This document shows positions 1 through 64,000 of a stretch of 64,000 bases of DNA, piece by piece. The stretch's first letter is position 1. The number at the start of each line of letters is the position of its first letter. The translations under genes were made by a program, and so were the position numbers. The stretch comes from Succinivibrio dextrinosolvens DSM 3072 (lineage in GTDB: Bacteria; Pseudomonadota; Gammaproteobacteria; Enterobacterales; Succinivibrionaceae): NCBI RefSeq assembly GCF_900167015.1, contig NZ_FUXX01000010.1, positions 1 through 64,000 of the forward strand, given 5' to 3'. Under the pieces are notes generated by a model, which did not search any database, was not told the DNA's origin, and worked only from the letters and a program-made list of their open reading frames with translations.

Positions 1-207
1 ATGCTCTTCCATAAAGGCATCTGTCCATTCAATAACGCCTTCAACTCCACCACCAATAATCTTACCTACGGTCTTATTCTGACCGGCAATACGTCTTGGC
101 TGTTTAAGCTCCTTATCCCAGGCAATCTTATACGTGGATACATACTTGTACTTGCCCTGACCAACAACCATTAAAGGAGGAAGCTTAGGAATTTCAACAA
201 CAGCCAT
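1..207 (-). CDS. Probable transposase, N-terminal fragment (cut by window edge)
   Basis: An open frame of 69 codons starts at the ATG at 205-207, behind an AGGTGA ribosome site, and runs off the left edge without a stop. The protein begins MAVVEIPKLPPL and continues with a KYKYVSTYKIAWDKE segment and a KTVGKIIGGG segment. This Y/K-rich start, with a Trp-Asp-Lys turn followed by a GK-I motif, resembles the N-termini of IS1634/IS4-type transposases. No catalytic DDE residues lie in the visible part, so the family is a guess. The neighbouring genes give no operon context. The rest of the gene and any terminal inverted repeats lie outside the window. Confidence 0.5.
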   Translation of the reverse strand, partial: MAVVEIPKLPPLMVVGQGKYKYVSTYKIAWDKELKQPRRIAGQNKTVGKIIGGGVEGVIEWTDAFMEEH

Positions 208-346
208 AATGTCACCTATATAAACACATATATTATATGTTTATATTATAATACAAAAATAAAGGAAAAGCTTATGTTTCTGCACTTTTCCTTAAAATTT
301 AATTCCGTTATGTGTTTAAATTAACAAAGTTACGGTTAAGACAAAG

Positions 347-377
347 AAGCTCAGATTTTATATCTGAGCTTTTTTTT
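347..377 (-). terminator. Hairpin terminator after the orphan solute-binding protein gene
   Basis: A 10-bp perfect stem, AAGCTCAGAT (347-356) with ATCTGAGCTT (362-371), lies just past the stop codon of the minus-strand gene. Read on the minus strand it is followed by TTCTTTG. On the plus strand a stronger run of seven T follows, so it may work in both directions. Confidence 0.65.
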
Positions 378-1497
378 AATTGAGTTTCATGTAGTTGTTC
401 TTCTTGTATTCAATTGATTTATCAAGATACATTCTTGTTGTTTCACGTTTGAATGATTTACCGAAGAAACTAAAAGGATTCATTGTCTTTGAATAAAGTT
501 TTTCAAATCTTTTTGCTATATTTGCTTCTAACAGATCCATGGCACTATTATATTGATCTGTACTGGTGAACATGGAGATCTGTTCTTCAAGAGTGAAAAC
601 CGGATGGGCTTTCAGATCATAAATACAGAAGTCCTCATAATACACTTTACCTGTATAGACTCTCAGGAATTCCTTATAACTTAATATCAGCTTGAATACA
701 TCTTCGATCTGTAGTCTTGCTGCTCGTTCGTACAAAGCAAGAAATTTTGAAAGAACCTCTGGGTTCTTCTCTGCATAGTCGTAATCAGAAACGAACACCA
801 CAGGGACGAATGCTGCAACATGTGCTGAATTGGATACAATCTGATATCCGTTTTTAAGAGCCTCATAGTTTTCTGGTGACCAGAGTACTACGCCATCTGC
901 GTCTTTACTGTTTACCTTGCTAATAATATCTGGAGTTTGGGTATCAATTATATTTACATCATCTTCTGTAAGCCCAAAGATGTTCAACCAGTTAGCAAGT
1001 GTATAATCGCTTGATGTTCCCTTTCGCAGATAAAAGTTTTTTCCTCTAATGGAATCCGGATCTCCATAGATGTAAGGAAAATCTTTAGACCATCCTCTGG
1101 TTTTAAGTATGTCACTGTTATTTGGAACCAGGATATCAGTTGCATTGGATTCATCGTTTGCAATTCCGATAATCTTGATCGGGACATTCTCAGAACTTAT
1201 AAAAGCAGGAACAGCGCCGATTGCAGTTATATCCCATGCAGAAGAATCATTGCGTTTTGCTTCCAGAACATCTGTACCGGATGAATTAATAATTGTTAGA
1301 TCGATATCAAGACCCAGCTCTCGATCCCATCCCTGTAGTTTTGCATACCAAAGAAGAAAACCCTCATGCTCTAAAAGAGTTGTAACTTTTACATGTTCAA
1401 ATTCTTCTGTGTATTCAGACTCAATAGCTTGGGCCTGAGTGTAAAGAATGCTAGATGTAATCCCTAACAGTAGGGTATAGAGGATCTTTTTAATCAT
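376..1497 (-). CDS. ABC transporter substrate-binding protein, NMT1/NitT-TauT-like (orphan)
   Basis: The 373-aa protein begins with a Sec signal peptide (basic MIKK, hydrophobic core, probable cleavage after TQAQA near residue 24), so it should be periplasmic. The body has the pattern of THI5/NMT1-type periplasmic binding proteins: an N-terminal strand followed by WYAKLQGWDRELGLDIDL, a SSAWDITAIGA segment typical of 'amount of X controls' loops, and a LRKGTSSD phosphate-loop-like stretch. These families bind small organic or oxyanion ligands such as sulfonates, nitrate or pyrimidine precursors. No permease or ATPase lies beside it. It could dock with the importer at 55.6-58.5 kb, whose binding protein has the same fold, but this is inference. 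The ligand is unknown. Confidence 0.65.
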   Translation of the reverse strand: MIKKILYTLLLGITSSILYTQAQAIESEYTEEFEHVKVTTLLEHEGFLLWYAKLQGWDRELGLDIDLTIINSSGTDVLEAKRNDSSAWDITAIGAVPAFISSENVPIKIIGIANDESNATDILVPNNSDILKTRGWSKDFPYIYGDPDSIRGKNFYLRKGTSSDYTLANWLNIFGLTEDDVNIIDTQTPDIISKVNSKDADGVVLWSPENYEALKNGYQIVSNSAHVAAFVPVVFVSDYDYAEKNPEVLSKFLALYERAARLQIEDVFKLILSYKEFLRVYTGKVYYEDFCIYDLKAHPVFTLEEQISMFTSTDQYNSAMDLLEANIAKRFEKLYSKTMNPFSFFGKSFKRETTRMYLDKSIEYKKNNYMKLN

Positions 1498-1673
1498 TTT
1501 GATTTCCGGTATCTAATGATTTAGCTGGTCTTTGTTATAAGTTACAGCTGTATATATTTGAATTTTAGGATATAAATATATCAAACACTTCCTAATATAT
1601 AGAATATGTTGATAACTTCAAGTAATTCCTAGAAAAACAAGTGAAATGATCAGAAAAAGGGATGTGTTTAGAT

Positions 1674-1698
1674 AAAAAAAAAGTTCGCATTTGCGAAC
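1674..1698 (-). terminator. Terminator of the initiator tRNA gene
   Basis: A 7-bp stem, GTTCGCA (1683-1689) with TGCGAAC (1692-1698), is followed on the minus strand by a run of eight or more T (1674-1682). It lies nine bases past the CCA end of the tRNA. Confidence 0.85.
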
Positions 1699-1706
1699 TA
1701 TCTGAT

Positions 1707-1783
<77 letters not shown>

Positions 1784-1795
1784 TCAACGATGTAT

Positions 1796-1824
1796 ATAAT
1801 ATTCATTTAGCTAATTATTGTCAA
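1796..1824 (-). promoter_or_regulatory. Sigma-70 promoter of tRNA-fMet
   Basis: On the minus strand a perfect -35 TTGACA (plus-strand 1819-1824) is followed after exactly 17 bases by TATTAT (1796-1801). The tRNA 5' end lies 12 bases downstream, so the primary transcript has only a very short leader. Confidence 0.85.
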
Positions 1825-2309
1825 GCATTTTGTGACATAAATTAAATTTTTTTTATAGCATTAAATAAAATAACTTTATAAAACAATAAGATATAGTTTA
1901 TTAAAATTTAAACTAAAACGTATTTTGGAGATTCTTATGATTAGAAGGAAAAAATGAATAGTAAAAAAAATTGTCGAGCTTCCTTCTCTGAGTATCTATT
2001 GTCTTATCTCTTAAAATGATCTGATCAACTTATAAGGACAATTAAGATGGATGAAAGATCATTTTGTGTAATGATTAAAAATCAATCTAATTAAATGTAT
2101 AAAAAGATGAGCCTGATTTTTTTTGTTGATGAAGTTCACAGTTTTCTATATATTAAACAAAAAATCGGTTAAAAGGTGAAAATATTACAAGTTGTATAAC
2201 AAATTACATGTTTTGCATGCTGATATACATAAATTAGTACACGTAAACCTTTATTGTATGCGCATTCTGAATTTTGAACGGTCAGGTTAATATTGTGTAA
2301 TCCAAATAT
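1825..2309. other. AT-rich intergenic stretch without recognised gene
   Basis: About 485 bases of very AT-rich DNA between the tRNA promoter and the terminator at 2310. Only tiny open frames are present (for example a six-codon ATG frame near 1937). I see no RNA cloverleaf, long hairpin or repeat array. Confidence 0.6.
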
Positions 2310-2341
2310 AAAAAAACCGACGTAACTAAAAGTACATCGGT
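2310..2341 (-). terminator. Rho-independent terminator after the CBM48-like gene
   Basis: A 9-bp stem with one G-U-type mismatch, ACCGACGTA (2316-2324) against TACATCGGT (2333-2341), is followed on the minus strand by a T run. It sits 25 bases past the stop codon. Confidence 0.85.
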
Positions 2342-2366
2342 TCTTTCTTGATAACAGATTTAATTA

Positions 2367-2690
2367 CTAATCACGAACAGCTGAGAAAACTGAGTTGTCT
2401 CCGCCGAAAGGATTTGATACGTACTGTTCAGCATCCCAGTCGTTATCATACTTAACAGAATTGTCATCAAAAGTGTATTTGAATCTGTACTGATATGATG
2501 GCTTCTCACCTTCTGGAACAGTAATCATACCCTTGAAAGTGCCGTTCTTCTGTGGCTTCATAGCAACAGCCTGCCAGCCGTTATGCTCGCATAGAAGATC
2601 AATTTTAACAGCACCCTGAGCTGCAGCTTTCTTAATAGTGAAAGTAACGTTTACCTTTGCGTCTTTTGTAAATTTCTTAGAAACGCTCAT
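2367..2690 (-). CDS. Stand-alone isoamylase-N/CBM48-like early-set domain protein
   Basis: The 107-aa protein has no signal peptide and consists of a single Ig-like early-set domain. It shows the usual order of this glycogen/starch-binding module: VNVTFTI, then HNGWQAVAMKPQKNGTFKG, then YQYRFKYTFDD, then NDWDAEQYVSNPFGGDNSV. Such modules normally sit at the N-terminus of branching and debranching enzymes, or next to AMPK. A free-standing cytosolic copy could bind glycogen or accompany a glycogen enzyme, in keeping with glgA and glgC in this window. An AAAGGGGAAA ribosome site precedes the ATG, and a strong terminator follows, so it is a single-gene unit. The function is not established. Confidence 0.7.
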   Translation of the reverse strand: MSVSKKFTKDAKVNVTFTIKKAAAQGAVKIDLLCEHNGWQAVAMKPQKNGTFKGMITVPEGEKPSYQYRFKYTFDDNSVKYDNDWDAEQYVSNPFGGDNSVFSAVRD

Positions 2691-3166
2691 CGATAATTTC
2701 CCCTTTAAAAATGTTAAGCACCGATCTTGTTAAGTAGCAAACGTTGATCCGGTACCCCACTAAGTTCGATTTCATTGTAATCCTAATTGGTACAAAAATA
2801 GTAATATTTTTAAACAGATAGAATATATACATATCAAATATGTGACGAACTGTGTAATTTTAAATATTGGATAAAATGAAAATTACTTACATTTTGTGGA
2901 GTTAACTTATTGATCTTATAGATAAAACTTTTCTTATTAGGACAATGAAAGTATTATATGGTGGTTAATATAACTAACATTTTAGTTTTAAAAATATATT
3001 TATAAAACAATATGTTATCTTGCAAGAAAAAATGTGTTTGTTTAAGTTTAGAGTTTTCTTGCACAAATTTGGTGAGTATTTAATGTGACTTTTTAGCATT
3101 ATGCTCGTTTGTTGTTTTATTTTTGCCCGTCTTAATCGGATTTTTCTGTATCTCTTCAGATGGATG
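2691..3166. other. AT-rich intergenic region, no gene seen
   Basis: About 475 bases between the CBM48-like gene and mutH. It must hold the promoter of the former; TTGCTA with TTAACA 17 bases on is a weak candidate. A 67-codon minus-strand open frame here lacks a ribosome site and has lysine/asparagine-rich random composition, so I do not call it. Confidence 0.55.
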
Positions 3167-3865
3167 TCAATGTGCAAGAATATTCTGTTGTATTAGTTTC
3201 TTTGTATAGGCTCTTCTCATATAAAAACCTCTTGGTCTAGTTCTTATAATCTCTCCATTCGGACCTATACATTCTGTCAGAACTTTTCCATTGGCACCCT
3301 TTGGTCTCATCTGAATAATCTGTCCTATACGGGCAGTTATTCTTTCAACATTACCTGTTTTAACCATTTCGTAAAGTTCGTTGAAATCGTTTCTGAGAAT
3401 ATTAAGTTCTTCCATGGATGGAGTGTAGAAGAAATACCCCAGTACTATTCTGTCATTAAAATCCAGATCTCTTGATGCACGAACCAGAACGAAAAGAACC
3501 CTGGTTATCTTTGAGTAAAGAGGGGAACTCTCAAAAGTGTAGTGCCGAATGTCATTGAGGGGCGCATAGCATAGAAAAGTTGATTCCAGAGGGGATAGAG
3601 AATCATCTACTGGAATTGTTTTAAGCTCTACTCCAAGTTCTGGAAAATCCGGAATTGACTGGTTAGCTGCGCTGGCGCCAAGACATTTCTCAATCAGCTC
3701 TCCTGCAAAGCCCTTTCCGTGAAGTGTATCTATCGGCATTGGAACATTTGCTGATTCAGCTAGCTGAGTTAGTGATTTTCCGACGATGAAGTTTAATCTG
3801 TTAATCAGTTCCTCAAAATTTTCAGGAGGAAAAATCTGGTTGTTTTGCTGTTTTGACAGTCCCAT
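3167..3865 (-). CDS. mutH: DNA mismatch repair endonuclease MutH
   Basis: MutH nicks the unmethylated strand at hemimethylated GATC sites after MutS and MutL have found a mismatch. The 232-aa protein has the family's length. The catalytic motif D-x6-E-x-K is intact in DFPELGVELK (Asp73, Glu80, Lys82). The fold's later GFYMRRAYTKK segment is also present. It is divergent from rppH, the same arrangement as in E. coli. Its presence implies a Dam-type GATC methylase in the genome, which restricts the taxon to Dam/MutH-bearing Gammaproteobacteria. Confidence 0.95.
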   Translation of the reverse strand: MGLSKQQNNQIFPPENFEELINRLNFIVGKSLTQLAESANVPMPIDTLHGKGFAGELIEKCLGASAANQSIPDFPELGVELKTIPVDDSLSPLESTFLCYAPLNDIRHYTFESSPLYSKITRVLFVLVRASRDLDFNDRIVLGYFFYTPSMEELNILRNDFNELYEMVKTGNVERITARIGQIIQMRPKGANGKVLTECIGPNGEIIRTRPRGFYMRRAYTKKLIQQNILAH

Positions 3866-3954
3866 TTTCTATTCCCAAAAATCGAGTGTTCAGAATAGTA
3901 ATAAAAAAGAGTTTTTACGTGATCTACAAAGAGCTTTGTAATGCCCCTATCTGT

Positions 3955-3960
3955 TATAAT
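3955..3960 (+). promoter_or_regulatory. Possible -10 box for rppH-ptsP
   Basis: A perfect TATAAT lies 63 bases upstream of the rppH start in the mutH-rppH divergent region. No good -35 hexamer sits at 16-18 bases, so this is a weak call. Confidence 0.4.
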
Positions 3961-4022
3961 ATCACACAGTATAACTTTGCAGTTTGCAAATAGTTTAAAA
4001 GATAAAGATCAGGCGGTTTTTA

Positions 4023-4553
4023 GTGATTGATAAAGACGGATTTAGGCCAAATGTTGGCATAGTAATCTGCAACCGCTCAGGTCAGGTTTTATGGGCTCGA
4101 CGTATCAGACAGAATTCCTGGCAGTTTCCTCAGGGAGGCGTGGATTCAGGTGAATCTCCAGAGAGTGCCATGTACAGAGAGCTCTATGAGGAGCTTGGCT
4201 TAACCAAAAACGATGTAACTCTATTGGCTAGTACAAAGTTCTGGCTTAAGTACAGACTCCCTAAAAGACTGGTCCGCTGGAATGAGAAACCTTTATGTAT
4301 CGGACAGAAACAGAAGTGGTATTTGCTTTGTTTGAACAAGGATAAATCTGAACATATTGAATTTAACCGCAAAGGTCATCCTGAGTTTGATGACTGGCGT
4401 TGGGTAAGTTACTGGTATCCGGTCCGGCAGGTGGTTGCATTTAAAAGAGATGTGTATCGACAGGTGCTGAGTATATTCTCTCAGATAGCACTCTTCGGTC
4501 CGCACTTAGGAAATAATTATAAAAAGAATACCCGAACGAGGAGGGTAAGGTAG
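4023..4553 (+). CDS. rppH: RNA pyrophosphohydrolase RppH
   Basis: RppH removes pyrophosphate from 5'-triphosphate mRNA ends and so opens them to RNase E decay. The Nudix box [17 protein letters not shown] continues to EELGL (residues 38-60) with all acidic metal ligands. The whole 176-aa chain tracks E. coli RppH, including KLPKRLVRW-like and [14 protein letters not shown] segments. The start is a GTG at 4023, chosen because the next residues, [11 protein letters not shown], match the E. coli start (MIDDDGYRPNVG). ptsP follows after 2 bases. Confidence 0.96.
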
Positions 4554-4555
4554 CT

Positions 4556-6832
4556 ATGTCTGAAAATCAGAATTCAATATTGCTAGCCCTACGAAAAATA
4601 ATTCAGGAGGTATCTTCCAAGAAATCCTTTGAGGATGCCATAAACACACTTGTAGATTTGATAAGAGATGCGACAAGCGCTGACTGCTGTTCTCTGTATC
4701 TGGTTACCCCAAGAAAGAATTATCTGAAACTTGCGGCAACAGAAGGTCTGCAGAAGGATTCCATTGGAAAAGCTTCACTGCAGATCGGAGAGGGTCTTGT
4801 AGGACTTGTTGCGCAGAAGCAGGAGCTTATAAATCTTGCTAACGCGCCAGAACATCCTAACTTCAAATATCTTCCAGATGTTGGAGAGGATGAGTATCAG
4901 TCATTTCTTGGTGTGCCTGTAATCAATCAGGGTGAGCTTTTAGGTGTTCTGGTTATTCAGTGCAAGGAAAACCGTGTATTCGGTGAACAGGAAGAGACCT
5001 TACTTATTACTCTTTCAGCTCAGATTGCTTCGATTATTTCCATTACAAGAACTCTAAAGGAAAACGAGGATTTCAGAGTATCCCGCTACAAAGGTAAGAG
5101 AGGTTCTGGTTCAATTGCCATTGCTCAGGCTGTGGTATGGAAACCACCTGTAACCTTTGACACTATTCAGACTATGTATTCTGATGAAAAGGATATTCAG
5201 TCAGAGCTGTTCCATCAGACAATCTTCCAGCTGCAGATGGAAATGGATAGAGCAAATCTCTATCTTCAGGAGAACTCACTCTCACAGGCATCTTCAGGTT
5301 ATATGTCAGGTTATGGCAGCATGCTTGATGATCCTTCATTTGAGGATGAGGTTGATTCAGAAATTTTTGAAAATGGTTACGTTGCCGCTACTGCAATCAA
5401 GGTTGTAACCATGAGAAGAATCAAAGCTGCAGAAGACGATGGGCATAAGGAAAAGATTAGGGATATGCGGGATTTCGCCTCAATCCTGATCACAAGACTG
5501 GTACATCTGGCTCCAAAGGAGACAGAGCTGTCATCACCAGTAGTTCTGGTGGTTCAGAGTATGCCTGCTGCGCTGGTTGCCGAGATGACCCGCGACAAGA
5601 TTGCCGGCTTTATCTGTATTGACAGCGGCACCTCATCTCATACTGCTATTCTGGCAAGGGATTTAGGTATCCCTGCGGTTATTGGCGTTAATATTGATAT
5701 CAACGATCTTGACGGTAGAACCATTATTGTTGACGGTCAGAATGCTGAGGTTCTGATTGACCCATCATCAAGTGTGATTGATGAGTATATGCAGCTGGTT
5801 GCCGCATCAAAGAAGCAGAATGATATGTTTAATGCTGGCAAGTATGAAAAGGCAGTAACTCAGGACAGCAAGGAAATCTGCATTCAGCTTAACGCAGGTT
5901 TGAATCATGAGGATGACGACCTTCCTGCTCAGACTGACGGTATCGGTCTGTACAGAACGGAAATCTCCTTTATGCTGTGTGATTCTCTACCTTCAGAGGA
6001 ACAGCAGGTTGGCTGGTACAGAAATCTTCTGTCAAAGTTCAAAGGTCTTCCTGTATGCATGAGAACTCTGGATGTCGGCGGAGATAAGGCTCTGTCCTAT
6101 CTGCCAATCGAGGAGAACAATCCTGCCTTAGGATGGAGAGGTGTACGAGTCTGCATTGATCAGCCTAATATTCTGAAGACTCAGCTTCGAGCAATGCTTC
6201 TTGCCAACAAGGACTTTGGCAATCTTGAGATCATGATTCCAATGGTTTCAAGACTTGAGGAAGTTGTTATTGTAAAGAGAATTCTGAATGAGGCTTTTTA
6301 TGAAATCGAGGAAGAAACAGGATCCAAGATCCCAAGACCTCGTTTTGGTGTGATGATTGAGGTTCCATGTGTGGCCTTTATGCTTGATGAGCTGGCCGCA
6401 GAGTGTGATTTCTTCTCAATCGGTTCAAACGATCTGATTTCATATCTGTTTGCTGCAGACAGAGCAAATCCAAAAGTATCAAAGCTTTTTGATGCATTTA
6501 ATCCTGCTGCGGTAAGATACCTGAAGTATCTTATCGACAGAGCAACATCTCTGCAGAGACCTATTTCAGTCTGCGGTGAAATTGCAGGATCCCCAATCGG
6601 CTGTATGCTGCTGATGTCATTGGGCTATACCAAGCTTTCAATGAATTATTCACAGATTTCTATGGTTAAGTATATTGTTAAGAATATTAACCTTCAGGAT
6701 CTGCAGGCTGTTGGCAAACAGGCAATGGCTTTGAATTCGAGTGTCAAAATCAAGCAGCTGTATATTGAGTACGCAAAGTCAAAGGGCCTGTACTCAATCA
6801 TTGACACATTATCTTTAAGCAAGAATCGTTAA
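4556..6832 (+). CDS. ptsP: PTS-Ntr enzyme I (EI-Ntr)
   Basis: EI-Ntr takes phosphate from phosphoenolpyruvate and starts the regulatory nitrogen-PTS relay (NPr, EIIA-Ntr). The 758-aa protein has an N-terminal GAF domain (about 15-165), the phosphohistidine domain with SGTSSHTAILARDLGIPAV (active His362), and the TIM-barrel PEP-binding domain with FRIG-like LYRTEISFM and SIGSNDLISYLFAADR. A GAGGAGGG ribosome site precedes the ATG. rppH-ptsP is the same pair as in E. coli. Nitrogen-status signalling of this kind commonly reaches potassium, cell-envelope and nitrogen genes, but no target is visible here. Confidence 0.96.
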   Translation: MSENQNSILLALRKIIQEVSSKKSFEDAINTLVDLIRDATSADCCSLYLVTPRKNYLKLAATEGLQKDSIGKASLQIGEGLVGLVAQKQELINLANAPEHPNFKYLPDVGEDEYQSFLGVPVINQGELLGVLVIQCKENRVFGEQEETLLITLSAQIASIISITRTLKENEDFRVSRYKGKRGSGSIAIAQAVVWKPPVTFDTIQTMYSDEKDIQSELFHQTIFQLQMEMDRANLYLQENSLSQASSGYMSGYGSMLDDPSFEDEVDSEIFENGYVAATAIKVVTMRRIKAAEDDGHKEKIRDMRDFASILITRLVHLAPKETELSSPVVLVVQSMPAALVAEMTRDKIAGFICIDSGTSSHTAILARDLGIPAVIGVNIDINDLDGRTIIVDGQNAEVLIDPSSSVIDEYMQLVAASKKQNDMFNAGKYEKAVTQDSKEICIQLNAGLNHEDDDLPAQTDGIGLYRTEISFMLCDSLPSEEQQVGWYRNLLSKFKGLPVCMRTLDVGGDKALSYLPIEENNPALGWRGVRVCIDQPNILKTQLRAMLLANKDFGNLEIMIPMVSRLEEVVIVKRILNEAFYEIEEETGSKIPRPRFGVMIEVPCVAFMLDELAAECDFFSIGSNDLISYLFAADRANPKVSKLFDAFNPAAVRYLKYLIDRATSLQRPISVCGEIAGSPIGCMLLMSLGYTKLSMNYSQISMVKYIVKNINLQDLQAVGKQAMALNSSVKIKQLYIEYAKSKGLYSIIDTLSLSKNR

Positions 6833-6848
6833 TTTTTAGGAGCAACAG

Positions 6849-7643
6849 GTGCAGGTATATCTTGATTTATTAAAGAAAATCATGGAAGAGGGTACTGACC
6901 GTGAGGACAGAACCGGTACTGGTACAAGATCAATCTTTGGTACCCAGATGCGTTTTGACCTTTCAAAGGGCTTTCCTCTGGTAACTACCAAGAAGTGTCA
7001 CTTAAAATCAATTATTCACGAGCTGTTATGGTTCATCTCAGGTTCAACCAATATCAAGTATCTTCAGGAGAACGGTGTTCGCATCTGGAATGAGTGGGCT
7101 GATGAGAACGGTGATTTAGGTCCTGTTTACGGCAAACAGTGGCGTGATTTTGAAACTCCAGACGGACGTCATATCGACCAGCTTTCAAATGCAATTGATA
7201 TGATTAAACACAATCCAGAGTCCCGCAGAATTATTGTCTGTGCATGGAATCCTTCTGATGTTGACAGAATGGCTCTACCTCCTTGTCACACTCTGTATCA
7301 GTTCTATGTAGCAAACGGCAAGCTGAGCTGTCAGCTTTATCAGCGTTCTGCAGACATGTTCCTGGGTGTTCCTTTCAACATTGCCAGCTATTCACTTCTA
7401 ACCATGATGATCGCCAAGGAATGCAACCTTGAGTACGGTGATTTCGTATGGTCCGGCGGTGATACTCATATCTACAAGAATCATTTTGAGCAGGTTCAGC
7501 TTCAGCTTACACGTACTCCAAGACCTCTTCCTCAGATGAACATTCTTCGTAAGGCTCCATCTATTTTTGATTACAAGTATGAAGATTTTGAGCTGGTAGG
7601 GTATGATCCACATCCTGCTATTAAGGGAGTTGTATCTGTCTAA
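6849..7643 (+). CDS. thyA: Thymidylate synthase
   Basis: ThyA methylates dUMP to dTMP with methylene-tetrahydrofolate. The 264-aa chain is exactly the short-form length and matches the E. coli enzyme along its length: [21 protein letters not shown], catalytic Cys146 in [10 protein letters not shown], and [10 protein letters not shown] near the C-terminus. It starts at a GTG (6849) behind TAGGAG. Its TAA stop overlaps the ATG of the next gene by one base (TAATG), which suggests translational coupling. Confidence 0.97.
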
Positions 7644-7909
7644 TGATTGAGGTTTCAGGAAAAGTTAAGTGGCAGTCAAGACGCGGTATGCGCGAGCTTG
7701 ATCTGATGCTGCTGCCATTTGTAGATCAGGACTTACAGAACTGTGATGAGAAGTTCCTTGCAGATTATGTTGATCTGCTTGAGGCTTCTGATCTTGAACT
7801 TGTAAGATGGTTCAACGGTACCGAAATGGCTGATACACAGTCACGCCGAGATGTGATTGATTATATTAAGAAATGCCATGCAACTCGCATGGGTAAAGAG
7901 GGCGTTTAA
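7643..7909 (+). CDS. sdhE: FAD assembly factor SdhE (YgfY family)
   Basis: SdhE helps attach FAD covalently to the flavoprotein subunit of succinate dehydrogenase or fumarate reductase. The 88-aa protein is the right size and has the diagnostic RRGMRELD (RGxxE) motif at residues 13-20. Both ends use TAATG one-base overlaps, with thyA before it and srmB after it. In an anaerobe the likely client is fumarate reductase, which would fit a succinate-forming fermentation. That client is inferred and not visible in this window. Confidence 0.88.
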   Translation: MIEVSGKVKWQSRRGMRELDLMLLPFVDQDLQNCDEKFLADYVDLLEASDLELVRWFNGTEMADTQSRRDVIDYIKKCHATRMGKEGV

Positions 7910-9249
7910 TGCAATTTTCCGAATTAGGATTACCAGATTTTCTAGTTGAAAACATTGAAAAATTAGGTTGGGAGACACCAACCCCTGTCCAGACTTTGGT
8001 TCTGCCAAAGGCACTGGAAGGCTTTGATATTTTAGGCGGAGCTCCTACCGGTACAGGTAAGTCAGCTGCTTTTTTACTGCCTATCATTGCCAGACTTTCT
8101 CTTGAAAAGAAGAGCGGAGTCAGAGCAATTATTCTGGAGCCTACAAGAGAACTTGCAATGCAGGTCGAAAGTGTCTGCTCTGAGCTTATCGGCGGATTTA
8201 ATGATTTAAGCGCCGGCACCATTATCGGTGGCGGTTCAAGAGAAGTTCAAAGAGAGAACCCAAGCTCAATTATTGCTGCAACACCTGGTCGTCTCATTGA
8301 GTACATCGAGAAGGGCTGGATTGATACATCAACAGTTGAAATGTACGTAATTGATGAAGCTGACAGAATGCTGGACATGGGCTTTAGAGATGATGTAGCA
8401 AAAATCACCCGCGAGCTTTACAACAGATATCAGACTCTTCTGTTCTCTGCAACCTTGGAAGGTTCAGGTATTGATGAGTTTGCTTCTTCAGTTTTGAATG
8501 ATCCAATCGAGGTTAGACTTGGTGTAGGTGGAGAGGAAGATGAGGTTCTTCCTGAATTTTTGCAGTCCCGCGCATATTATGCAGCAGGAGATCCTCAAAA
8601 AATTAGAATTCTGCACCATCTGTTGACTACTATTAAAGGGAAGTCAATTGTTTTTGTTAAGACCAAGGAACGTCTGCAGAGACTTGATGCCAGCCTTCGT
8701 CGTCTTGGATTCAAGTGCGCATCCATTCAGGGTGACCTGTCAATGAATGAAAGAAAGGCGGCCATTAAGAATTTTGCTTCAGGTGATAAGGACATTCTGA
8801 TTGCAACTGATGTTGCTGCAAGAGGTCTTGATTTGCCTGATGTAACTCATGTCTATAACTTTGATATGCCAGCCAATGCTGCTATCTATGTTCATAGAGC
8901 GGGCAGAACTGCCAGAGCAGGTGAAAAGGGTGTAGTTACCACTCTGGTTATGGCAAACGAAATTGCTTTCTTAGAGAAGCTTGAACGCTATACCGGTAAG
9001 GATATTGAGAAGCGCGCCATTAAGAACATCTGCGCTCAGTTCCCTACAAGTAAGAGCACCGGTCATCATCAGTCCGAGAAGAAACGCTCAAGAGCATCAA
9101 TCGGCGGTAATGGTGGCTTCGATAAGAAAAAGAAAGAAGAAGACAAGAAGACACATAAGAAAGTTAGACTGCGTGATAAGAAAAACAAGGGTAAGCCGGA
9201 CTTTGCTGCAAAACGTGCAAAAAAGGCTGCCAGAGCTCGCAGTGAATAA
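7909..9249 (+). CDS. srmB: DEAD-box RNA helicase, SrmB-like
   Basis: The 446-aa protein has the Q motif (TPVQTLVLPKAL), motif I APTGTGKS, PTRELAMQ, DEADRMLDMGF, SATLEGSG, and the C-terminal RecA-fold motifs ATDVAARGLD and HRAGRTARAG. The SATLEG variant and the position of the Q motif close to the start resemble E. coli SrmB, which helps 50S ribosome assembly. The last 70 residues are a lysine/arginine-rich tail likely to hold RNA. DEAD-box subfamilies are hard to separate by eye, so the SrmB name is less sure than the family. Confidence 0.85.
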   Translation: MQFSELGLPDFLVENIEKLGWETPTPVQTLVLPKALEGFDILGGAPTGTGKSAAFLLPIIARLSLEKKSGVRAIILEPTRELAMQVESVCSELIGGFNDLSAGTIIGGGSREVQRENPSSIIAATPGRLIEYIEKGWIDTSTVEMYVIDEADRMLDMGFRDDVAKITRELYNRYQTLLFSATLEGSGIDEFASSVLNDPIEVRLGVGGEEDEVLPEFLQSRAYYAAGDPQKIRILHHLLTTIKGKSIVFVKTKERLQRLDASLRRLGFKCASIQGDLSMNERKAAIKNFASGDKDILIATDVAARGLDLPDVTHVYNFDMPANAAIYVHRAGRTARAGEKGVVTTLVMANEIAFLEKLERYTGKDIEKRAIKNICAQFPTSKSTGHHQSEKKRSRASIGGNGGFDKKKKEEDKKTHKKVRLRDKKNKGKPDFAAKRAKKAARARSE

Positions 9250-9288
9250 TAAATAACCATTCCTTTCATACAGATATAAGGACGAACT

Positions 9289-10452
9289 ATGGCTGTTACC
9301 GTTTTGAGAAATGCTCAGCTGCATATAACCTCTGAAGAGTTTGTTGACGTAGATACCGTTGCGATTATGGATCATAGAATTGTTCCTATGAGTCCTGCTC
9401 TTCTTGAAGACGGTACAGCTGAAGAAATTGATGTTAAAGGCTGTCATGTCTGTCCTGGCTTTATTGACCTTCTGGTAAACGGATGTGCTGGTGTTTCATT
9501 TTCGCAGAATCCATCCATCGATACTCTTGAATCAATGAGAAGGTGGCAGACTTCTCATGGAACAACAACCTTTGTTCCAACCATGATTTCTGGTCCTCGT
9601 GAGAATCTGTCAAAGGCCATTGCTGCAGTTGCCGAATTCAAGGAAAAGCATCCTACAGTATGTCCAGGTCTGCACATGGAAGGTCCTTTCATTTCAAGTA
9701 ATCATCCTGGATTCCAGCCATCAGGCTACATCAGACCATATACCCAGGCAGATTTTGATTTCTTTGTGGAAAACAGAGATACCCTGGCATATGTAACAAT
9801 TGCTCCTGAGGTAGTAAGACCAAAGGGAATTGTTGAACTTCTAGCCAACAAAATCAAACTTTCTATCGGCCACAGTTCTGCTACCTACTATGAGGCAATG
9901 CAGGCATTCAAGGCTGGTATTACCAATGTAACCCATCTGTATAACGGTATGAAGTCTCCTGTTGGTAGAGAGCCTGGTCTTGTAGGTGCAGCTCTACAGA
10001 GTGAGAAGGTCTTTGCTTCAGTAATTGCAGATGGTAGACATGTTCATCCTGCACTGGTAAACCTTGCTCATAAGATTTTAGGCGACAGATTCTATATTGT
10101 TTCAGATGCTCAGTCAGTAGCCGGAATGTCTAAAGCTCCATCAAGCTTTGTTCTTGGCGGTACAGAAATCTTTGTGGATCATAAGCGCGGTCTTATTGAT
10201 GCTAAAGGTTCCTTTGCCGGTACTACAATCTCAATGTTCGACGGTGTTAAATTCCTGGTCCAAAGCTGCGGCTTTTCTCTTGATGACGCTCTGCGTGCTG
10301 CAACCTATGCTCCTGCAAGAGCTCTGGGACTTAATGAATACGGTCGTATCGAAGGTGGCTTTATTGCTGATATGGTTGTATTTGACGATGAATTTAAGAT
10401 TCAGTATGTTGTACAGAATGGCTACGTAAAGAATAGTTTAGAGTTGATTTAA
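9289..10452 (+). CDS. nagA: N-acetylglucosamine-6-phosphate deacetylase
   Basis: NagA removes the acetyl group from GlcNAc-6-phosphate, the first committed cytoplasmic step in using GlcNAc and recycled cell-wall amino sugars. The 387-aa amidohydrolase shows PGFIDLLVNG (metal-binding start of the barrel), LHMEGPFIS (metal Glu), IGHSSATY and THLYNGM (metal and substrate His), and SDAQSVAG (catalytic Asp region). An AAGGACG ribosome site precedes the ATG. An RpiR-type regulator follows after 4 bases. nagB and a transporter are not in the window. Confidence 0.93.
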   Translation: MAVTVLRNAQLHITSEEFVDVDTVAIMDHRIVPMSPALLEDGTAEEIDVKGCHVCPGFIDLLVNGCAGVSFSQNPSIDTLESMRRWQTSHGTTTFVPTMISGPRENLSKAIAAVAEFKEKHPTVCPGLHMEGPFISSNHPGFQPSGYIRPYTQADFDFFVENRDTLAYVTIAPEVVRPKGIVELLANKIKLSIGHSSATYYEAMQAFKAGITNVTHLYNGMKSPVGREPGLVGAALQSEKVFASVIADGRHVHPALVNLAHKILGDRFYIVSDAQSVAGMSKAPSSFVLGGTEIFVDHKRGLIDAKGSFAGTTISMFDGVKFLVQSCGFSLDDALRAATYAPARALGLNEYGRIEGGFIADMVVFDDEFKIQYVVQNGYVKNSLELI

Positions 10453-10456
10453 TTAT

Positions 10457-11398
10457 ATGGCTTCAAATATCTTAGACAGAATTGCAAACGAAACTGAACT
10501 GACAAAATCAGAACGTAAATTAGCCTCAATTATTCTGAAGAATCCTGCATCAGTTATTAACGAGAACATTGCTCAGCTGGCTAAAAGAGCCGGTGTTTCA
10601 GAGCCATCTGTATTCAGATTCTGCAAGCGCTTCGGTGCAGAGGGATTTCCTGCTTTTAAGCTGGTATTAAGTTCTCTTGTGTCTTCCCAGAACCTCAAAA
10701 AGATCGAGAGTGTAAAGCAGGGCGATACAGTAGGGGATATTGCTTCAAAGGTTATCGATGGCGCCAAGGTTAGCGTATCTGCAACCGAGAGAAATGTCGA
10801 TGAGGCAATGTTGGCCCGCGTTATTGATGTGGTAAGTCAGTCTCATCGCATTGTGGTTATATCTCAGGGCTTATCCTCTTTTATAGCAGTTGATTTTGTA
10901 AACAGAATGCTTAATCTTGGTTTTGCATGTGAATCCTACACTGACAGAAACTCAATGCTGCTTGCCTTGTCAACATTGCGTCTTGGAGATGTAGTCATAG
11001 CTTTTTCTTCAACAGGCTGCAACAGGGATATCCTGGATATGGCAGATCTCATTAAGGCCAATAGCGCCTGCCTGATTGGCGTATGTCCTGATGATTCAAA
11101 ACTATCTGAAAAAGCCGATTTGATTCTAAAGTCATCAGACAGTGTTGATATAACTAATGACTCTGTATTCAGCAATCGCCTGTCTCTACTTCTTTTATCA
11201 CAGATGATCATAGGTGGTGTAATGCTGCGACGTGGTATTGCTATCTCTGATCTTAAAGATAAGGTTGTGTATGCCAGAAAGAAAGCTTATGCCTATGAGA
11301 TTGCTCCTGATGATGATATTCCTCCTGTACAGGAAGATGAGGATGATGGCTCTATAAAGCCTGGAGCTCCTATTACAACATTGGATTGGCGATACTGA
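10457..11398 (+). CDS. RpiR-family regulator with SIS domain
   Basis: The 313-aa protein has an N-terminal RpiR helix-turn-helix (about 1-77, IAQLAKRAGVSEPSVFRFCKRFG) and a SIS sugar-phosphate-binding domain (about 115-250, with VVISQGLSS and VVIAFSSTGCNRD). SIS domains in this family sense phosphorylated sugars. The ATG lies 4 bases after nagA, so the natural guess is a regulator of amino-sugar catabolism. HexR and MurR are relatives with other sugars. A short acidic C-terminal tail (PDDDIPPVQEDEDDG) is unusual. The ligand is inferred from its neighbour only. Confidence 0.85.
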   Translation: MASNILDRIANETELTKSERKLASIILKNPASVINENIAQLAKRAGVSEPSVFRFCKRFGAEGFPAFKLVLSSLVSSQNLKKIESVKQGDTVGDIASKVIDGAKVSVSATERNVDEAMLARVIDVVSQSHRIVVISQGLSSFIAVDFVNRMLNLGFACESYTDRNSMLLALSTLRLGDVVIAFSSTGCNRDILDMADLIKANSACLIGVCPDDSKLSEKADLILKSSDSVDITNDSVFSNRLSLLLLSQMIIGGVMLRRGIAISDLKDKVVYARKKAYAYEIAPDDDIPPVQEDEDDGSIKPGAPITTLDWRY

Positions 11399-11459
11399 TT
11401 AATAGTTTTTAATGCCGCTTTTTTTGTTATCTTCAGTTTAAAAAAAGCAAGAGACTCAT

Positions 11460-11489
11460 CTCCAGCATATTGCCACCAATCTGCTGGAG
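11460..11489 (-). terminator. Hairpin downstream of the exported aldo/keto reductase gene
   Basis: An 8-bp perfect stem, CTCCAGCA (11460-11467) with TGCTGGAG (11482-11489), lies 12 bases past the stop codon. The T-rich run on the minus strand begins only about 14 bases later, so it is not a classical intrinsic terminator. Confidence 0.4.
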
Positions 11490-11501
11490 GTATTTGTTAG
11501 T

Positions 11502-12380
11502 CTAAATATCCCATAAGGCATCATCGCGATTTAAAGCATCAATCTGCTTCATTTCTTCATCGTTTAACTGAAAATCCATTATTGAGATGTTTTCTTTTAT
11601 ATGTGCAGGATTCTTTGATCTAGGAATAGTGATGATTCCTCTTTGAAGATCCCATCTTAGAATAACCTGAGCTGAGCTTTTTCCATGAGCTTTAGCTATA
11701 TCAGCAATTACAGGATCTCTCAAAAGCCCCTGTCTTCCAGCGCCTAAAGGAGACCAGGCCTCAACCTTTACACCTTCTTTCTCATATTCTGCAACTGTAG
11801 GATATTTTGAGTTGTAAGGATGTAACTCTACCTGGTTCAATACCGGTTTAATCTTTGCAATCTTAAGAATGCGCCTTAAAGCCTCCGGACTGTAATTGCT
11901 AAGACCAATAGATTTGAACTTGCCTTCCTGAACATATTCTTCCATGATTCTCCATGCCATCTCATCATTAGAAAATGGCCAGTGAATAAGAACCAAATCT
12001 ATCTTTCCTCCAAGATTCTTTAAACTTCTGTCTAAAGAATCTCGTATATTTTTTTCACTGGATCCATTTGAAGGATTAAGTTTTGTAGTGATATAGAACT
12101 CTTCTCGTGGAATACCGCTATCTAATACAGCCTGATAGGTTTCACTCTCGTTTCTGTAGTACTGAGCCGTATCAATCAGCCTGTACCCTAATTTAATTGA
12201 TTCTGTTACAGACTTATAGGCTTCCTGTCCGTTAAGCTCCCAGACTCCGCAGCCTAACTGGGGTATTCTGGAACCATCAGACAGGGTTAGATAAGGCATA
12301 TCATTTTCAACGGAAGCTGCACTAACACTAGCTCCTAAAGAAATGCCAGCAAGTAAAGGGAAAAAATGTTTTAGTTTCAT
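11502..12380 (-). CDS. Aldo/keto reductase with predicted signal peptide
   Basis: This 292-aa protein is an AKR of the 2,5-diketo-gluconate reductase type: LGCGVWELNG, catalytic Asp and Tyr in GYRLIDTAQYYRNE, LVLIHWPF, SIGLSNYS, and IPRSKNPAHIKEN for NADPH binding. It starts with a Sec-type leader (MKLKHFFPLLAGISLGASVSA), so the mature enzyme would be periplasmic. That is odd for an NADPH enzyme because the periplasm has no known pool of the cofactor. The leader lacks twin arginines. The ATG overlaps the stop of the upstream transporter gene by 4 bases (ATGA), so the two are coupled. Confidence 0.82.
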   Translation of the reverse strand: MKLKHFFPLLAGISLGASVSAASVENDMPYLTLSDGSRIPQLGCGVWELNGQEAYKSVTESIKLGYRLIDTAQYYRNESETYQAVLDSGIPREEFYITTKLNPSNGSSEKNIRDSLDRSLKNLGGKIDLVLIHWPFSNDEMAWRIMEEYVQEGKFKSIGLSNYSPEALRRILKIAKIKPVLNQVELHPYNSKYPTVAEYEKEGVKVEAWSPLGAGRQGLLRDPVIADIAKAHGKSSAQVILRWDLQRGIITIPRSKNPAHIKENISIMDFQLNDEEMKQIDALNRDDALWDI

Positions 12381-13663
12381 AGTTTCTCCTGAGACTTATG
12401 GGTGAAAAGTTTTGAAAGATATAACGCATTAATAATCCATACAATAGCCATTATTGCTCCGGTTGCAAATGATAGAATCATGCCTCCTAAAGCTTCAGCT
12501 CCCTGAGTTAGAAAGGCACTGAATACATCTCCGCCTCTATAGATTACAGTGTCAATGAAGTTCTTGGATTTATATTTCTCATCCAGACTTACAACGCTAA
12601 AAAGCATTTCCTTGCCAGGACGTACCAGCGCATATTCTCCTACTCTGCGAACAATCATTGCCAGAACAATGACCGAAAGAACCGGTATAAACATCAGTAC
12701 CACAAAACAGACAAGAATCAGCACAGGAACAACCGCAATTAGAGGCTTTAGTCCAAATTTATCTGCCAAACGGCCTGTAATAAATAACTGCAGAATAATA
12801 GTGGCTGTATTTACTATAAGATCTATAACCGAGAAGACAAAAGTCTGTTCTGACTTATCTGCAAATGAATCTGCAATAATTCTAACCTGAGCAAAATATA
12901 GAAAGGTGTTGGCCGTTGATGCCAGAATTACAAAAGTGGCAATCATAAGCAGGTATCTGGATTTAAAGGTGCTTAAAAATCCTTCAAGTATACTTCCGTT
13001 GACTCTTCTTTTCAGATAGTCATTTACACTCTGTGCTGACTCATCCGTATCATACTGTTCTGACCTTATGGAAAAAAGAAAATATACAGCCAGCGATGCA
13101 AGGGCAAGAAAGGCTAGGGAAATCAGTATTAACGGAAAAATCCCCGTGTATTTAACCGCAGTTGCGGTGATCATAGGACCGATAATTGAACCTGCGCTTG
13201 ATCCTGATGCTGCAATGGCAAAGAGTCGCCTGCTCTGAGATGGTTTCAGAATGTCATTTAAAACACTCCATCCTAGAGAAATCACAGCAAGATTGTAGAC
13301 AGAAAGCCAGACATAAAATGTTCTTCCTGTAATTACAGGTGCAATTTCATGAGCCATCAGATAGGCAAATAATAGAAGATTAGCTCCGAAAAAAGAGAAT
13401 ACAACAGGAAGTATTATCTTTCTTGAAATTTTTCCCAGGACGTAAAAATAAGGGATCTGTACGGTAATAGAAACAGCAAAGGTTGCTGTGAATAACCACT
13501 GAAGACTATTTACACCGCTGGTAATACCCATGGTGTCTCGTACAGGACGCAGAACAGAGTAGGAACAGAAAATACAGAAAAAAAGCAGAAATGCTAACAC
13601 AGCATAACTTCCTTCTTTTTTCTTAAGGTTCAGGACACGGTCAAGAATAGACTCTAAGTTCAT
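12377..13663 (-). CDS. NTT/MFS-like membrane carrier (ADP/ATP translocase-like superfamily)
   Basis: The 428-aa protein has about twelve hydrophobic segments and no signal peptide. The N-terminus, with a YSVLRPVRDTMG segment just after the first transmembrane stretch, resembles the bacterial branch of NTP/NDP-translocase-like MFS proteins, whose substrates are mostly unknown. A SRRLFAIAASGSSAGSIIGP loop and a late VRPGKEMLFSVV segment are also typical. It is co-transcribed and translationally coupled with the exported aldo/keto reductase, so the pair may handle one compound. Substrate unknown. Confidence 0.6.
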   Translation of the reverse strand: MNLESILDRVLNLKKKEGSYAVLAFLLFFCIFCSYSVLRPVRDTMGITSGVNSLQWLFTATFAVSITVQIPYFYVLGKISRKIILPVVFSFFGANLLLFAYLMAHEIAPVITGRTFYVWLSVYNLAVISLGWSVLNDILKPSQSRRLFAIAASGSSAGSIIGPMITATAVKYTGIFPLILISLAFLALASLAVYFLFSIRSEQYDTDESAQSVNDYLKRRVNGSILEGFLSTFKSRYLLMIATFVILASTANTFLYFAQVRIIADSFADKSEQTFVFSVIDLIVNTATIILQLFITGRLADKFGLKPLIAVVPVLILVCFVVLMFIPVLSVIVLAMIVRRVGEYALVRPGKEMLFSVVSLDEKYKSKNFIDTVIYRGGDVFSAFLTQGAEALGGMILSFATGAIMAIVWIINALYLSKLFTHKSQEKL

Positions 13664-13716
13664 AGTCAGTTTGCTTCCTGTCTGTTTTCAGTTTTGCAAA
13701 GTCTTTTAACTTAACA

Positions 13717-13754
13717 AGCTGTTTCCATTCTTTTATTATGCGAAGGAAACAGCT
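13717..13754 (-). terminator. Hairpin between alcohol dehydrogenase and carrier genes
   Basis: A 10-bp perfect stem, AGCTGTTTCC (13717-13726) with GGAAACAGCT (13745-13754), lies 9 bases beyond the dehydrogenase stop. The tail on the minus strand (TGTTAAGTTAAAAG) is only moderately T-rich. It may act as an attenuator or mRNA-end stabiliser that separates the two gene groups. Confidence 0.45.
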
Positions 13755-13763
13755 AAAGTTCTG

Positions 13764-14945
13764 TTACAGCGACATCTTTAAGATTTCTACAACATCCCTT
13801 TCTTCCAAAGTTGCCAGAGCACTAAGTTTTCCCTGACCGAAAAGACCATTGCAGCAGTTGTGAGCCATTACTTCAAATTTTGAGTCATCAATACCAAGGT
13901 CAGATAATCTGGATGGAAGTCTGAAGGTTTCAAAATAAAGTTTAGCCAGAGCATCTGCTGTTAGTTTTGCTCCTTCCTTAGCTTCAAGTCCTGACTTAAC
14001 GTTCAGGCAGTTAACTCCAAGACGGTAGATAACAGGTGCAGTTTCATCATTTATAATATAGCGCAGATAGTTAGGAGTCAGAATTGCCAGTCCATGTCCG
14101 TGAGTAATATCATAGAATGCTGATAATTCATGCTCAATTGCATGAAGAATAGGGGACTGCATTACACCGCAGTACATGAAGTCATTTAGAGCCCATGAAG
14201 AAGCCCACATCAGATTTGCTCTTGCTTCATAATCTGAAGGATTCTCCAAAGCTATAGGAGTGTATTTTATAACTGTCCTTAGTACTTCTTCCTGAATATT
14301 TACAAGCATTTCCATCTGTTTCTGCTTAGAGAGATATGCTACATCAAAGATGTGAGACATGATGTCTGCACTGCCGGATGCGGTCTGATATTCATTTACC
14401 GAATAAGTAATCTTAGGATCCTCGAATGATACCTTTGGTCTGATATTTTCGTGTATCAGCCCACTCTTTATATTAAGCTCCATATTACTTAATACCGAGC
14501 CACAATCCATTTCAGAACCGGTTGCTGACAAAGTAAGTACAGTTACTATTGGCAATGTTTTTTCAATTGGATATTTGCCTTCTACAAGATCCCAGACATT
14601 ATCTGTCTTAGAAAATACAGTTGCAGAAATTCCTTTTGAACAGTCAATTGTGGAACCGCCACCTACAGCAAGAATTGCACTTATATTATTCTCACGGCAG
14701 ATCTTTACACCCTTGTTTACAGTGGTGTGGCGAGGATTAGGTTCTACTCCGCTAAGTTCAAAGGTTTCAATTCCACTGTTCTTTAAATTACTGATGATCT
14801 TGTCATAAAGTCCATTTTTCTTGATGGAACCGCCGCCGTATACCAGCAGAACCTTCTTTCCCAAATTGAGTAGTTCAGGAGCAAGATTCTCTAATTCTTC
14901 ATCTCCAAAATATACCTTGGTTGTATTCTGAAATGTAAACTTCAT
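13764..14945 (-). CDS. Iron-containing alcohol dehydrogenase (YqhD/butanol dehydrogenase type)
   Basis: The 393-aa protein is a group III metal-dependent dehydrogenase: the NAD(P)-binding GGGSTIDCSKGI, then DIMSHIFDVAY and HAIEHELSAFYDITHGHGLAIL with the metal-binding histidines. Length and ends fit YqhD and BdhA-type enzymes, which reduce short-chain aldehydes with NADPH. In E. coli yqhD sits near an AKR gene and its regulator. Here too it lies among AKR, SDR and flavodoxin genes beside a LysR gene. The likely role is aldehyde detoxification or solvent-type fermentation. The exact substrate is unknown. Confidence 0.87.
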   Translation of the reverse strand: MKFTFQNTTKVYFGDEELENLAPELLNLGKKVLLVYGGGSIKKNGLYDKIISNLKNSGIETFELSGVEPNPRHTTVNKGVKICRENNISAILAVGGGSTIDCSKGISATVFSKTDNVWDLVEGKYPIEKTLPIVTVLTLSATGSEMDCGSVLSNMELNIKSGLIHENIRPKVSFEDPKITYSVNEYQTASGSADIMSHIFDVAYLSKQKQMEMLVNIQEEVLRTVIKYTPIALENPSDYEARANLMWASSWALNDFMYCGVMQSPILHAIEHELSAFYDITHGHGLAILTPNYLRYIINDETAPVIYRLGVNCLNVKSGLEAKEGAKLTADALAKLYFETFRLPSRLSDLGIDDSKFEVMAHNCCNGLFGQGKLSALATLEERDVVEILKMSL

Positions 14946-15000
14946 AATTTCCTCTCATCAATTTGTTCTTAAACAGTAAAAATAATCTTCTAAATCGTTT

Positions 15001-15828
15001 TTAAGGCTGAAGTGGACCGTAATAGTAGGAGGCAGTAGCTCCGCCATCAGCTAAAAATGTTGAGCCTGTAATAAAAGCTCCTTCATCCCCCAAAAGCAGT
15101 TTTGCTATGGTTGCAATTTCATCTGCGGTTCCAGGTCTTCCTGCAGGACATTTTCTGAACATATTTTTATAAAAATCACCGCGAGGACCGTTGAACTCGT
15201 CTATAGCCAGTGGAGTTACGATAATTCCAGGTGCAATTGCGTTTATTCTTGCTCCTCTTTCTCCCCAGCGAACAGCCTCGTACATAACTCTTTTCTCATT
15301 GCAGCGTTTGGCAAGCTGATATGCATGAAGCGTATCTTTTATGTTTTCTTTTTTGAGAACATCTAATGATAAAAGTTCTGATGGAGCTGTTGTTGCAAGT
15401 TCCCGATCCTGCTGAGGAGTAAGCTGAGGCATTCTGAATCCTGACTGACTGGAAATTGTTACGCCTGAACCTCCTTTAGCAATCACCTTTCCAACTTCCT
15501 CTAAAAGAACTGCTGTACCATAGAGATCAACCTTAAGAATAGTTTCAACAGAAGCCTGAGAAGGAGAAACACCTGCTCCATTCACAAGGTATTTTATTTC
15601 TCCAAATTCAGATGCTTTTGCTATGAACTTTATAATTGAATCTTTACTTGAAAGATCCATTGTCACAGGTTCAACGTCAAAGCCTGCTTTATTCATAATG
15701 TCAGCAATTGCTTTGCAGTTATCTGGATTCTTATCTCCTAATACTATTTTTTTTCCAAAGCCGGTACGCCTTGCTATAGCCATACTTATCTGACCAGCTC
15801 CTGTTACAAGCATTACTTCCTGTGTCAC
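15001..15828 (-). CDS. Short-chain dehydrogenase/reductase
   Basis: The 275-aa SDR has the cofactor loop VTGAGQISMAIARR at its start (a G-x-G-x-x-x-A-type variant), the NAG-like NGAGVSP, catalytic Ser in TISSQSG, and the YxxxK motif as YQLAK, followed by NAIAPGIIVTPLA. It starts at a GTG (15826-15828) behind GAGGTG. It lies 9 bases after the exported flavodoxin gene and 55 bases before the alcohol dehydrogenase, in a common minus-strand run. Substrate unknown. Confidence 0.85.
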   Translation of the reverse strand: MTQEVMLVTGAGQISMAIARRTGFGKKIVLGDKNPDNCKAIADIMNKAGFDVEPVTMDLSSKDSIIKFIAKASEFGEIKYLVNGAGVSPSQASVETILKVDLYGTAVLLEEVGKVIAKGGSGVTISSQSGFRMPQLTPQQDRELATTAPSELLSLDVLKKENIKDTLHAYQLAKRCNEKRVMYEAVRWGERGARINAIAPGIIVTPLAIDEFNGPRGDFYKNMFRKCPAGRPGTADEIATIAKLLLGDEGAFITGSTFLADGGATASYYYGPLQP

Positions 15829-15837
15829 ATTTCACCT

Positions 15838-16428
15838 CTATTTTTCAAGTGATAACATAAACTTCTTAACTTCGGTTTCCGCAAATGAACGATCGTTCTG
15901 TACCTGACTACCCTTTAGAGCCAAACCTGGTAAGACCTTTGCTGTCTTGAATTTATCTTTTAGTATTAAATCAAAGCTTGCCAGTCCACTTCCCTCATGA
16001 GTTGCAAATGGAATCAACGTTTTTCCGTTTAAATCATTTTTTTCAAAGAAGGTATACATAATCATTGGATAGTCTCCCCACCATACAGGAGAGCCAATGT
16101 ATACGGAGCTGTAGGAACTAAGATTTTCTATTTCACCAATGTACTCAGGACGAAGTCCCTTTTCCTTTTCATCTCGTGCCAGTTCTGTCAGTTCACGATA
16201 AGGAAGGTTGTAGTTATTTTTCTTAGGTTTTATTTCGAAGGTATCTGCATTGAGTTCTTTTGCAATTATTTTTGCCACAATTGCAGTATTTCCTTCTGTT
16301 ATATTTCCGTTAAACTGGTTTCCTGATCTTGAAAAATAAACAACCAGTGTGTCAGAAGCTATTGCCTGAGATATGCAAAATAAAGAAAGTACTCCTGTAA
16401 TAATTAGAGCCTGTAGATGTTTTAACAT
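15838..16428 (-). CDS. Flavodoxin-like protein with signal peptide
   Basis: The 196-aa protein has a Sec leader (MLKHLQALIITGVLSLF, cleavage probably after QAIAS) followed by a complete flavodoxin fold: LVVYFSRSGN binds the FMN phosphate, and SPVWWGDYPMIMYTFFE and ATHEGSGLASF form the flavin loops. The mature protein should be periplasmic. Exported flavodoxin-fold proteins occur in several gut anaerobes, but their partners are poorly known. A TAGGAG ribosome site precedes the ATG. The cytosolic homologue is encoded just upstream, so the pair probably arose by duplication with gain of a leader. Confidence 0.8.
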   Translation of the reverse strand: MLKHLQALIITGVLSLFCISQAIASDTLVVYFSRSGNQFNGNITEGNTAIVAKIIAKELNADTFEIKPKKNNYNLPYRELTELARDEKEKGLRPEYIGEIENLSSYSSVYIGSPVWWGDYPMIMYTFFEKNDLNGKTLIPFATHEGSGLASFDLILKDKFKTAKVLPGLALKGSQVQNDRSFAETEVKKFMLSLEK

Positions 16429-16446
16429 TGGTAACTCCTATTTTGG

Positions 16447-16965
16447 TTATACAAGATTTCTTTGTGCCCAGTCAGATACCGTTTCAAAAGAATCAGGAGC
16501 ACTGCTTCCAAAAACAGCCAGTCCTTCACCGATTTCTGCTCCGTGACAAAGGTTCTTTAAGGTACGAACTGAACTGCCAAGACCGCTACCTTCATGTGTC
16601 ATTACTGAAAAGACTTTCTTTCCTGTAAAATCGAGCTTCTCAAGCTGAGTCATGACGGCACATGGAAAGGTTCCCCACCAGCATGGACCTGCTATTACAA
16701 TGTTTTTGTACTCTGAAATTGAATCTACGTATTCAGTAAGCTCTGGTCTTGAGTTGTTTTTCAGTTCCTCTTTTGCTTCCTCTGTACAGGTGGTGTAATC
16801 ATCGCTGTACTTCTTTACTGTTTTTATCTCAAACAGATCTGCTCCAACCGCTTTTTTTATAAATTCGGCAACATATTCGGTGTTACCTTTCTTAAGGTTA
16901 ACAATTGAACCGCGAGAATAATTCTGACCTTTTCTTGAGTAGTAAATAACGAGTGTCTTATCCAT
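16447..16965 (-). CDS. Flavodoxin-like protein, cytosolic
   Basis: The 172-aa protein is a flavodoxin fold without signal peptide: LVIYYSRKGQNYSRG for FMN phosphate, GPCWWGTFPCAVMTQLE and MTHEGSGLGSS for the flavin ring. It is first in the minus-strand run flavodoxin, exported flavodoxin, SDR, alcohol dehydrogenase, and is divergent from the LysR gene across a 119-base region with a palindromic operator. A role as an NADPH quinone or aldehyde-stress reductase partner is possible. It may instead act as a plain electron carrier. Confidence 0.8.
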   Translation of the reverse strand: MDKTLVIYYSRKGQNYSRGSIVNLKKGNTEYVAEFIKKAVGADLFEIKTVKKYSDDYTTCTEEAKEELKNNSRPELTEYVDSISEYKNIVIAGPCWWGTFPCAVMTQLEKLDFTGKKVFSVMTHEGSGLGSSVRTLKNLCHGAEIGEGLAVFGSSAPDSFETVSDWAQRNLV

Positions 16966-17034
16966 ATATCACCTCTCTTTTAATAGAAAGAATAGATTTG
17001 TTTTCATGAACAATCAATTTGATATAAAGGCTTT

Positions 17035-17057
17035 ATTGATAAGTATTAATTATCAAT
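17035..17057. promoter_or_regulatory. LysR-type operator in the flavodoxin/LysR divergent region
   Basis: A perfect inverted repeat, ATTGATAA (17035-17042), 7 bases, TTATCAAT (17050-17057), contains the T-N11-A core typical of LysR-family binding sites. It lies 28 bases upstream of the LysR start and 70 bases upstream of the flavodoxin start, where an autoregulating LysR protein usually binds. Confidence 0.7.
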
Positions 17058-17084
17058 TTATACTTCATTAAAGGAGGAGCGAGT

Positions 17085-17975
17085 ATGCTGTTACGTCAAA
17101 TGAAATACTTTAAAGCTGTCGTGGATCATAAGAATTTTTATGATGCTGCCGAGGCATGTAATATTTCTCAGTCAGCAATTTCACAACAGATAAAAGCATT
17201 GGAAGATGAGTTGGGAGTTCTTCTTTTAAGACGGCATAACAGAACCTTCTCTCTGACAGAAGCAGGGGAATTGTTTTATCGAAAATCAACAATTATTCTG
17301 TCTGATGTAAACGTCCTTCTATCAGACATTAGACGACAGGTTCAGCATAAAGATGAAAGCCTCAGAATTGGTTATCCTGTAAATTTTGCAGATGAACAGA
17401 TTATCAACAGTGTTTCAGTGTTTAAAAAAAGATATCCTGATGCAGTTCTTGAGCTTGAAAGCGGTAATCACGAAAGATTATACGAGCTATTAAAAACAGG
17501 AAAGGTCGATATTGCAATCAATGATCAGAGACGAGCTTTTTCGGATGATTACCTCAATATTGAACTTACAGCCTTTCCTCTAAGTGTCGAAATATCAATG
17601 TATCATCCTTATGCAACTTTAGATGTGGTAGAAATTGAGGATCTCAAGAATTTTCCGTGTATTCTCATTGCAGATAAATCTCAGGAAGATACCGAATTTA
17701 CCTACTATCATGACATCATCGGTTTTGTAGGTGATTTTATATTTGCAAGAAATCTCAACGAAGCAAGACTTATGGTAACCTCTGGTAAAGGGATAATGCC
17801 GGTTGAGGGAAGAGTAACAGTTCCAAATATTTCTTCTACGGTAAAAAGGTTAAGCCTTCTGAAAAATGGACAGATTATCAACAGAAAATACTGTGCTTTT
17901 AGTAAAAAGTCTCCTACAGGATATAACGTCCTTGAGTTTATTGAGGAGCTGAAAAAACAGTTCCAAAATCAATAA
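17085..17975 (+). CDS. LysR-family transcriptional regulator of the redox island
   Basis: The 296-aa protein has an N-terminal winged helix (about 1-60, FYDAAEACNISQSAISQQIKALEDELG) and a periplasmic-binding-protein-like effector domain from about 90. An AAAGGAGGAG ribosome site precedes the ATG. It is divergent from the flavodoxin-SDR-dehydrogenase genes and probably controls them through the palindrome at 17035-17057, perhaps in response to electrophiles. Effector unknown. Confidence 0.88.
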   Translation: MLLRQMKYFKAVVDHKNFYDAAEACNISQSAISQQIKALEDELGVLLLRRHNRTFSLTEAGELFYRKSTIILSDVNVLLSDIRRQVQHKDESLRIGYPVNFADEQIINSVSVFKKRYPDAVLELESGNHERLYELLKTGKVDIAINDQRRAFSDDYLNIELTAFPLSVEISMYHPYATLDVVEIEDLKNFPCILIADKSQEDTEFTYYHDIIGFVGDFIFARNLNEARLMVTSGKGIMPVEGRVTVPNISSTVKRLSLLKNGQIINRKYCAFSKKSPTGYNVLEFIEELKKQFQNQ

Positions 17976-18001
17976 ATAAAGAATAGAGCGTATTACTGTT
18001 T

Positions 18002-18058
18002 TTTCTGCTATTTAACTCTTAAATTTGTTTTGCAGTTAAGAATGATAAATAGCAGAAA
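18002..18058. repeat. Long imperfect hairpin between convergent genes
   Basis: A 13-bp perfect outer stem, TTTCTGCTATTTA (18002-18014) with TAAATAGCAGAAA (18046-18058), encloses a second short stem CTTAA/TTAAG. It lies between the converging LysR and aldo/keto reductase genes. No clear T run follows on either strand, so it may be a bidirectional transcription barrier or a small palindromic element. Confidence 0.55.
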
Positions 18059-18085
18059 GCAAAGAGATATCAGAATCTCTGGCAC

Positions 18086-18943
18086 CTAATCATCTCTGTG
18101 AACATCAAAATTGGCAAGTAACCATTCTCCAACTCCTGGATTATCGGGATTATGAATCCCTTTTTCCTGATTTAGAGTCTGTATCATTTTCATTTCATCT
18201 TCTGCAAGTGAAAAATCAAAGATCTCTAGATTCTCTTTAATCCTGTCGGTATGAGTAGATTTAGGCAGAATAATTACTCCCATCTGATTTTCAAAGCGTA
18301 AAACAATCTGGGCTACTGTTTTGTTGTATTTTGCAGCTAATTCTTTTATTACAGGATTATCGAGCAGAAGTTTGTTACCCTGATAAAGAGGAGCCCATGC
18401 TTCAAGAAGAACCTCGTGTTTACTCATTAGAGAACTAAGTTCTTTCTGTTGCATCATTGGATGATACTCAACCTGGTTTACAGCTGGAATTACACTAAAA
18501 CAGTCTTTGAACTTATCCCAGATCTTAACCGTCATATTGCTTACGCCGATCGATTTTATCTTTCCTGCTTTCTGTGCTTCTTCCATTGCTCTCCAGGCTT
18601 CATCTACTTTTCCGTATGGCTGATGAATCAGATATAAATCGATATAGTCGAGGTTAAGCTTTTCAAGTGATTTATCAATTGCTTTTACTGCATCTGCATA
18701 GGCATAATCCTGTAGCCAGAGTTTACTGGTAACAAAGATTTCATCGCGCTTAATACCAGAATCATTTACCGCTTTGCCGACTTCTTTTTCATTGAAGTAG
18801 GCAACTGCAGTATCAATGTGTCTATATCCTAGATTCAGGGCTTCCTTTACCGCCTTGTATGTGGAACCGTCGGCCGGTATCTGGTAGGTTCCAAAACCAA
18901 TTGCAGGTATCCTGTTACCGTCATTTAATGTAAATGTCTGCAT
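18086..18943 (-). CDS. Aldo/keto reductase (diketogluconate reductase type)
   Basis: The 285-aa NADPH-dependent reductase starts MQTFTLNDGNRIPAIGFGTYQ. It has catalytic Asp/Tyr in GYRHIDTAVAYFNE, LYLIHQPYG, SIGVSNM and ILPKSTHTDRIKENL. I place the start at 18941-18943 because a GGGAGT ribosome site lies 6 bases upstream. A longer frame starting at 18967 would overlap the preceding gene and add eight residues foreign to the family. It follows a second aldo/keto reductase gene by 16 bases in the tetR operon. Such enzymes reduce aldehydes, methylglyoxal or keto sugars. Confidence 0.87.
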   Translation of the reverse strand: MQTFTLNDGNRIPAIGFGTYQIPADGSTYKAVKEALNLGYRHIDTAVAYFNEKEVGKAVNDSGIKRDEIFVTSKLWLQDYAYADAVKAIDKSLEKLNLDYIDLYLIHQPYGKVDEAWRAMEEAQKAGKIKSIGVSNMTVKIWDKFKDCFSVIPAVNQVEYHPMMQQKELSSLMSKHEVLLEAWAPLYQGNKLLLDNPVIKELAAKYNKTVAQIVLRFENQMGVIILPKSTHTDRIKENLEIFDFSLAEDEMKMIQTLNQEKGIHNPDNPGVGEWLLANFDVHRDD

Positions 18944-18959
18944 AAAAACTCCCGTTTCT

Positions 18960-19811
18960 TTAATCATGAATTCTGTGGCTACCTATACTGATGGCGATAT
19001 CTGGATTCATTTCATCGTATATTGTGCTTTTCTTTGTATCCAGCTTTTGGATGTTTAAGAGATCTTCCTCATCAAGCTTAAAGTCGAAAATATCAAAATT
19101 AGATATGATTCTTTCTTTATGTGATGATTTTGGGATCACAGGAATATTTCTCTGGATCAGCCAGCGTAGCATTATCTGAGCTGTGGTTTTATTATGTTTT
19201 CTGGCAATTTGTTCCAGGATCTCGTTTTTAAATACGTTGTTGTTGCCTTCAGCGAAAGGTGACCATGCTTCATGCACGATGTTATGTTTTACCATGAAAT
19301 CATGTGCTTCCTGCTGCTGCAGCCATACATTGGTCTCAATCTGATTTACAGCTGGTTTTATTTCATTGTGAGTGAAGAGATCTGCCAGTCTTTCATTCCA
19401 GAAACTGGTAACTCCAATGGCTCTGATTCGACCTTCTTTATAGAGTCTTTCCATTGCTCTCCAGGAACCGTAGTAATCACCATAAGGCTTATGGATTAGG
19501 TACAAATCAAGAATATCCAGCTTCAGTTTCTTCATAGAGGTATCGAAAGCTCTTAGAGTGTTGTCATATCCATGATCCTGAACCCATAGTTTTGTGGTTA
19601 TGAATAGCTCTGAGCGATTGATTCCGCTTTGAGAAATAGCTTCTCCTACAGCTTCCTCATTGAAGTAAGCTGCGGCGGTATCTATCAGGCGATATCCGGT
19701 TTCAAGAGCATCATTTACTGCCTGTACTGCATCCTTGTGCTCAGGAATCTGAAAAACACCAAACCCCAGCATCGGCATCTTTACGCCATTATTTAGATTG
19801 ATATATTCCAT
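18960..19811 (-). CDS. Aldo/keto reductase
   Basis: The 283-aa protein begins MEYINLNNGVKMPMLGFGVFQIP and has GYRLIDTAAAYFNEEAVG with the catalytic Asp and Tyr, LYLIHKPYGDY, AIGVTSFW and VIPKSSHKERIISNFD. It is clearly related to the next gene, with an HxPYG variant in both, so the two are probably old duplicates. It lies 12 bases after tetR on the same strand and is likely repressed by that protein. Substrate unknown. Confidence 0.87.
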   Translation of the reverse strand: MEYINLNNGVKMPMLGFGVFQIPEHKDAVQAVNDALETGYRLIDTAAAYFNEEAVGEAISQSGINRSELFITTKLWVQDHGYDNTLRAFDTSMKKLKLDILDLYLIHKPYGDYYGSWRAMERLYKEGRIRAIGVTSFWNERLADLFTHNEIKPAVNQIETNVWLQQQEAHDFMVKHNIVHEAWSPFAEGNNNVFKNEILEQIARKHNKTTAQIMLRWLIQRNIPVIPKSSHKERIISNFDIFDFKLDEEDLLNIQKLDTKKSTIYDEMNPDIAISIGSHRIHD

Positions 19812-19823
19812 AGAGTTTCCTTT

Positions 19824-20441
19824 TTATTTTTTCAAGTAAGTTGTCAGGGCAGGGGTTAAAAAATCTGAGATGTAACTTTTGATCCTGCCTGATCCGATTA
19901 CTTTGCTATCCGACATGCACCAGATAGTCATCAGCCCGTAGAGATGTGCGTTTATCTGAACTGTAAAGTCTTCAATAGGGAAATATTCTGATAATTCACC
20001 ATGTTTCACAGCATCTGCAAATACTGAATACAAAGCCTTATTGTCATACTGGTATTTTGTAAACTGTGGTTCTTCAGGCATTGGCAGAGGTTTTATGTTA
20101 TTTCTTGTCCACTGCCTGCATGTTTCAATGCCGGCTCTTTCAATTGCCAGAAGAAAGTTTTCACAGTAATACTCAAGTCTTTCGATCAAAGTTTTATCTT
20201 TCATCTTGATAACTGTCTGCGCCAGAATATAGAAATCCAGTTTGTTGAGTTCTGAAATAACATCTTCTTTCTTTTTGAAGTATGTATAAAAGGAACCGGT
20301 ACTTACCTTGGCTTCCTTTGTAATTTCGCTGATTGAGATTTCATCAAATCCTTTTTGGGACAGGAGCTTTTTTGCTGCATTAACAATTTTCTTTTTTGTT
20401 TCTAATGCATCCTGCTGGCGTTTTGTTAGCTTTTCACTCAT
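19824..20441 (-). CDS. TetR-family repressor of the reductase operon
   Basis: The 205-aa protein has an N-terminal helix-turn-helix (about 12-60): KKIVNAAKKLLSQKGFDEISI, then TKEAKVSTGSFYTYFKKKEDV. The C-terminal ligand domain is variable as usual. A GGAGTCATC ribosome site precedes the ATG. It is the first gene of a tetR-akr-akr operon, and three inverted repeats with TGAAT half-sites lie directly upstream. It is therefore a probable autorepressor that responds to a reactive aldehyde or similar inducer. Confidence 0.88.
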   Translation of the reverse strand: MSEKLTKRQQDALETKKKIVNAAKKLLSQKGFDEISISEITKEAKVSTGSFYTYFKKKEDVISELNKLDFYILAQTVIKMKDKTLIERLEYYCENFLLAIERAGIETCRQWTRNNIKPLPMPEEPQFTKYQYDNKALYSVFADAVKHGELSEYFPIEDFTVQINAHLYGLMTIWCMSDSKVIGSGRIKSYISDFLTPALTTYLKK

Positions 20442-20473
20442 GATGACTCCTTTTTTTGTATATTATAATATAT

Positions 20474-20517
20474 ATTGAATAAAATTCAATGAATATGATT
20501 CAATGAACCTTATTCAT
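20474..20517. promoter_or_regulatory. Operator array upstream of tetR
   Basis: Three inverted repeats share TGAAT/ATTCA half-sites: ATTGAAT-AAA-ATTCAAT (20474-20490), TGAAT-ATG-ATTCA (20490-20502) and ATGAA-CCTTA-TTCAT (20503-20517). They lie 33-76 bases upstream of the tetR start and are likely binding sites for the TetR protein. Confidence 0.7.
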
Positions 20518-20669
20518 CATAATCATCAATTAAAAGTGAATCATCATAATGGTGTTTTTTTGTTTTATAACAAAAAGATATAACTGAATATAAAAAAATA
20601 GAATTGGCATTATAAAAAAAATATTCAGATAATAGAGTAAACAAAAAAAGCGTTGCTTTATATAAAAAG

Positions 20670-20688
20670 ATTAGAAAGAAATTCTAAT
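20670..20688. promoter_or_regulatory. Inverted repeat upstream of the cysteine-tail peptide
   Basis: ATTAGAA (20670-20676), 5 bases, TTCTAAT (20682-20688) form a perfect 7-bp palindrome, 38 bases upstream of the small peptide start. It may be an operator for the nitrogenase-like operon or part of its leader. Confidence 0.4.
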
Positions 20689-20725
20689 TAAAAAAATAGT
20701 AGTACCTAGAAAAGAGTATTAAAAC

Positions 20726-20866
20726 ATGCAAAAGTTCAATCAGTTATTTACAGCAGAAGCTGACCGAGGAGAGAAGTTTTCTAATGTTCTCTCCGATATC
20801 AATTCCATCAATTTCATTTCTTCTCAAATGTGCAGATGCAGTTGCATGTGTAAATGCAAGTGTTAA
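20726..20866 (+). CDS. 46-aa peptide with C-terminal CxCxCxCxCxC tail
   Basis: A short frame starts at an ATG at 20726, 9 bases after an AAAGAG element, and ends at a TAA at 20864-20866. The first 35 residues are ordinary and polar (MQKFNQLFTAEADRGEKF...). The last eleven are CRCSCMCKCKC, with cysteines at 36, 38, 40, 42, 44 and 46. I do not recognise the family. It lies 89 bases upstream of the NifX-like gene, on the same strand, with no terminator between. It could be a cysteine-sensing attenuation leader, a metal or Fe-S carrying peptide, or a ribosomally made precursor. The frame is too short for codon statistics, so the call rests on the tail and its position. Confidence 0.6.
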   Translation: MQKFNQLFTAEADRGEKFSNVLSDINSINFISSQMCRCSCMCKCKC

Positions 20867-20955
20867 TCAGTCAAGCTGAATAAATCAGTTCAATTTAAAA
20901 AATATTTTTCCTTAATCGTATATACAGATCAGTTATGGCTGGTCAGGGGGATTTT

Positions 20956-21807
20956 ATGTCCTTTAAAATTGCAGTCGCAACATCAGATGGTATCAATATT
21001 GATACCGAATATTCAAAAGCTACAAAGTTTCTCATTCTTAATGTAGATGACGAAGGTAACTATCATAGTGAAGGGTATCTGCATAACTACAGTATTAGTA
21101 TTGATGGCTGCGGTTCATGTGTAGGCTGCCACGGTGGATGTCAGGCAAATGAAACTGAATTTCTCTGGGAATGCAGCTATGTTCTTGCAACGTCGTTTTC
21201 TCATCGCATTACCAAGCTTCTCAACCGTATTTATATTGATACTCTTGAGGTTAATCTCCCTATAGAGAAAGCATTGCCTAAGGTTATAGCCTTTGAGAAC
21301 AGAAGATCAAATTTTGGAAAAAATCTGAAAACTTCCGTATGGGTACCACCAAGAAATGCTACTGAAGAATATGTTCCTCAGAATGACTCTTCAGCTGATA
21401 ACACCAATGCTGTTACTGAGAAAGAAAGTGTTCAGTTTTCACCTGCTGTTTCTAACAGGACAGGTCTGACCAGAGTTGCAGTTGCCAGTTCAGATGGAAA
21501 GGTAGTTAACAGACACTTTGGTCATGCCCAGGATTTTTATATTTATGAGCTACGTGACAATCTTGCCTACTTTCTTGAAAAGCGCTCTGTTCAAAGCTGC
21601 TGCAACGGTGGAGGCCACACTATTGACTCCTTTAATTCTGTAGCTTCTGTAATTTCTGACTGTAAAGCGGTAGTGGTCGCGAAAATCGGGCAGGGTGCTT
21701 CTTCATTTCTTGAAAACAAAGGTTTCGAGGTATTTGAGGCTCCTTACCTTATAAGCAGAGTCCTGGACAAGATAATCAAAGACAGATTGCTGGAGTCTGC
21801 CGCATGA
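20956..21807 (+). CDS. Two-domain NifX/NafY-like cofactor-binding protein
   Basis: The 283-aa protein contains two copies of the dinitrogenase iron-molybdenum cofactor domain, at about 3-115 (FKIAVATSDG) and 165-275 (TRVAVASSDGKVVNRHFGHA), joined by a polar linker. Such domains bind or ferry FeS cofactor precursors made by NifB. The first copy carries an unusual CGSCVGCHGGC insert and the second an SCCNGGGH loop, so both may hold metal. I start it at the ATG at 20956 because AGGGGGA sits 6 bases upstream; a longer frame from 20935 has no such site. It overlaps the nifB-like gene by 4 bases (ATGA). Confidence 0.85.
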   Translation: MSFKIAVATSDGINIDTEYSKATKFLILNVDDEGNYHSEGYLHNYSISIDGCGSCVGCHGGCQANETEFLWECSYVLATSFSHRITKLLNRIYIDTLEVNLPIEKALPKVIAFENRRSNFGKNLKTSVWVPPRNATEEYVPQNDSSADNTNAVTEKESVQFSPAVSNRTGLTRVAVASSDGKVVNRHFGHAQDFYIYELRDNLAYFLEKRSVQSCCNGGGHTIDSFNSVASVISDCKAVVVAKIGQGASSFLENKGFEVFEAPYLISRVLDKIIKDRLLESAA

Positions 21808-22679
21808 CCGCTAATTATCAGGAACTCTGCCTAAAACATCCATGCTACGCAAAGGGAAAGAAAGCTCAGACAGGAAGAATTCACCTGCCTGTAAGTCCGG
21901 GCTGTAATATCGGCTGCAGATTTTGCGACAGAAAATTCAATGATTATGAAAAGCGCCCAGGAGTGTGCAGCTCGATTTTAAAACCAGCAGAAGCTGTGGA
22001 AGTTGTCAGAAAATCTCTGGAGCTGTGTAAGGATATCACTGTTGTCGGAATTGCAGGTCCCGGTGATACCCTGGCTACTCCATATGCACTGGAGACTTTT
22101 CGCCTTATCAGAAAGGAATTTCCAAAGCTGTTTCTTTGCATGAGTACCAATGGATTACTACTAGAGGAGAAAGCAGAAGAAATCATAGAAACCGGGGTTG
22201 ATTCGGTAACTGTAACGGTTAACGCGGTTGATCCTGTTATTGAAGCTTTGTTGAACAGCTTCGTTATCTACCACAGAAAAAGATATGAGGGAGTAGAGGG
22301 AGCAAGACTGTTAATTGAGAAACAGCTTAATGGCATAAGAAAGCTAGCTAAAGCAGATGTGACGGTCAAAATCAATACCGTTCTGGTTCCAGAGATAAAT
22401 CTTTATCACATTGAAACTATAGCAAAAACCGTAAAGGAAGCCGGAGCGTCAATCTACAACATTATCCCGTTAATCCCTCAGTACGAGCTATCAATGTGCT
22501 CAGTGCCAAACTGTGCACAGATAGATTCATCAAGACGACTTGCGGAAAAGTATCTTGATGTTTTTAAACACTGTCAGCATTGTAGAGCTGATGCAATTGG
22601 CGTTCCTGGAGAAAAGGACTTCAGTTCCGAGATTTACAGCAGAAAGCTTAATCTTGCTGAAACCTTTTCCCATGGATAG
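21804..22679 (+). CDS. nifB: NifB-like radical SAM cofactor maturase
   Basis: NifB fuses two [4Fe-4S] clusters with an SAM-derived carbon to make the 8Fe core of nitrogenase-type cofactors. The 291-aa protein has the HPCY start motif, the radical SAM triad CNIGCRFC (Cys34, 38, 41), RPGVCS, GIAGPGDTLATP, and the C-terminal CxxCRADAIG. All additional cysteines expected for auxiliary clusters appear present. It lacks the C-terminal NifX domain found in many NifB proteins; that function is supplied by the preceding gene. It is the only NifB in the window, so it must serve both D/K pairs if both carry such a cofactor. Confidence 0.9.
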   Translation: MTANYQELCLKHPCYAKGKKAQTGRIHLPVSPGCNIGCRFCDRKFNDYEKRPGVCSSILKPAEAVEVVRKSLELCKDITVVGIAGPGDTLATPYALETFRLIRKEFPKLFLCMSTNGLLLEEKAEEIIETGVDSVTVTVNAVDPVIEALLNSFVIYHRKRYEGVEGARLLIEKQLNGIRKLAKADVTVKINTVLVPEINLYHIETIAKTVKEAGASIYNIIPLIPQYELSMCSVPNCAQIDSSRRLAEKYLDVFKHCQHCRADAIGVPGEKDFSSEIYSRKLNLAETFSHG

Positions 22680-22752
22680 ATGATTCACTGTGTTTTAGCT
22701 TTTACCGGCACTAAAAATTAAACAACAACCAGAAAGGTTGATGGAGAACACA

Positions 22753-24369
22753 ATGGCAAAAAAAATAAATCTTGAAATGAGCGCGGTAGAAAACCGTGAA
22801 ATGAGACTGGGTACCATCATCGGATGGGATGGTCCTGCCTCAGAGCTTGTAAAAGATTCAAACTATATAGAACGATCACAACGTTTTGAAGGAATTAAAA
22901 CATCTGGCTGCGCAGGCGGATGCGGTTCAAGAAAGGCTTGTAAACTCTGTGAGCTTAACTCTCCTTTGAATCAGCAGACAATGTGTGCAAACGCAATTGT
23001 TGAGTGTCAGATTGGAAATATCACCGACTGTATTCTGATTCAGCATGCTCCAATTGGCTGTTCTGGCGATAATCCATGGTTTAATCTGGCTTTTAACATG
23101 GGATTAGGTCGTCGTAATAAACCACCTCAGAATTTGAAAATCTACAGCACCAATCTGCTTGAGAGTGACATGGTTTTCGGCGCTTCTGACAAGTTAAGAA
23201 GAACCTGTCGTACGGTATTTGAGCGTGAGCATCCTAAGGCAATCTTTATCTCTATGGCCTGTGCTACAGCAATTATTGGTGAAGATATCGATTCTATCGC
23301 AGATGAAATGGAAAGTGAGCTTGGGATTCCTGTGGTTCCTCTTCACTGCGAAGGCTTCCGCTCAAAACACTGGAGTACTGGTTTTGATGTTTCCCAGCAT
23401 GGTGTGGTTCGCCAGATTGTAAATAAGAATCCTGTTAAGCAGAAAGATCTTATCAATATCGTAGCCCTCTGGGGAACAGATTACTTCACTCCTCTCCTAA
23501 AACCATTAGGTCTCAGAGTCAATTACATGATTGATATGGCAAGCTTTGATGAACTGCGTCAGGCCAGTGAAGCAGTAGCTACTGCAACCTTCTGTAATAC
23601 TCTTGGCTCTTATATGGCTACAGCCTTGGAGCAGGAATATGGTGTTCCTCAGATTGATGCTCCTCAGCCATACGGTTTTAAGGGAACAGATGAATGGTTA
23701 AGAGCAGTTGCTCATGTGGTAGGCAAGGATGACATTATCGAAGATTACATCAGCTCAGAGCACGAAAGGGTTCTTCCTAAGGTGAATGAACTTCGCGAAA
23801 AGTTCAAGGGAGTTAAAGGCTTTGTAATGACAGGTTCTGCCTATGCTCATGGTCTTATCACTGTGTTAAGGGAGCTTGGAATTGAAGTTGATGGCTCCAT
23901 CGTCTTCCATCATGATCCGATCTACGATGGTGCCGGTGTTCATCAGAATACTCTGGAGGAACTTGTAAATACCTATGGTGACATTAAGAACTACACCGTA
24001 AGTAAAACTGAAGCTTATCAGCTATCTAATATCTTCAACCGAATCGAGAAACCTGATTTTGTAATCATTAGACATCAGGGCCTTGCACCTGAGGCGGCAA
24101 AACTAGGTATTCCTGCTCTTGCTATGGGTGATGAGCATATCCCTGTAGGTTATGACGGTCTGATTCGCACTGGTGAAATCATTCTTGACATTATGGCAAG
24201 AAAGAAATTCAACCGTGTGCTCTCAAAGCACATTAAGCTTCCTTATACCGACTGGTGGCTGTCTCAGAGTGATCCTTTCCTTTTATCTCATGATCCTAAG
24301 GCTCTGGATAAAGTTGTTCCGCTTGAGAATGATGTTGATTATGAAGATGAATTAGACGAGGCTGTTTAA
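22753..24369 (+). CDS. NifD-like catalytic subunit, nitrogenase-like reductase (copy 1)
   Basis: The 538-aa protein aligns with nitrogenase alpha chains. Probable P-cluster ligands are Cys78, Cys103 (QHAPIGC) and Cys170 (MACATAIIGEDI). Cys281 in FCNTLGSYMATALEQEYGVP matches the cofactor ligand Cys275 of Azotobacter NifD. In the EGFR segment (about 200-211) the residue matching catalytic His195 is Phe211, and the Gln191 position is not Gln, which argues against N2 fixation. Four extra cysteines (53, 57, 63, 66) precede the P-cluster region. I start at 22753, where GGAG lies 6 bases upstream and the N-terminus then matches copy 2; the frame itself begins with a TTG at 22738. Confidence 0.88.
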   Translation: MAKKINLEMSAVENREMRLGTIIGWDGPASELVKDSNYIERSQRFEGIKTSGCAGGCGSRKACKLCELNSPLNQQTMCANAIVECQIGNITDCILIQHAPIGCSGDNPWFNLAFNMGLGRRNKPPQNLKIYSTNLLESDMVFGASDKLRRTCRTVFEREHPKAIFISMACATAIIGEDIDSIADEMESELGIPVVPLHCEGFRSKHWSTGFDVSQHGVVRQIVNKNPVKQKDLINIVALWGTDYFTPLLKPLGLRVNYMIDMASFDELRQASEAVATATFCNTLGSYMATALEQEYGVPQIDAPQPYGFKGTDEWLRAVAHVVGKDDIIEDYISSEHERVLPKVNELREKFKGVKGFVMTGSAYAHGLITVLRELGIEVDGSIVFHHDPIYDGAGVHQNTLEELVNTYGDIKNYTVSKTEAYQLSNIFNRIEKPDFVIIRHQGLAPEAAKLGIPALAMGDEHIPVGYDGLIRTGEIILDIMARKKFNRVLSKHIKLPYTDWWLSQSDPFLLSHDPKALDKVVPLENDVDYEDELDEAV

Positions 24370-24372
24370 AGT

Positions 24373-25743
24373 ATGACATTAGAAACAAAGAATTCTGACG
24401 TAAAAAAGAAAGAAAAACACGATGAATCTATTGTGCATTCTCATTATGCATGTACTGTAGGCGCAGCCTATTCTGTGTCCGCTATTAAGGGAGCAGTTCC
24501 TATCGCTAACTGCGGTCCAGGCTGTATGTATAAGCAGTTCTTTTTCCTAAGTTTTGATAATGGCTTTCAGGGAACCGCAGGCGTAAGCGGAGGAAATATC
24601 CCTAGCGCCAATGTTGGAGAAAATGACATTGTCTTTGGAGGCTCAAAGAAGCTCGATGATCTGATAAAGGCTTCTATTGGTGTGGTCAAAGGTGATCTTT
24701 ATGTGGTTCTGACCGGCTGTTCTGGCGAACTGGTGGGAGATGATGTTGGTTCTGTGGTAAGAAAATATCAGCAGAACGGCTATCCTGTCGTCTATGCGGA
24801 TACCGGTGGTTTTAAAGGCTCAAATCTTGATGGTCATGAGCTGGTGGTAAATGCAATTATTGATCAGTATGTAGGCAGCTACAACGGACCAAAGGAGGCT
24901 GGTTTAATCAATCTATGGCTAGAGACCCCATACTTTAATCAGAACTGGAGAGGTGATTACCTTGAGATGGTGAGAATTCTCAGAGCCTCCGGCTTTAGGG
25001 TAAATGTCCTCTTTGGACCTGAAAGTGGCGGTGTCAAGGAGTGGAAGAACATTCCAAAAGCTGATTTCAATCTGCTTATCTCCGCCTGGAATGGCCTAAA
25101 GATAGTTAAACATCTGGAGAAGAAATACCACCAAAGATATCTGCATGTACCTATTCTTCCAATCGGGGAGGAGGCTACTACCGCCTTTATCCGACAGGTG
25201 GTTGAGTTTGCCGGAATTGATAATACCAAAGCAGAAAAATTCATCAGTGAGGAATCTCGAATTTACTATTACTTCCTGGAGCATTTCTCAAACTTCTTCT
25301 CGGAGTACTGGTATGGACTGCCTGCAAAATTTGCAACCGTCACCAACAGTACAGACAATCTTGCTCTAACCAAGTTTCTTTCAGATCAGATTGGTTTAAT
25401 TCCTGTTAAACAGATTATTACTGACAATCCTCCTGATGAAGCAAGAGACAAAATCAGAACCATCTACAGCAATCTTGGAGAAGACATAAGTCTTGACGTG
25501 GAGTTTCATGAAGATGGTTACAAGGTAGAGGATTCTCTAAAGAAAACTGACTTTGGCAATGGCGTTCCGCTGATTCTTGCAAGCTCATGGGAAGCTGACG
25601 TAGCAAGAGAGCTTAAGGCTCTTTTAATAGAAGTAGGAACTCCTTCAACGGAGACTCTGATTATTAACCGCAGTTTTATCGGATATAGAGGCGCTCTTTC
25701 TCTAATCGAAAGAATCTACTCTCAGGCCGTAGGCGGCAAATAG
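24373..25743 (+). CDS. NifK-like beta subunit (copy 1)
   Basis: The 456-aa protein is the partner of the preceding D-like subunit, 3 bases downstream. P-cluster-type cysteines are at YAC (27), CGPGC (47 and 51) and LTGCSGELVGDD (116), the last matching the TTCMAEVIGDD motif of NifK. It is shorter than Mo-nitrogenase NifK (about 520) because the N-terminal extension is missing. The C-terminal GYRGALSLIERIYSQ helix is as in other K chains. It should hold the P-cluster at the D/K interface and relay electrons from NifH to the active site. Confidence 0.87.
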   Translation: MTLETKNSDVKKKEKHDESIVHSHYACTVGAAYSVSAIKGAVPIANCGPGCMYKQFFFLSFDNGFQGTAGVSGGNIPSANVGENDIVFGGSKKLDDLIKASIGVVKGDLYVVLTGCSGELVGDDVGSVVRKYQQNGYPVVYADTGGFKGSNLDGHELVVNAIIDQYVGSYNGPKEAGLINLWLETPYFNQNWRGDYLEMVRILRASGFRVNVLFGPESGGVKEWKNIPKADFNLLISAWNGLKIVKHLEKKYHQRYLHVPILPIGEEATTAFIRQVVEFAGIDNTKAEKFISEESRIYYYFLEHFSNFFSEYWYGLPAKFATVTNSTDNLALTKFLSDQIGLIPVKQIITDNPPDEARDKIRTIYSNLGEDISLDVEFHEDGYKVEDSLKKTDFGNGVPLILASSWEADVARELKALLIEVGTPSTETLIINRSFIGYRGALSLIERIYSQAVGGK

Positions 25744-25755
25744 TTTTGTTAGTAA

Positions 25756-26616
<861 letters not shown>

Positions 26617-26620
26617 AGCC

Positions 26621-26668
26621 GGCCTAATTCTATGAGCATGATTAGGCCCTTAACATTTAATCATGCTC
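26621..26668 (+). promoter_or_regulatory. Two competing hairpins between nifH and ferredoxin genes
   Basis: Stem A pairs GGCCTAAT (26621-26628) with ATTAGGCC (26641-26648). Stem B pairs GAGCATGATTA (26634-26644) with TAATCATGCTC (26658-26668). The arms overlap at 26641-26644, so only one can form. No T run follows. The element may protect the nifH mRNA end or tune read-through to the ferredoxin and nifS genes. Confidence 0.6.
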
Positions 26669-26708
26669 AATGCTAATTATTAACATGCTTTAGAGCAAGG
26701 AATTGTAT

Positions 26709-26903
26709 ATGTATTTTATTGATAAGAGCATCTGTACTCAATGTGGAGAATGTGCTGCCTCATGTCCATTCGAATCTATTGTTGAGCAGGAGGATGGTTC
26801 TTTTGTAATTGATGCTCATATCTGCACCGAGTGTGGCGAATGTCAGCTGAACTGTCCTTTTGAGGCTATCTGTGAGAAGGATGAGAATAAGGAAAGTGCC
26901 TAG
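26709..26903 (+). CDS. 2[4Fe-4S] ferredoxin
   Basis: The 64-aa protein has two clostridial-type cluster motifs, CTQCGECAASCP and CTECGECQLNCP, and nothing else. It should carry low-potential electrons to NifH. The ATG at 26709 is preceded at 7 bases by AAGGA; an in-frame TTG at 26703 is less likely. Its stop codon touches the nifS start (TAG-ATG). Confidence 0.92.
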   Translation: MYFIDKSICTQCGECAASCPFESIVEQEDGSFVIDAHICTECGECQLNCPFEAICEKDENKESA

Positions 26904-28043
26904 ATGATTATTTATGCCGATAACGCTGCTACAACAAAACTTTCAGATAAGGCTTTAAAGGCAATGCTGCCTTTTTTTACGGACAATTATGCAAACCCGT
27001 CAAGTGCTCATTTTTTTGGGCAGAAAGCTCAAGATGCTTTAAGATGGGGGCGCTTTACCGTAGCAAAATGTCTTAATGCTGGAGCTAATGATAAGCTTAT
27101 TTTTACTTCTGGCGGTAGTGAAGCGGATAATCAGGCATTAAATTCAATAGCACAGTCAGGTCTTAAGAATAACAAAAAACATATTATTTCATCAAAGTTT
27201 GAACATCATGCTGTTCTCTACACTTTAGAACAGTTAAAGAAATATGGTTTTGAAATAGAGCTCTTAGATATTCCCGAAGATGGAATAATAGAACCTTCTG
27301 CCGTTGAGTCTGCCATAAGGCCTGATACGGCTGGGGTGTCAATTATGCTTGCCAACAACGAGATTGGCACGGTTCAGCGTATAGACGAAATTGGATCTAT
27401 ATGCAGAAAGGCAGGTGTGCTTTTTCATACTGATGCAGTTCAGGCTGTAGGTCATATTCCGGTTGATGTTGATAACCTAAATGTGGATTATCTATCCTTC
27501 TCCTCTCATAAGTTTCATGGGCCTAAAGGGGTAGGTGGACTTTATGTCAGAGAGGGGGCTCCTATTTCTTCTGTTATAAATGGCGGCTCTCAGGAGTTTG
27601 GCTTCAGAGCTGGTACAGAGAATCTTCCCGGTATTATAGGTACGGCAGTTGCTTTAGAAGAGTCTTTGGAGAATCTTGATTATAAAATAGCTCAGACTAC
27701 TGCTGTCAGGACCTATATTCAGAATGAAATCACAGCAATTCCATCGGTTAAACTGAATGGAGATCCTTTAAAAAGGTTACCAGGCAATCTGAATTTTTCT
27801 TTTGAGGGGGTTGATGGAGATTCTCTGCGGTATTTGCTTGAAGAGAAAGGGATCTGTGCGTCTGCTGGTTCCGCCTGCAACAGCTCATCATCTAAACCAA
27901 GTCATGTTTTAAAAGCTTTAGGTCTGTCGGATGCTCTTAGTAAAAGTGCTTTAAGACTTTCATTTGATGAAACTCTGAGTATCCAGGAGGCTGTGTATAT
28001 TATCTCCTCGATTAAGGAGGTTCTAAGCGAGCTTTGGAATTAG
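26904..28043 (+). CDS. nifS: NifS-like cysteine desulfurase
   Basis: NifS takes sulfur from cysteine for Fe-S cluster building. The 379-aa class V aminotransferase has YADNAATTKLS at its start, SSKFEHHAV with the PLP-stacking His, the PLP lysine Lys203 in SSHKFHGPKG, and catalytic Cys325 in SAGSACNSSSSKPS. The long SAC loop is the NifS/IscS type, not the SufS type. Its place directly after the ferredoxin in this operon suggests supply of sulfur for the H, D, K and B clusters. Its role is still shared with any housekeeping IscS elsewhere. Confidence 0.92.
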   Translation: MIIYADNAATTKLSDKALKAMLPFFTDNYANPSSAHFFGQKAQDALRWGRFTVAKCLNAGANDKLIFTSGGSEADNQALNSIAQSGLKNNKKHIISSKFEHHAVLYTLEQLKKYGFEIELLDIPEDGIIEPSAVESAIRPDTAGVSIMLANNEIGTVQRIDEIGSICRKAGVLFHTDAVQAVGHIPVDVDNLNVDYLSFSSHKFHGPKGVGGLYVREGAPISSVINGGSQEFGFRAGTENLPGIIGTAVALEESLENLDYKIAQTTAVRTYIQNEITAIPSVKLNGDPLKRLPGNLNFSFEGVDGDSLRYLLEEKGICASAGSACNSSSSKPSHVLKALGLSDALSKSALRLSFDETLSIQEAVYIISSIKEVLSELWN

Positions 28044-28072
28044 CCTGTAAAATAACACTGGCTAATGGACCC

Positions 28073-28103
28073 AAAAAAAGACAGTCATACAGACTGTCTT
28101 TTC
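28073..28103. terminator. Bidirectional terminator between nifS and glgA
   Basis: A 9-bp perfect stem, AAGACAGTC (28078-28086) with GACTGTCTT (28092-28100), is flanked by seven A on the left and TTTTC on the right. It can end both the nif-like operon and the converging glg genes. Confidence 0.85.
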
Positions 28104-28118
28104 TAGGTATATAATTTT

Positions 28119-29579
28119 TTACCACTTAGGTTTCTGCAGTGCACTCTTGTACAGAGCTTCGTACTGAACACAACTGTCAGACCAGTTGAATCGAACCTTC
28201 ATTGCGTTCTGCTTGATTCGTTTCATCTCAGCATTATTCTCAAGATACAGAATCAGTGTTCTTCTTAAGCAGGACAGCAACTCTTCAGAATTAGGATCCT
28301 TGAAGATAAAGCCTGTACCGTTCTCACGGTCAGTATCATAATCTACAACGGTATCCTGTAGACCACCTACCGCACGCACGATAGGAAGAGTACCGTATGC
28401 CAGTGAGTAAATCTGATTTAGACCGCAAGGCTCGAAGATTGATGGCATCAGGAAGAAATCTGCTGCAGCCTCAATCTGGTGAGCAAGCATATTGTCATAA
28501 ACAGACTTGAAGACCATCTTACCAGGATGTCTGTTGGCGATTTCCTCCATCTGCTTCTGCAGAGCAGGATCACCAGTTCCTTCGATGACAACCTGCACCT
28601 TGTGCTGCAGGAATCTGTCAAGAATCGGAATAAGCAGACCGATACCTTTCTGATCAGTCAGACGGGCAACCATACCGTACATTGGGGTATCACCCATCTC
28701 AAAGCCGAGCTTACGCTGTAATAGATATTTACCTAAGATCTTCTGATCAAGGGTATTAACGTCATAACGTATTCTCAAAAGCTGGTCAGTTGCAGGATCC
28801 CAGTCAGAGTAGTCACAACCGTTGATGATACCTGACAGATCCATCTGTCTGTCAATAAAGTTCTGGGTCATACCGTGACCACCGATGTATGAGGTTAATT
28901 CCTTTGCATAACCAGGAGAAACGGTATTAATCTTATCAGCGTAGAATACACCACACTTTAAGAAGTTAATGAATGAACCCTGTGAAACCTTGTCATTGTA
29001 GATACCACTGATTTCTGGGAGATAAGAAATCTGAGATCTGTCAAATACGCCCTGGAATGCTCCATTGTGGATGGTAATCACTGAGCGTGATTTCTCAAAG
29101 AATGGATCATTAGCATATTTGATGCGTAACAGCATAGGTGCAAGACCGGTATGCCAGTCGTTACAGTGGAGAATATCAAACTGGAAACCGATAATTTTTG
29201 CTGTTTCAATTGCTGCGGCAGAGAAGAATGCATAGCGATAACCGTTGTCACCATAGGCTTCATTGTTGTCGCCATACATTGATGTTCTGTCGAAGTACTG
29301 TGGACAGTCGATCAGCAATACTTCAACCTTTGAGTTGAGAATAGCTTTTCTGACTTTGTAGGGAATATGTAACTTAACGTCTGAGTGAGACTTGTTAAGT
29401 ACACCTTCAGCAATGATTGGTAAATCCTGCCAGCCTTTGATGATTGAATAGCAAGGAAGCACAATTTTAACATCGTGTCCTCTTGCCTGTAATTCCAAAG
29501 GAAGGGCCTTTGCCACATCAGCAAGGCCACCGGATTTAACAATATCTGCAACTTCAGATGATAATAATAATACTTTCAC
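28119..29579 (-). CDS. glgA: Glycogen synthase
   Basis: GlgA adds ADP-glucose to growing glycogen. The 486-aa GT5 enzyme has the ADP-glucose-binding KSGGLADV near the start (about 15-22), a GYRYAFFS segment, and the C-terminal PSIFEPCGLNQIYSLAYGTLPIVRAVGGL motif with the catalytic Glu. It starts at a GTG (29577-29579) behind AGGGGA. glgC lies upstream by 40 bases and supplies its substrate. No branching enzyme or phosphorylase is in the window. Confidence 0.95.
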   Translation of the reverse strand: MKVLLLSSEVADIVKSGGLADVAKALPLELQARGHDVKIVLPCYSIIKGWQDLPIIAEGVLNKSHSDVKLHIPYKVRKAILNSKVEVLLIDCPQYFDRTSMYGDNNEAYGDNGYRYAFFSAAAIETAKIIGFQFDILHCNDWHTGLAPMLLRIKYANDPFFEKSRSVITIHNGAFQGVFDRSQISYLPEISGIYNDKVSQGSFINFLKCGVFYADKINTVSPGYAKELTSYIGGHGMTQNFIDRQMDLSGIINGCDYSDWDPATDQLLRIRYDVNTLDQKILGKYLLQRKLGFEMGDTPMYGMVARLTDQKGIGLLIPILDRFLQHKVQVVIEGTGDPALQKQMEEIANRHPGKMVFKSVYDNMLAHQIEAAADFFLMPSIFEPCGLNQIYSLAYGTLPIVRAVGGLQDTVVDYDTDRENGTGFIFKDPNSEELLSCLRRTLILYLENNAEMKRIKQNAMKVRFNWSDSCVQYEALYKSALQKPKW

Positions 29580-29619
29580 AGATATCCCCTATATGTCTAT
29601 TTTTTATTGATCGGGATCA

Positions 29620-30864
29620 CTAATATCCCAGTCTTAAACCTTTACCTACGACTATTATGCCATTATCTGAGATATTTATCTTGCCTTTTTTGTATTGTGC
29701 AGCAAGTTTTTTATCTTCTTCAATATCATAGCCTAGGGTAAAGCCTGGAGCGATTTCAACGTATCTGTCCAGAATTACGTTTCTTACCTTTGCGCCCTTA
29801 CCGATGGTGTTATCTCCGATCATTACGCAGCCTTCAACATTTGCACCGTCATTGGCAGTACATCTGAAGCCTAATACTGATTTGTTGATTGTTGCACCGT
29901 TAATCTCGCATCCAGCTGAAATCAGGGACATTGAAACGTGTGACTCGTTATCATCGGTATCAACGAAGTTTGCTGGTGGTAGAGGTGGGTAGTAGGTGTG
30001 TAATGCCCACTTAGGATTGTGTAGATTAAACTTAGCGTAGTTGCCAAGAAGATCCATATGAGCTTCCCAGAAACTGTCAACGCTTCCTACGTCTCTCCAG
30101 TAAGCTGAATCAGCTTCGCCTGCGATCTTAGCTGAGCTGAAGTCGTATACGAATACCTTTCCTCGAGGGAACAGCTTAGGAATAATGTCCTTACCGAAGT
30201 CATGGCTTGATTTGCTGTCCTGCTGATCTTCAACAAGCTCGTTAATCAGAACGTCAGCCTTGAAGATGTAGTTACCCATAGATACTAGAGAATAACCAGG
30301 CTCTGAAGGGATCTCCTTTGGCTTAGCTGGTTTCTCCTGGAAACCAATCATGCATCCGTTTTCATCAACTTCGATAACACCGAATTTACCCGCGCAGTCT
30401 TCTGACTTCATCTTGATAGCTGCTACGGTTAATTCAGCCTGCTTGCTGTTGTGATAGTTCAGCATCTCTCTGACATCCATCTTGTAGATGTTGTCTGAAC
30501 CGAATACGCAAACATGGTCAGGGAACTGATCACGAATAAAGGTCAGGTTCTGATAGATTGCATCTGCTGTACCCTGGTACCATTCCTTTGATACACGCAT
30601 CTGTGCTGGAAGTGAGTCGATGAATGCGCCTGGGATACCACTTACCTGCCAGCCATTCTTAAGATGCATCATTAAAGACTGTGATTTGTACTGTGTAATA
30701 ACAAAGATCTTAAGAATACCTGAGTTAACGAAATTGTTTAGAACGAAGTCGATCAGACGATAGCTTCCGCCAAATGGAACTGCTGGTTTTGATCTACTTT
30801 CGGTTAATGGCATTAAGCGAGTACCCTCACCGCCTGCCAGAATCATTGCTAATACTCCTGACAT
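29620..30864 (-). CDS. glgC: Glucose-1-phosphate adenylyltransferase
   Basis: GlgC makes ADP-glucose from glucose-1-phosphate and ATP, the controlled step of glycogen synthesis. The 414-aa protein has the nucleotide loop LAGGEGTRLMPLTESRSKPA at its start, VFGSDNIYKM, VIEVDENGCMIGFQEKP and a C-terminal left-handed beta-helix with repeated hydrophobic hexads (about 300-390). A GGGGGAATT element precedes the ATG. The N-terminal allosteric region is shorter than in E. coli (431), so the effector response may differ. Confidence 0.95.
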   Translation of the reverse strand: MSGVLAMILAGGEGTRLMPLTESRSKPAVPFGGSYRLIDFVLNNFVNSGILKIFVITQYKSQSLMMHLKNGWQVSGIPGAFIDSLPAQMRVSKEWYQGTADAIYQNLTFIRDQFPDHVCVFGSDNIYKMDVREMLNYHNSKQAELTVAAIKMKSEDCAGKFGVIEVDENGCMIGFQEKPAKPKEIPSEPGYSLVSMGNYIFKADVLINELVEDQQDSKSSHDFGKDIIPKLFPRGKVFVYDFSSAKIAGEADSAYWRDVGSVDSFWEAHMDLLGNYAKFNLHNPKWALHTYYPPLPPANFVDTDDNESHVSMSLISAGCEINGATINKSVLGFRCTANDGANVEGCVMIGDNTIGKGAKVRNVILDRYVEIAPGFTLGYDIEEDKKLAAQYKKGKINISDNGIIVVGKGLRLGY

Positions 30865-31383
30865 AGGAATTCCCCCATAAATAAATTTGTTCTTAAATTA
30901 AAATGATAGTTTCACTAGGGGTAGTATAAATTAAATTTGAAATAGATTTTTTTACGTGCTTCAAACTTGTGATTAACAAAGGGACTTTCAGTGATTTTGT
31001 ATAATCTATTTAAAGACAAAATTTGCGCTGTGAGGCAATAATTTTTTGTAATTTTTAGGAGGTCAAATCTAATTTGTAAATTATTTTCAATTTGATGAAA
31101 AAATTATGATCTTGGTGAAATTTTTAGAAAAATGTTAATTTTTTTTATTAACAGTAATAGTTCTTAATAAGAAAAATCTCTTTGTAAATTCAAGGAAAAT
31201 CCTCTCCTTCCGCATTAAATCTAGTTTAAAAGGGAAAATGTTAATTTTGTTCAAACAAAAGTTTGCATATTGAAAATATGTTAGATATAGAGAAGACAAA
31301 TCTTAAATGGTATTTTTTTTGCATAGGTATTTTTCGTATATGTTTTGTTAAAACTACAGCGAATTTTGGAGAGGGGGATTTAT
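30865..31383. other. AT-rich intergenic region between divergent glgC and 31384 genes
   Basis: About 520 bases that must contain both promoters. A perfect TATAAT occurs at 31000-31005 (plus) without a convincing -35, and a GTTAAT/ATTAAC hairpin with a T loop occurs near 31134. No open frame of coding character is seen. Confidence 0.5.
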
Positions 31384-32490
31384 ATGAATTTTAGAAATAT
31401 TCTATTAATTCCGTTAGTTATTTTCTGTACTGCCGGCATGGCTGAAGAGCCTTATGTTAATGATATGTCTGCAGGTACATCCATATCTGGTCCTACCGAG
31501 GAGCAGGAGGCAATGTTTTCTCCTTCTGCTGCATTTGAAGGATATGTGAATAATTACGTCAGCTCTGCAATGACCAGGGAGCTTGAAAAGAATGTTAGGA
31601 CTTTAAACGGTCTCTCTGCACAGGTTGCAAGGCTTAAAAAGGATCTTGATTCCACCTCAAATGAACTTAATGCCAACGTGAAAAAACAGAGGGAAGATCT
31701 TCAGCGCTGCGTCAATATCTTGGCAGAATTCAAGAAGAATATCGATACCAATTATTTCTATATAAAAGGTATAAAAAAAGAACTTCTGAAAATGGGAGTA
31801 AGTATTGAGGACAGTCAGAAGAATATTTCTCAGACATCATCTGATCTCCAGAGCAAGATTGACAACAACCGCAGTGAATTCAACCTGTTAACCGAGCAGC
31901 TGGACGGTAAGGTTCAGAAGCGCCTTGATGATTCATCAGCATTTGAAAGCAGAGTTTATGGCTATGGAACCTTTGCCGTGATTCTTATTGTGCTGTGTAT
32001 TGTAGGTGTTGTCGGTGCTATTGTCTGTTGTGCAGTTCTGCTCAGAAAACTTGTATCTCTTCAGGACAAATGCAGAAGACTGGAGGAGAATCTTTCATTT
32101 TCACATCAGAAGGTTTCAATTCCTATGTCTGCATTTAAGGAGAATCCTGCATCAGGCCCTGATCACAGTTTTATTCTGAAACTCTCATCAGATGTAGCCA
32201 TTATGGAAACTAATCTAAGTGCTTTATCAGAGGGGCAGGATGGATACAGACAGCTTAAGGACTCACTTGAATCTCTGAAGAAAACTGCAAAGGATAGCGG
32301 TTATGAGTTTGTAGGTTATATTGGACAGGATTATCATCCAAATATGCCTTGTGACGCAGATTTCATACACGATGAATCATTAGAGCAGGGCAAATCTGTT
32401 ATAAGTGCTATGATAAAAATGCAGGTTAACTATCACGGACAGATGATACAGAAACCTCATTTCGTAGTCAGACAGAATTTAGGATATTAG
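31384..32490 (+). CDS. Exported coiled-coil membrane protein of unknown function
   Basis: The 368-aa protein starts at the ATG at 31384, behind GAGAGGGGG. The open frame extends back to a TTG at 31345, which lacks a site. It has a signal peptide ([14 protein letters not shown], cleavage after GMA), then a long heptad-rich coiled coil (about 45-185: repeated [12 protein letters not shown]-type segments), then one transmembrane helix (about 195-220: [20 protein letters not shown]) and a cytoplasmic domain of about 145 residues. I do not recognise it. The topology resembles signalling or scaffold proteins that connect periplasm and cytosol. The macrodomain gene follows 2 bases later. Confidence 0.65.
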
Positions 32491-32492
32491 TT

Positions 32493-33002
32493 TTGGAAAT
32501 TAAACTTGTTTTAGGTGATATCACCAGACTTACAGATGTTGATGCAATAGTAAATGCTGCCAACAACTCACTTTTAGGCGGAGGTGGTGTCGATGGAGCA
32601 ATTCATCGGGCTGCAGGTCCAGAGCTTTTAGAGGAGTGCAGAACTCTTAACGGTTGTGCAACCGGAGAAGCTAAAACCACAAAAGCCTATAATCTTCCAT
32701 GCAGATATGTGATCCATACCGTGGGACCTATCTGGCATGGAGGCTCTTCAAATGAAGCCTCTCTTCTTGCAGACTGCTATCGAAATTCTCTGATTGAAGC
32801 TCAGAAAAACGGTGCAAGACGAGTTGCCTTTCCTTCAATTTCAACAGGAGTTTACGGATATCCAGTTGATAAAGCCGCTGAAGTAGCGATTAAAACAGTG
32901 AAGGACGTACTCAGGAGTATGAGCTCATCTTTTGATCTTATTGAATGGTGTCTTTTTGATAATCGAACCTATAATGCATATGAGACTGTTCTAAAAGGTT
33001 AA
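32493..33002 (+). CDS. Macrodomain protein, O-acetyl-ADP-ribose deacetylase (YmdB-like)
   Basis: The 169-aa protein is a single macrodomain: [23 protein letters not shown] is the ADP-ribose-binding loop (about 17-40), VGPIW the middle, and [12 protein letters not shown] the second phosphate loop (about 117-128). These enzymes hydrolyse O-acetyl-ADP-ribose or remove ADP-ribose from proteins. It starts at a TTG (32493), with TTAGGAT upstream inside the end of the previous gene, so the two are coupled. Whether it acts on ADP-ribosylated NifH-type proteins is open; no DraT or DraG is seen here. Confidence 0.88.
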
Positions 33003-33031
33003 TCTTTGTTTTGGAGCAATTCAAAATTTTT

Positions 33032-33071
33032 TTGATCTGGATCAATTTTTCTGAGAAGATTAAGGTATCCT
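33032..33071 (+). promoter_or_regulatory. FNR box and -10 of the ldhA promoter
   Basis: TTGAT-CTGG-ATCAA (33032-33045) is a perfect match to the FNR consensus. A TATCCT -10 (33066-33071) implies a start near 33078, so the box is centred about 40 bases upstream. This is the class II position for direct activation under anaerobiosis. Confidence 0.78.
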
Positions 33072-33105
33072 AGACAAAGATATGTTTTATGGTTCGAGGC
33101 AAACA

Positions 33106-34119
33106 ATGGATAAGAATAAGATTGTATTTTTCGGTACCCACAGCTACGATAGACACGCCTTTTCAGATCTGAACGCAAGCAAAGGTTATGATTTTGAGCT
33201 TATTTACCACCGTTCATTCTTAAATGAAAAGAATGCAGATGAAATTCACGGTGCAAAAGCTGTATGTATTTTCGTAAATGATCGTGCAGACAGAACTGTT
33301 CTGACCAAGCTAAAGGAAAATGGCGTTGAGCTTCTTGCTTTACGCTGTGCCGGCTTTAACAATGTCGATCTTCAGGCAGCCAAGGATCTTGGCATTCGTG
33401 TAGTTCGTGTCCCAGCTTATTCTCCTCATGCAATTGCTGAGCATGTCGTTGCTCTGATTCTAACTCTTAACAGAAAAACTCACCGTGCATATACCAGAAC
33501 CCGTGACGGTAACTTCGCTCTGCATGGTTTAATGGGCTTTGATTTATACGGCAAGACTGCAGGTGTTATCGGTACCGGTAAGATTGCTCGTGTTCTTATC
33601 GGAATTCTTAAGGGCTTTGGTCTTAATATTCTTGCTTACGATATCTTTGAGGATAAGGAATATGAAAAGGCTGCAGGCATCAAGTATGTCTCATTGGATG
33701 AACTGTATGCAAAATCAGATATTATTTCTCTGAACTGCCCATTAACTCCAGAGAACAAGTATCTGATCAACAAGGACTCAATTGCAAAGATGAAAGATGG
33801 TGTAATGCTGATTAACACCGGTCGTGGTCCACTTATCAATACTGAAGCTCTGGTTGAAGGTCTTAAGAACGGAAAGATTGGTGCAGCAGGTCTTGATGTT
33901 TACGAGGAGGAGAGCCAGTACTTCTTCCAGGATAAGTCTGATAACATCATTGCTGATGACAAGCTTGGCCGTCTTCTAAGTTTCAATAATGTTCTTCTGA
34001 CTTCTCATCAGGCATTCTTTACCAAAGAGGCAATGCACAATATTGTGGATACCACTCTGTCAAATGCTAAAGCCTACTTTGAAGGTCAGGAACTTGTAAA
34101 TGAGGTTAAGGCTAAATAA
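33106..34119 (+). CDS. ldhA: D-lactate dehydrogenase (fermentative)
   Basis: LdhA reduces pyruvate to D-lactate with NADH. The 337-aa 2-hydroxyacid dehydrogenase has RCAGFNNVDL, the NAD loop GVIGTGKIA, catalytic Arg in NTGRGPLINT, Glu in GLDVYEEE and His in TSHQAFFT. It matches E. coli LdhA in length and motifs. I start at 33106 because CGAGG sits 6 bases upstream; the frame has an earlier ATG at 33082. An FNR box upstream predicts anaerobic induction, and a terminator follows. Confidence 0.92.
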   Translation: MDKNKIVFFGTHSYDRHAFSDLNASKGYDFELIYHRSFLNEKNADEIHGAKAVCIFVNDRADRTVLTKLKENGVELLALRCAGFNNVDLQAAKDLGIRVVRVPAYSPHAIAEHVVALILTLNRKTHRAYTRTRDGNFALHGLMGFDLYGKTAGVIGTGKIARVLIGILKGFGLNILAYDIFEDKEYEKAAGIKYVSLDELYAKSDIISLNCPLTPENKYLINKDSIAKMKDGVMLINTGRGPLINTEALVEGLKNGKIGAAGLDVYEEESQYFFQDKSDNIIADDKLGRLLSFNNVLLTSHQAFFTKEAMHNIVDTTLSNAKAYFEGQELVNEVKAK

Positions 34120-34146
34120 GCCTCTAATTTCGAAGAATTGAGAAAT

Positions 34147-34187
34147 ATTCCGGAGCTACTGTTTTGTACGACTCCGGAATTTTTTTA
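34147..34187 (+). terminator. Rho-independent terminator of ldhA
   Basis: A 9-bp perfect stem, ATTCCGGAG (34147-34155) with CTCCGGAAT (34172-34180), is followed by seven T. The T run overlaps the stop codon of the converging rsmC gene. Confidence 0.9.
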
Positions 34188-35255
34188 TGCGTTCACAGCT
34201 TTGTAAACAGTGAAGGTGTTGCTTGAACTTATGATCTCAACACTTGAGAAATTCTGTTTCAGAATTTCACCATAGCCAAGATGAGAGTTTGCAACCAGAT
34301 ACAGAACACCGCCTTTATTCAGATGTTCGGATGCATTGATAATCATGTTGATGGTTGGAGCAGTAGTGGTTGAAATACCCACATGGAATGGAGGATTTAC
34401 TGCAATCACATCATACTTATCAAGTCCGGTCAGCATATCTGCTGCAACAATCTTTACATCAGTAACACTGTTTAGACAGGTGTTCTCCAAGGTAAGATGC
34501 AGAGCTGATGCTGATACGTCTGAACTTGTAATATCCTTAAAGCCAAGCTTTGATAAAAAGATTCCTACTACACCGCAGCCGCAGCCAAGATCAAGAGCCT
34601 TACCCTGAGGTACAATCTTTGCGATACTGTTCAGAAGCAGTTCTGTTCCCTTATCTAGTTTGCCCTGAGAGAATACAGCTGTATCCTGATGCAGCTTCAT
34701 AGAAATATCACCGATAGCTACATCAATATCCTTTGGCTGAGAATAGGTGTTAACAGGATTCTCATATATAGCCTTAAACAGGGTACACTTTCTGGCCAGA
34801 TCAACCTTGATGGTGGAGCCCATTGGCTTTAGAAGTGAATCGGCACTCTTTGCTCCGCCATCATTAGATCCCGCTGTATAGATATAGCCGCCCTTATCAA
34901 GTTTTTCTTCAAGCAGATTTAAAAGCTTAACTGTCTGCTGTTTTGCCTTTGAAAGCAGTAATACTAGAGTATCTGCCTGAGGGATCTTTGGCATAGCTGA
35001 CTCAATATCTGAGAAGATAAGATCAACGTGTTTGTAAGAGATAACCTGTGGAAAATCTGAACTCATGCTCTGTCCGATCATTGCAGCCATAGCTTTGCAG
35101 GCTACGTAGTTATCGCAGATAACAGTTGCATGAGTACTGTCCTTAACTAAAGACAGAATCATAGGATCAAAAACATCACCTGCAATAATCAGGTTTCTAT
35201 TTTCAAAGATATCCTTATTTCTCTGTAGAAGTTCGAATACTGGTGAGTTTGCCAT
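34185..35255 (-). CDS. rsmC: 16S rRNA m2G1207 methyltransferase RsmC
   Basis: RsmC methylates G1207 of 16S rRNA in the 30S subunit. The 356-aa protein has the two-domain layout of this enzyme: a degenerate N-terminal Rossmann domain (about 1-170) and a catalytic C-terminal one with LDLGCGCGVVG for SAM and the base-flipping motif NPPFHVG. The ATG overlaps the rsmA stop by one base (TAATG), so two rRNA methylases are translated together. Confidence 0.9.
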   Translation of the reverse strand: MANSPVFELLQRNKDIFENRNLIIAGDVFDPMILSLVKDSTHATVICDNYVACKAMAAMIGQSMSSDFPQVISYKHVDLIFSDIESAMPKIPQADTLVLLLSKAKQQTVKLLNLLEEKLDKGGYIYTAGSNDGGAKSADSLLKPMGSTIKVDLARKCTLFKAIYENPVNTYSQPKDIDVAIGDISMKLHQDTAVFSQGKLDKGTELLLNSIAKIVPQGKALDLGCGCGVVGIFLSKLGFKDITSSDVSASALHLTLENTCLNSVTDVKIVAADMLTGLDKYDVIAVNPPFHVGISTTTAPTINMIINASEHLNKGGVLYLVANSHLGYGEILKQNFSSVEIISSSNTFTVYKAVNA

Positions 35256-36052
35256 TAGACTTTATCTCTGTACTTTATAGCTTTTGCTAGTTCAACATAC
35301 TTTTCAACAGGAATGTTCTCTGCACGAATAATAGGATCAAGGCCCATATCTATAATCTCGTTTTCAGTGAAGAATTTTGAAAGGGCATTTCTGATTGTCT
35401 TGCGTCTTGCAGAGAATGCTGTAGTAGTTACGTTGTTCAGATATGGTACAAGTGCTCTTTCCTCATCAGTAAGATCCTTAGGCTTAAGTCTTACAACTGC
35501 GGATGTAACCTTAGGAGCAGGTCTGAATGCTGAAGGAGGAACAATAAGCATAGGAATAACGTTGGCATGGAACTGTGTCATAACAGTCAGACGTCCATAA
35601 TCCTTGCTGTTAGGTGCAGCAGCAAGACGCTCAACCACTTCCTTCTGCAGCATGAAGTGCATATCAATAATGCCTCTCTGGGAGAGCAGATGGAAAATGA
35701 TAGGGGAGGTAATATTGTATGGAAGATTACCGAATACTCTCAGATTACCTGCACCTTCAATTTTTTCGAAGTCTACCTTTAGGGCATCGCCTTCGATGAT
35801 GGTAAGACCTTTTAGGAAAGGATCATGCTTTAGAATTTCAACCAGATCTCTATCAAGCTCAATTGCTGTTAAGCTTTTTGCTCTCTCTAAAACCGGTCTT
35901 GTTAAAGCTGCATGACCAGGGCCGATTTCAACAAGCTTCTCTCCTTCTTTAGGATTGATAGCGTCTACAATCTGACCGATGATATGATCATTTACTAAAA
36001 AGTTTTGACCAAAGCGTTTTCTCGCTTTCATGTGTACTGGTGGTAGTGCCAT
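35255..36052 (-). CDS. rsmA: 16S rRNA dimethyladenosine transferase (KsgA)
   Basis: RsmA dimethylates A1518 and A1519 of 16S rRNA late in 30S assembly. The 265-aa protein has KRFGQNFLVN, SAM motif EIGPGHAALT, and NLPYNITSPI (the catalytic NLPY). It lies 93 bases after surA. In E. coli pdxA lies between surA and rsmA; it is missing here. Confidence 0.95.
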   Translation of the reverse strand: MALPPVHMKARKRFGQNFLVNDHIIGQIVDAINPKEGEKLVEIGPGHAALTRPVLERAKSLTAIELDRDLVEILKHDPFLKGLTIIEGDALKVDFEKIEGAGNLRVFGNLPYNITSPIIFHLLSQRGIIDMHFMLQKEVVERLAAAPNSKDYGRLTVMTQFHANVIPMLIVPPSAFRPAPKVTSAVVRLKPKDLTDEERALVPYLNNVTTTAFSARRKTIRNALSKFFTENEIIDMGLDPIIRAENIPVEKYVELAKAIKYRDKV

Positions 36053-36145
36053 ATTTTTACCTGTATAAAAAACAAAATCAGCGCTGATGATACACCAACG
36101 CTGAGTGAATTATAACCTAGTTTAGGCTGTTTATTGTGAATAAAC

Positions 36146-37546
36146 TTAATTCATATAAACAGAGCCCTGAGAAATCTTGCCGTCTTTATTCTGCACTGGC
36201 TGTGATGAAGTTGTGTTATCCATTTCAATTCCAGCACCAGCTCTAACCAGCTCAGGATCGATTACATGGATATAGGCACTTTCACGAAGTCCTCTTTCCC
36301 AATAGGCAACAGCTTCTGCGAACTCTCTTTCAAAGATGAGTGATGCTGCCTTATCCTTGTATGCATTCAGAGAGTCCTTATCAATCTTTACATCATCAAG
36401 ATGAATGATGTGCCAGCCGTAGCTTGATTTTACAGGCTCGCTGTACTGACCAACACTAAGTGCGGCAATTCCTGCAGCAAAGCCTGGATCGAAGGCATCT
36501 AATGACTGATAGCCTAAATCGCCGCCCTGAACTGCTGAACCAGGATCTTCTGAGTATTTCTTTGCAGCCTCTGCGAAGGTCATCTTGCCAGCCTTAACAT
36601 CATCCATGATTGAATTCAGTTTTGCGATGGCAGCCTCGTCTGAGAAGATAATAGATGTCTTAATCAGAATATGTGAAGCACGATAGGTCTTAACAGGAGT
36701 AATTGCATTCTTGGTAACATCGTAAAGTTTAAGTATGTGCATTCCCACTGCTGATCTGAATGGTCCTACAACATCACCTGGCTTAGCCTTTATTAAGGCA
36801 GGAAGAAATGGTAATGGAATAGCTGTCTCAGGAAGATATCCTAAATCCGCACTCTGAGAGTTAACAGCATACTGAGCTGCAACTTCATCTACATTAGCAC
36901 CGCCCCTTAAATCCTTTAAGGCTTTCTGTGCATTTGCCTGAGCACGACGGTATTCCTGCTCTGTAGGATTTGATGACAGAGGAATTACTACCTGTCCAAT
37001 GTGATACATTGGTTCAACACTTCCTCTTTCCTTCAGGGCTTTGGCATAGGTATTGATTTCACTGTCTGAAATATTGATTCTCTGTCTTACTGATGAACGT
37101 CTTACTTCATTGATAAGATAATCTTCCTTGAATTTCTGTCTTGCCTGAGCCTCAGAAATATTTCCGTATGAAGCCAGAATCTTCTCTGGAGTGGTGTTAT
37201 TTCTAAGAGCTGTCTGCTTTAGAATAGAATCAAGCTGCATATCAGGAATATCTGCACCGTTGCCTGATGCCAGCTGAAGAATCAGAGAACGGGTAATCAA
37301 AGACTGCAGAGCCTGACGGCGTGCTGTAAGCTCATCAACCTGAGCTCCATGAGCCTTGTAGTTCTGCATCAGTTCACTGGTGTGACGGTCAAGGTCACTT
37401 TCAAGAATAATTCCTCCATTTACAACTGCGGCAGTTGAATCCAGTGCTATCTCTTCCTCTGCGTAGGAAAGAGCAGGTGCAACTGCTAGGGATGCACCGA
37501 ACATTGCAATTAAAGAAAGCTTTGTAAATGTCTGTTTTATTCTCAT
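36146..37546 (-). CDS. surA: Periplasmic chaperone and peptidyl-prolyl isomerase SurA
   Basis: SurA escorts unfolded outer-membrane proteins across the periplasm to the Bam complex. The 466-aa precursor has a signal peptide (MRIKQTFTKLSLIAMFGASL, cut after ALSYA), an N-terminal chaperone domain (about 28-185), and two parvulin domains (YHIGQVVIPLS and RASHILIK starts, each with a GDLGY or ADLGY signature). I take the ATG at 37546 because the signal peptide begins there. The open frame runs 27 codons further upstream with no leader-like sequence. Its likely chief client LptD is encoded directly upstream. Confidence 0.93.
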   Translation of the reverse strand: MRIKQTFTKLSLIAMFGASLAVAPALSYAEEEIALDSTAAVVNGGIILESDLDRHTSELMQNYKAHGAQVDELTARRQALQSLITRSLILQLASGNGADIPDMQLDSILKQTALRNNTTPEKILASYGNISEAQARQKFKEDYLINEVRRSSVRQRINISDSEINTYAKALKERGSVEPMYHIGQVVIPLSSNPTEQEYRRAQANAQKALKDLRGGANVDEVAAQYAVNSQSADLGYLPETAIPLPFLPALIKAKPGDVVGPFRSAVGMHILKLYDVTKNAITPVKTYRASHILIKTSIIFSDEAAIAKLNSIMDDVKAGKMTFAEAAKKYSEDPGSAVQGGDLGYQSLDAFDPGFAAGIAALSVGQYSEPVKSSYGWHIIHLDDVKIDKDSLNAYKDKAASLIFEREFAEAVAYWERGLRESAYIHVIDPELVRAGAGIEMDNTTSSQPVQNKDGKISQGSVYMN

Positions 37547-37676
37547 AAATTTATTTGCGAATATAAATTCCCGGTTAGGAGAAAAGCAATTCGCCTCCTT
37601 TTTCTTATAATCTAGAATTCTGCACAATATTAACTATATTGCCTAAGAATTCATTCAATTTCCAGTCAATCTTCCT

Positions 37677-40403
37677 TTATCTGTTAAGGTTGTTAGGAAT
37701 TACGTCTGGAAGGTAATGGGTATTGGTTCCTCTAACATCTGAAATCTTACGGATGTTAACTGTATAGAAGCCCTTAAACTCAATATTCAGACCGATAACT
37801 CTGTCATTTTCATGCCTGTTCTTGGCCCAGTTGTACTTGAGGTAGTCTTCGTATACCAGTGCAATTGAGTAGCAGCATTCATCGTATCTGATTCCAACCT
37901 TGGTATCAATATTGTAGTTCTGCTCAAGATCTCGATATGAGGCTCCGAATAAAGTCCAGTATGGAGACAGAGGCAGTGATGCTGTCAGACCAATCTGAGA
38001 TAAGTCCTTGATTGTTCTGCCGTCCTCAACCAGATAGTTACCGTTCTTCAGATATCTGTATGATATGCCGGTCTTAAATCCGGTCATCTTATTGGTGTAG
38101 TGAATTCCGGCATTATATGCATAGAACTCTTTTACCTCAGGATCATACTGAGCCTGGGCATGGTAGTTAAATGACTTGTACTCGGCATCGAAATTAGCTT
38201 CGATTGGTGTTCTGTGTCTGGACTCATATAGTGAGTTATCGTAGTACTCATTCAGATGAACACGCTGTTTGTCCATGTTATAACCCTGAGCCAGAGAGAA
38301 TCTCATGTTTTCACGATCATGTGAATCCAGAAGTCTGGTTGTAAAACCAGCAGTTATGGTATTGAGGTTTGCAATTCGGTCAATACCGGCATAACGCATT
38401 GGAGAGAACAGAGTGTAGTATTCATCGTAACGGCTGGTTGTGTCGTATAGAGGAATGTTTCTCTGGTCTCTGTATGGAATATACATGTACTTGACTTCAG
38501 GCTCTAAGGTCTGGGTATGATTCATATCAAGAACCTTTCTTTCAAGAGTGGTCTTAGCCTTTGCCTCTAAAAGGTAGGTACTTCTGGTAATTGAATCCTG
38601 TACATTTGCGTATCCAAGTCGCTGCTGATATGCAGTACTGAAATACTTTAGATCTGACTGATCGTAATGAGTCAGGAATCCTGTAGCACCAAAATCAACA
38701 GTGGTTCCGTATGAATCAAATGCGTTGTACTTCAGAGAAGGCTGCAGATGCATTCTGTTCATGTAAAGATTCTTGTTGTCTGAAGTGTATTTCTCAACGC
38801 TGAATCTTGTCAGTTCAGCCTCAGTTCTGTAGGTGAATCTGTTGTAGGTATCATAGCCTCGAAGTTTAATCTGAGGCAGCATTGCAAATGGTTTATAGGT
38901 GTTGAAGCTTGAGGTTGAGTACATATTCTGGTACTTTCTCAGCTCTACTGACACATCATATTTATCCTGATCGTAAACACCACGCAGAGACTGAACCAGA
39001 CTTGAGTCGGTTACAGCCGCATCCTTCTGACTGATGTCGCTCAGATATGTATAGTCACCTTCTCTTACCTTTGAGTAGTCAAGAGTGAAAACCAGATCTC
39101 TCTCCAGGAATGTTACTCGGTCCTTAAGATTCAGGAACCATCTCTTACGGTCTGATGAGGTTGAATCAGAATTCTCTGTGTATGCGGTTCCATTGGTTGT
39201 GGTAACAACTCTTGTAAACTTCGGATCATTTGGAAGATATGTTCCTATAATGCTACCTGTGAAGTTTTCAAAAGGCATGTATCTGATTTCACCATCATAT
39301 TTTGCTCCATGCTCAGGATCACGTCCCGGAGTTATGGTGGCATCATAGTTAGGCGCAAGATTCAGATAGATTGGCAGCTCATAGCCAAAACCATATCCTG
39401 ATTTGTACTCAACACTTGCTGGCAGAAGACCAGTCTTTCTCTTGTTGGTTACAGGGAAGTTTGCATATGGGGTATAGAAAACAGGAACTTTGCCCACGAA
39501 GAAAACATCGTTCCATGCTGAACCGAAACTGTCTCCATCATCAACTTCAACAGAGGATGAATACATATGCCATGAGCGTTTGTCAGCGGGACATCCTGAA
39601 AGAGTTGCCTTCTTTAGGATCTTCTTTCCCTGAGCATTATCAAATACATATTCTTCAGCATCACCGTTGAGAACAGAACCGTTTAACTGATATGTTGTCT
39701 TGGTTCCTTTAACAGTTTTCTTATCCAGATCAAGTTCTACCGGTTCTTGTGTGGTGGTTGTATATTCACCTGAACTCATTGTGGTGTTACCTTCGGTGGT
39801 CAGAGTTTTTTTCTCTCCACTGTAGGTAGCTTTTTCAGACTGAATCTTTCTGTCACCCTGAACGATTTCAACTTTTCCTGAATAGGTAAGAATCTGCTTG
39901 TCTTTCTGTGCAATATCTCCTGATACCTTATCGGATGTAACAGTAATCGGAGTGGTATGTGGATCGAACTTCTGAGGAGCTTTATAGGCTGGTACACCAT
40001 AAAAGCAGGTTGCAGCCATTCCGGTGATTGGAGACTTTGGTGCAGCTGTCCAAGGCTGATTCAGTTTTTTTATAAGTCTCATCGGGAATGTTGAACTGTC
40101 AGCATAATTGCGGTTAAGAATGTATTCTTCAGAGGCAGGAGAACTCATTGTCTCCATGGTCTTTGTAGAAAAATTTGCAGTCTGCTCGATTCTTGGTATA
40201 TCAGTTGGTCCCAGCAGCTTGGTTTGTACGTCATAGTTTGCAGAGTTGGCAGTTTCTACGTAGCTTCCTTTAACCACACTTCCAGCCTGTTCCTGAGAAG
40301 TATTCTGTGAAGGCTGTGGAGCTGAATATGCTGGTGAGCACAGTGCCATACCTACAGCAATGGACAGTGTGGCAAGTGCAATCTTATCTTTCCTTGTTTT
40401 CAA
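37677..40403 (-). CDS. lptD: LPS-assembly outer-membrane protein LptD
   Basis: LptD forms, with LptE, the outer-membrane channel that puts lipopolysaccharide on the cell surface. The 908-aa protein (E. coli: 784) has a signal peptide, an OstA-like beta-jellyroll region (VEIVQGDRKIQSEKATYSGE, about 175-300) and a C-terminal beta-barrel. Cysteines for the disulfide rearrangement are visible: one in ATCFYG, one in LSGCPADK and the adjacent pair in DECCYS. The start is a TTG (40401-40403) with AGGA 7 bases upstream. About 130 extra residues precede the OstA domain. Confidence 0.92.
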   Translation of the reverse strand: MKTRKDKIALATLSIAVGMALCSPAYSAPQPSQNTSQEQAGSVVKGSYVETANSANYDVQTKLLGPTDIPRIEQTANFSTKTMETMSSPASEEYILNRNYADSSTFPMRLIKKLNQPWTAAPKSPITGMAATCFYGVPAYKAPQKFDPHTTPITVTSDKVSGDIAQKDKQILTYSGKVEIVQGDRKIQSEKATYSGEKKTLTTEGNTTMSSGEYTTTTQEPVELDLDKKTVKGTKTTYQLNGSVLNGDAEEYVFDNAQGKKILKKATLSGCPADKRSWHMYSSSVEVDDGDSFGSAWNDVFFVGKVPVFYTPYANFPVTNKRKTGLLPASVEYKSGYGFGYELPIYLNLAPNYDATITPGRDPEHGAKYDGEIRYMPFENFTGSIIGTYLPNDPKFTRVVTTTNGTAYTENSDSTSSDRKRWFLNLKDRVTFLERDLVFTLDYSKVREGDYTYLSDISQKDAAVTDSSLVQSLRGVYDQDKYDVSVELRKYQNMYSTSSFNTYKPFAMLPQIKLRGYDTYNRFTYRTEAELTRFSVEKYTSDNKNLYMNRMHLQPSLKYNAFDSYGTTVDFGATGFLTHYDQSDLKYFSTAYQQRLGYANVQDSITRSTYLLEAKAKTTLERKVLDMNHTQTLEPEVKYMYIPYRDQRNIPLYDTTSRYDEYYTLFSPMRYAGIDRIANLNTITAGFTTRLLDSHDRENMRFSLAQGYNMDKQRVHLNEYYDNSLYESRHRTPIEANFDAEYKSFNYHAQAQYDPEVKEFYAYNAGIHYTNKMTGFKTGISYRYLKNGNYLVEDGRTIKDLSQIGLTASLPLSPYWTLFGASYRDLEQNYNIDTKVGIRYDECCYSIALVYEDYLKYNWAKNRHENDRVIGLNIEFKGFYTVNIRKISDVRGTNTHYLPDVIPNNLNR

Positions 40404-40425
40404 GGTAAAATCCTGTTAGTTGTTG

Positions 40426-40743
40426 TTAGTCTCTATCCTGGCAGCTTCTGAATTCGACATTGTTGATGTCGCCGCCATCTTCATCCTGATCAAGTGAGGT
40501 GCCTTTGATGAATCTCTTGTTTGACACCCATGCTCCTAACTCGGTCATTCTGCATCTTTGAGAGCAGAATGGTCTGAAAGGATTGCTCTTGTCGTAAATG
40601 ACCTCTTTATTGCAGGTCGGACATTTAACCTTTACAGGCTCATTATCATTCTGTACATCAGAGTTCAGTTCCTCTGGAGCTATATGTGCCTCCTCCAGAA
40701 TTTCCTCAAATGTACCTTCAGGTAATAAATCTCTTAAACTCAT
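40426..40743 (-). CDS. yacG: DNA gyrase inhibitor YacG with N-terminal extension
   Basis: YacG is a small zinc protein that binds GyrB and blocks gyrase. The zinc site is intact: CPTCNKEV (residues 41-44) and CSQRCRMTELGAW. The protein is 105 aa where E. coli YacG is 65; the extra 38 residues are an acidic N-terminal region (GTFEEILEEAHIAPEE). Gene order coaE-zapD-yacG is as in E. coli. Confidence 0.9.
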   Translation of the reverse strand: MSLRDLLPEGTFEEILEEAHIAPEELNSDVQNDNEPVKVKCPTCNKEVIYDKSNPFRPFCSQRCRMTELGAWVSNKRFIKGTSLDQDEDGGDINNVEFRSCQDRD

Positions 40744-40748
40744 TTTTC

Positions 40749-41498
40749 TTATTGTTGTAAATTGCCTTTGATGTAAGCGAGTTTGAATGGAATATCTCCA
40801 ACTGGAGCTCCCTTCTCAAAAGGCAGGAATCTGATATTTACTCTTGACTGGAATCCGCTCACAACAGGGTAGGCCTGTACAGATGAATCATACTGGATGT
40901 TAATTAGATCACATGTATCAGCAGTTTCCTGCATGAATCCACTCTTGGCAATCTTATCTGTTGGATTTGCGCAAAGACGCCACAGGTAGAGAATTGTGAA
41001 CACAGGGATCTTGATACAGTCAAGCTCATGAAGCCAGCTTTCAAGACGCGCTTTCTTTTCTTCGAAAGGCTGGTGAATCCAGAAATCAAACATTGGAGTA
41101 TCGAAACAGTTAATACCGCCAGGTGTCAGGAATCTTGGTTTGATAAGCTCAATAATTGGATCATCCTTTAAAACAGTTCTCTGTCTGGTGAAAGAATCAA
41201 GAACTGATTTTGCTTCCTTAATCTTGTCTCTTAGTGATTCTACATACTCTGTATCACACTCAGGATCTTCAAGCCAGCTCTTAAGCTGACCGTCACATCT
41301 TTCCAGATCCTTTAGCAGATCAATTTTGATTGCACTGGAACCATCAACAAGATCAATGAAATCAACAATACATCGCAAAGCGAACATTACATGCTGGATT
41401 GAATCCAGATCTGTACAGGCTTCGGCGCTTTTAATTACACGTTCAAGCTTTAAATATGTTCTTGCTCTTGGACTTAAAGGAAAATCGTAACTAAACAT
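40749..41498 (-). CDS. zapD: Cell-division protein ZapD
   Basis: ZapD cross-links FtsZ filaments and stabilises the Z ring. The 249-aa protein begins FSYDFPLSPRARTYLKLE, the family's typical start, and has the NIRFLPFEKG end segment. It lies between coaE and yacG as in E. coli, with a 5-base gap to yacG. Confidence 0.92.
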   Translation of the reverse strand: MFSYDFPLSPRARTYLKLERVIKSAEACTDLDSIQHVMFALRCIVDFIDLVDGSSAIKIDLLKDLERCDGQLKSWLEDPECDTEYVESLRDKIKEAKSVLDSFTRQRTVLKDDPIIELIKPRFLTPGGINCFDTPMFDFWIHQPFEEKKARLESWLHELDCIKIPVFTILYLWRLCANPTDKIAKSGFMQETADTCDLINIQYDSSVQAYPVVSGFQSRVNIRFLPFEKGAPVGDIPFKLAYIKGNLQQ

Positions 41499-41512
41499 GA
41501 TCCATTGATTCT

Positions 41513-42166
41513 CTAGTTGTTTGTCTGGGATGACAGTTGTTTATATTCATTGTGTAATTTTAACACGACATTAAGCTTTTTATCTAAGGGAGAATCGTCA
41601 GATTCGATCAAATCATCAGCTTTTTTTACTCTATATTCTCTACTTACTTGATTTTCAATCATCGAGCGCGCAAGTTCGGCTGAAATATTGTCTCTGGCCA
41701 TTACTCTTTTAAGCTGAAGATCGTCGTCAACGTCCACAACCAGAACTCTGTCCACAAGAAATTCCAGTTTATGTTCAAAGAGCAGAGGAATCATTGCTAT
41801 TACATAATCTGCGTTCTGTCCCTTAAGCAGAATCTGTCGCTTCAGTTCCTTGTGAATGGCTGGTGCCATCAGACTGTTTAAAACCAGAAGCTTTTCTTTA
41901 TCATTTGGATCAAAAACTATTTCTCTTAGCTTCCTGCGATTAAGTGAGCCATCTTCGTTAATAATATCTGCACCGAATTCTGATGCCAGAATCTTTAATA
42001 GAGGACTTCCAACATCAACAATATCTCTTGCTACCTTGTCTGCATCAACTACAGGAACTCCTAAAGATGCAAACAGTGATGCGATTGAAGACTTGCCGCA
42101 GGCAATTCCTCCTGTAAGTCCGACCACAAAAGGTTTTTTCTGATTCTCAGCTTCTGTCGTATCCAT
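41513..42166 (-). CDS. coaE: Dephospho-CoA kinase
   Basis: CoaE phosphorylates dephospho-CoA in the last step of CoA synthesis. The 217-aa kinase has the P-loop GLTGGIACGKSS, VVDADKVARDI and PLLFEHKLE, and the RVMARDNIS lid. I use the ATG at 42166. A TTG at 42184 would add six residues but neither start has a strong ribosome site. It opens a seven-gene minus-strand run that ends at rsmC. Confidence 0.93.
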   Translation of the reverse strand: MDTTEAENQKKPFVVGLTGGIACGKSSIASLFASLGVPVVDADKVARDIVDVGSPLLKILASEFGADIINEDGSLNRRKLREIVFDPNDKEKLLVLNSLMAPAIHKELKRQILLKGQNADYVIAMIPLLFEHKLEFLVDRVLVVDVDDDLQLKRVMARDNISAELARSMIENQVSREYRVKKADDLIESDDSPLDKKLNVVLKLHNEYKQLSSQTNN

Positions 42167-42278
42167 AAACAATGGCTCTGTCAAAATTTGTTTTAAGGCT
42201 TATCTTTTTTACCTAAATTATGTGTAAAATAGGTTCTGATTTTAAGTTTACTACTATCAATTTTAAATTGGGATTATC

Positions 42279-42788
42279 GTGAATTCTACTAAAAAAATGA
42301 TGATAACCTCAGTTGCTGCAGTTTTTTTATTAAGTTCATGTTCTTCAAATAACGCACCTGTAGCATCTCTGGTTCCTGGCGGTTTTTCTATCAATGAAAA
42401 AGCTGTCTATCTAAGAGGGGAAATGAATGATTATGAGGTATCAGAATCATATCGTTTACGTAAGGATGATGAAGATACCTACTGCACAGTAGCAACACTA
42501 CGTGCTGACTGGGCTCCATACAAGTTTAAGTTTGCAGATGCAGACTGGTCTGATGGTTCTAACTTCGGTTACAGAAATCCTCCAGGAATTCTGCACGAAG
42601 GTTCTGCTCCAGTTGAACTGTCTGCCAATTCAAAATTCGAAGAAATCAGCTTCTATCCAAAATCAGATGGTGTATACAGATTCTGCCTGATCAAGGACGA
42701 CAATCGTTTCTTTGCAAGTGTACAGAAGACCTCTCATCGTTCACTTCTGTCAATGGCACAGCTGATGAAGCTTTCAAAGGCAAACTAA
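42279..42788 (+). CDS. Lipoprotein with starch-binding-like early-set domain
   Basis: The 169-aa precursor starts at a GTG (42279) and has a lipobox LLSSC, so the mature protein is a lipoprotein with Ser at +2 and would be sent to the outer membrane by the usual rule. The rest is one beta-sandwich domain: AVYLRGEMNDYEVSESYRL, APYKFKFADADWSDGSNFGYR, then VYRFCLIKDDN. This pattern resembles pullulanase-type starch-binding E-set domains. It may hold glucan or a glucan-active enzyme at the cell surface. Function is inferred from fold only. Confidence 0.6.
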   Translation: MNSTKKMMITSVAAVFLLSSCSSNNAPVASLVPGGFSINEKAVYLRGEMNDYEVSESYRLRKDDEDTYCTVATLRADWAPYKFKFADADWSDGSNFGYRNPPGILHEGSAPVELSANSKFEEISFYPKSDGVYRFCLIKDDNRFFASVQKTSHRSLLSMAQLMKLSKAN

Positions 42789-42806
42789 TCTGAGAGTTTT
42801 TTCTTT

Positions 42807-43721
42807 ATGGGAATTGATGAATCAGAACGTATTCTTATAGGCTTTAGTGATTATCTACTGCTGGAAAAGGGTATGTCTGATTCAACTATAAGATCATATC
42901 TTAGTGATGTGAGACTTTTCTTTTCTTATCTCACTGAAGCTAACTCCAGAATTATTCCTTTCTCTTCTGGTGATATTGAAAACTATCTTAAGCTTAAGGA
43001 AAACTGTGAACCCTCAACTGTAGCAAGATTTCTTGTTGCTCTGCGATGTCTTTGTATTTATCTTAAAACCGATAAGCAGATAGATGAAGATCCATGTGTT
43101 CACATTGCCAATCCAAAGCTTGTAAGACATATTCCATCTGTTTTATCTGAAGACTGCGTTGAAGCATTTCTTAATATCCCTGATCTCAGTTCTCATACAG
43201 GACTTAGAGACAAGGCAATGCTCGAAACTCTCTATGCCACAGGATTACGTGTCAGCGAGCTGGTCACTCTGAAGTTTGATAATGTTAATTTTTCCGATGG
43301 CTTTATCATTGTAAGAGGTAAAGGAGATAAGGAACGACTTGTTCCTCTTACTGAATCTGCTCTTTACTGGATTGACACCTATGTTTCAACCCTACGAAAG
43401 AATAAGGATGCCAAAGGCGTTAGTCCTTATATTTTTCTGTCAGGAAAAGGCGTTGCTCCTATGACCAGAAATGCTTTCTGGTACCGTATAAAATGCTACT
43501 GCAAAGAGCTGAACATTACTTCAAAGATTTCTCCTCATACCTTTAGACACGCTTTTGCAACTCATCTTTTAAACCATGATGCTGATCTAAGGTCTGTTCA
43601 GATGCTTCTTGGGCATTCAAGTCTTCTGACAACACAGATCTATACCCATGTTGCTACAGAACGTTTACATCAGGTTTATGATAAGGCTCATCCTCGTTCT
43701 GATAAAAATAATGTACAATAA
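42807..43721 (+). CDS. xerD: Site-specific tyrosine recombinase XerD
   Basis: XerD works with XerC at dif to resolve chromosome dimers. The 304-aa enzyme has an N-terminal SAM-like DNA-binding domain (about 8-90) and a catalytic domain with Arg in YATGLRVSEL, Lys in RGKGDKERLVP, HTFRHAFATHLL, LGHSS and the tyrosine in QIYTHV. Length and the HTFRHAFATHLLNHDADLR-type end favour XerD over XerC or a phage integrase. No phage genes or att sites are nearby. Confidence 0.88.
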   Translation: MGIDESERILIGFSDYLLLEKGMSDSTIRSYLSDVRLFFSYLTEANSRIIPFSSGDIENYLKLKENCEPSTVARFLVALRCLCIYLKTDKQIDEDPCVHIANPKLVRHIPSVLSEDCVEAFLNIPDLSSHTGLRDKAMLETLYATGLRVSELVTLKFDNVNFSDGFIIVRGKGDKERLVPLTESALYWIDTYVSTLRKNKDAKGVSPYIFLSGKGVAPMTRNAFWYRIKCYCKELNITSKISPHTFRHAFATHLLNHDADLRSVQMLLGHSSLLTTQIYTHVATERLHQVYDKAHPRSDKNNVQ

Positions 43722-43750
43722 AATCAAGACATAGTTTTTTGTTTTGATTT

Positions 43751-44659
43751 ATGAAACTTACATATAGAAATCTTTTCACTGACAAAAATAAAATTGATTA
43801 CTCCGTTGTAAAAAACGGCGGTAACCAGTATCTGTGTCTTCAGGGAAAGATTTCACTTCAGGGGCGAATCAAAAAGGCATTCCTCTGCGCAGAGTTATTT
43901 CACCCTTATCTTAAAGAGCATTTTCCTGAACCAATAAGCCTTAACCGCAGTGATGAGAATAATCTTGTGACAGCTCTGTTCTCTTATACAGAGTCAGGTT
44001 TCTTAACTGATTTTCTTTCGGTTGTACCTAAGGAATGGCAGTATGCTACAGGAAAGAAACTTGGGCGTATTCTAAAGGATATTCATTCTGTTCCTCTAAC
44101 TGAGGCTCAGACCGAAAAAGCTGTAAGTCGCCATGAAGGTTTCATGGAGAATCTTGCAGAATACATCTCCGTACTGCCTCATTTCAAAAATGACAAATAT
44201 GCTCTTGAGGCATTATCTCAACGCTTTGATAATTTCTCTGTCTTCAGAAAGGTGATGCGATATGGGTCTTTAAATCACAGTAAGGTTTTAATCACCCGTG
44301 ATTCCTCTCTTATATTACTTCCATCCTATACCTATGGACCAGGAGATGCCTGCGAGGACTTTGCAATGCTGGAGTTTGAAACGGCAGGGCTTTACCCTCT
44401 GTTCTGTGCCGGTGTTGTAGATGGATATTTTTCCGGTGTAATTCCTTCTGTATTCTGGACTCGTTTTGCTCTCTACAGTGCGATGTATTCTTTATGGAAA
44501 AGTGGAAAGATTGCATCTAAAAGCAAGAGTATGTTTATAAAGATGCAACTGAATGTTGATCGTATTCGTGATGACTTTACTGATTTCCAGAAGCCAATTC
44601 CTAAATGGTATACAACTCCTGAGCTGAAGACTGTAAAAGCAAAGGCAAGAAAACTGTAG
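43751..44659 (+). CDS. Degenerate aminoglycoside-phosphotransferase-fold protein
   Basis: The 302-aa protein has segments that recall the APH/choline-kinase fold: YATGKKLGRILKDIHSVPL (about 98-117), then LNHSKVLITRD where kinases have HGDxxxxN, and GPGDACEDFAMLEFET where they have a D-F-A metal loop. The catalytic Asp of the first motif is not in place, so it may be a pseudokinase or a divergent sugar kinase. It is 29 bases after xerD on the same strand and may share its transcript. Function unknown. Confidence 0.5.
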   Translation: MKLTYRNLFTDKNKIDYSVVKNGGNQYLCLQGKISLQGRIKKAFLCAELFHPYLKEHFPEPISLNRSDENNLVTALFSYTESGFLTDFLSVVPKEWQYATGKKLGRILKDIHSVPLTEAQTEKAVSRHEGFMENLAEYISVLPHFKNDKYALEALSQRFDNFSVFRKVMRYGSLNHSKVLITRDSSLILLPSYTYGPGDACEDFAMLEFETAGLYPLFCAGVVDGYFSGVIPSVFWTRFALYSAMYSLWKSGKIASKSKSMFIKMQLNVDRIRDDFTDFQKPIPKWYTTPELKTVKAKARKL

Positions 44660-44797
44660 CTTGAATTGCAGCTCCAACCTTCACTTTTGTTCTCTACAGG
44701 CAGAATGTCATGTATGGAGGAATGCATATTATTTTATCTTTTATTGAAAGGTTTTGGGGCTGAATAATGTAGCATTCGCCAATCTGATTAAGCGAGA

Positions 44798-44933
44798 GTT
44801 CAGAAAGTACAAATTATCTGATTATGCGAAGGTTCAGAAAGTACAAATTATCTGATTATGCGAAGGTTTAGAAAATAAAAATTCTCTGATTATGCGAAGG
44901 TTATGAAAGCACGAATTATCTAATTATGCTAAG
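44798..44933. repeat. Four tandem copies of a 34-bp repeat
   Basis: Four head-to-tail units at 44798, 44832, 44866 and 44900, each starting GTTCAGAAAGTACAAATTAT and ending CTGATTATGCGAAG. Copies 1 and 2 are identical and 3 and 4 diverge progressively. Partial copies flank the array. The period is not a multiple of three and the array is not translated. There are no spacers, so it is not CRISPR. Confidence 0.92.
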
Positions 44934-44951
44934 GTTTAAGATGATTGCAGA

Positions 44952-44980
44952 AATAATAAGGATGGACCAAAGCCCATCCT
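44952..44980 (-). terminator. Terminator of the thiL-FKBP transcript
   Basis: A 7-bp stem, AGGATGG (44959-44965) with CCATCCT (44974-44980), is followed on the minus strand by TTATTATTTC. It lies 26 bases past the FKBP stop. Confidence 0.7.
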
Positions 44981-45005
44981 CAATAAATAATTTCAAAAGA
45001 TAAGA

Positions 45006-45800
45006 TTACTTGTTGTCTTTCTTCTCGTCAGCCTTCTTGATACCAACAAGCTTAACGTTGAATACAAGAACAGAATTTGGCTTGATGAACTGACCAACAG
45101 CATTCTCGCCGTAGCCAAGTGCTGAAGGAATGTATAGCTCATACTCTGAACCAACATTCATTAACTGTAAACCTTCAATCCAGCCTGGGATCATATTGTC
45201 CAGAGGGAAATCTACTGGCTTGGTCTGCTCATCGAATACGTTGCCGTCGATGGTTGAACCCTTGTAGGTTACGCTGATGATGTCACCCTTAACAGCCTTT
45301 GGACCTTCACCCTGCTTGATAACTTTGTACTGTAGACCTGATTTGGTGGTTACAACGCCTTCCTTCTTAGCATTAGAATCAAGGAATGCTTTGCCAGCCT
45401 TCAGATTATCTTCAGAAGCTTTCTTGGTCTCAACCTCGATCTTCTCCTGAATCTTCTTGTCTAAATCCTTAAGAATGTTTTCGATCTCTTCTCTCTTTAA
45501 AGATGAAACTGAATGTACTCCATCGGTGAAACCAGCGATAACAACATCAGAAGGAATCTCGCCGATAAGCTGTTCCTGATTCTTTTTCATCTGAGATACG
45601 TACTCACCTAAAGAAGCACCAATAGCGTATGCAGCTTTCTGCTCGAATGTGCTGTTTGAGGTTAATACATTTGAAGCCTGAGCCTGTGAATTTCCACCTA
45701 GCTGGTACTTGTGGTCGCATGCGCTTAGGGTAAGTACTGAAGCTGCTACAATTGTTGCTATAGCAGTTTTTGCAAATAACTTATTCAAGTTTTTCTCCAT
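45006..45800 (-). CDS. FKBP-type peptidyl-prolyl isomerase lipoprotein (FkpA/Mip-like)
   Basis: The 264-aa protein folds proteins in the periplasm. It has a lipobox VLTLSAC, an N-terminal dimerisation region of long helices (about 45-145) and a C-terminal FKBP domain (KGDIISVTYKGSTIDGNVFD, DNMIPGWIEGLQLM, YELYIPSALGYGE). I start at 45800, giving a clean leader 10 bases after thiL. The longer frame to 45857 overlaps thiL. A lipid anchor is less usual than the free FkpA form. Confidence 0.88.
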   Translation of the reverse strand: MEKNLNKLFAKTAIATIVAASVLTLSACDHKYQLGGNSQAQASNVLTSNSTFEQKAAYAIGASLGEYVSQMKKNQEQLIGEIPSDVVIAGFTDGVHSVSSLKREEIENILKDLDKKIQEKIEVETKKASEDNLKAGKAFLDSNAKKEGVVTTKSGLQYKVIKQGEGPKAVKGDIISVTYKGSTIDGNVFDEQTKPVDFPLDNMIPGWIEGLQLMNVGSEYELYIPSALGYGENAVGQFIKPNSVLVFNVKLVGIKKADEKKDNK

Positions 45801-45810
45801 TATTGTTCTT

Positions 45811-46806
45811 TTAAAAATGTTCGAAAGGTTTTTCTCTATAATCAAGCATTTTACCATGTTTTAACAGTTCTAAAGAACCATTTTTGATGGTTCCTATTCG
45901 TTTTACTGGTACGTTAGAACTTTCAGACAGTTTTTGTAGTTTTTCTTCGTTTGTCTCGTTCATGGTAAACAGCAGTTCGTAATCCCCTCCGCCGTATAAA
46001 CACAGATGATCCTGATAATCTTCTGGGAGATTGTATGTACTGAACTCAGAAGGTTTAGGCAAATCCTCAATATTTATGGTGGCTCCTACATTAGAGGCTT
46101 TTAAAATATGAGAAATATCTCCTACAAGTCCATCGGAAATATCGATTGCACATGAACAGATTCTGCTTAGCTCAGTTGAGAAACTGCACCTGTTTTCAAT
46201 TAGCATTCCCTTTTTATAACAGTGATCAAAAATACTATCATATTCTTTGTTAAGGCTTAGCTTTTCCATAAGTTTACATATCTGTGAACTTCTGTATCCA
46301 AGATCAACAGCAAAGGCAGGGAGTCCTAATGTTCCTGTTACATAGATTCCATCGTTAACCCTTGCATTTGCTCTTTTCATGGCGCTGTTTTTTCTGACAA
46401 GACCATATGCACTTATGGATATTGAAAGCGGTCCTTTACTGGTGTTTCCTCCGATTAAAGGAAGATTCAGCTTTGATGAGAGTGAATAAAGACCTTTTGA
46501 GAATTCTTCTAAAAATTTTTCGTTAGCATCCGGCAGATTGATTGATAGGGTAAAGCAGTAAGGCTTAGCTCCCATTGCAGCCAGATCCGAAACATTTACC
46601 AGAAGAGATTTGTATCCTAAAAGGAAAGGGGATGTGTCTTTAAAAAAATGAATTCCTTCATTTTGAGTATCAGTTGTAATTGCAAGCTCATACTCTGAAG
46701 GAATATTGATTAGTGCGCAGTCGTCACCAATTCCGAGGGAAATTCCTTCACCTCTGTCATTTGAGGTGAAGTACTTTTTTATTAGTTCAAATTCACTAAT
46801 AGCCAC
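45811..46806 (-). CDS. thiL: Thiamine-monophosphate kinase
   Basis: ThiL phosphorylates thiamine monophosphate to the active diphosphate. The 331-aa protein has SLGIGDDCALI for ATP and metal, TTDTQNEGIHF, KSLLVNVSDLAAMGAKP, IGGNTSKGP and CAIDISDGLVGDISHI. It starts at a GTG (46804-46806) 15 bases after nusB, as in the ribH-nusB-thiL order of E. coli. Confidence 0.94.
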   Translation of the reverse strand: MAISEFELIKKYFTSNDRGEGISLGIGDDCALINIPSEYELAITTDTQNEGIHFFKDTSPFLLGYKSLLVNVSDLAAMGAKPYCFTLSINLPDANEKFLEEFSKGLYSLSSKLNLPLIGGNTSKGPLSISISAYGLVRKNSAMKRANARVNDGIYVTGTLGLPAFAVDLGYRSSQICKLMEKLSLNKEYDSIFDHCYKKGMLIENRCSFSTELSRICSCAIDISDGLVGDISHILKASNVGATINIEDLPKPSEFSTYNLPEDYQDHLCLYGGGDYELLFTMNETNEEKLQKLSESSNVPVKRIGTIKNGSLELLKHGKMLDYREKPFEHF

Positions 46807-46821
46807 TTATCAGGCCTTAAT

Positions 46822-47250
46822 TTACTTGATAGCCTTTACTACTTTATCTAGTACGCCATTAACAAATTTGTGACTGTCCTGCTCAGCGAATTCCTTTGCT
46901 AAAAGGATAGACTCGTTGATTACTACTCTGTAAGGAACTTCCTGACGGAACATAAGTTCAAAAGTTCCTACACGTAAAACAGCCTTATCAACCTGATCAA
47001 GCTCGTCTAAAGGACGGCTTAAATGAGGAGCGAATGTAGCGTCGATCTCATCAACGTTATTGATTACACCAGAAATCAGATCGTGAAGATACTCAAGATC
47101 AGCACCTCTGATTGGCTGGTCTTCTAAAAACTGCTTTTCGATTTCTGTTGCAGAATAACCAGTCAGCTGCCACTGATAGATAGCCTGTAAAGCAAAGTGT
47201 CTTGCTTTATGGCGCTGTGCAGGTGTAACTGAACCTTCTGTAGAATCCAT
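46822..47250 (-). CDS. nusB: Transcription antitermination factor NusB
   Basis: NusB binds boxA RNA with NusE and prevents early termination in rRNA operons. The 142-aa all-helical protein has ARHFALQAIYQWQLTG, DKAVLRVGTFEL and YRVVINESILLAKEF, the typical start, middle and end segments. It lies 19 bases after ribH. Confidence 0.95.
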   Translation of the reverse strand: MDSTEGSVTPAQRHKARHFALQAIYQWQLTGYSATEIEKQFLEDQPIRGADLEYLHDLISGVINNVDEIDATFAPHLSRPLDELDQVDKAVLRVGTFELMFRQEVPYRVVINESILLAKEFAEQDSHKFVNGVLDKVVKAIK

Positions 47251-47269
47251 CTTTAATTGTTACCTATAA

Positions 47270-47740
47270 TTAGAACTGTTTAATAATGTTTACCATCTCA
47301 AGTGCAGATGAGGCTGCTTCTGAGCCCTTGTTACCTACATGAGATCCCGCTCTCTCTAATGCCTGTTCGAGGGTATCAACTGTTAGTACACCGTTGGCAA
47401 CTGGTACTGAATGTCTTAATGATACCTGAGAAATGCCCTTTGAACACTCATTAGCTACAACCTCGAAATGATAGGTTGAACCACGAATAACACATCCTAG
47501 AGCAATAATTGCATCATACTTGGTTGATGCAGCAATCTTTTCGCATACAACTGGAATTTCAATTGCACCTGGAACACGGACAACTGTAATATTCTTCTCT
47601 GGAACTTCGCCCTCACGCTTTAAGGTATCTAAAGCACCTTCAAGCAGACGCTCGTTGATTAGGCTGTTGAAACGAGATACAACAATAGCGAATTTGCCAT
47701 CTTGGCAAGGCTTCTTGCCTTCGATAATTTTGACAGACAT
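47270..47740 (-). CDS. ribH: 6,7-dimethyl-8-ribityllumazine synthase
   Basis: RibH joins the pyrimidine dione and the butanone phosphate to form lumazine, the substrate of riboflavin synthase. The 156-aa protein has [45 protein letters not shown] with the catalytic His, and [16 protein letters not shown]. It starts a unit ribH-nusB-thiL-FKBP after a 217-base gap. Confidence 0.96.
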
Positions 47741-47957
47741 ATGATCTCCAATATATCAATGACTATCTTCCCGTTCTCAAGAGACTGAACTTGTCAGTAT
47801 TCATGTATTGTCCGAGACAGATTGTCCTGTTCTTTGTCGAATTAGTTTTTTCAACGCAGAGAATTATATCATCTTTTTGTAAGATATCACGGTTACTATG
47901 TAATCATGATTTATCTCTTTGAAAAAAACTGTATTCTCTGCAAAGGGAGTTTCTGAA

Positions 47958-48620
47958 TCAGAAACCGTTTCTTAATAGTGATTCCATGGTAATGCCTGAT
48001 TTAACAGGCTTTTTTTCTTCACTGCTCTGAAGGAACAGTCTCTCAAGATATCTTGCTAGAACATCTACTTCGAGATTTACGTGAGAGCCTGGCTCAAAGT
48101 TTCCGAAGTTGATTGAATCCTGAGTATGAGGGATCAGGGTGAGACGGAAGGTATCACCTTCAATTTCATTTACGGTCAGAGAAACTCCGTCAACTGCGAT
48201 TGAACCTTTGTGCGCAATGTATTTTAAAAGATCTGCTGGAGCCTTAATCCAGACATTGATTGCGTCATCTAAAGCTGCTTTTTTTACAACTTCGCCAACA
48301 CCATCAACATGTCCCTGCATGATGTGTCCTCCCAGATGAGTGCTTGGAGTACAGGCAAGCTCCAGATTGATTTTCTGGCCTCGTGTATAGTGAGAAAAGC
48401 AGGTGTGTTCTACTGTTTCTGCTGAAACATCAGCATAATAGCAGTTACCAGATATCTTAGTTACGGTCAGACATACACCATTGTTTGCAATGGAATCTCC
48501 TAATCTGACTCTATCTTTTAAATTAAATTTATCTGCGGTTTCAACGACAATTTCGTAGCCATTTCCTCTTTTGGATAATGACTTTAAAGTGCCTACAGAT
48601 TCTACAATTCCTGTAAACAT
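47958..48620 (-). CDS. ribE: Riboflavin synthase (alpha subunit)
   Basis: This enzyme (ribC in E. coli usage) dismutates two lumazines into riboflavin. The 220-aa protein shows the two homologous half-barrels: MFTGIVESVGTL, then GDSIANNGVCLTV, and the second copy with GHIMQGHVDGVGEV and GSIAVDGVSLTVNEIE. It lies 15 bases after ribD. Confidence 0.95.
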   Translation of the reverse strand: MFTGIVESVGTLKSLSKRGNGYEIVVETADKFNLKDRVRLGDSIANNGVCLTVTKISGNCYYADVSAETVEHTCFSHYTRGQKINLELACTPSTHLGGHIMQGHVDGVGEVVKKAALDDAINVWIKAPADLLKYIAHKGSIAVDGVSLTVNEIEGDTFRLTLIPHTQDSINFGNFEPGSHVNLEVDVLARYLERLFLQSSEEKKPVKSGITMESLLRNGF

Positions 48621-48635
48621 GAGAATGCCTCGATA

Positions 48636-49778
48636 CTAGTACTGAACAGAGGTGAAGTGAAGCAGAGCATCTGAGCCTAGTTTCTTGCATTTGTGCAGAT
48701 AGAACTGTCTGCAGCTATCAAGATTTAAGGCATTTTCAATGCTAAATGCGCTCTGCCCGTCAGATCCTAACATTTTTCCTGATACAAATGCATAGATTTC
48801 ATCGCAGAAATTCTGATTGATAAAAGCCGATGTAAGTTTTTCTCCTGCCTCAACCATGACACGACGGATTTTCAGTGTACCCAGATAACGCAGTACAGAA
48901 TCTATATCGGTGTGTCCGTCTTTTAATGGCACAAGAAGGCGTGTTACATGCTCATTTATCTTTTCTTCTGCAAGATACTTATCTTTGCTGTCTGTTCCGT
49001 TTACCCACAGAACATTTCCTGAGGAGAAGATCTGATATTTATTCAGATCAAGAATTCCCTTGGTATCGAGAATTACTTTAAGTGGCTGACGAATGAATTC
49101 CTTATCGATTTTTGCCAGTTTCTTTCTGGAAAAATTCTCATAGCGGACATTCATCTGAGGATTGTCGGCGATAACGGTATTAACACCTGTAATAATGCAG
49201 TCTGACTTGGCTCTGATATCCTGAACCTTAGCACGGCATTTTTCATTGGTTATCCACTTGCTCTGTCCGTTGGATAGAGCTGTCTTTGCATCCAGTGACA
49301 TTCCTACCTTAACACTTACGTAAGGATAATCACCAGTTATTGATTTGAAGAAAGCGCGGTTCAGAAATAGTGATTTTTTCTCCAGAACGTGTTCTACAAC
49401 CTCGATTCCGGCGTTTCTCAGTATTTCAAAGCCCTTTCCGCAGACCTGTGGATTTGGATCTCCTGCTGCTACGACAACTCTTGCAACTTTCATTTCTACA
49501 AGCTTAAGAGCACATGGAGGAGTTCTTCCATAATGAGAGCATGGTTCTAAGGTAACGTATGCTGTTGCACCTTCAACATCATAGTTGGCATCCTTTAAAG
49601 CCATAATCTCAGCATGGGGCTGACCAGCCTTGTGATGGTAACCTTTTCCGATTACTTTACCATCTCTAACAATGACACATCCTACCGGTGGATTAGGGTA
49701 GGATGTATATAAACCGCATGATGCAAGCTTTAAAGCCTGCATCATGAATTTCTTATCAGTCTTTGATACTGAATTCAA
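48636..49778 (-). CDS. ribD: Bifunctional riboflavin deaminase/reductase RibD
   Basis: RibD deaminates the GTP-derived pyrimidine and reduces its ribose. The 380-aa protein has the deaminase part (PNPPVGCVIVRDGKVIGKG, HAEIMAL, TLEPCSHYGRTPPC zinc site) and the reductase part (SVKVGMSLDAKTAL, WITNEKCR, SDCIITGVNTV). The start is a TTG at 49778. It lies between glyA and ribE in one run. Confidence 0.95.
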   Translation of the reverse strand: MNSVSKTDKKFMMQALKLASCGLYTSYPNPPVGCVIVRDGKVIGKGYHHKAGQPHAEIMALKDANYDVEGATAYVTLEPCSHYGRTPPCALKLVEMKVARVVVAAGDPNPQVCGKGFEILRNAGIEVVEHVLEKKSLFLNRAFFKSITGDYPYVSVKVGMSLDAKTALSNGQSKWITNEKCRAKVQDIRAKSDCIITGVNTVIADNPQMNVRYENFSRKKLAKIDKEFIRQPLKVILDTKGILDLNKYQIFSSGNVLWVNGTDSKDKYLAEEKINEHVTRLLVPLKDGHTDIDSVLRYLGTLKIRRVMVEAGEKLTSAFINQNFCDEIYAFVSGKMLGSDGQSAFSIENALNLDSCRQFYLHKCKKLGSDALLHFTSVQY

Positions 49779-49792
49779 AATGTGTTACCCGA

Positions 49793-51055
49793 TTAGTCTT
49801 TGTATACAGGGAATTTAGCACATAAAGCCTTAACACGATCACGGCACTTTAGAATAACTTCATCGTTCTGATAGTTATCTAAAACGTCACACATGATAGA
49901 TGCTAACTCTTTGATTTCAGCCTCTTTGAAGCCTCTTCTGGTACATGCAGGAGTACCCACACGGATACCTGAGGTAATGAATGGAGAACGAGGCTCACCT
50001 GGAACTGTGTTCTTGTTTACAGTGATGAATGCCTTGCCTAATGCAGCCTCTGCATCCTTACCGGTCATTTCACGACCAATGAAGTCCATTAGGAACAGGT
50101 GATTGTGGGTACCGCCAGATACAACCTTGTAGCCGCGCTTCATAACTTCTTCAGCTAACAGCTTAGCATTTGCTACAACCTGCTTCTGATAGTCAACATA
50201 CCAAGGCTCCATTGCCTCCTTGAATACAATTGCCTTAGCAGCAATGATGTGCTCTAGAGGACCACCCTGAGTACCAGGGAAGATTGCAGAATTCAGTTTC
50301 TTGTAGATTGTCTCGTCGTGGCAGTTTGAAAGAATGAAGCCAGAACGTGGACCACCTAAAGACTTGTGGGTTGTTGAGGTAACAACGTGTGCGTGATCGA
50401 TTGGGCTTGGGTATACACCAGCTGCAATCAGACCTGCAACGTGTGCCATATCTACTAACAGATATGCACCAACTTCATCAGCGATTTCACGCATCTTTGC
50501 CCAGTCAACGATTCCTGAGTAAGCTGAGAAACCTGCGATAATCATCTTTGGCTTGATTTCCTGAGCCTGCTTGCGAATTGCCTCGTAGTCTAACTCACCA
50601 GCCTCATTAACCTCATAGCCGTATGATTTGTAAACCTTACCTGAGAAATTAACAGAGCTACCGTGGGTTAAGTGACCACCTGATGAAAGTGACAGACCTA
50701 ATACAACATCACCTGGCTGACATAATGCAGCATAAACAGCATTGTTTGCCTGTGAACCTGCGTGAGGCTGAACGTTTGCAAAGTCGCACTTGAATAGCTT
50801 GCATGCTCTATCAATTGCTAGCTTTTCAACGATATCAACGTATTCACAGCCACCGTAGTAACGCTTTCCTGGGTAACCTTCAGCGTACTTGTTTGTTAAC
50901 TGTGAACCCTGTGCTTCCATAACACACTTAGAAGCATAGTTTTCTGATGCAATCAGCTCAATGTGATCTTCCTGACGCTGATTTTCGCCGCTTATTGCTG
51001 ACCAAAGCTCTGGATCGTATTCTGCAATTGACTTAGCTTTGTTAATGAAGCTCAT
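49793..51055 (-). CDS. glyA: Serine hydroxymethyltransferase
   Basis: GlyA converts serine to glycine and loads one-carbon units on folate, feeding thyA among others. The 420-aa PLP enzyme has [27 protein letters not shown], and the PLP lysine in [25 protein letters not shown] site precedes the ATG. A large palindrome lies in its leader region. ribD follows 14 bases later, so riboflavin and one-carbon genes share a transcript. Confidence 0.96.
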
Positions 51056-51084
51056 TGGATTTCCTCAGTATTGTTTAGTGTTGG

Positions 51085-51110
51085 TATGCAGATGTTAAAA
51101 CATCTGCATA
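51085..51110 (-). promoter_or_regulatory. 26-bp perfect palindrome upstream of glyA
   Basis: TATGCAGATGTT (51085-51096) and AACATCTGCATA (51099-51110) form a perfect inverted repeat with a two-base centre, 30 bases upstream of the glyA start. On the minus strand it follows a T-rich tract. It could be an operator for a dimeric repressor or a leader hairpin. It does not match the E. coli PurR or MetR consensus. Confidence 0.6.
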
Positions 51111-51220
51111 AAAAAGAATGCAATGGTATTTTATCATTTTTTTTGACGTGGCTATCACTTTATTTATTAATGATCACCTTTAGATCAGGATACTGTTTTA
51201 TGACGATGGAGAAGGGGATT

Positions 51221-51257
51221 TTTTTGAAAAAGCCTCACGATATACAAGTGAGGCTTT
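51221..51257 (-). terminator. Terminator of the MFS transporter gene
   Basis: A 10-bp perfect stem, AAAGCCTCAC (51229-51238) with GTGAGGCTTT (51248-51257), is followed on the minus strand by TTCAAAAAAATCC. It lies 9 bases past the stop codon. The stem is strong but the T run is interrupted. Confidence 0.7.
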
Positions 51258-51265
51258 GTGTGTCA

Positions 51266-52516
51266 TTAGTTAGCAGTAGATACTGTTCCTGCAAATGTTT
51301 TGGATGTTCTGTGATGTGCTTTTTCTCTGCCTAGTGCATATACCGAAAATGATGCAAGCATGCACAGAATGATATCAATACTCCAGAGCAGATCATAACT
51401 CTGAGTCTTATCTACAATCAGACCAGCAACATTTGAACTTAAAAAGCTTCCAAGCTGATGGAAGATAAAGGCACATCCAAATAGAATTCCCAGCATTTTT
51501 ATTCCGAAGCGGTTACGGATAATCTCAGAGGTTGGACTTACTGTTGCATCACAGGTTAAGCCGACGCATAAAGAGAACAGTATTACGCTTAGAACAGTTT
51601 TTGGCATCAGGAAAATAAAGGCAAGGGCTGCAACTGCTCTTAACATATACACGGTGCCAAGAACATTTTTAAGAGAAAATACTCTGTAGCAGAATCCACA
51701 TAGGACAGCACCTATCATGGTTGAGATTCCGATAAGTGAATAGCTTAAGGTTGCTACATTGTCTGTTATTCCATATGAAATAAACTGTGAGTACAGATGT
51801 GTCTGAAGAATAGACATATGGAAGCCACAGGTAGCAAAACTCAGTAGCATGATAATAAAAGTTCTGTCATGGAGTGCGCTTAAAAATGAGCTTCTTTCTA
51901 TTCCAATATCTATATCTTCAGCTGTAGAGATAACCTGCTTGCGGTTTGATAGCCACAGACTTACAGGAATGATAATCAGAGTAAGTCCGGATAAGGTCAT
52001 CATGGTTGTCTGAATTCCAAAGTTTGAATTCAGTACATTCATGAATGGACAGAGAAACATGGAGCCGACGCCGGTTCCTGCATTAACGAATCCTGAAACT
52101 GCAGTAGCTCTTGCTAGTCCCAATGCAGGGGTTGCTACAGCCATCATCAGACCAAAACAGGTACCACCTGTTCCTGCGTGGAAAAGTATTCCTAAGAATA
52201 CTGTCAGAGATGTTACACTGGTACAGAATGGTGTTGCAAACAGACCTGAGAACATTAAAAGACAGCTTAATGTCAGCATAAATCCATAAGATTTCTTTAA
52301 TGCTAGATAGGCAAATAAAGGTTGAACCAGTCCATATACCAGCTGACCTAGAGCAAGTACAAAGCTTATCTGGCTATACGTCACGCCGCTGTTGAGCATG
52401 ATTGGCTGCAGGAGAAGGGCAAGGTTTGAACGTATGCCTGAACTTACAGCATAGACAAGACAGGCACAGAAAGCGATCATACATACATATAGTAATCTTA
52501 GTTTTCTGATACTCAT
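51266..52516 (-). CDS. MFS transporter (OFA/monocarboxylate-type)
   Basis: The 416-aa protein has twelve hydrophobic segments. Its pattern, VTYSQISFVLALGQLVYGLVQP in helix 2 and a TCDATVSPTSEIIRNRFG loop in the second half, resembles oxalate/formate and monocarboxylate antiporters of the MFS. I start at 52516, where GAGG lies 7 bases upstream. The frame extends two codons to a GTG. It is a single gene between two terminators. Substrate unknown. Confidence 0.72.
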   Translation of the reverse strand: MSIRKLRLLYVCMIAFCACLVYAVSSGIRSNLALLLQPIMLNSGVTYSQISFVLALGQLVYGLVQPLFAYLALKKSYGFMLTLSCLLMFSGLFATPFCTSVTSLTVFLGILFHAGTGGTCFGLMMAVATPALGLARATAVSGFVNAGTGVGSMFLCPFMNVLNSNFGIQTTMMTLSGLTLIIIPVSLWLSNRKQVISTAEDIDIGIERSSFLSALHDRTFIIMLLSFATCGFHMSILQTHLYSQFISYGITDNVATLSYSLIGISTMIGAVLCGFCYRVFSLKNVLGTVYMLRAVAALAFIFLMPKTVLSVILFSLCVGLTCDATVSPTSEIIRNRFGIKMLGILFGCAFIFHQLGSFLSSNVAGLIVDKTQSYDLLWSIDIILCMLASFSVYALGREKAHHRTSKTFAGTVSTAN

Positions 52517-52640
52517 AACCACACCTCAATATTTATCTTTTATGAGGCTAGATTACAGTCTAATTACTTATTAGTAAATCAAAAATATCTTATTGATATA
52601 TTAGAAAAACTAATAGATAAAAATAAAACGTATAATTACC

Positions 52641-52670
52641 AAAAAAATGCCGATTTTTAAAATCGGCATT
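52641..52670 (-). terminator. Terminator of the ABC-NifDK-like operon
   Basis: A 12-bp perfect stem, AATGCCGATTTT (52646-52657) with AAAATCGGCATT (52659-52670), is followed on the minus strand by a run of seven T. It is 30 bases past the stop of the K-like gene. Confidence 0.9.
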
Positions 52671-52699
52671 AGTGTTTCTTTTCAAATAAACTCTGGTTT

Positions 52700-54058
52700 C
52701 TAAGGATTTTCTCTAACTGCGGATGAGTAAATCTGCTCAATCAGACTCAGAGCGCCTTTATATCCAACGTAAGAACGGTTGATCACCACCTCCTCTGTGG
52801 TAATGGTTCCAACTTCTAGCAGAACCGCTCCTTTTTCCTTTGCAACGTCTCTCTCCCATGAGGAGCCGATGATAAGAGGCGTTCCACTTCCAAAATCAGT
52901 ATCTTTGATCTGCTGCTCTGCTATATATCCATCCTCTATAAACTGAACATCCACATCAACACCCTCTGTTATATTGTGATATATATCCTTGATGTTGTCC
53001 TTGTGTGCTTCAGGAGTATTATCTGTAATAATCTGCTTTACCGGAATAAGTCCCATCTGATCAGAGAGAAATCGTGTAAATGCCAGGTTGTAGGCAGAAT
53101 CTGAAACTACAGCAAACTGGGAAGGAAATCCGAACCAGTACTCTGCAAAGAAATCTGCAAAATGATCAAGATAGTAGTAATACTTGTCAGCTTCCTTTTT
53201 GATGAATCGTTCGCTCTGAGTATTTGCTATTCCTGAAAATTCCACAACCTTTCTGACAAATCTGGTGGTTTCCTCTTCACCGATAGGTATAACCGGAATA
53301 TGCAGGTAAGGCTGATCGAATTTCTCCTCTAACAGCTTTGCTGTACTTAGTCCAACCCATGGTGAGATTACAAGATTAAATGCTGCGTTTGGAATATTCA
53401 GCCAGTCTTTGCCCCCCTGACTTTCCGGTCCAAAAAGAATATTCACCTCAAAGCCGCTGTTCTGCAGGATGCGAACTATTTCCTCGTAGTCACCTCTCCA
53501 GAAAGTGTTGAAGTAAGGAATTTCAAAAAAGAGATTTACGAGATTTTTCTGCTTCTCTCCTTTGACGTAATTCTTTTCTACAAACTGTTCGATAATCGAG
53601 TTAACTACGACCTCGTGTCCATAGATATTGTTACCTTTAAAGCCTGGTATTTCAGCATTTACGATTGGTATTCCCTGTTTCTGATAACGGCTGACAACTG
53701 ACTGCACATCATCACCAACAAGGGCAGGAGAACAGCCTGTCAGCACCACATAGAGATCACCATTCATGATCTTTACTGCTCCGCTTATGGCTTTATCAAG
53801 CTTTGCAGCTCCTCCAAAAACAATCTCCTTTTCACCAGAGTTAGTTCCAGGAATATCTCCTCCTCCAATTCCGACAGATCCCTGAAAACCATTACAGAAT
53901 GACATTGTGAAATACTGCTGATCCACACATCCCGGTCCGCAGTTAATTATAGGTACAGCATTCTTGATAGCTGAAACTGTGTAGGCTGCACCAAGTGAGC
54001 AGGCATAATGTGGATGAGTGATTGATGTGTTCTTCTTTTTTTTCTTAGCTGTATTCAT
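52700..54058 (-). CDS. NifK-like beta subunit (copy 2)
   Basis: The 452-aa protein is closely similar to copy 1 (24373-25743) through its whole length. Cysteines in P-cluster positions are at 20 (HYAC), 40 and 44 (CGPGC) and 109 (LTGCSPALVGDD). Differences cluster in the segment after CGPGC (VDQQYFTMSF against MYKQFFFLSF), near the likely cluster and D interface. It is last in an operon behind an ABC importer. There is no nifH beside it, so it should share the H protein at 25.8 kb. Confidence 0.87.
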   Translation of the reverse strand: MNTAKKKKKNTSITHPHYACSLGAAYTVSAIKNAVPIINCGPGCVDQQYFTMSFCNGFQGSVGIGGGDIPGTNSGEKEIVFGGAAKLDKAISGAVKIMNGDLYVVLTGCSPALVGDDVQSVVSRYQKQGIPIVNAEIPGFKGNNIYGHEVVVNSIIEQFVEKNYVKGEKQKNLVNLFFEIPYFNTFWRGDYEEIVRILQNSGFEVNILFGPESQGGKDWLNIPNAAFNLVISPWVGLSTAKLLEEKFDQPYLHIPVIPIGEEETTRFVRKVVEFSGIANTQSERFIKKEADKYYYYLDHFADFFAEYWFGFPSQFAVVSDSAYNLAFTRFLSDQMGLIPVKQIITDNTPEAHKDNIKDIYHNITEGVDVDVQFIEDGYIAEQQIKDTDFGSGTPLIIGSSWERDVAKEKGAVLLEVGTITTEEVVINRSYVGYKGALSLIEQIYSSAVRENP

Positions 54059-54064
54059 TTTGTT

Positions 54065-55609
54065 TTATCTCTGGTCTATTTCGATTAGTTCAGGATCTCT
54101 TGCGAGTATGAAAGGATCGTTCTGTGCCAGCCACCAGTCAGAGTAGGGCAGTTTTACATGTCTTTTCAGAACCTGATTGAATTTCTTTCGGGCAAGAATA
54201 TCTAAAATTGCTTTGCCGGTTCTGATTATTCCATCGTATCCGACAGGAAAATGCTCATCTCCCATTGCAAAGGAAGGAATTCCCATACGGGCTGCATTAG
54301 GAGCCAGACCATTGTGACGGACAATGATGAAATCAGTATCAACATTTCTTAGAATTACCGGTAACTGGAAAGGCTGAGTCTTACTTACAGAGTAGTTTGG
54401 AATATCTCCATAGTTTTCTACCAGAGTCTTTAAGGTATCCTGGTTTTCTTTGCCTCCGTCATAAACAGGATCATGATGGAAAACAACTGATCCGTTAACC
54501 TCAATTCCGAGTTCTCTTAAAACCGAAATCAGGCCGTGAGCATAGGCGGAACCAGTAATAACAAAGCCTTTTACTCCTTTAAGCTTGGTCTTTAATGATT
54601 CAATTTCGTCGTGAACTCTCTCGTGTTCACTCTGTATGTATTTTTCTGTCTCCTCAACTTTGTCCACAACCCTTGCTATTGCTCTTAACCATTCGTCGGT
54701 TCCTTTAATGCCGTATGGCTGTGGGGCATCAATCTGCGGTACACCGAACTGCTGTTCAAGACCTGTGGCAAGATATGAGCCCAAAGTATGGCAGAATGTT
54801 GTTGTCGCTACAGCCTCTGATGTTTGTGCAAGCTCATCAAAACTTGCAATATCCATGATGTAGTTAACACGAAGTCCCAGTGGTTTGAGCATATCGGTAA
54901 AGTAGTCTGTACCCCATAGCGCAACAATATTGATAAGATCTTTCTGTTTTTTAGGATTCCTCTTGGTTATCTGCCTTAAAACACCGTGCTGGGCAATATC
55001 AAATCCAGTACTCCAGTGTTTTGATCGGAATCCTTCACAGTGAAGGGGAATTACAGGGATGCCAAGCTCCTCCTCCATCTCGTCCGCTACACTGGTGATA
55101 TCTTCACCGATGATAGCGGTAGAACAGGACATAGACAGAAAGATTGCTTTTGGATGATATCTGTCAAAAGTTTCCTGAACCGTTTTTCGTAGCTTTTCAC
55201 TTGCTCCAAAAACCATATCGTTTTCCATAAGGTTTGTGGTAACTATGTTGATATTACGTGGTTCGAGATTTCGTCTTGCCAGTCCATTACGCATGGCAAG
55301 ATTAAATTCAGGATTTCTGGCAGTACAGCCAACCGGACTATGCTGAATCAGTACACAATCCCTAAGATTTCCTGCCTGACATGAGGCAATTGAATTTGCA
55401 CACATACTCTGCTGATTGAAAGGCATCTCAAGTTCGCAGAGTCTGCATCCATTTTTTTTTCCGCAATCAAACTCTCTTTTGATTAGACTGCGTCCTTCGT
55501 AATTGGATTGCATCACCAGATCTGATGCTGTACCAGTCCAGGATGTAATGGATCCTAATCTCATTTCTCGATTTTCAACGGTATCGAGTGCTAAATTAAT
55601 CTGTTTCAT
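54065..55609 (-). CDS. NifD-like catalytic subunit (copy 2)
   Basis: The 514-aa protein is closely similar to copy 1 and has the same likely ligands: Cys70, Cys95 and Cys162 for a P-cluster, and Cys273 in FCHTLGSYLATGLEQQFGVP for the cofactor. Phe203 replaces the nitrogenase His195, as in copy 1. Extra N-terminal cysteines are three here (49, 55, 58), one fewer than in copy 1. AMGDEHFPVGYDGIIRTG near the end is shared. The strongest local difference is after the second P-cluster cysteine (GCTARNPEFN against GCSGDNPWFN), so substrate or redox behaviour may differ. K follows after 6 bases. Confidence 0.88.
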   Translation of the reverse strand: MKQINLALDTVENREMRLGSITSWTGTASDLVMQSNYEGRSLIKREFDCGKKNGCRLCELEMPFNQQSMCANSIASCQAGNLRDCVLIQHSPVGCTARNPEFNLAMRNGLARRNLEPRNINIVTTNLMENDMVFGASEKLRKTVQETFDRYHPKAIFLSMSCSTAIIGEDITSVADEMEEELGIPVIPLHCEGFRSKHWSTGFDIAQHGVLRQITKRNPKKQKDLINIVALWGTDYFTDMLKPLGLRVNYIMDIASFDELAQTSEAVATTTFCHTLGSYLATGLEQQFGVPQIDAPQPYGIKGTDEWLRAIARVVDKVEETEKYIQSEHERVHDEIESLKTKLKGVKGFVITGSAYAHGLISVLRELGIEVNGSVVFHHDPVYDGGKENQDTLKTLVENYGDIPNYSVSKTQPFQLPVILRNVDTDFIIVRHNGLAPNAARMGIPSFAMGDEHFPVGYDGIIRTGKAILDILARKKFNQVLKRHVKLPYSDWWLAQNDPFILARDPELIEIDQR

Positions 55610-55615
55610 CGGTAT

Positions 55616-56539
55616 CTATTCTTTCCATCTAAAAAAACGGTTTTCTATCTTGCGTAAAATGTAGGTAACAGTACTTACTACAATTCCTAAAACCACCAGT
55701 CCAACCATGATTCTGGTGAAGTTACCAAAACGCGCGTAGTACTGAATATAAAAGCCAAGACCGCTTCCTCCTCCAATCATCTCTGCCGAGGTGAGCATGA
55801 TAAAGGACAGTGAAATTGCGATATTGCATCCGGAAAAGACCTGAGGTAGTGATGCCGGTAAAATGATCTTGAATAGGATCTGTGCTTTTTTTAGATTCAG
55901 AACCTTTGCCGAATTTATTATTTTGGAATCAACATTCAGAACTCCATTCATTGTTGAGGTCAGAATAGGCCAGAATGAAGTTATGAAAATAATAAAAATC
56001 GAACAAGCCTTAAATGAAGGCAGCAGAGCAAGAGTGTAGGGAATAAAAACTACTGGAGGAATAGAGCCCAAGAAGCTTGCTACACTTGAGAATGCTCTTC
56101 CTGTTCTTGCGTTAAAGGCAAGAAACAGCCCCAGAGGAATTGCAGCTGAAAGTGCCAGCGTAAAACCGATAACAATTATGGATAAAGAACAGCCTATATC
56201 CACAATCAGACGTAGATAGTCTCCCAAAAACTGCTTTACGATTACACCTGGGGCCTTAAAGATATCCTCAGGAAGAATATTCAGCTTTGCGGTTAACATA
56301 AGCCACACAAAAAGAGATGTACTGATTATCGCAAATGTGTCCATTATCAGAGTTCTCTGTTCATCTTTTCTTGCGAGGAACAAAACAATGAAAAATGAAA
56401 CCTCCAGCAGCAGAATGAATCCTAATGCATAATCATTCTGTGCGGAGCGCTTTAAATGATCCTCAAGTCCAAATGCACTTAGAACAAAGAGGAGCACAAA
56501 TAAGTTGTTCAGATTAAAAACAGCGGATTTTAAATTCAT
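55616..56539 (-). CDS. ABC importer permease (NitT/TauT/Ssu type)
   Basis: The 307-aa protein has about seven hydrophobic segments and the EAA-type loop (about 220-240: INSAKVLNLKKAQILFKIILPASLPQVFSG) that contacts the ATPase. It resembles SsuC/TauC permeases, but an N-terminal part of about 60 residues adds extra membrane segments. It lies 6 bases before the D-like gene and 6 bases after the binding-protein gene, so import and reduction are tightly co-expressed. Confidence 0.87.
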   Translation of the reverse strand: MNLKSAVFNLNNLFVLLFVLSAFGLEDHLKRSAQNDYALGFILLLEVSFFIVLFLARKDEQRTLIMDTFAIISTSLFVWLMLTAKLNILPEDIFKAPGVIVKQFLGDYLRLIVDIGCSLSIIVIGFTLALSAAIPLGLFLAFNARTGRAFSSVASFLGSIPPVVFIPYTLALLPSFKACSIFIIFITSFWPILTSTMNGVLNVDSKIINSAKVLNLKKAQILFKIILPASLPQVFSGCNIAISLSFIMLTSAEMIGGGSGLGFYIQYYARFGNFTRIMVGLVVLGIVVSTVTYILRKIENRFFRWKE

Positions 56540-56545
56540 AATTAT

Positions 56546-57637
56546 TTAGTTAGAGCGTTGATGGTACTGGTACAGTTCTTTATAAACAGCATCATTTTCG
56601 TTTTCTTTGACAAGTTCATTTAGTGCCTGCTCATATAGAGCTGCTGTATAGTTAGGCTTGATGTCAAATTCCTTTACAAAGCCAAGGTCAACAAGACTGT
56701 CATAGAAAACGTCCATTCGCTTCAGATCCGGATCCGGATTTGCAATTTCGTTATCGTATTTGTAGGTGTCTGCAAGTAGCAGATCTTCATCAACGTCTAC
56801 ATACTTGGCGATGTCCTTAATTGATTGACTTTCGTTTGTTTTATAGAATTTGTAAGCCTTGATTAGTGCTCTGATAAAGTGTTTGTATGTTTCAGGCTCT
56901 GCCTTAAGTTTGTCTGTAAGTATTGCCTGACGACAGCAGACATGATTGTCAAATCCTTCAACATCTCCACTGTTTGCAAGAATTGTATAGCCTTCGTTTT
57001 CTGCCAGAATTCTGTAAGGTGCATAAAGTACTGCCGCATCGATTTCATCATTTTTTAATGAGGCATATACATCAGAGCCGTCGTTGAACATTACGAATTC
57101 AGTATCTTTATCCAAACCGAGTTTTTTCAGCGCTTCTCTGATTACAATGTGTCCAGATCCAATGCCTTCCACACCAATCTTCTTGCCTGCCAGTAGTTTG
57201 ATAGACCATTCTTCCTTTGGTATTCCTTTTACAATCCTGTCCTTTACAATAATTCCATGACCGGTTTTCATTGCACCTGCGAACAGGGAAATCTTGTGGC
57301 CTTCAGACATATAACTTACAAGTTCACTTGATCCATAGGCGCCAACATCGATTTTTCCTGATTCCATTGCGGCAAGTTCACTGTTGTTTTCATTAAACAG
57401 AACCAGCTCGGCATTAATTCCTTCCTCTTCAAAAAATCCTTCTTCCTTAGCAAGAAAATACAGCAGATGTCCTGGAGATGGCAGGTAGCCTATTCTTACG
57501 GTTGTAAGTTCTGAAGAGTGATTCTGATGCTCTTGATGTGCTGCGTGTTCATCCGTTTTTTTATCGTCCCCACAACCTTGAACTGCCGACAGAAGTAAAG
57601 CTAAAGATATAACCTTTAATGTGTTCTTAAATTTCAT
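56546..57637 (-). CDS. Substrate-binding lipoprotein with His-rich linker
   Basis: The 363-aa precursor has a lipobox (AVQGC) and then a histidine-rich linker (DEHAAHQEHQNHSS, about 28-41). The rest is a NMT1/SsuA-like binding domain: RIGYLPSPGHLLYFLAKEEGFFEEEG, the GKIDVGAYGSSEL loop and KKIGVEGIGSG. Similar proteins bind sulfonates, nitrate or aromatic acids. The linker with five histidines might bind metal, which would be unusual for this class. The ligand is unknown, but the operon suggests it is the substrate of the D2K2 reductase. Confidence 0.87.
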   Translation of the reverse strand: MKFKNTLKVISLALLLSAVQGCGDDKKTDEHAAHQEHQNHSSELTTVRIGYLPSPGHLLYFLAKEEGFFEEEGINAELVLFNENNSELAAMESGKIDVGAYGSSELVSYMSEGHKISLFAGAMKTGHGIIVKDRIVKGIPKEEWSIKLLAGKKIGVEGIGSGHIVIREALKKLGLDKDTEFVMFNDGSDVYASLKNDEIDAAVLYAPYRILAENEGYTILANSGDVEGFDNHVCCRQAILTDKLKAEPETYKHFIRALIKAYKFYKTNESQSIKDIAKYVDVDEDLLLADTYKYDNEIANPDPDLKRMDVFYDSLVDLGFVKEFDIKPNYTAALYEQALNELVKENENDAVYKELYQYHQRSN

Positions 57638-57661
57638 TTTTTTTTCCTTATGTTGTTTAAA

Positions 57662-58468
57662 TCATCCCGCTAGTGCAAATTCAAATTCAGGCTCACGAAC
57701 GTTTCCATACAGTGAGTCAATGAGCTCGGCACGTAGTGTTTCATAGTCTCTGGTTTTTCTAATATCAGAGCGGTTTCTTGGTCTTGCGAATGGAACTTTT
57801 ATCTCTTTATATACATGTCCTGGATTTTCAGAGAAAACTACAATCTTGTCTGACAGAAGTATTGCTTCGTCTATATCGTGAGTTACAAAGATTACTGTCT
57901 TGTTTTTTTCTGAAGATGACCATAACTCCAGTACCAGGTCCTGAAGAGAACTTTTATTCTTTGCATCTAAAGCACCAAAGGGTTCGTCCATGATCAGAAT
58001 ATCTGTATCCATGGCAAGAGCTCTTGCAATAGCAACTCGCTGCTGCATGCCGCCTGAAAGCTGAGAGGGGAATTTGTTTTTGAACTGCTCAAGATGAACC
58101 AGATCCAGAAAATGATTTGCAAGCTTTGTAACTTCTTTCCTGCTAAGCTGTTTTTTAGCCTGCTGAATTCCAAATTCTGTATTTTTTAGTGCGGTCATCC
58201 AGTGAAAAAGAGAATAATGCTGGAATACCACACCTCTATCTGTACCGGTTCCTTTTACTTCTTTTCCGTCAATTAGGATTCTGCCGGAAGTTGGCTTTAG
58301 AAGTCCTTCCAATACACTCAGGAATGTACTTTTTCCACAGCCAGATGCTCCGACAATACTTACGAATTCTCCTGACTTTACAGAAAAGGAAAGATCTTTG
58401 AGAGCTTCAAAGGTCTGATTGGGGGTCTTGTATTTTACACATAAATTTTCAACATCTATTTTATTCAT
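57662..58468 (-). CDS. ABC importer ATPase (NitT/TauT/Ssu type)
   Basis: The 268-aa ATPase has Walker A GASGCGKST (38-46), the Q-loop in VVFQHYSLFHW, signature LSGGMQQRVAIARA, Walker B LIMDEPFGALD and the switch His in VTHD. The SsuB/TauD-like RDRSDIRKTRDYE-type tail is typical of the sulfonate and nitrate family. It is the first gene of ATPase, binding protein, permease, D2, K2. Confidence 0.92.
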   Translation of the reverse strand: MNKIDVENLCVKYKTPNQTFEALKDLSFSVKSGEFVSIVGASGCGKSTFLSVLEGLLKPTSGRILIDGKEVKGTGTDRGVVFQHYSLFHWMTALKNTEFGIQQAKKQLSRKEVTKLANHFLDLVHLEQFKNKFPSQLSGGMQQRVAIARALAMDTDILIMDEPFGALDAKNKSSLQDLVLELWSSSEKNKTVIFVTHDIDEAILLSDKIVVFSENPGHVYKEIKVPFARPRNRSDIRKTRDYETLRAELIDSLYGNVREPEFEFALAG

Positions 58469-58610
58469 GAGTTTCTCCCATTTAAAACTGATGTAACACT
58501 TAAGAAAACTTTCTGTTTTCCTAAAATTGGAGTCATCATAACTTCTTGTTATGTGATCTATGTGTAATTATTTTATTAGTCACTTTATTTTCTGGCTAAT
58601 ACTGTTTTTT

Positions 58611-58624
58611 TATTGATATCAATA
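58611..58624. promoter_or_regulatory. Palindrome upstream of the ABC-NifDK-like operon
   Basis: TATTGATATCAATA (58611-58624) is a perfect 14-bp palindrome about 143 bases upstream of the ATPase gene. It resembles a LysR or FNR-type half-site pair without spacer. A sulfur or redox regulator could bind here. It could also be chance in AT-rich DNA. Confidence 0.35.
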
Positions 58625-58675
58625 GGTTTTTTGAATAACCGGTAGGAAGGAAAGATTTGATGAATTCTGTGGAAG

Positions 58676-58699
58676 GAGGTCTGAGGATAGTCAGACCTC
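58676..58699 (-). terminator. Hairpin after the YgiW-like gene
   Basis: GAGGTCTGA (58676-58684) and TCAGACCTC (58691-58699) form a perfect 9-bp stem with a 6-base loop, 38 bases past the stop codon. The minus-strand tail (CTTCCAC) has no T run, so it is either a weak terminator or a leader structure of the ABC operon. Confidence 0.45.
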
Positions 58700-58737
58700 A
58701 AAAATGGAGAATTATTTTGAAAATAATGCGTTAAGAG

Positions 58738-59196
58738 CTACATCCTTCTGTTTGTTTTGGGAGGAATTCTGATTCCTATCTGTGTCATTGGATGCTCAGG
58801 AGGAAGTGCGCACTTGACATCAAGACTGTCTGCTGAGAAGAATTCCTTGTCATACTGCGCTATAACTTCAATGGTTTCGTCTTTACGAATGAAGGACCAG
58901 TCTTTATCCTTGTTTAATTCAATTTCAATAGTATCGCCGTTTTCATCGGTAAATTCGTATTTGTCATCGCCAAAATACTTTGTGACCTTTCCTTTCACTC
59001 TAACAATCTCTTCGTCTTTTTCGTTTTTCAGATCTCTGATGGCGATAATATTCAGCTTTTTCTCAAATCCATGAGTCTGGCCCTTAAATTCAGACTCGCA
59101 TGGTCTTGGTGTTTGAGCGATACCTTCAGCAAATGCTGTAGAGATATTTGTAAGCAATATAGAAGCAGTGCCCAACAAAATTAATTCTTTTATCAT
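58738..59196 (-). CDS. YgiW/YdeI-type periplasmic OB-fold protein
   Basis: The 152-aa precursor has a signal peptide (MIKELILLGTASILLTNIST, cut after AFA) and a BOF-type OB domain: VRVKGKVTKYFGDDKYEFTD followed by DTIEIELNKDKDW. Such proteins are linked to stress and biofilm responses in enterobacteria. I start at 59196 behind GGAGA. The open frame runs upstream to 59391 but there overlaps the LysR gene. It is divergent from that gene. Role uncertain. Confidence 0.75.
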   Translation of the reverse strand: MIKELILLGTASILLTNISTAFAEGIAQTPRPCESEFKGQTHGFEKKLNIIAIRDLKNEKDEEIVRVKGKVTKYFGDDKYEFTDENGDTIEIELNKDKDWSFIRKDETIEVIAQYDKEFFSADSLDVKCALPPEHPMTQIGIRIPPKTNRRM

Positions 59197-59314
59197 AAAA
59201 TAATCTCCATATGCTCTGGAATCTGGCAGATAATTATAGTAGAGGCATCTTAGTCTCAACTTAGTCAAATCTCGGGCAATCGCAGTTTTCTGTATTTGGT
59301 GTTCACATATATAT

Positions 59315-60184
59315 ATGAATAGATATCTGGCATTACATAAAATCATTGAACTTGGTAATTTTACCAAGGCAGCTTCTGCCATGAACTGCACACAGTCTGC
59401 AATTAGTCAGATGATTTCCTCTCTGGAAGATGAACTTAAGATAAAACTGCTTAACAGATCTAAATCAGGAATTTCTCTTACTAAAGAGGGCGAGAAATTA
59501 TACCCCCATATACAGCGTCTTGTATACGAATATAGAACAGTAAAAGAACATGCTCAGGAAATAAGAGGTCTGGAAACAGGAACAATCAGAATCGGAACCA
59601 TGGGAAGTATTTCCACGCACTGGCTGCCAATTCTTATTAGTGAGTTTAAAAAGAAATACCCTGCAATCGAATTTGTACTGCTCGAAGGCGACTATGTTTC
59701 AATTACAGAGTGGATTAAAACCGGCGCAGTTGATTTTGGATTTGTAAACCCGGATGCTGTTAGCGGTATCAAGACCTCTCCTGTAAAGGATGGACGTATG
59801 CTGGCTGTTCTTCCTCCTGGTCATCCTCTAGCTAAATGTGATGTTGTTTCTCTTAAGGATTTAGGACGTGAACACTTTATTCTTCTTGAGGAAGGAAATC
59901 ATTCTGAACCTCTTATTGCATTCAAGGAACAGGGAATTCACCCTAAAATCAGCTATGTTATTCATGATGACTACACTATTATGAATATGGTTGAAGCCGG
60001 CTTAGGTGTAAGTATGCTTGCAGAACTTATGCTCAAGAGGATTGCATACAATCTCGAACTAAGACCTACAGATCCTCCTGTAATCAGAAAAATGGCTATA
60101 GGTTATAAAGACAGACTGTCACTTACCATTGCCGCAAGAAGATTTATTGAACTTTTAAAAGAAAATATGGACAAATTACCATAG
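59315..60184 (+). CDS. LysR-family transcriptional regulator
   Basis: The 289-aa protein has an N-terminal winged helix (NFTKAASAMNCTQSAISQMISSLEDELK) and a co-inducer domain with IRIGTMGSIST and GLGVSMLAELM. No clear ribosome site precedes the ATG, but the start matches the family. LysR proteins often control sulfur and organosulfur genes. The ABC-NifDK operon is the nearest gene set besides ygiW, so it is a candidate target. This is inference. Confidence 0.87.
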   Translation: MNRYLALHKIIELGNFTKAASAMNCTQSAISQMISSLEDELKIKLLNRSKSGISLTKEGEKLYPHIQRLVYEYRTVKEHAQEIRGLETGTIRIGTMGSISTHWLPILISEFKKKYPAIEFVLLEGDYVSITEWIKTGAVDFGFVNPDAVSGIKTSPVKDGRMLAVLPPGHPLAKCDVVSLKDLGREHFILLEEGNHSEPLIAFKEQGIHPKISYVIHDDYTIMNMVEAGLGVSMLAELMLKRIAYNLELRPTDPPVIRKMAIGYKDRLSLTIAARRFIELLKENMDKLP

Positions 60185-60197
60185 AAAGCAGTTATTT

Positions 60198-60211
60198 TTG
60201 ATGAAAATCAA
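60198..60211 (+). promoter_or_regulatory. Perfect FNR-consensus site 3' of the LysR gene
   Basis: TTGAT-GAAA-ATCAA (60198-60211) matches the FNR consensus fully and lies 14 bases after the LysR stop and 234 bases before aroQ. No good -10 lies at the class II distance, so it may be a chance match or part of a terminator stem. Confidence 0.4.
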
Positions 60212-60444
60212 AACAATAGTTCACAGAAACTGTTTTTTTTGTGATTCTTAAAAAAAATTGGGGCCGCACTCAAAAAATGCTTTTTAAAAACTATAAAAGC
60301 AATTTTTTTTTACTACTCTGATATAAGGATATAAGCGAAAAATCGTAAAAAATTACGAAAAAATTTGGTGATTTTAATAAAAAATGCGCCACTTTCGCTT
60401 AAAAATGATAAAATGCGCGGATTAAGATATTCGGGAGTCTAATT

Positions 60445-60894
60445 TTGGCAAAGCATTCAATTTTAGTTGTTAACGGACCAAACCTTAATCTGCTGGGCGT
60501 ACGAGAGCCTCAGATTTATGGTCATACATCATTAAAAGATCTTGAAAATCATCTTAAGGATGTAGCAAAGGAATTGGATGTTGATATCGAGTGCTATCAG
60601 TCAAATTCTGAGGGCGATATCGTTACTAAAATTCAGGATTCTAGATTAAACAAAGATTTTGTTCTCATAAATGCAGGTGCCTACACTCATACCAGCGTTG
60701 CTATTCGTGATGCTTTAACCGGAGTTGATTTGCCTTTTTATGAGATTCATATTTCCAATGTTCACAGAAGAGAAGAATTCAGGCATCATTCTTATCTTTC
60801 TGATGTGGCCGTTGGAGTCATTGCCGGTTTCGGACTTAATGGTTATGAATATGCCTTAAGATCCGCTGTCGATTTCTTAGGCCGTAACCGTTAA
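60445..60894 (+). CDS. aroQ: 3-dehydroquinate dehydratase, type II
   Basis: AroQ dehydrates 3-dehydroquinate in the shikimate pathway. The 149-aa protein has [19 protein letters not shown] with the catalytic Tyr, [25 protein letters not shown] and [17 protein letters not shown]. The start is a TTG at 60445, with CGGGAG 7 bases upstream. It precedes accB and accC as in many Gammaproteobacteria. Confidence 0.95.
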
Positions 60895-60924
60895 GATTTA
60901 GAAATAACTAAATTAGGATATTTT

Positions 60925-61395
60925 ATGCAAATTGATATTCATAAGATTGCTAAGCTTATTGAGATTGTTTCAAAATCAGATGTTTCTGAGATTAACTTAA
61001 AGCAAGGCGAAGAAGAGTTAAAGATTACTCGTGAAAAGGCTGTTGCTCAGTCAGTTCAGACTGTAATTTCAGCTCCAGTTGCTGCTCCTGTTGTACAGGC
61101 AGCTCCAGCAGCTGCAGCTCCAGCTCCTGCTCCAGCAGCTGCTCCAGCAGCTCCTGATGCTGCAAAGCTTATGAAGTCACCAATGGTTGGTACTTTCTAC
61201 CGTTCAGCTAGTCCTACCGCTGCTCCTTTCGTTGAGGAAGGTGCTTCTGTTAAGGAAGGCGACACTCTATGTATTATTGAAGCTATGAAGATGATGAATC
61301 AGATTCAGGCTGACCGTTCAGGTGTAATTAAGAAGATTTTGGTTGAGAATGGCTCAGCTGTTGAGTTTGACCAGCCTCTATTCGAGTTTGAATAA
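60925..61395 (+). CDS. accB: Biotin carboxyl carrier protein AccB
   Basis: AccB carries biotin between the two half-reactions of acetyl-CoA carboxylase. The 156-aa protein has a helical N-terminus, an Ala/Pro-rich swinging linker (about 50-77) and the biotin domain with the biotinylated Lys in [12 protein letters not shown]. accC follows after 22 bases. Confidence 0.96.
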
Positions 61396-61417
61396 TAACT
61401 GAGAGTAAACCTAAAAT

Positions 61418-62779
61418 ATGAAACTTGAAAAAGTTCTTATAGCTAACCGCGGTGAGATCGCTTTACGTATTTTACGTGCTTGCCGTCAGTTAGGTTTAAA
61501 GACTGTTGCAGTTCATTCAACAGCCGATAGAGATCTGTTACATGTTAAGCTTGCAGATGAAGCTGTATGTATTGGACCAGCAGCTCCAAAGGATTCTTAT
61601 TTAAATATTCCTTCAATCATTGCTGCTGCAGAAGCAACAGGTGCTAATGCAATTCACCCAGGTTATGGTTTCCTATCAGAAAATGCTGATTTCGCTGAAA
61701 TGGTTGAGAAATCAGGCTTCGTTTTCATTGGACCAACTGCTGATACTATCCGTCTGATGGGCGATAAGGTATCTGCAAAGAAAGCTATGCAGAAAGCTGG
61801 TGTTCCTTGTGTTCCTGGTTCAGCAGGTGCATTAGGTGAGGATTTCGAAGAGAATCGTCAGCTGGCTAACAAGATTGGCTACCCAATTATCATTAAAGCT
61901 GCCGGTGGCGGTGGCGGCCGTGGTATGCGTGTTGTAAGATCAGACGCTGAGCTAGAGGAGTCAATTGCTCTGACTCGTCGTGAAGCAGACATGTTCTTCA
62001 ACAATCCTGCTGTTTACATGGAAAAGTTCCTTGAGAATCCTCGTCACGTTGAGTTCCAGGTTCTTTCAGACGGTCAGGGTCATGCTGTATACCTAGGCGA
62101 ACGCGATTGCTCAATGCAGCGTCGTAATCAGAAGGTTTTAGAAGAGGCTCCTGCTCCATTCATTTCTGAAGAGCAGCGTAAGACTATCGGTTCTCGCTGT
62201 GCTCAGGCATGTATTGATATTGGTTATCGCGGAGCTGGTACTTTTGAGTTCCTATATGAAAACGGTGAGTTCTACTTCATTGAGATGAACACCCGTGTTC
62301 AGGTTGAGCACCCAATTACTGAAATGATTACCGGTGTTGATATCGTTCGTGAAATGATATCTGTATGTGCTGGTAACCCACTTTCAATTACTCAGGATGA
62401 CGTAAAGATTAAAGGTCATGCATTCGAATTCCGTATCAATGCAGAGGATCCTTCTACCTTTATGCCTTCTCCAGGTGAGATCAAGTATCTTCATGTACCT
62501 GGCGGTCCTGGTGTTCGTTGGGATAGCCATGTATATCAGGGCTATAAGGTTCCACCTCACTATGACTCATTAGTTGGAAAGTTAATTGTTTTTGATGATA
62601 CTCGTGAACAGGCTCGTGTTCGTGGCCTAGAGGCTCTGGATGAGCTGGTATTAGATGGAATCAAAACCAATATTCCTCTACACGAAGATTTACTGAATGA
62701 TCCTGTTGAGATTAAGGGCGGCGCAAGCATCCATTATCTTGAGGAGAAATTAGAGGCTGCTAAGGCTTCAAAGAAGTAA
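61418..62779 (+). CDS. accC: Biotin carboxylase AccC
   Basis: AccC carboxylates biotin on AccB with ATP and bicarbonate, the first step of fatty-acid synthesis. The 453-aa ATP-grasp enzyme has [21 protein letters not shown], the glycine-rich [14 protein letters not shown], and the [20 protein letters not shown] catalytic segment. A terminator follows. Confidence 0.97.
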
Positions 62780-62804
62780 TCTTCATCAAAACATAACTCA
62801 GAAT

Positions 62805-62833
62805 AATCCCTCAAAATGTGAGGGATTTTTTTT
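62805..62833 (+). terminator. Terminator of accB-accC
   Basis: A 9-bp stem, AATCCCTCA (62805-62813) with TGAGGGATT (62819-62827), runs into eight T (62826-62833), 26 bases past the accC stop. Confidence 0.92.
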
Positions 62834-62928
62834 GCGTTAAAGTCTTGTCCAATATTAGCTTTTGGTTGCGTATTAACCAAATCTTTTCTTGTACTTCTTC
62901 ACTATTATTTCTAAACTTAATATTAACA

Positions 62929-63003
62929 GAAATTAATTTAGCCTAAATCGATTTAGGCTAAATCGATTTAGGTAAAAATATTTTGGTCTAAATATGTTTG
63001 GGC
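62929..63003. repeat. Five degenerate 15-bp palindromic tandem repeats
   Basis: Units of 15 bases begin at 62929, 62944, 62959, 62974 and 62989. The best copies are TAAATCGATTTAGGC and TAAATCGATTTAGGT, each holding the palindrome TAAATCGATTTA; the outer copies are degraded. Together they also form the perfect 18-bp palindrome GCCTAAATCGATTTAGGC (62941-62958). The array ends 34 bases before the ATPase start. Confidence 0.85.
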
Positions 63004-63037
63004 TAATCCAATATTCAATAATGTTAAAGAGGTCTTT

Positions 63038-64000
63038 ATGCAGGAAGAATTCAGAGGTCGAAAAAAAGAATTAAAAGCCCTTGACAGAAAATTTAGACAA
63101 AATGGCTTCGCAATGACTGTTCTGTACGGCAGACGCAGAATTGGTAAAACAATGTTGATTAATAAATTTATGAAAGACCAGTCTTGCAAATGTATATCTT
63201 TTACGTCGGTTGAACGAAGTGAGTCTGAATTACTGTCAATGATGACTGATTCTGTCCTTTCAGTACTTTCTCCTGAAATGCATAACATTATTCAATTTAA
63301 TGATTTTGAAAATATCTTTGACTACATAGGAAAATTTGCTGAAAAAGAACGTATTATTTTTTTTATAGACGAGTATCCTTATCTAGCAAGGCAATGTCCA
63401 TATATCCAGTCTGTGTTACAAAAAGTTATTGATACCAAGTGGAAGAATAGTAATCTTTTCTTTGTCTTGTGTGGATCTCTAGTAAGCTTTATGAAAGATG
63501 AAGTCCTTGCAGAGTCAGCTCCTTTACATGGCAGAAGTGATCTTGAATTAAAACTTAGACCCTTTAATTATCTTGAAACAGCAGAATTCCTTGATGGTTA
63601 TACGAATAAGGAAAAGGCTATATGTTATGGCCTTTCAAATGGTGTAGCCAAATACATTGAACAGTTTCCTACTTCCGTTAGTCTTGATCAGAACATAATT
63701 GATCAGTTTTTTTCTGTAGGAGGTTATTTTTCTGAAGAACAGATTAAAACAGTAACAACTAACGATAGACAGAATCCAGCTCTGTACAATTCTATTATAT
63801 CCGCTGTTGCAACAGGTCATACCAGAAATAGTGAAATCTCATCTTATGTCGGAGCGGAAGATATAACTTATCCCTTAAAGATTCTTACAAGAGCTGAACT
63901 TCTTGAGAGAAGAATGTCTAAAAAACCTTACTATGTATTAAAAGACAGTATGCTTGAATTTTGGTTTAAATATGTCAACAGAGCAACTAGTCTTATAAAC
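63038..64000 (+). CDS. AAA-type ATPase, archaeal-type/DUF234 family (cut by window edge)
   Basis: The open frame of 321 codons starts at an ATG behind AAGAGG and is still open at the right edge. It has MQEEFRGRKKELKAL at the start, Walker A YGRRRIGKT, Walker B IIFFIDEYPYL and a sensor-like FFVLCGSLVSFM. This is the STAND-like 'archaeal ATPase' family common in gut bacteria and archaea, followed by a winged-helix region (about 235-300). Function unknown; members often occur singly near mobile or defence genes. The repeat array directly upstream may regulate it. Confidence 0.82.
   Translation, partial: MQEEFRGRKKELKALDRKFRQNGFAMTVLYGRRRIGKTMLINKFMKDQSCKCISFTSVERSESELLSMMTDSVLSVLSPEMHNIIQFNDFENIFDYIGKFAEKERIIFFIDEYPYLARQCPYIQSVLQKVIDTKWKNSNLFFVLCGSLVSFMKDEVLAESAPLHGRSDLELKLRPFNYLETAEFLDGYTNKEKAICYGLSNGVAKYIEQFPTSVSLDQNIIDQFFSVGGYFSEEQIKTVTTNDRQNPALYNSIISAVATGHTRNSEISSYVGAEDITYPLKILTRAELLERRMSKKPYYVLKDSMLEFWFKYVNRATSLIN

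Follow-up and report, generated by a model that had tools for sequence, protein, structure and literature searches.

A two-isozyme, MAR-like enzyme system of the nitrogenase superfamily with a probable role in sulfur acquisition in the rumen bacterium Succinivibrio dextrinosolvens

A nitrogenase-like operon in the rumen bacterium Succinivibrio dextrinosolvens DSM 3072 raises the question of which metal cluster its products use and which substrate they reduce. We analysed positions 1-64,000 of contig NZ_FUXX01000010.1 (assembly GCF_900167015.1), hereafter the window, while genome-wide searches covered the whole assembly, whose completeness is 97.4%. Judging from sequence, we estimate at roughly 0.74 the probability that the locus encodes a two-isozyme system resembling methylthio-alkane reductase (MAR), that is, a C-S bond reductase of the nitrogenase superfamily that would serve sulfur acquisition, use the NifB [Fe8S9C] cluster directly and probably be controlled by cysteine attenuation.

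Operon 1 (20726-28043, + strand) comprises a leader ORF followed by genes for a double NifX-domain protein, NifB, D1, K1, NifH, a ferredoxin and NifS. ORF and profile inspection placed them on a single strand with tight spacing, in agreement with an earlier sequence-only reading that had described one operon with NifX-like, NifB, D, K, NifH, ferredoxin and NifS genes. Given the length of the main genes and their numerous homologues, chance is not a concern. X1 (20956-21807, +) is a probable cluster carrier with two tandem NifX (Nitro_FeMo-Co) domains: its C-terminal half matched PF02579 and hhalign aligned the N half with the C half at a probability of 97.4. The ORF listing starts it at 20935, but the ATG at 20956, preceded by the Shine-Dalgarno sequence AGGGGG, is likelier. 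B1 (21804-22679, +) is a stand-alone radical-SAM NifB, the predicted maker of the 8Fe cluster. It scored 268.5 bits against NCBIfam nifB (cut-off 343.65), with the match confined to the radical-SAM part (7-279 of 441), and 264 bits against the NifB structures 7JMA/7BI7; together with the B tree, this makes it NifB-like, the type described for MarB. D1 (22738-24369, +; ATG 22753 being a likelier start than the listed 22738) and K1 (24373-25743, +) fell far under every cut-off of the NCBIfam nif profiles. Downstream of H1 (25786-26616, +) lie a 2[4Fe-4S] ferredoxin recognised by Pfam Fer4 families (26703-26903, +), the likely electron donor to H1, and a NifS-type cysteine desulfurase (26904-28043, +; TIGR03402, 437 bits, under the cut-off of 530.75). 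The whole assembly contained four PF00148 matches (D1, K1, D2 and K2), one NifH over cut-off (H1) and one NifB (B1). The sequence-only reading had found nifE, nifN and nifV missing from the window, and the genome search located none beyond it either: the PF00148 search revealed no NifE or NifN, and no NifV exceeded the cut-off, the best candidate being a 546-aa frame with 284 bits versus 462.9.

The same reading had named MAR as the nearest characterised role, and structural comparisons supported this choice. D1 scored 649 and 648 bits against the MAR chains 9FMG/9D9U, compared with 132 for the best non-MAR chain, and its model superposed on 9FMG_A with a Z score of 43.0 (rmsd 1.9 over 463 residues), while NifEN reached only 29. 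Identity to the Rhodospirillum rubrum subunits was 55.9% over 497 aligned residues for D1 versus MarD and 51.7% over 437 for K1 versus MarK. Using the residue positions and hallmarks given for MAR in PMC12552129, all 12 tested hallmark positions were conserved in both D1 and D2. The P-cluster cysteines of D (66, 91, 158) and K (32, 56, 121) are present in D1, D2, K1 and K2, and both D proteins are identical to MarD at Cys270, His429, Arg428, Trp195, His194 and His375. In the MAR structure published there, [Fe8S9C] is the active-site cluster and Cys270 and His429 are its ligands; conservation of both agrees with the earlier proposal that the 8Fe NifB-type cluster is used directly. D1 and D2 carry Trp and Phe at the places of NifD Gln191 and His195. 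The Phe211 that had been reported in place of the catalytic His195 (counted from ATG 22753; Phe216 of the listed ORF) indeed aligned with MarD Phe199. In quick trees that carried no VnfD reference, the D and K proteins fell outside the NifD, AnfD, NifE, NifK, AnfK and NifN references, so that a placement inside Nif or Anf, against which the phylogeny had been proposed as a check, was not recovered. D1/D2 formed a sister clade of MarD rather than nesting within it, the K tree agreed and the union with MarD or MarK received an SH-aLRT of 100 in both trees.

The reductase told a different story from the catalytic pair. H1 exceeded the NCBIfam nifH cut-off (463.6 versus 394.35 bits), consistent with its earlier description as near-canonical NifH. 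It shared 69-79% identity with four NifH proteins and 50.6% with MarH, and it grouped with NifH/AnfH in the H tree (split 100/100). A single clade uniting the gut H proteins with those of the MAR clade was rejected by the AU test (p-AU 0.0002). The test supports an exchange of the Fe protein, by which a MarDK-type catalytic pair would have come to work with a NifH-type reductase. Because H1 is not of the MarH type, we name the system MAR-like and not MAR.

The window holds a second D/K pair (52700-55609, -) directly behind an SsuA/TauA-class ABC importer (55616-58468, -). D2 (54065-55609, -) is 67.7% identical to D1 and 56.9% to MarD, and K2 (52700-54058, -) is 59.7% identical to K1 and 51.7% to MarK. 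The importer consists of an ATPase of the SsuA/TauA/NrtA class (57662-58468, -; ntrCD 252, SaoA 243 and TauB 213 bits), a substrate-binding protein (56546-57637, -; SsuA_fam 110 bits, cut-off 163.5) and a permease (55616-56539, -; ntrB 116, SaoP 90 and TauC 76 bits). All these scores lie under their cut-offs; the best solved structure for the binding protein was 4NMY (49 bits), and the taurine-binding protein 6SSY gave 38.5 bits. The order binding protein-permease-D2-K2 was preserved in two Ruminococcus loci (L028 and L036). The second pair, the importer and the NifH-type rather than MarH-type nature of the reductase had been overlooked by the sequence-only reading.

Among 45 relatives, cysteine/methionine synthesis genes lay within 7 kb of the locus in 21, and in 19 of the 29 where at least 10 kb could be inspected. 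Importer genes were found near D in 16 of the 45. The 18 relatives with neither importer nor sulfur gene, several of them on short contigs, speak against the proposed role, as does the lack in the window of cysteine/methionine synthesis genes of the four types sought; two genes over the MetY-type cut-off occur elsewhere in the genome. In R. rubrum, the pathway that leads to methylthio-ethanol requires mtnA at an upstream step. This gene was not found in the present genome, so the substrate would have to be external or different from that of the R. rubrum route. Sulfide is what the linked CysK genes use, so it could be formed in place of methanethiol.

From this gene content we infer a route in which NifS, B1 and X1 would make and carry a NifB-type [Fe8S9C] cluster, which D1K1 and D2K2 would receive with no involvement of NifEN, Mo or homocitrate. 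Electrons would pass from the ferredoxin to the single NifH-type H1 and, with ATP, through the P-cluster to [Fe8S9C]. There, reductive cleavage of a C-S bond would split a small organosulfur molecule, a thioether such as a methylthio-alkane, into a thiol and either a hydrocarbon or some other reduced carbon compound. MetY-type sulfhydrylases would convert the thiol to methionine, and a cystathionine-lyase-like/CysK-like operon would lead on from there to cysteine. D2K2, the second isozyme, would have an importer to itself and presumably act on a different substrate, while sharing H1, B1 and X1.

An unlikely alternative is that these MAR-family proteins do another sulfur job, reducing an imported anionic sulfonate or other non-volatile organosulfur compound at the same cluster. 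It would fit the sulfonate/taurine-class importer adjoining D2K2 and other gut-clade D/K genes, the missing mtnA and the residues near the active site, where the gut clade departs from MarD at positions 65, 68, 70, 98, 156, 227 and others. However, every importer score falls under its cut-off, and Isr-style sulfonate cleavage frees sulfite, while the sulfite reductase family had no match in this genome, as in all three genomes of the genus searched. That result favours the MAR-like reading, to which a match in Segatella baroniae, a clade member, runs counter. The absence from this genome also counts against an isethionate reductase (Isr) working with the sulfonate importer, the least probable reading and one already contradicted. 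Rhodobacter capsulatus isrBHDK and ssuCAB do sit together in a sulfonate locus, but PMC11423573 describes IsrD as retaining just one of the three P-cluster cysteines and neither of the FeMo-co Cys/His ligands, Cys275 included, whereas D1 and D2 have them all. IsrB is described there as BciD-like, unlike the NifB-like B1. The two systems share membership of group IV, an Ssu-type importer and an organosulfur substrate, which is predicted in the present case.

Two further readings concern the nitrogenase side. The presence of two D/K pairs with one set of H, B and X might suggest that D2K2 takes the place of NifEN as the scaffold on which D1K1 is assembled, yet this is very improbable: D2 has the complete MAR active-site ligand set and hallmark residues, its Ruminococcus relatives adjoin an importer, and the hRUG862 genome has a single D/K pair, of the D1 type. 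Nitrogen fixation by a group IV nitrogenase, as reported for the Endomicrobium proavitum enzyme of the Nfa type (cited in PMC9147875), seems slightly more remote still. H1 does exceed the nifH cut-off, but D1/D2 do not share a clade with the Endomicrobium protein (L080), in which Ile replaces the His that they carry at MarD position 194; R. rubrum MAR has the hallmarks of D1/D2 and is described as not reducing N2 (PMC12552129); and the genome search found no NifEN or NifV.

The proposed MAR-like C-S reductase shares with R. rubrum MarBHDK (9FMG, 9D9U; PMC12552129) its D/K subunits, P-cluster and [Fe8S9C] ligands, Arg428-His429 motif, Trp195/His194/His375 and a NifB-like maturase with neither NifEN nor NifV. 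It differs in forming a sister clade (56% identity for D, 52% for K), in its NifH-type H1, in the leader ORF, in having two D/K pairs and in an operon that also encodes NifS and a double NifX-domain protein. The nif-like genes of Prevotella bryantii B14 (L045, now Segatella baroniae) and Fibrobacter succinogenes belong to the same clade; in the portion of Inoue et al. 2015 (PMC4356463) cited here, a conventional group III nifH was noted beside nifE/nifN-like genes and lateral transfer was suspected, with no link to MAR (described later), the second pair, the sulfur neighbourhood or the leader. A group that we label the Nfa/other group IV clade (Paenibacillus, Pelosinus, Endomicrobium; 42-45% identity) shares Arg428/His429, Trp195, Phe199 and the P-cluster cysteines and, in 13 of its 14 loci, lies close to cysteine/methionine genes. 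Unlike D1/D2, it forms a separate clade with Ile at MarD position 194, and its reductase is MarH-like in the placed loci (L068, L073 and L075), unlike H1.

These results link sulfur acquisition to a set of unassigned nif-like genes in anaerobic bacteria of the rumen and elsewhere, with S. baroniae B14 as a cultured clade member. A MarDK-type catalytic component and a NifH-type Fe protein in one operon bear on the evolution of these modules, and for this clade a nifH survey would err in scoring H genes of this kind as nitrogen fixers. Should the substrates be thioethers, these bacteria could supply the rumen with small hydrocarbons independently of archaea. More tentatively, and against our own leaning, the gut/rumen clade might be a functionally distinct class of C-S reductases, with a true NifH replacing the MarH type, two isozymes served by a single reductase and a single NifB, ABC-imported non-volatile organosulfur substrates and sulfur-amino-acid leader attenuation. 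If so, a nitrogenase-like enzyme would allow rumen members of several bacterial phyla to give off thiols and perhaps also ethylene, ethane or methane.

The leader ORF (20726-20866, +) encodes 46 residues ending in MCRCSCMCKCKC, a putative cysteine-responsive leader peptide with six Cys among its last 11 residues. Among 1046 window ORFs of 15-90 aa it was the sole one with at least six Cys in the last 12 residues, and 40 Markov resamples produced none. An ORF of equal length and tail, diverged in the middle, precedes the operon in a yak Succinivibrio (L160, 11551-11691), and that of a further relative (L006) is rich in Met and Cys; Cys-rich or Met/Cys-rich ORFs thus occurred in all three genus genomes in which the operon was found. 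Operon 2 lacked a Cys-rich leader, and across 18 other gut-clade loci, with 22 gene starts, there was no convincing example. Cys codons near the end of a short ORF before a sulfur gene recall the polycysteine leader peptides of actinobacterial cys and cbs operons (PMC1262725; Canestrari et al. 2020), and uORFC-8-2 of cysS (PMC8632094) is likewise a short ORF with Cys codons before a sulfur gene. Unlike those, the leader described here comes from unrelated bacteria and stands ahead of a nitrogenase-like operon, and a scan of the window's leader found no intrinsic terminator. Operon 1 is probably under cysteine attenuation, and a shortage of cysteine (in one relative, of methionine too) would be expected to lift it and raise expression; the leader would then imply that the operon is expressed under cysteine or methionine shortage. 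Hairpins were predicted at 20838-20863, 20873-20890 and 20927-20944. The leader lies within the span that the sequence-only reading had described and had escaped its notice. The cystathionine-lyase-like/CysK-like operon of the same genome also has a Cys-tailed ORF ahead of it. A tentative promoter-like site, TTGGCA-18-GATAAT (20604-20633, +; 10 of 12 matches), came from a scan in which such sites were not enriched (15 versus 17.7 expected from shuffles), and it sits in a stretch well conserved with L160.

The operon that the sequence-only reading placed at 20726-28043 on the plus strand is present as it described, encoding X1 (a double NifX domain), the NifB protein B1, D1, K1, the NifH protein H1, a ferredoxin and NifS. 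A second D/K pair, overlooked there, lies on the minus strand of the window and consists of D2 (54065-55609) and its partner K2 (52700-54058). D2 is located 6 bases behind the permease gene (55616-56539) of an ABC importer, whose binding protein (56546-57637) and ATPase (57662-58468) are encoded on the same strand. The importer belonged to the sulfonate/taurine/nitrate class, with every score below cut-off, and its binding protein gave 9 matches to solved structures, all distant (best 49 bits) and none indicating a ligand. A LysR-type gene at 59315-60184 (plus strand), separated by a BOF-domain gene from this importer-D2-K2 operon (operon 2), about 850 bases off and directed away from it, is a possible regulator of operon 2. 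An additional SsuA-family-like binding protein (376-1497, minus strand; 61 bits, below cut-off) had no importer partners among the adjoining listed ORFs. Genome-wide, PF00148, which takes in NifD, NifK, NifE, NifN, BchN, BchB and CfbD, matched four proteins in the whole assembly (2.67 Mb, 97.4% complete), namely D1, K1, D2 and K2, and no NifV scored above cut-off; the absence of nifE, nifN and nifV, noticed earlier for the window, therefore extends to the genome. The genome also carries one NifH above the nifH cut-off, one NifB-type radical-SAM gene (the other match being the NifX part of X1) and one PF02579 gene. Because H1, B1 and X1 are each single in the genome, and because in a Ruminococcus locus (L036) both D/K pairs are accompanied by a single H and a single B within the stretch examined, D2K2 would use H1, B1 and X1 in common with D1K1.

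On the weight of the sequence evidence, the D1K1/D2K2 system is probably a C-S reductase resembling methylthio-alkane reductase (MAR; MarBHDK of Rhodospirillum rubrum, PDB 9FMG and 9D9U), with two catalytic isozymes, one NifH-type reductase and one NifB, acting in sulfur amino-acid supply. D1 and D2 share 67.7% identity and are 55.9% and 56.9% identical to R. rubrum MarD, respectively, while K1 and K2 share 59.7% and are each 51.7% identical to MarK. When compared to PDB chains, D1 matched the two MAR entries with 649 and 648 bits (best other chain, 132) and K1 matched MAR with 534 bits, against 54. According to the part of PMC12552129 available to us, the P-cluster of MAR is held by D Cys66, Cys91 and Cys158 and K Cys32, Cys56 and Cys121, its [Fe8S9C] cluster is bound by Cys270 and His429, Arg428 is a hallmark, and Trp195, His194 and His375 surround the cluster. 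All these residues were kept in D1/K1 and D2/K2, and Phe199, Cys73 and Gln74 were likewise kept in D1 and D2. The NifD and AnfD references carried Gln and His at positions 195 and 199, and the Arg-His pair was missing from the NifD, AnfD and NifE rows. In contrast to D1 and D2, another group IV D clade, at 42-45% identity (Paenibacillus, Pelosinus, Endomicrobium), has Ile at MarD position 194. The AlphaFold2 model of D1 (25 sequences; pLDDT 79.9, pTM 0.82) superposed on 9FMG_A with a Z of 43.0 and an rmsd of 1.9 over 463 residues, and the next match after the MAR entries was NifEN (Z 29.0, rmsd 2.5, 396 residues). Two N-terminal cysteines of D1, Cys58 and Cys71, correspond to MarD positions 42 and 54. 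Cys was found at position 42 in 22/23 MAR rows and 43/45 rows of the gut clade (the relatives grouping with D1/D2), at position 54 in 23/23 and 41/45, and at neither position in the 42-45% group (15 rows). Text searching found neither Cys42 nor Cys54 named in the available part of PMC12552129.

Phylogenies agreed with this assignment for D and K and departed from it for H. The trees for D, K and B were built by a quick procedure, and long branches meet in them. In the D tree (85 of 107 rows, after dropping 22 near-copies), D1 and D2 belonged to a clade of 31 rows from gut and other anaerobes (SH-aLRT 99), whose sister clade, of 20 rows, contained R. rubrum MarD (96); the union had a support of 100, and NifD, AnfD and NifE lay outside it. 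The K tree (79 rows) concurred (gut clade, 99; union with MarK, 100), and both trees recovered a D2/K2 subclade with the Ruminococcus loci L036 and L028 (99). H1, on the other hand, shared 69-79% identity with four NifH and 65% with one AnfH, as against 50.6% with MarH. A careful H tree (38 rows) placed 14 MAR/nfl H on one side and 15 gut H plus 9 Nif/Anf H on the other (support 100/100), and forcing gut H and MAR-clade H together into a clade, to match the D tree, was rejected (log-likelihood 411 lower, p-AU 0.0002); with a Bch outgroup, the NifH/MarH split had a support of only 91. As the D/K and H trees are discordant, D, K and H do not have a single shared history, and the reductase was either exchanged or retained from a Nif-type ancestor. 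The same mismatch was noted for Prevotella bryantii B14 by Inoue et al. 2015, who, in the part of PMC4356463 available to us, left the function unassigned. In the B tree (36 rows), B1 grouped with gut B and the nfl loci L051, L062, L071 and L073, apart from nif-type NifB (100), while the B genes of nfl loci L050, L072 and L075 fell on the nif-type side, so that B does not cleanly track D. Since D and K show the MAR features, B is NifB-like and H is not of the MAR type, we name the system MAR-like; MAR outright is ruled out by the type of reductase. A true nitrogenase, an isethionate reductase and a NifEN-like scaffold role of D2K2 were also considered and rejected. Our literature search on rumen or gut MAR found no relevant paper among the titles listed.

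Within the family, 3 of 56 genomes had a match, all in this genus (19 genomes). The DSM 3072 genome has two D genes, a yak rumen Succinivibrio (RGIG10311) has both D types across three contigs, and hRUG862 has a single D of the D1 type. The closest relatives of D1 outside the genus were from Clostridia (82% and 80% in the best segments), and lateral acquisition is likely.

The neighbourhoods of the 45 gut-clade loci (L005-L047, L052 and L069) were inspected for Cys/Met synthesis genes, that is, PF01053 family, CysK and homoserine transferase genes. These were located within 7 kb of D in 21/45 loci, and in 19 of the 29 loci for which 10 kb or more was covered, counts that are non-independent as many loci are close relatives; the corresponding figures were 6/19 in the MAR clade and 13/14 in the 42-45% group. 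Proteins from L013, L009 and L028 passed the NCBIfam cut-off for O-acetylhomoserine sulfhydrylase, and those from L010, L045 and L013 that for cysteine synthase. For scale, a TIGR01326 search found 3 PF01053-type genes in the 2.67 Mb of the DSM 3072 genome, and the gut loci inspected total 522 kb. Importer genes were near D in 16/45 loci. None of the four Cys/Met gene types occurred in the window, and MetY-type genes over cut-off were found elsewhere in the genome (contigs C20 and C67). No NIR_SIR domain was detected in DSM 3072, the yak RGIG10311 genome or G010; matches were present in 11/14 control genomes, in a Segatella genome (G007) and in a heliobacterial one (G004). The DHAP shunt was rejected as an in-cell source of methylthio-ethanol: mtnA had no match in DSM 3072, RGIG10311, G010 or the Segatella genome, and was present in the heliobacterial genome and 9/14 controls. 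Sulfite, if set free, would lead nowhere in this organism, and the pathway by which R. rubrum arrives at methylthio-ethanol is absent; the substrate is therefore expected to come from outside. With CysK linked, the product may be sulfide.

Operon 1 is preceded by a leader ORF of 46 codons that starts at 20726, where the sequence-only reading had begun the operon, ends in MCRCSCMCKCKC and stops 90 bases before the ATG at 20956. The yak operon 1 locus (L160) has an ORF of equal length in the same place, with the middle changed almost freely and the tail MCRCTCMCKCKC. Six or more Cys among the last 12 residues occurred in this leader only among 1046 small ORFs in the window, in 0 of 40 Markov resamples, and in three of 21185 small ORFs of other loci: that of L160 and two preceding cysK beside D/K in Bacteroidales (L033, L043). 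With a looser rule (at least 4 in 14), Cys-rich leaders preceded 6/26 Cys/Met genes, 2/81 MAR-type cluster genes (one being L160) and 0/172 others; Fisher's test gave 3e-6 for 6/26 vs 0/172, with both thresholds fixed after the leader had been seen and the six coming from about three lineages (the close relatives L033/L043; L021, L035 and L042, all Fibrobacter; and L017). In hRUG862, the last 33 residues of the upstream ORF include 7 Met and 5 Cys, and the ORF ranked second of 22244 by Met+Cys score. No convincing Cys-rich leader (3 Cys in the last 14) was found at 22 gene starts of 18 other gut-clade loci, the nearest candidate being a 6-codon ORF before L036:1990. Hairpins lie downstream of the Cys codons, and the pairing of the last one (20927-20944) is kept in L160, where one A-U pair has become U-A, as judged from these two sequences. 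A promoter scan of 20400-28200 gave sites no commoner than in shuffles, and Rfam at gathering threshold found no riboswitch or T-box in the window and 16 gut-clade loci, its matches being one tRNA in the window and tmRNA and 5S rRNA in two of the 16. Attenuation, like the substrate and product of the system, is an inference. Leader peptides of this type precede cys genes in Actinobacteria and cysS in Rhodobacterales (PMC1262725 and PMC8632094, each in the part available to us). Our literature searches on Cys leaders, which did not combine both topics, found none before a nitrogenase-like operon.

Contig C44 of the same genome carries another operon (L237:2837-6007) whose leader ORF ends in YCCNCCC. 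It encodes an LCM-type methyltransferase (PF04072), a PF01053 enzyme, whose best NCBIfam match was cystathionine gamma-lyase, below cut-off, and a CysK-like PALP protein (PF00291). Its layout is reminiscent of that of the yrrT-mccA-mccB operon of Bacillus subtilis. The PF01053 enzyme was found at 17 loci from 16/19 genomes of the genus, and at 9 of the 17 an ORF that carries 3 or more Cys among its last 14 residues ends 104-124 bases before the first gene.

Among the relatives, Pelosinus propionicus (27 matches; L075) and Sporomusa silvacetica (20 matches; L056) have large nitrogenase-like D/K arrays, many on contigs C78 and C105, respectively, with D/K genes that, to our knowledge, outnumber the known functions. 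The order D-K-D, in which two MarD-like genes flank one MarK-like gene, was seen at L048:9977-14485 and L066:10010-14428. The D gene of an Oscillospiraceae assembly (L016:10016-11608) is broken into two frames, by decay or sequencing error. MarD homologues were also present in the archaeal lineage Candidatus Methanoplasma from termite guts (L055, L058, L063, L064 and L065).
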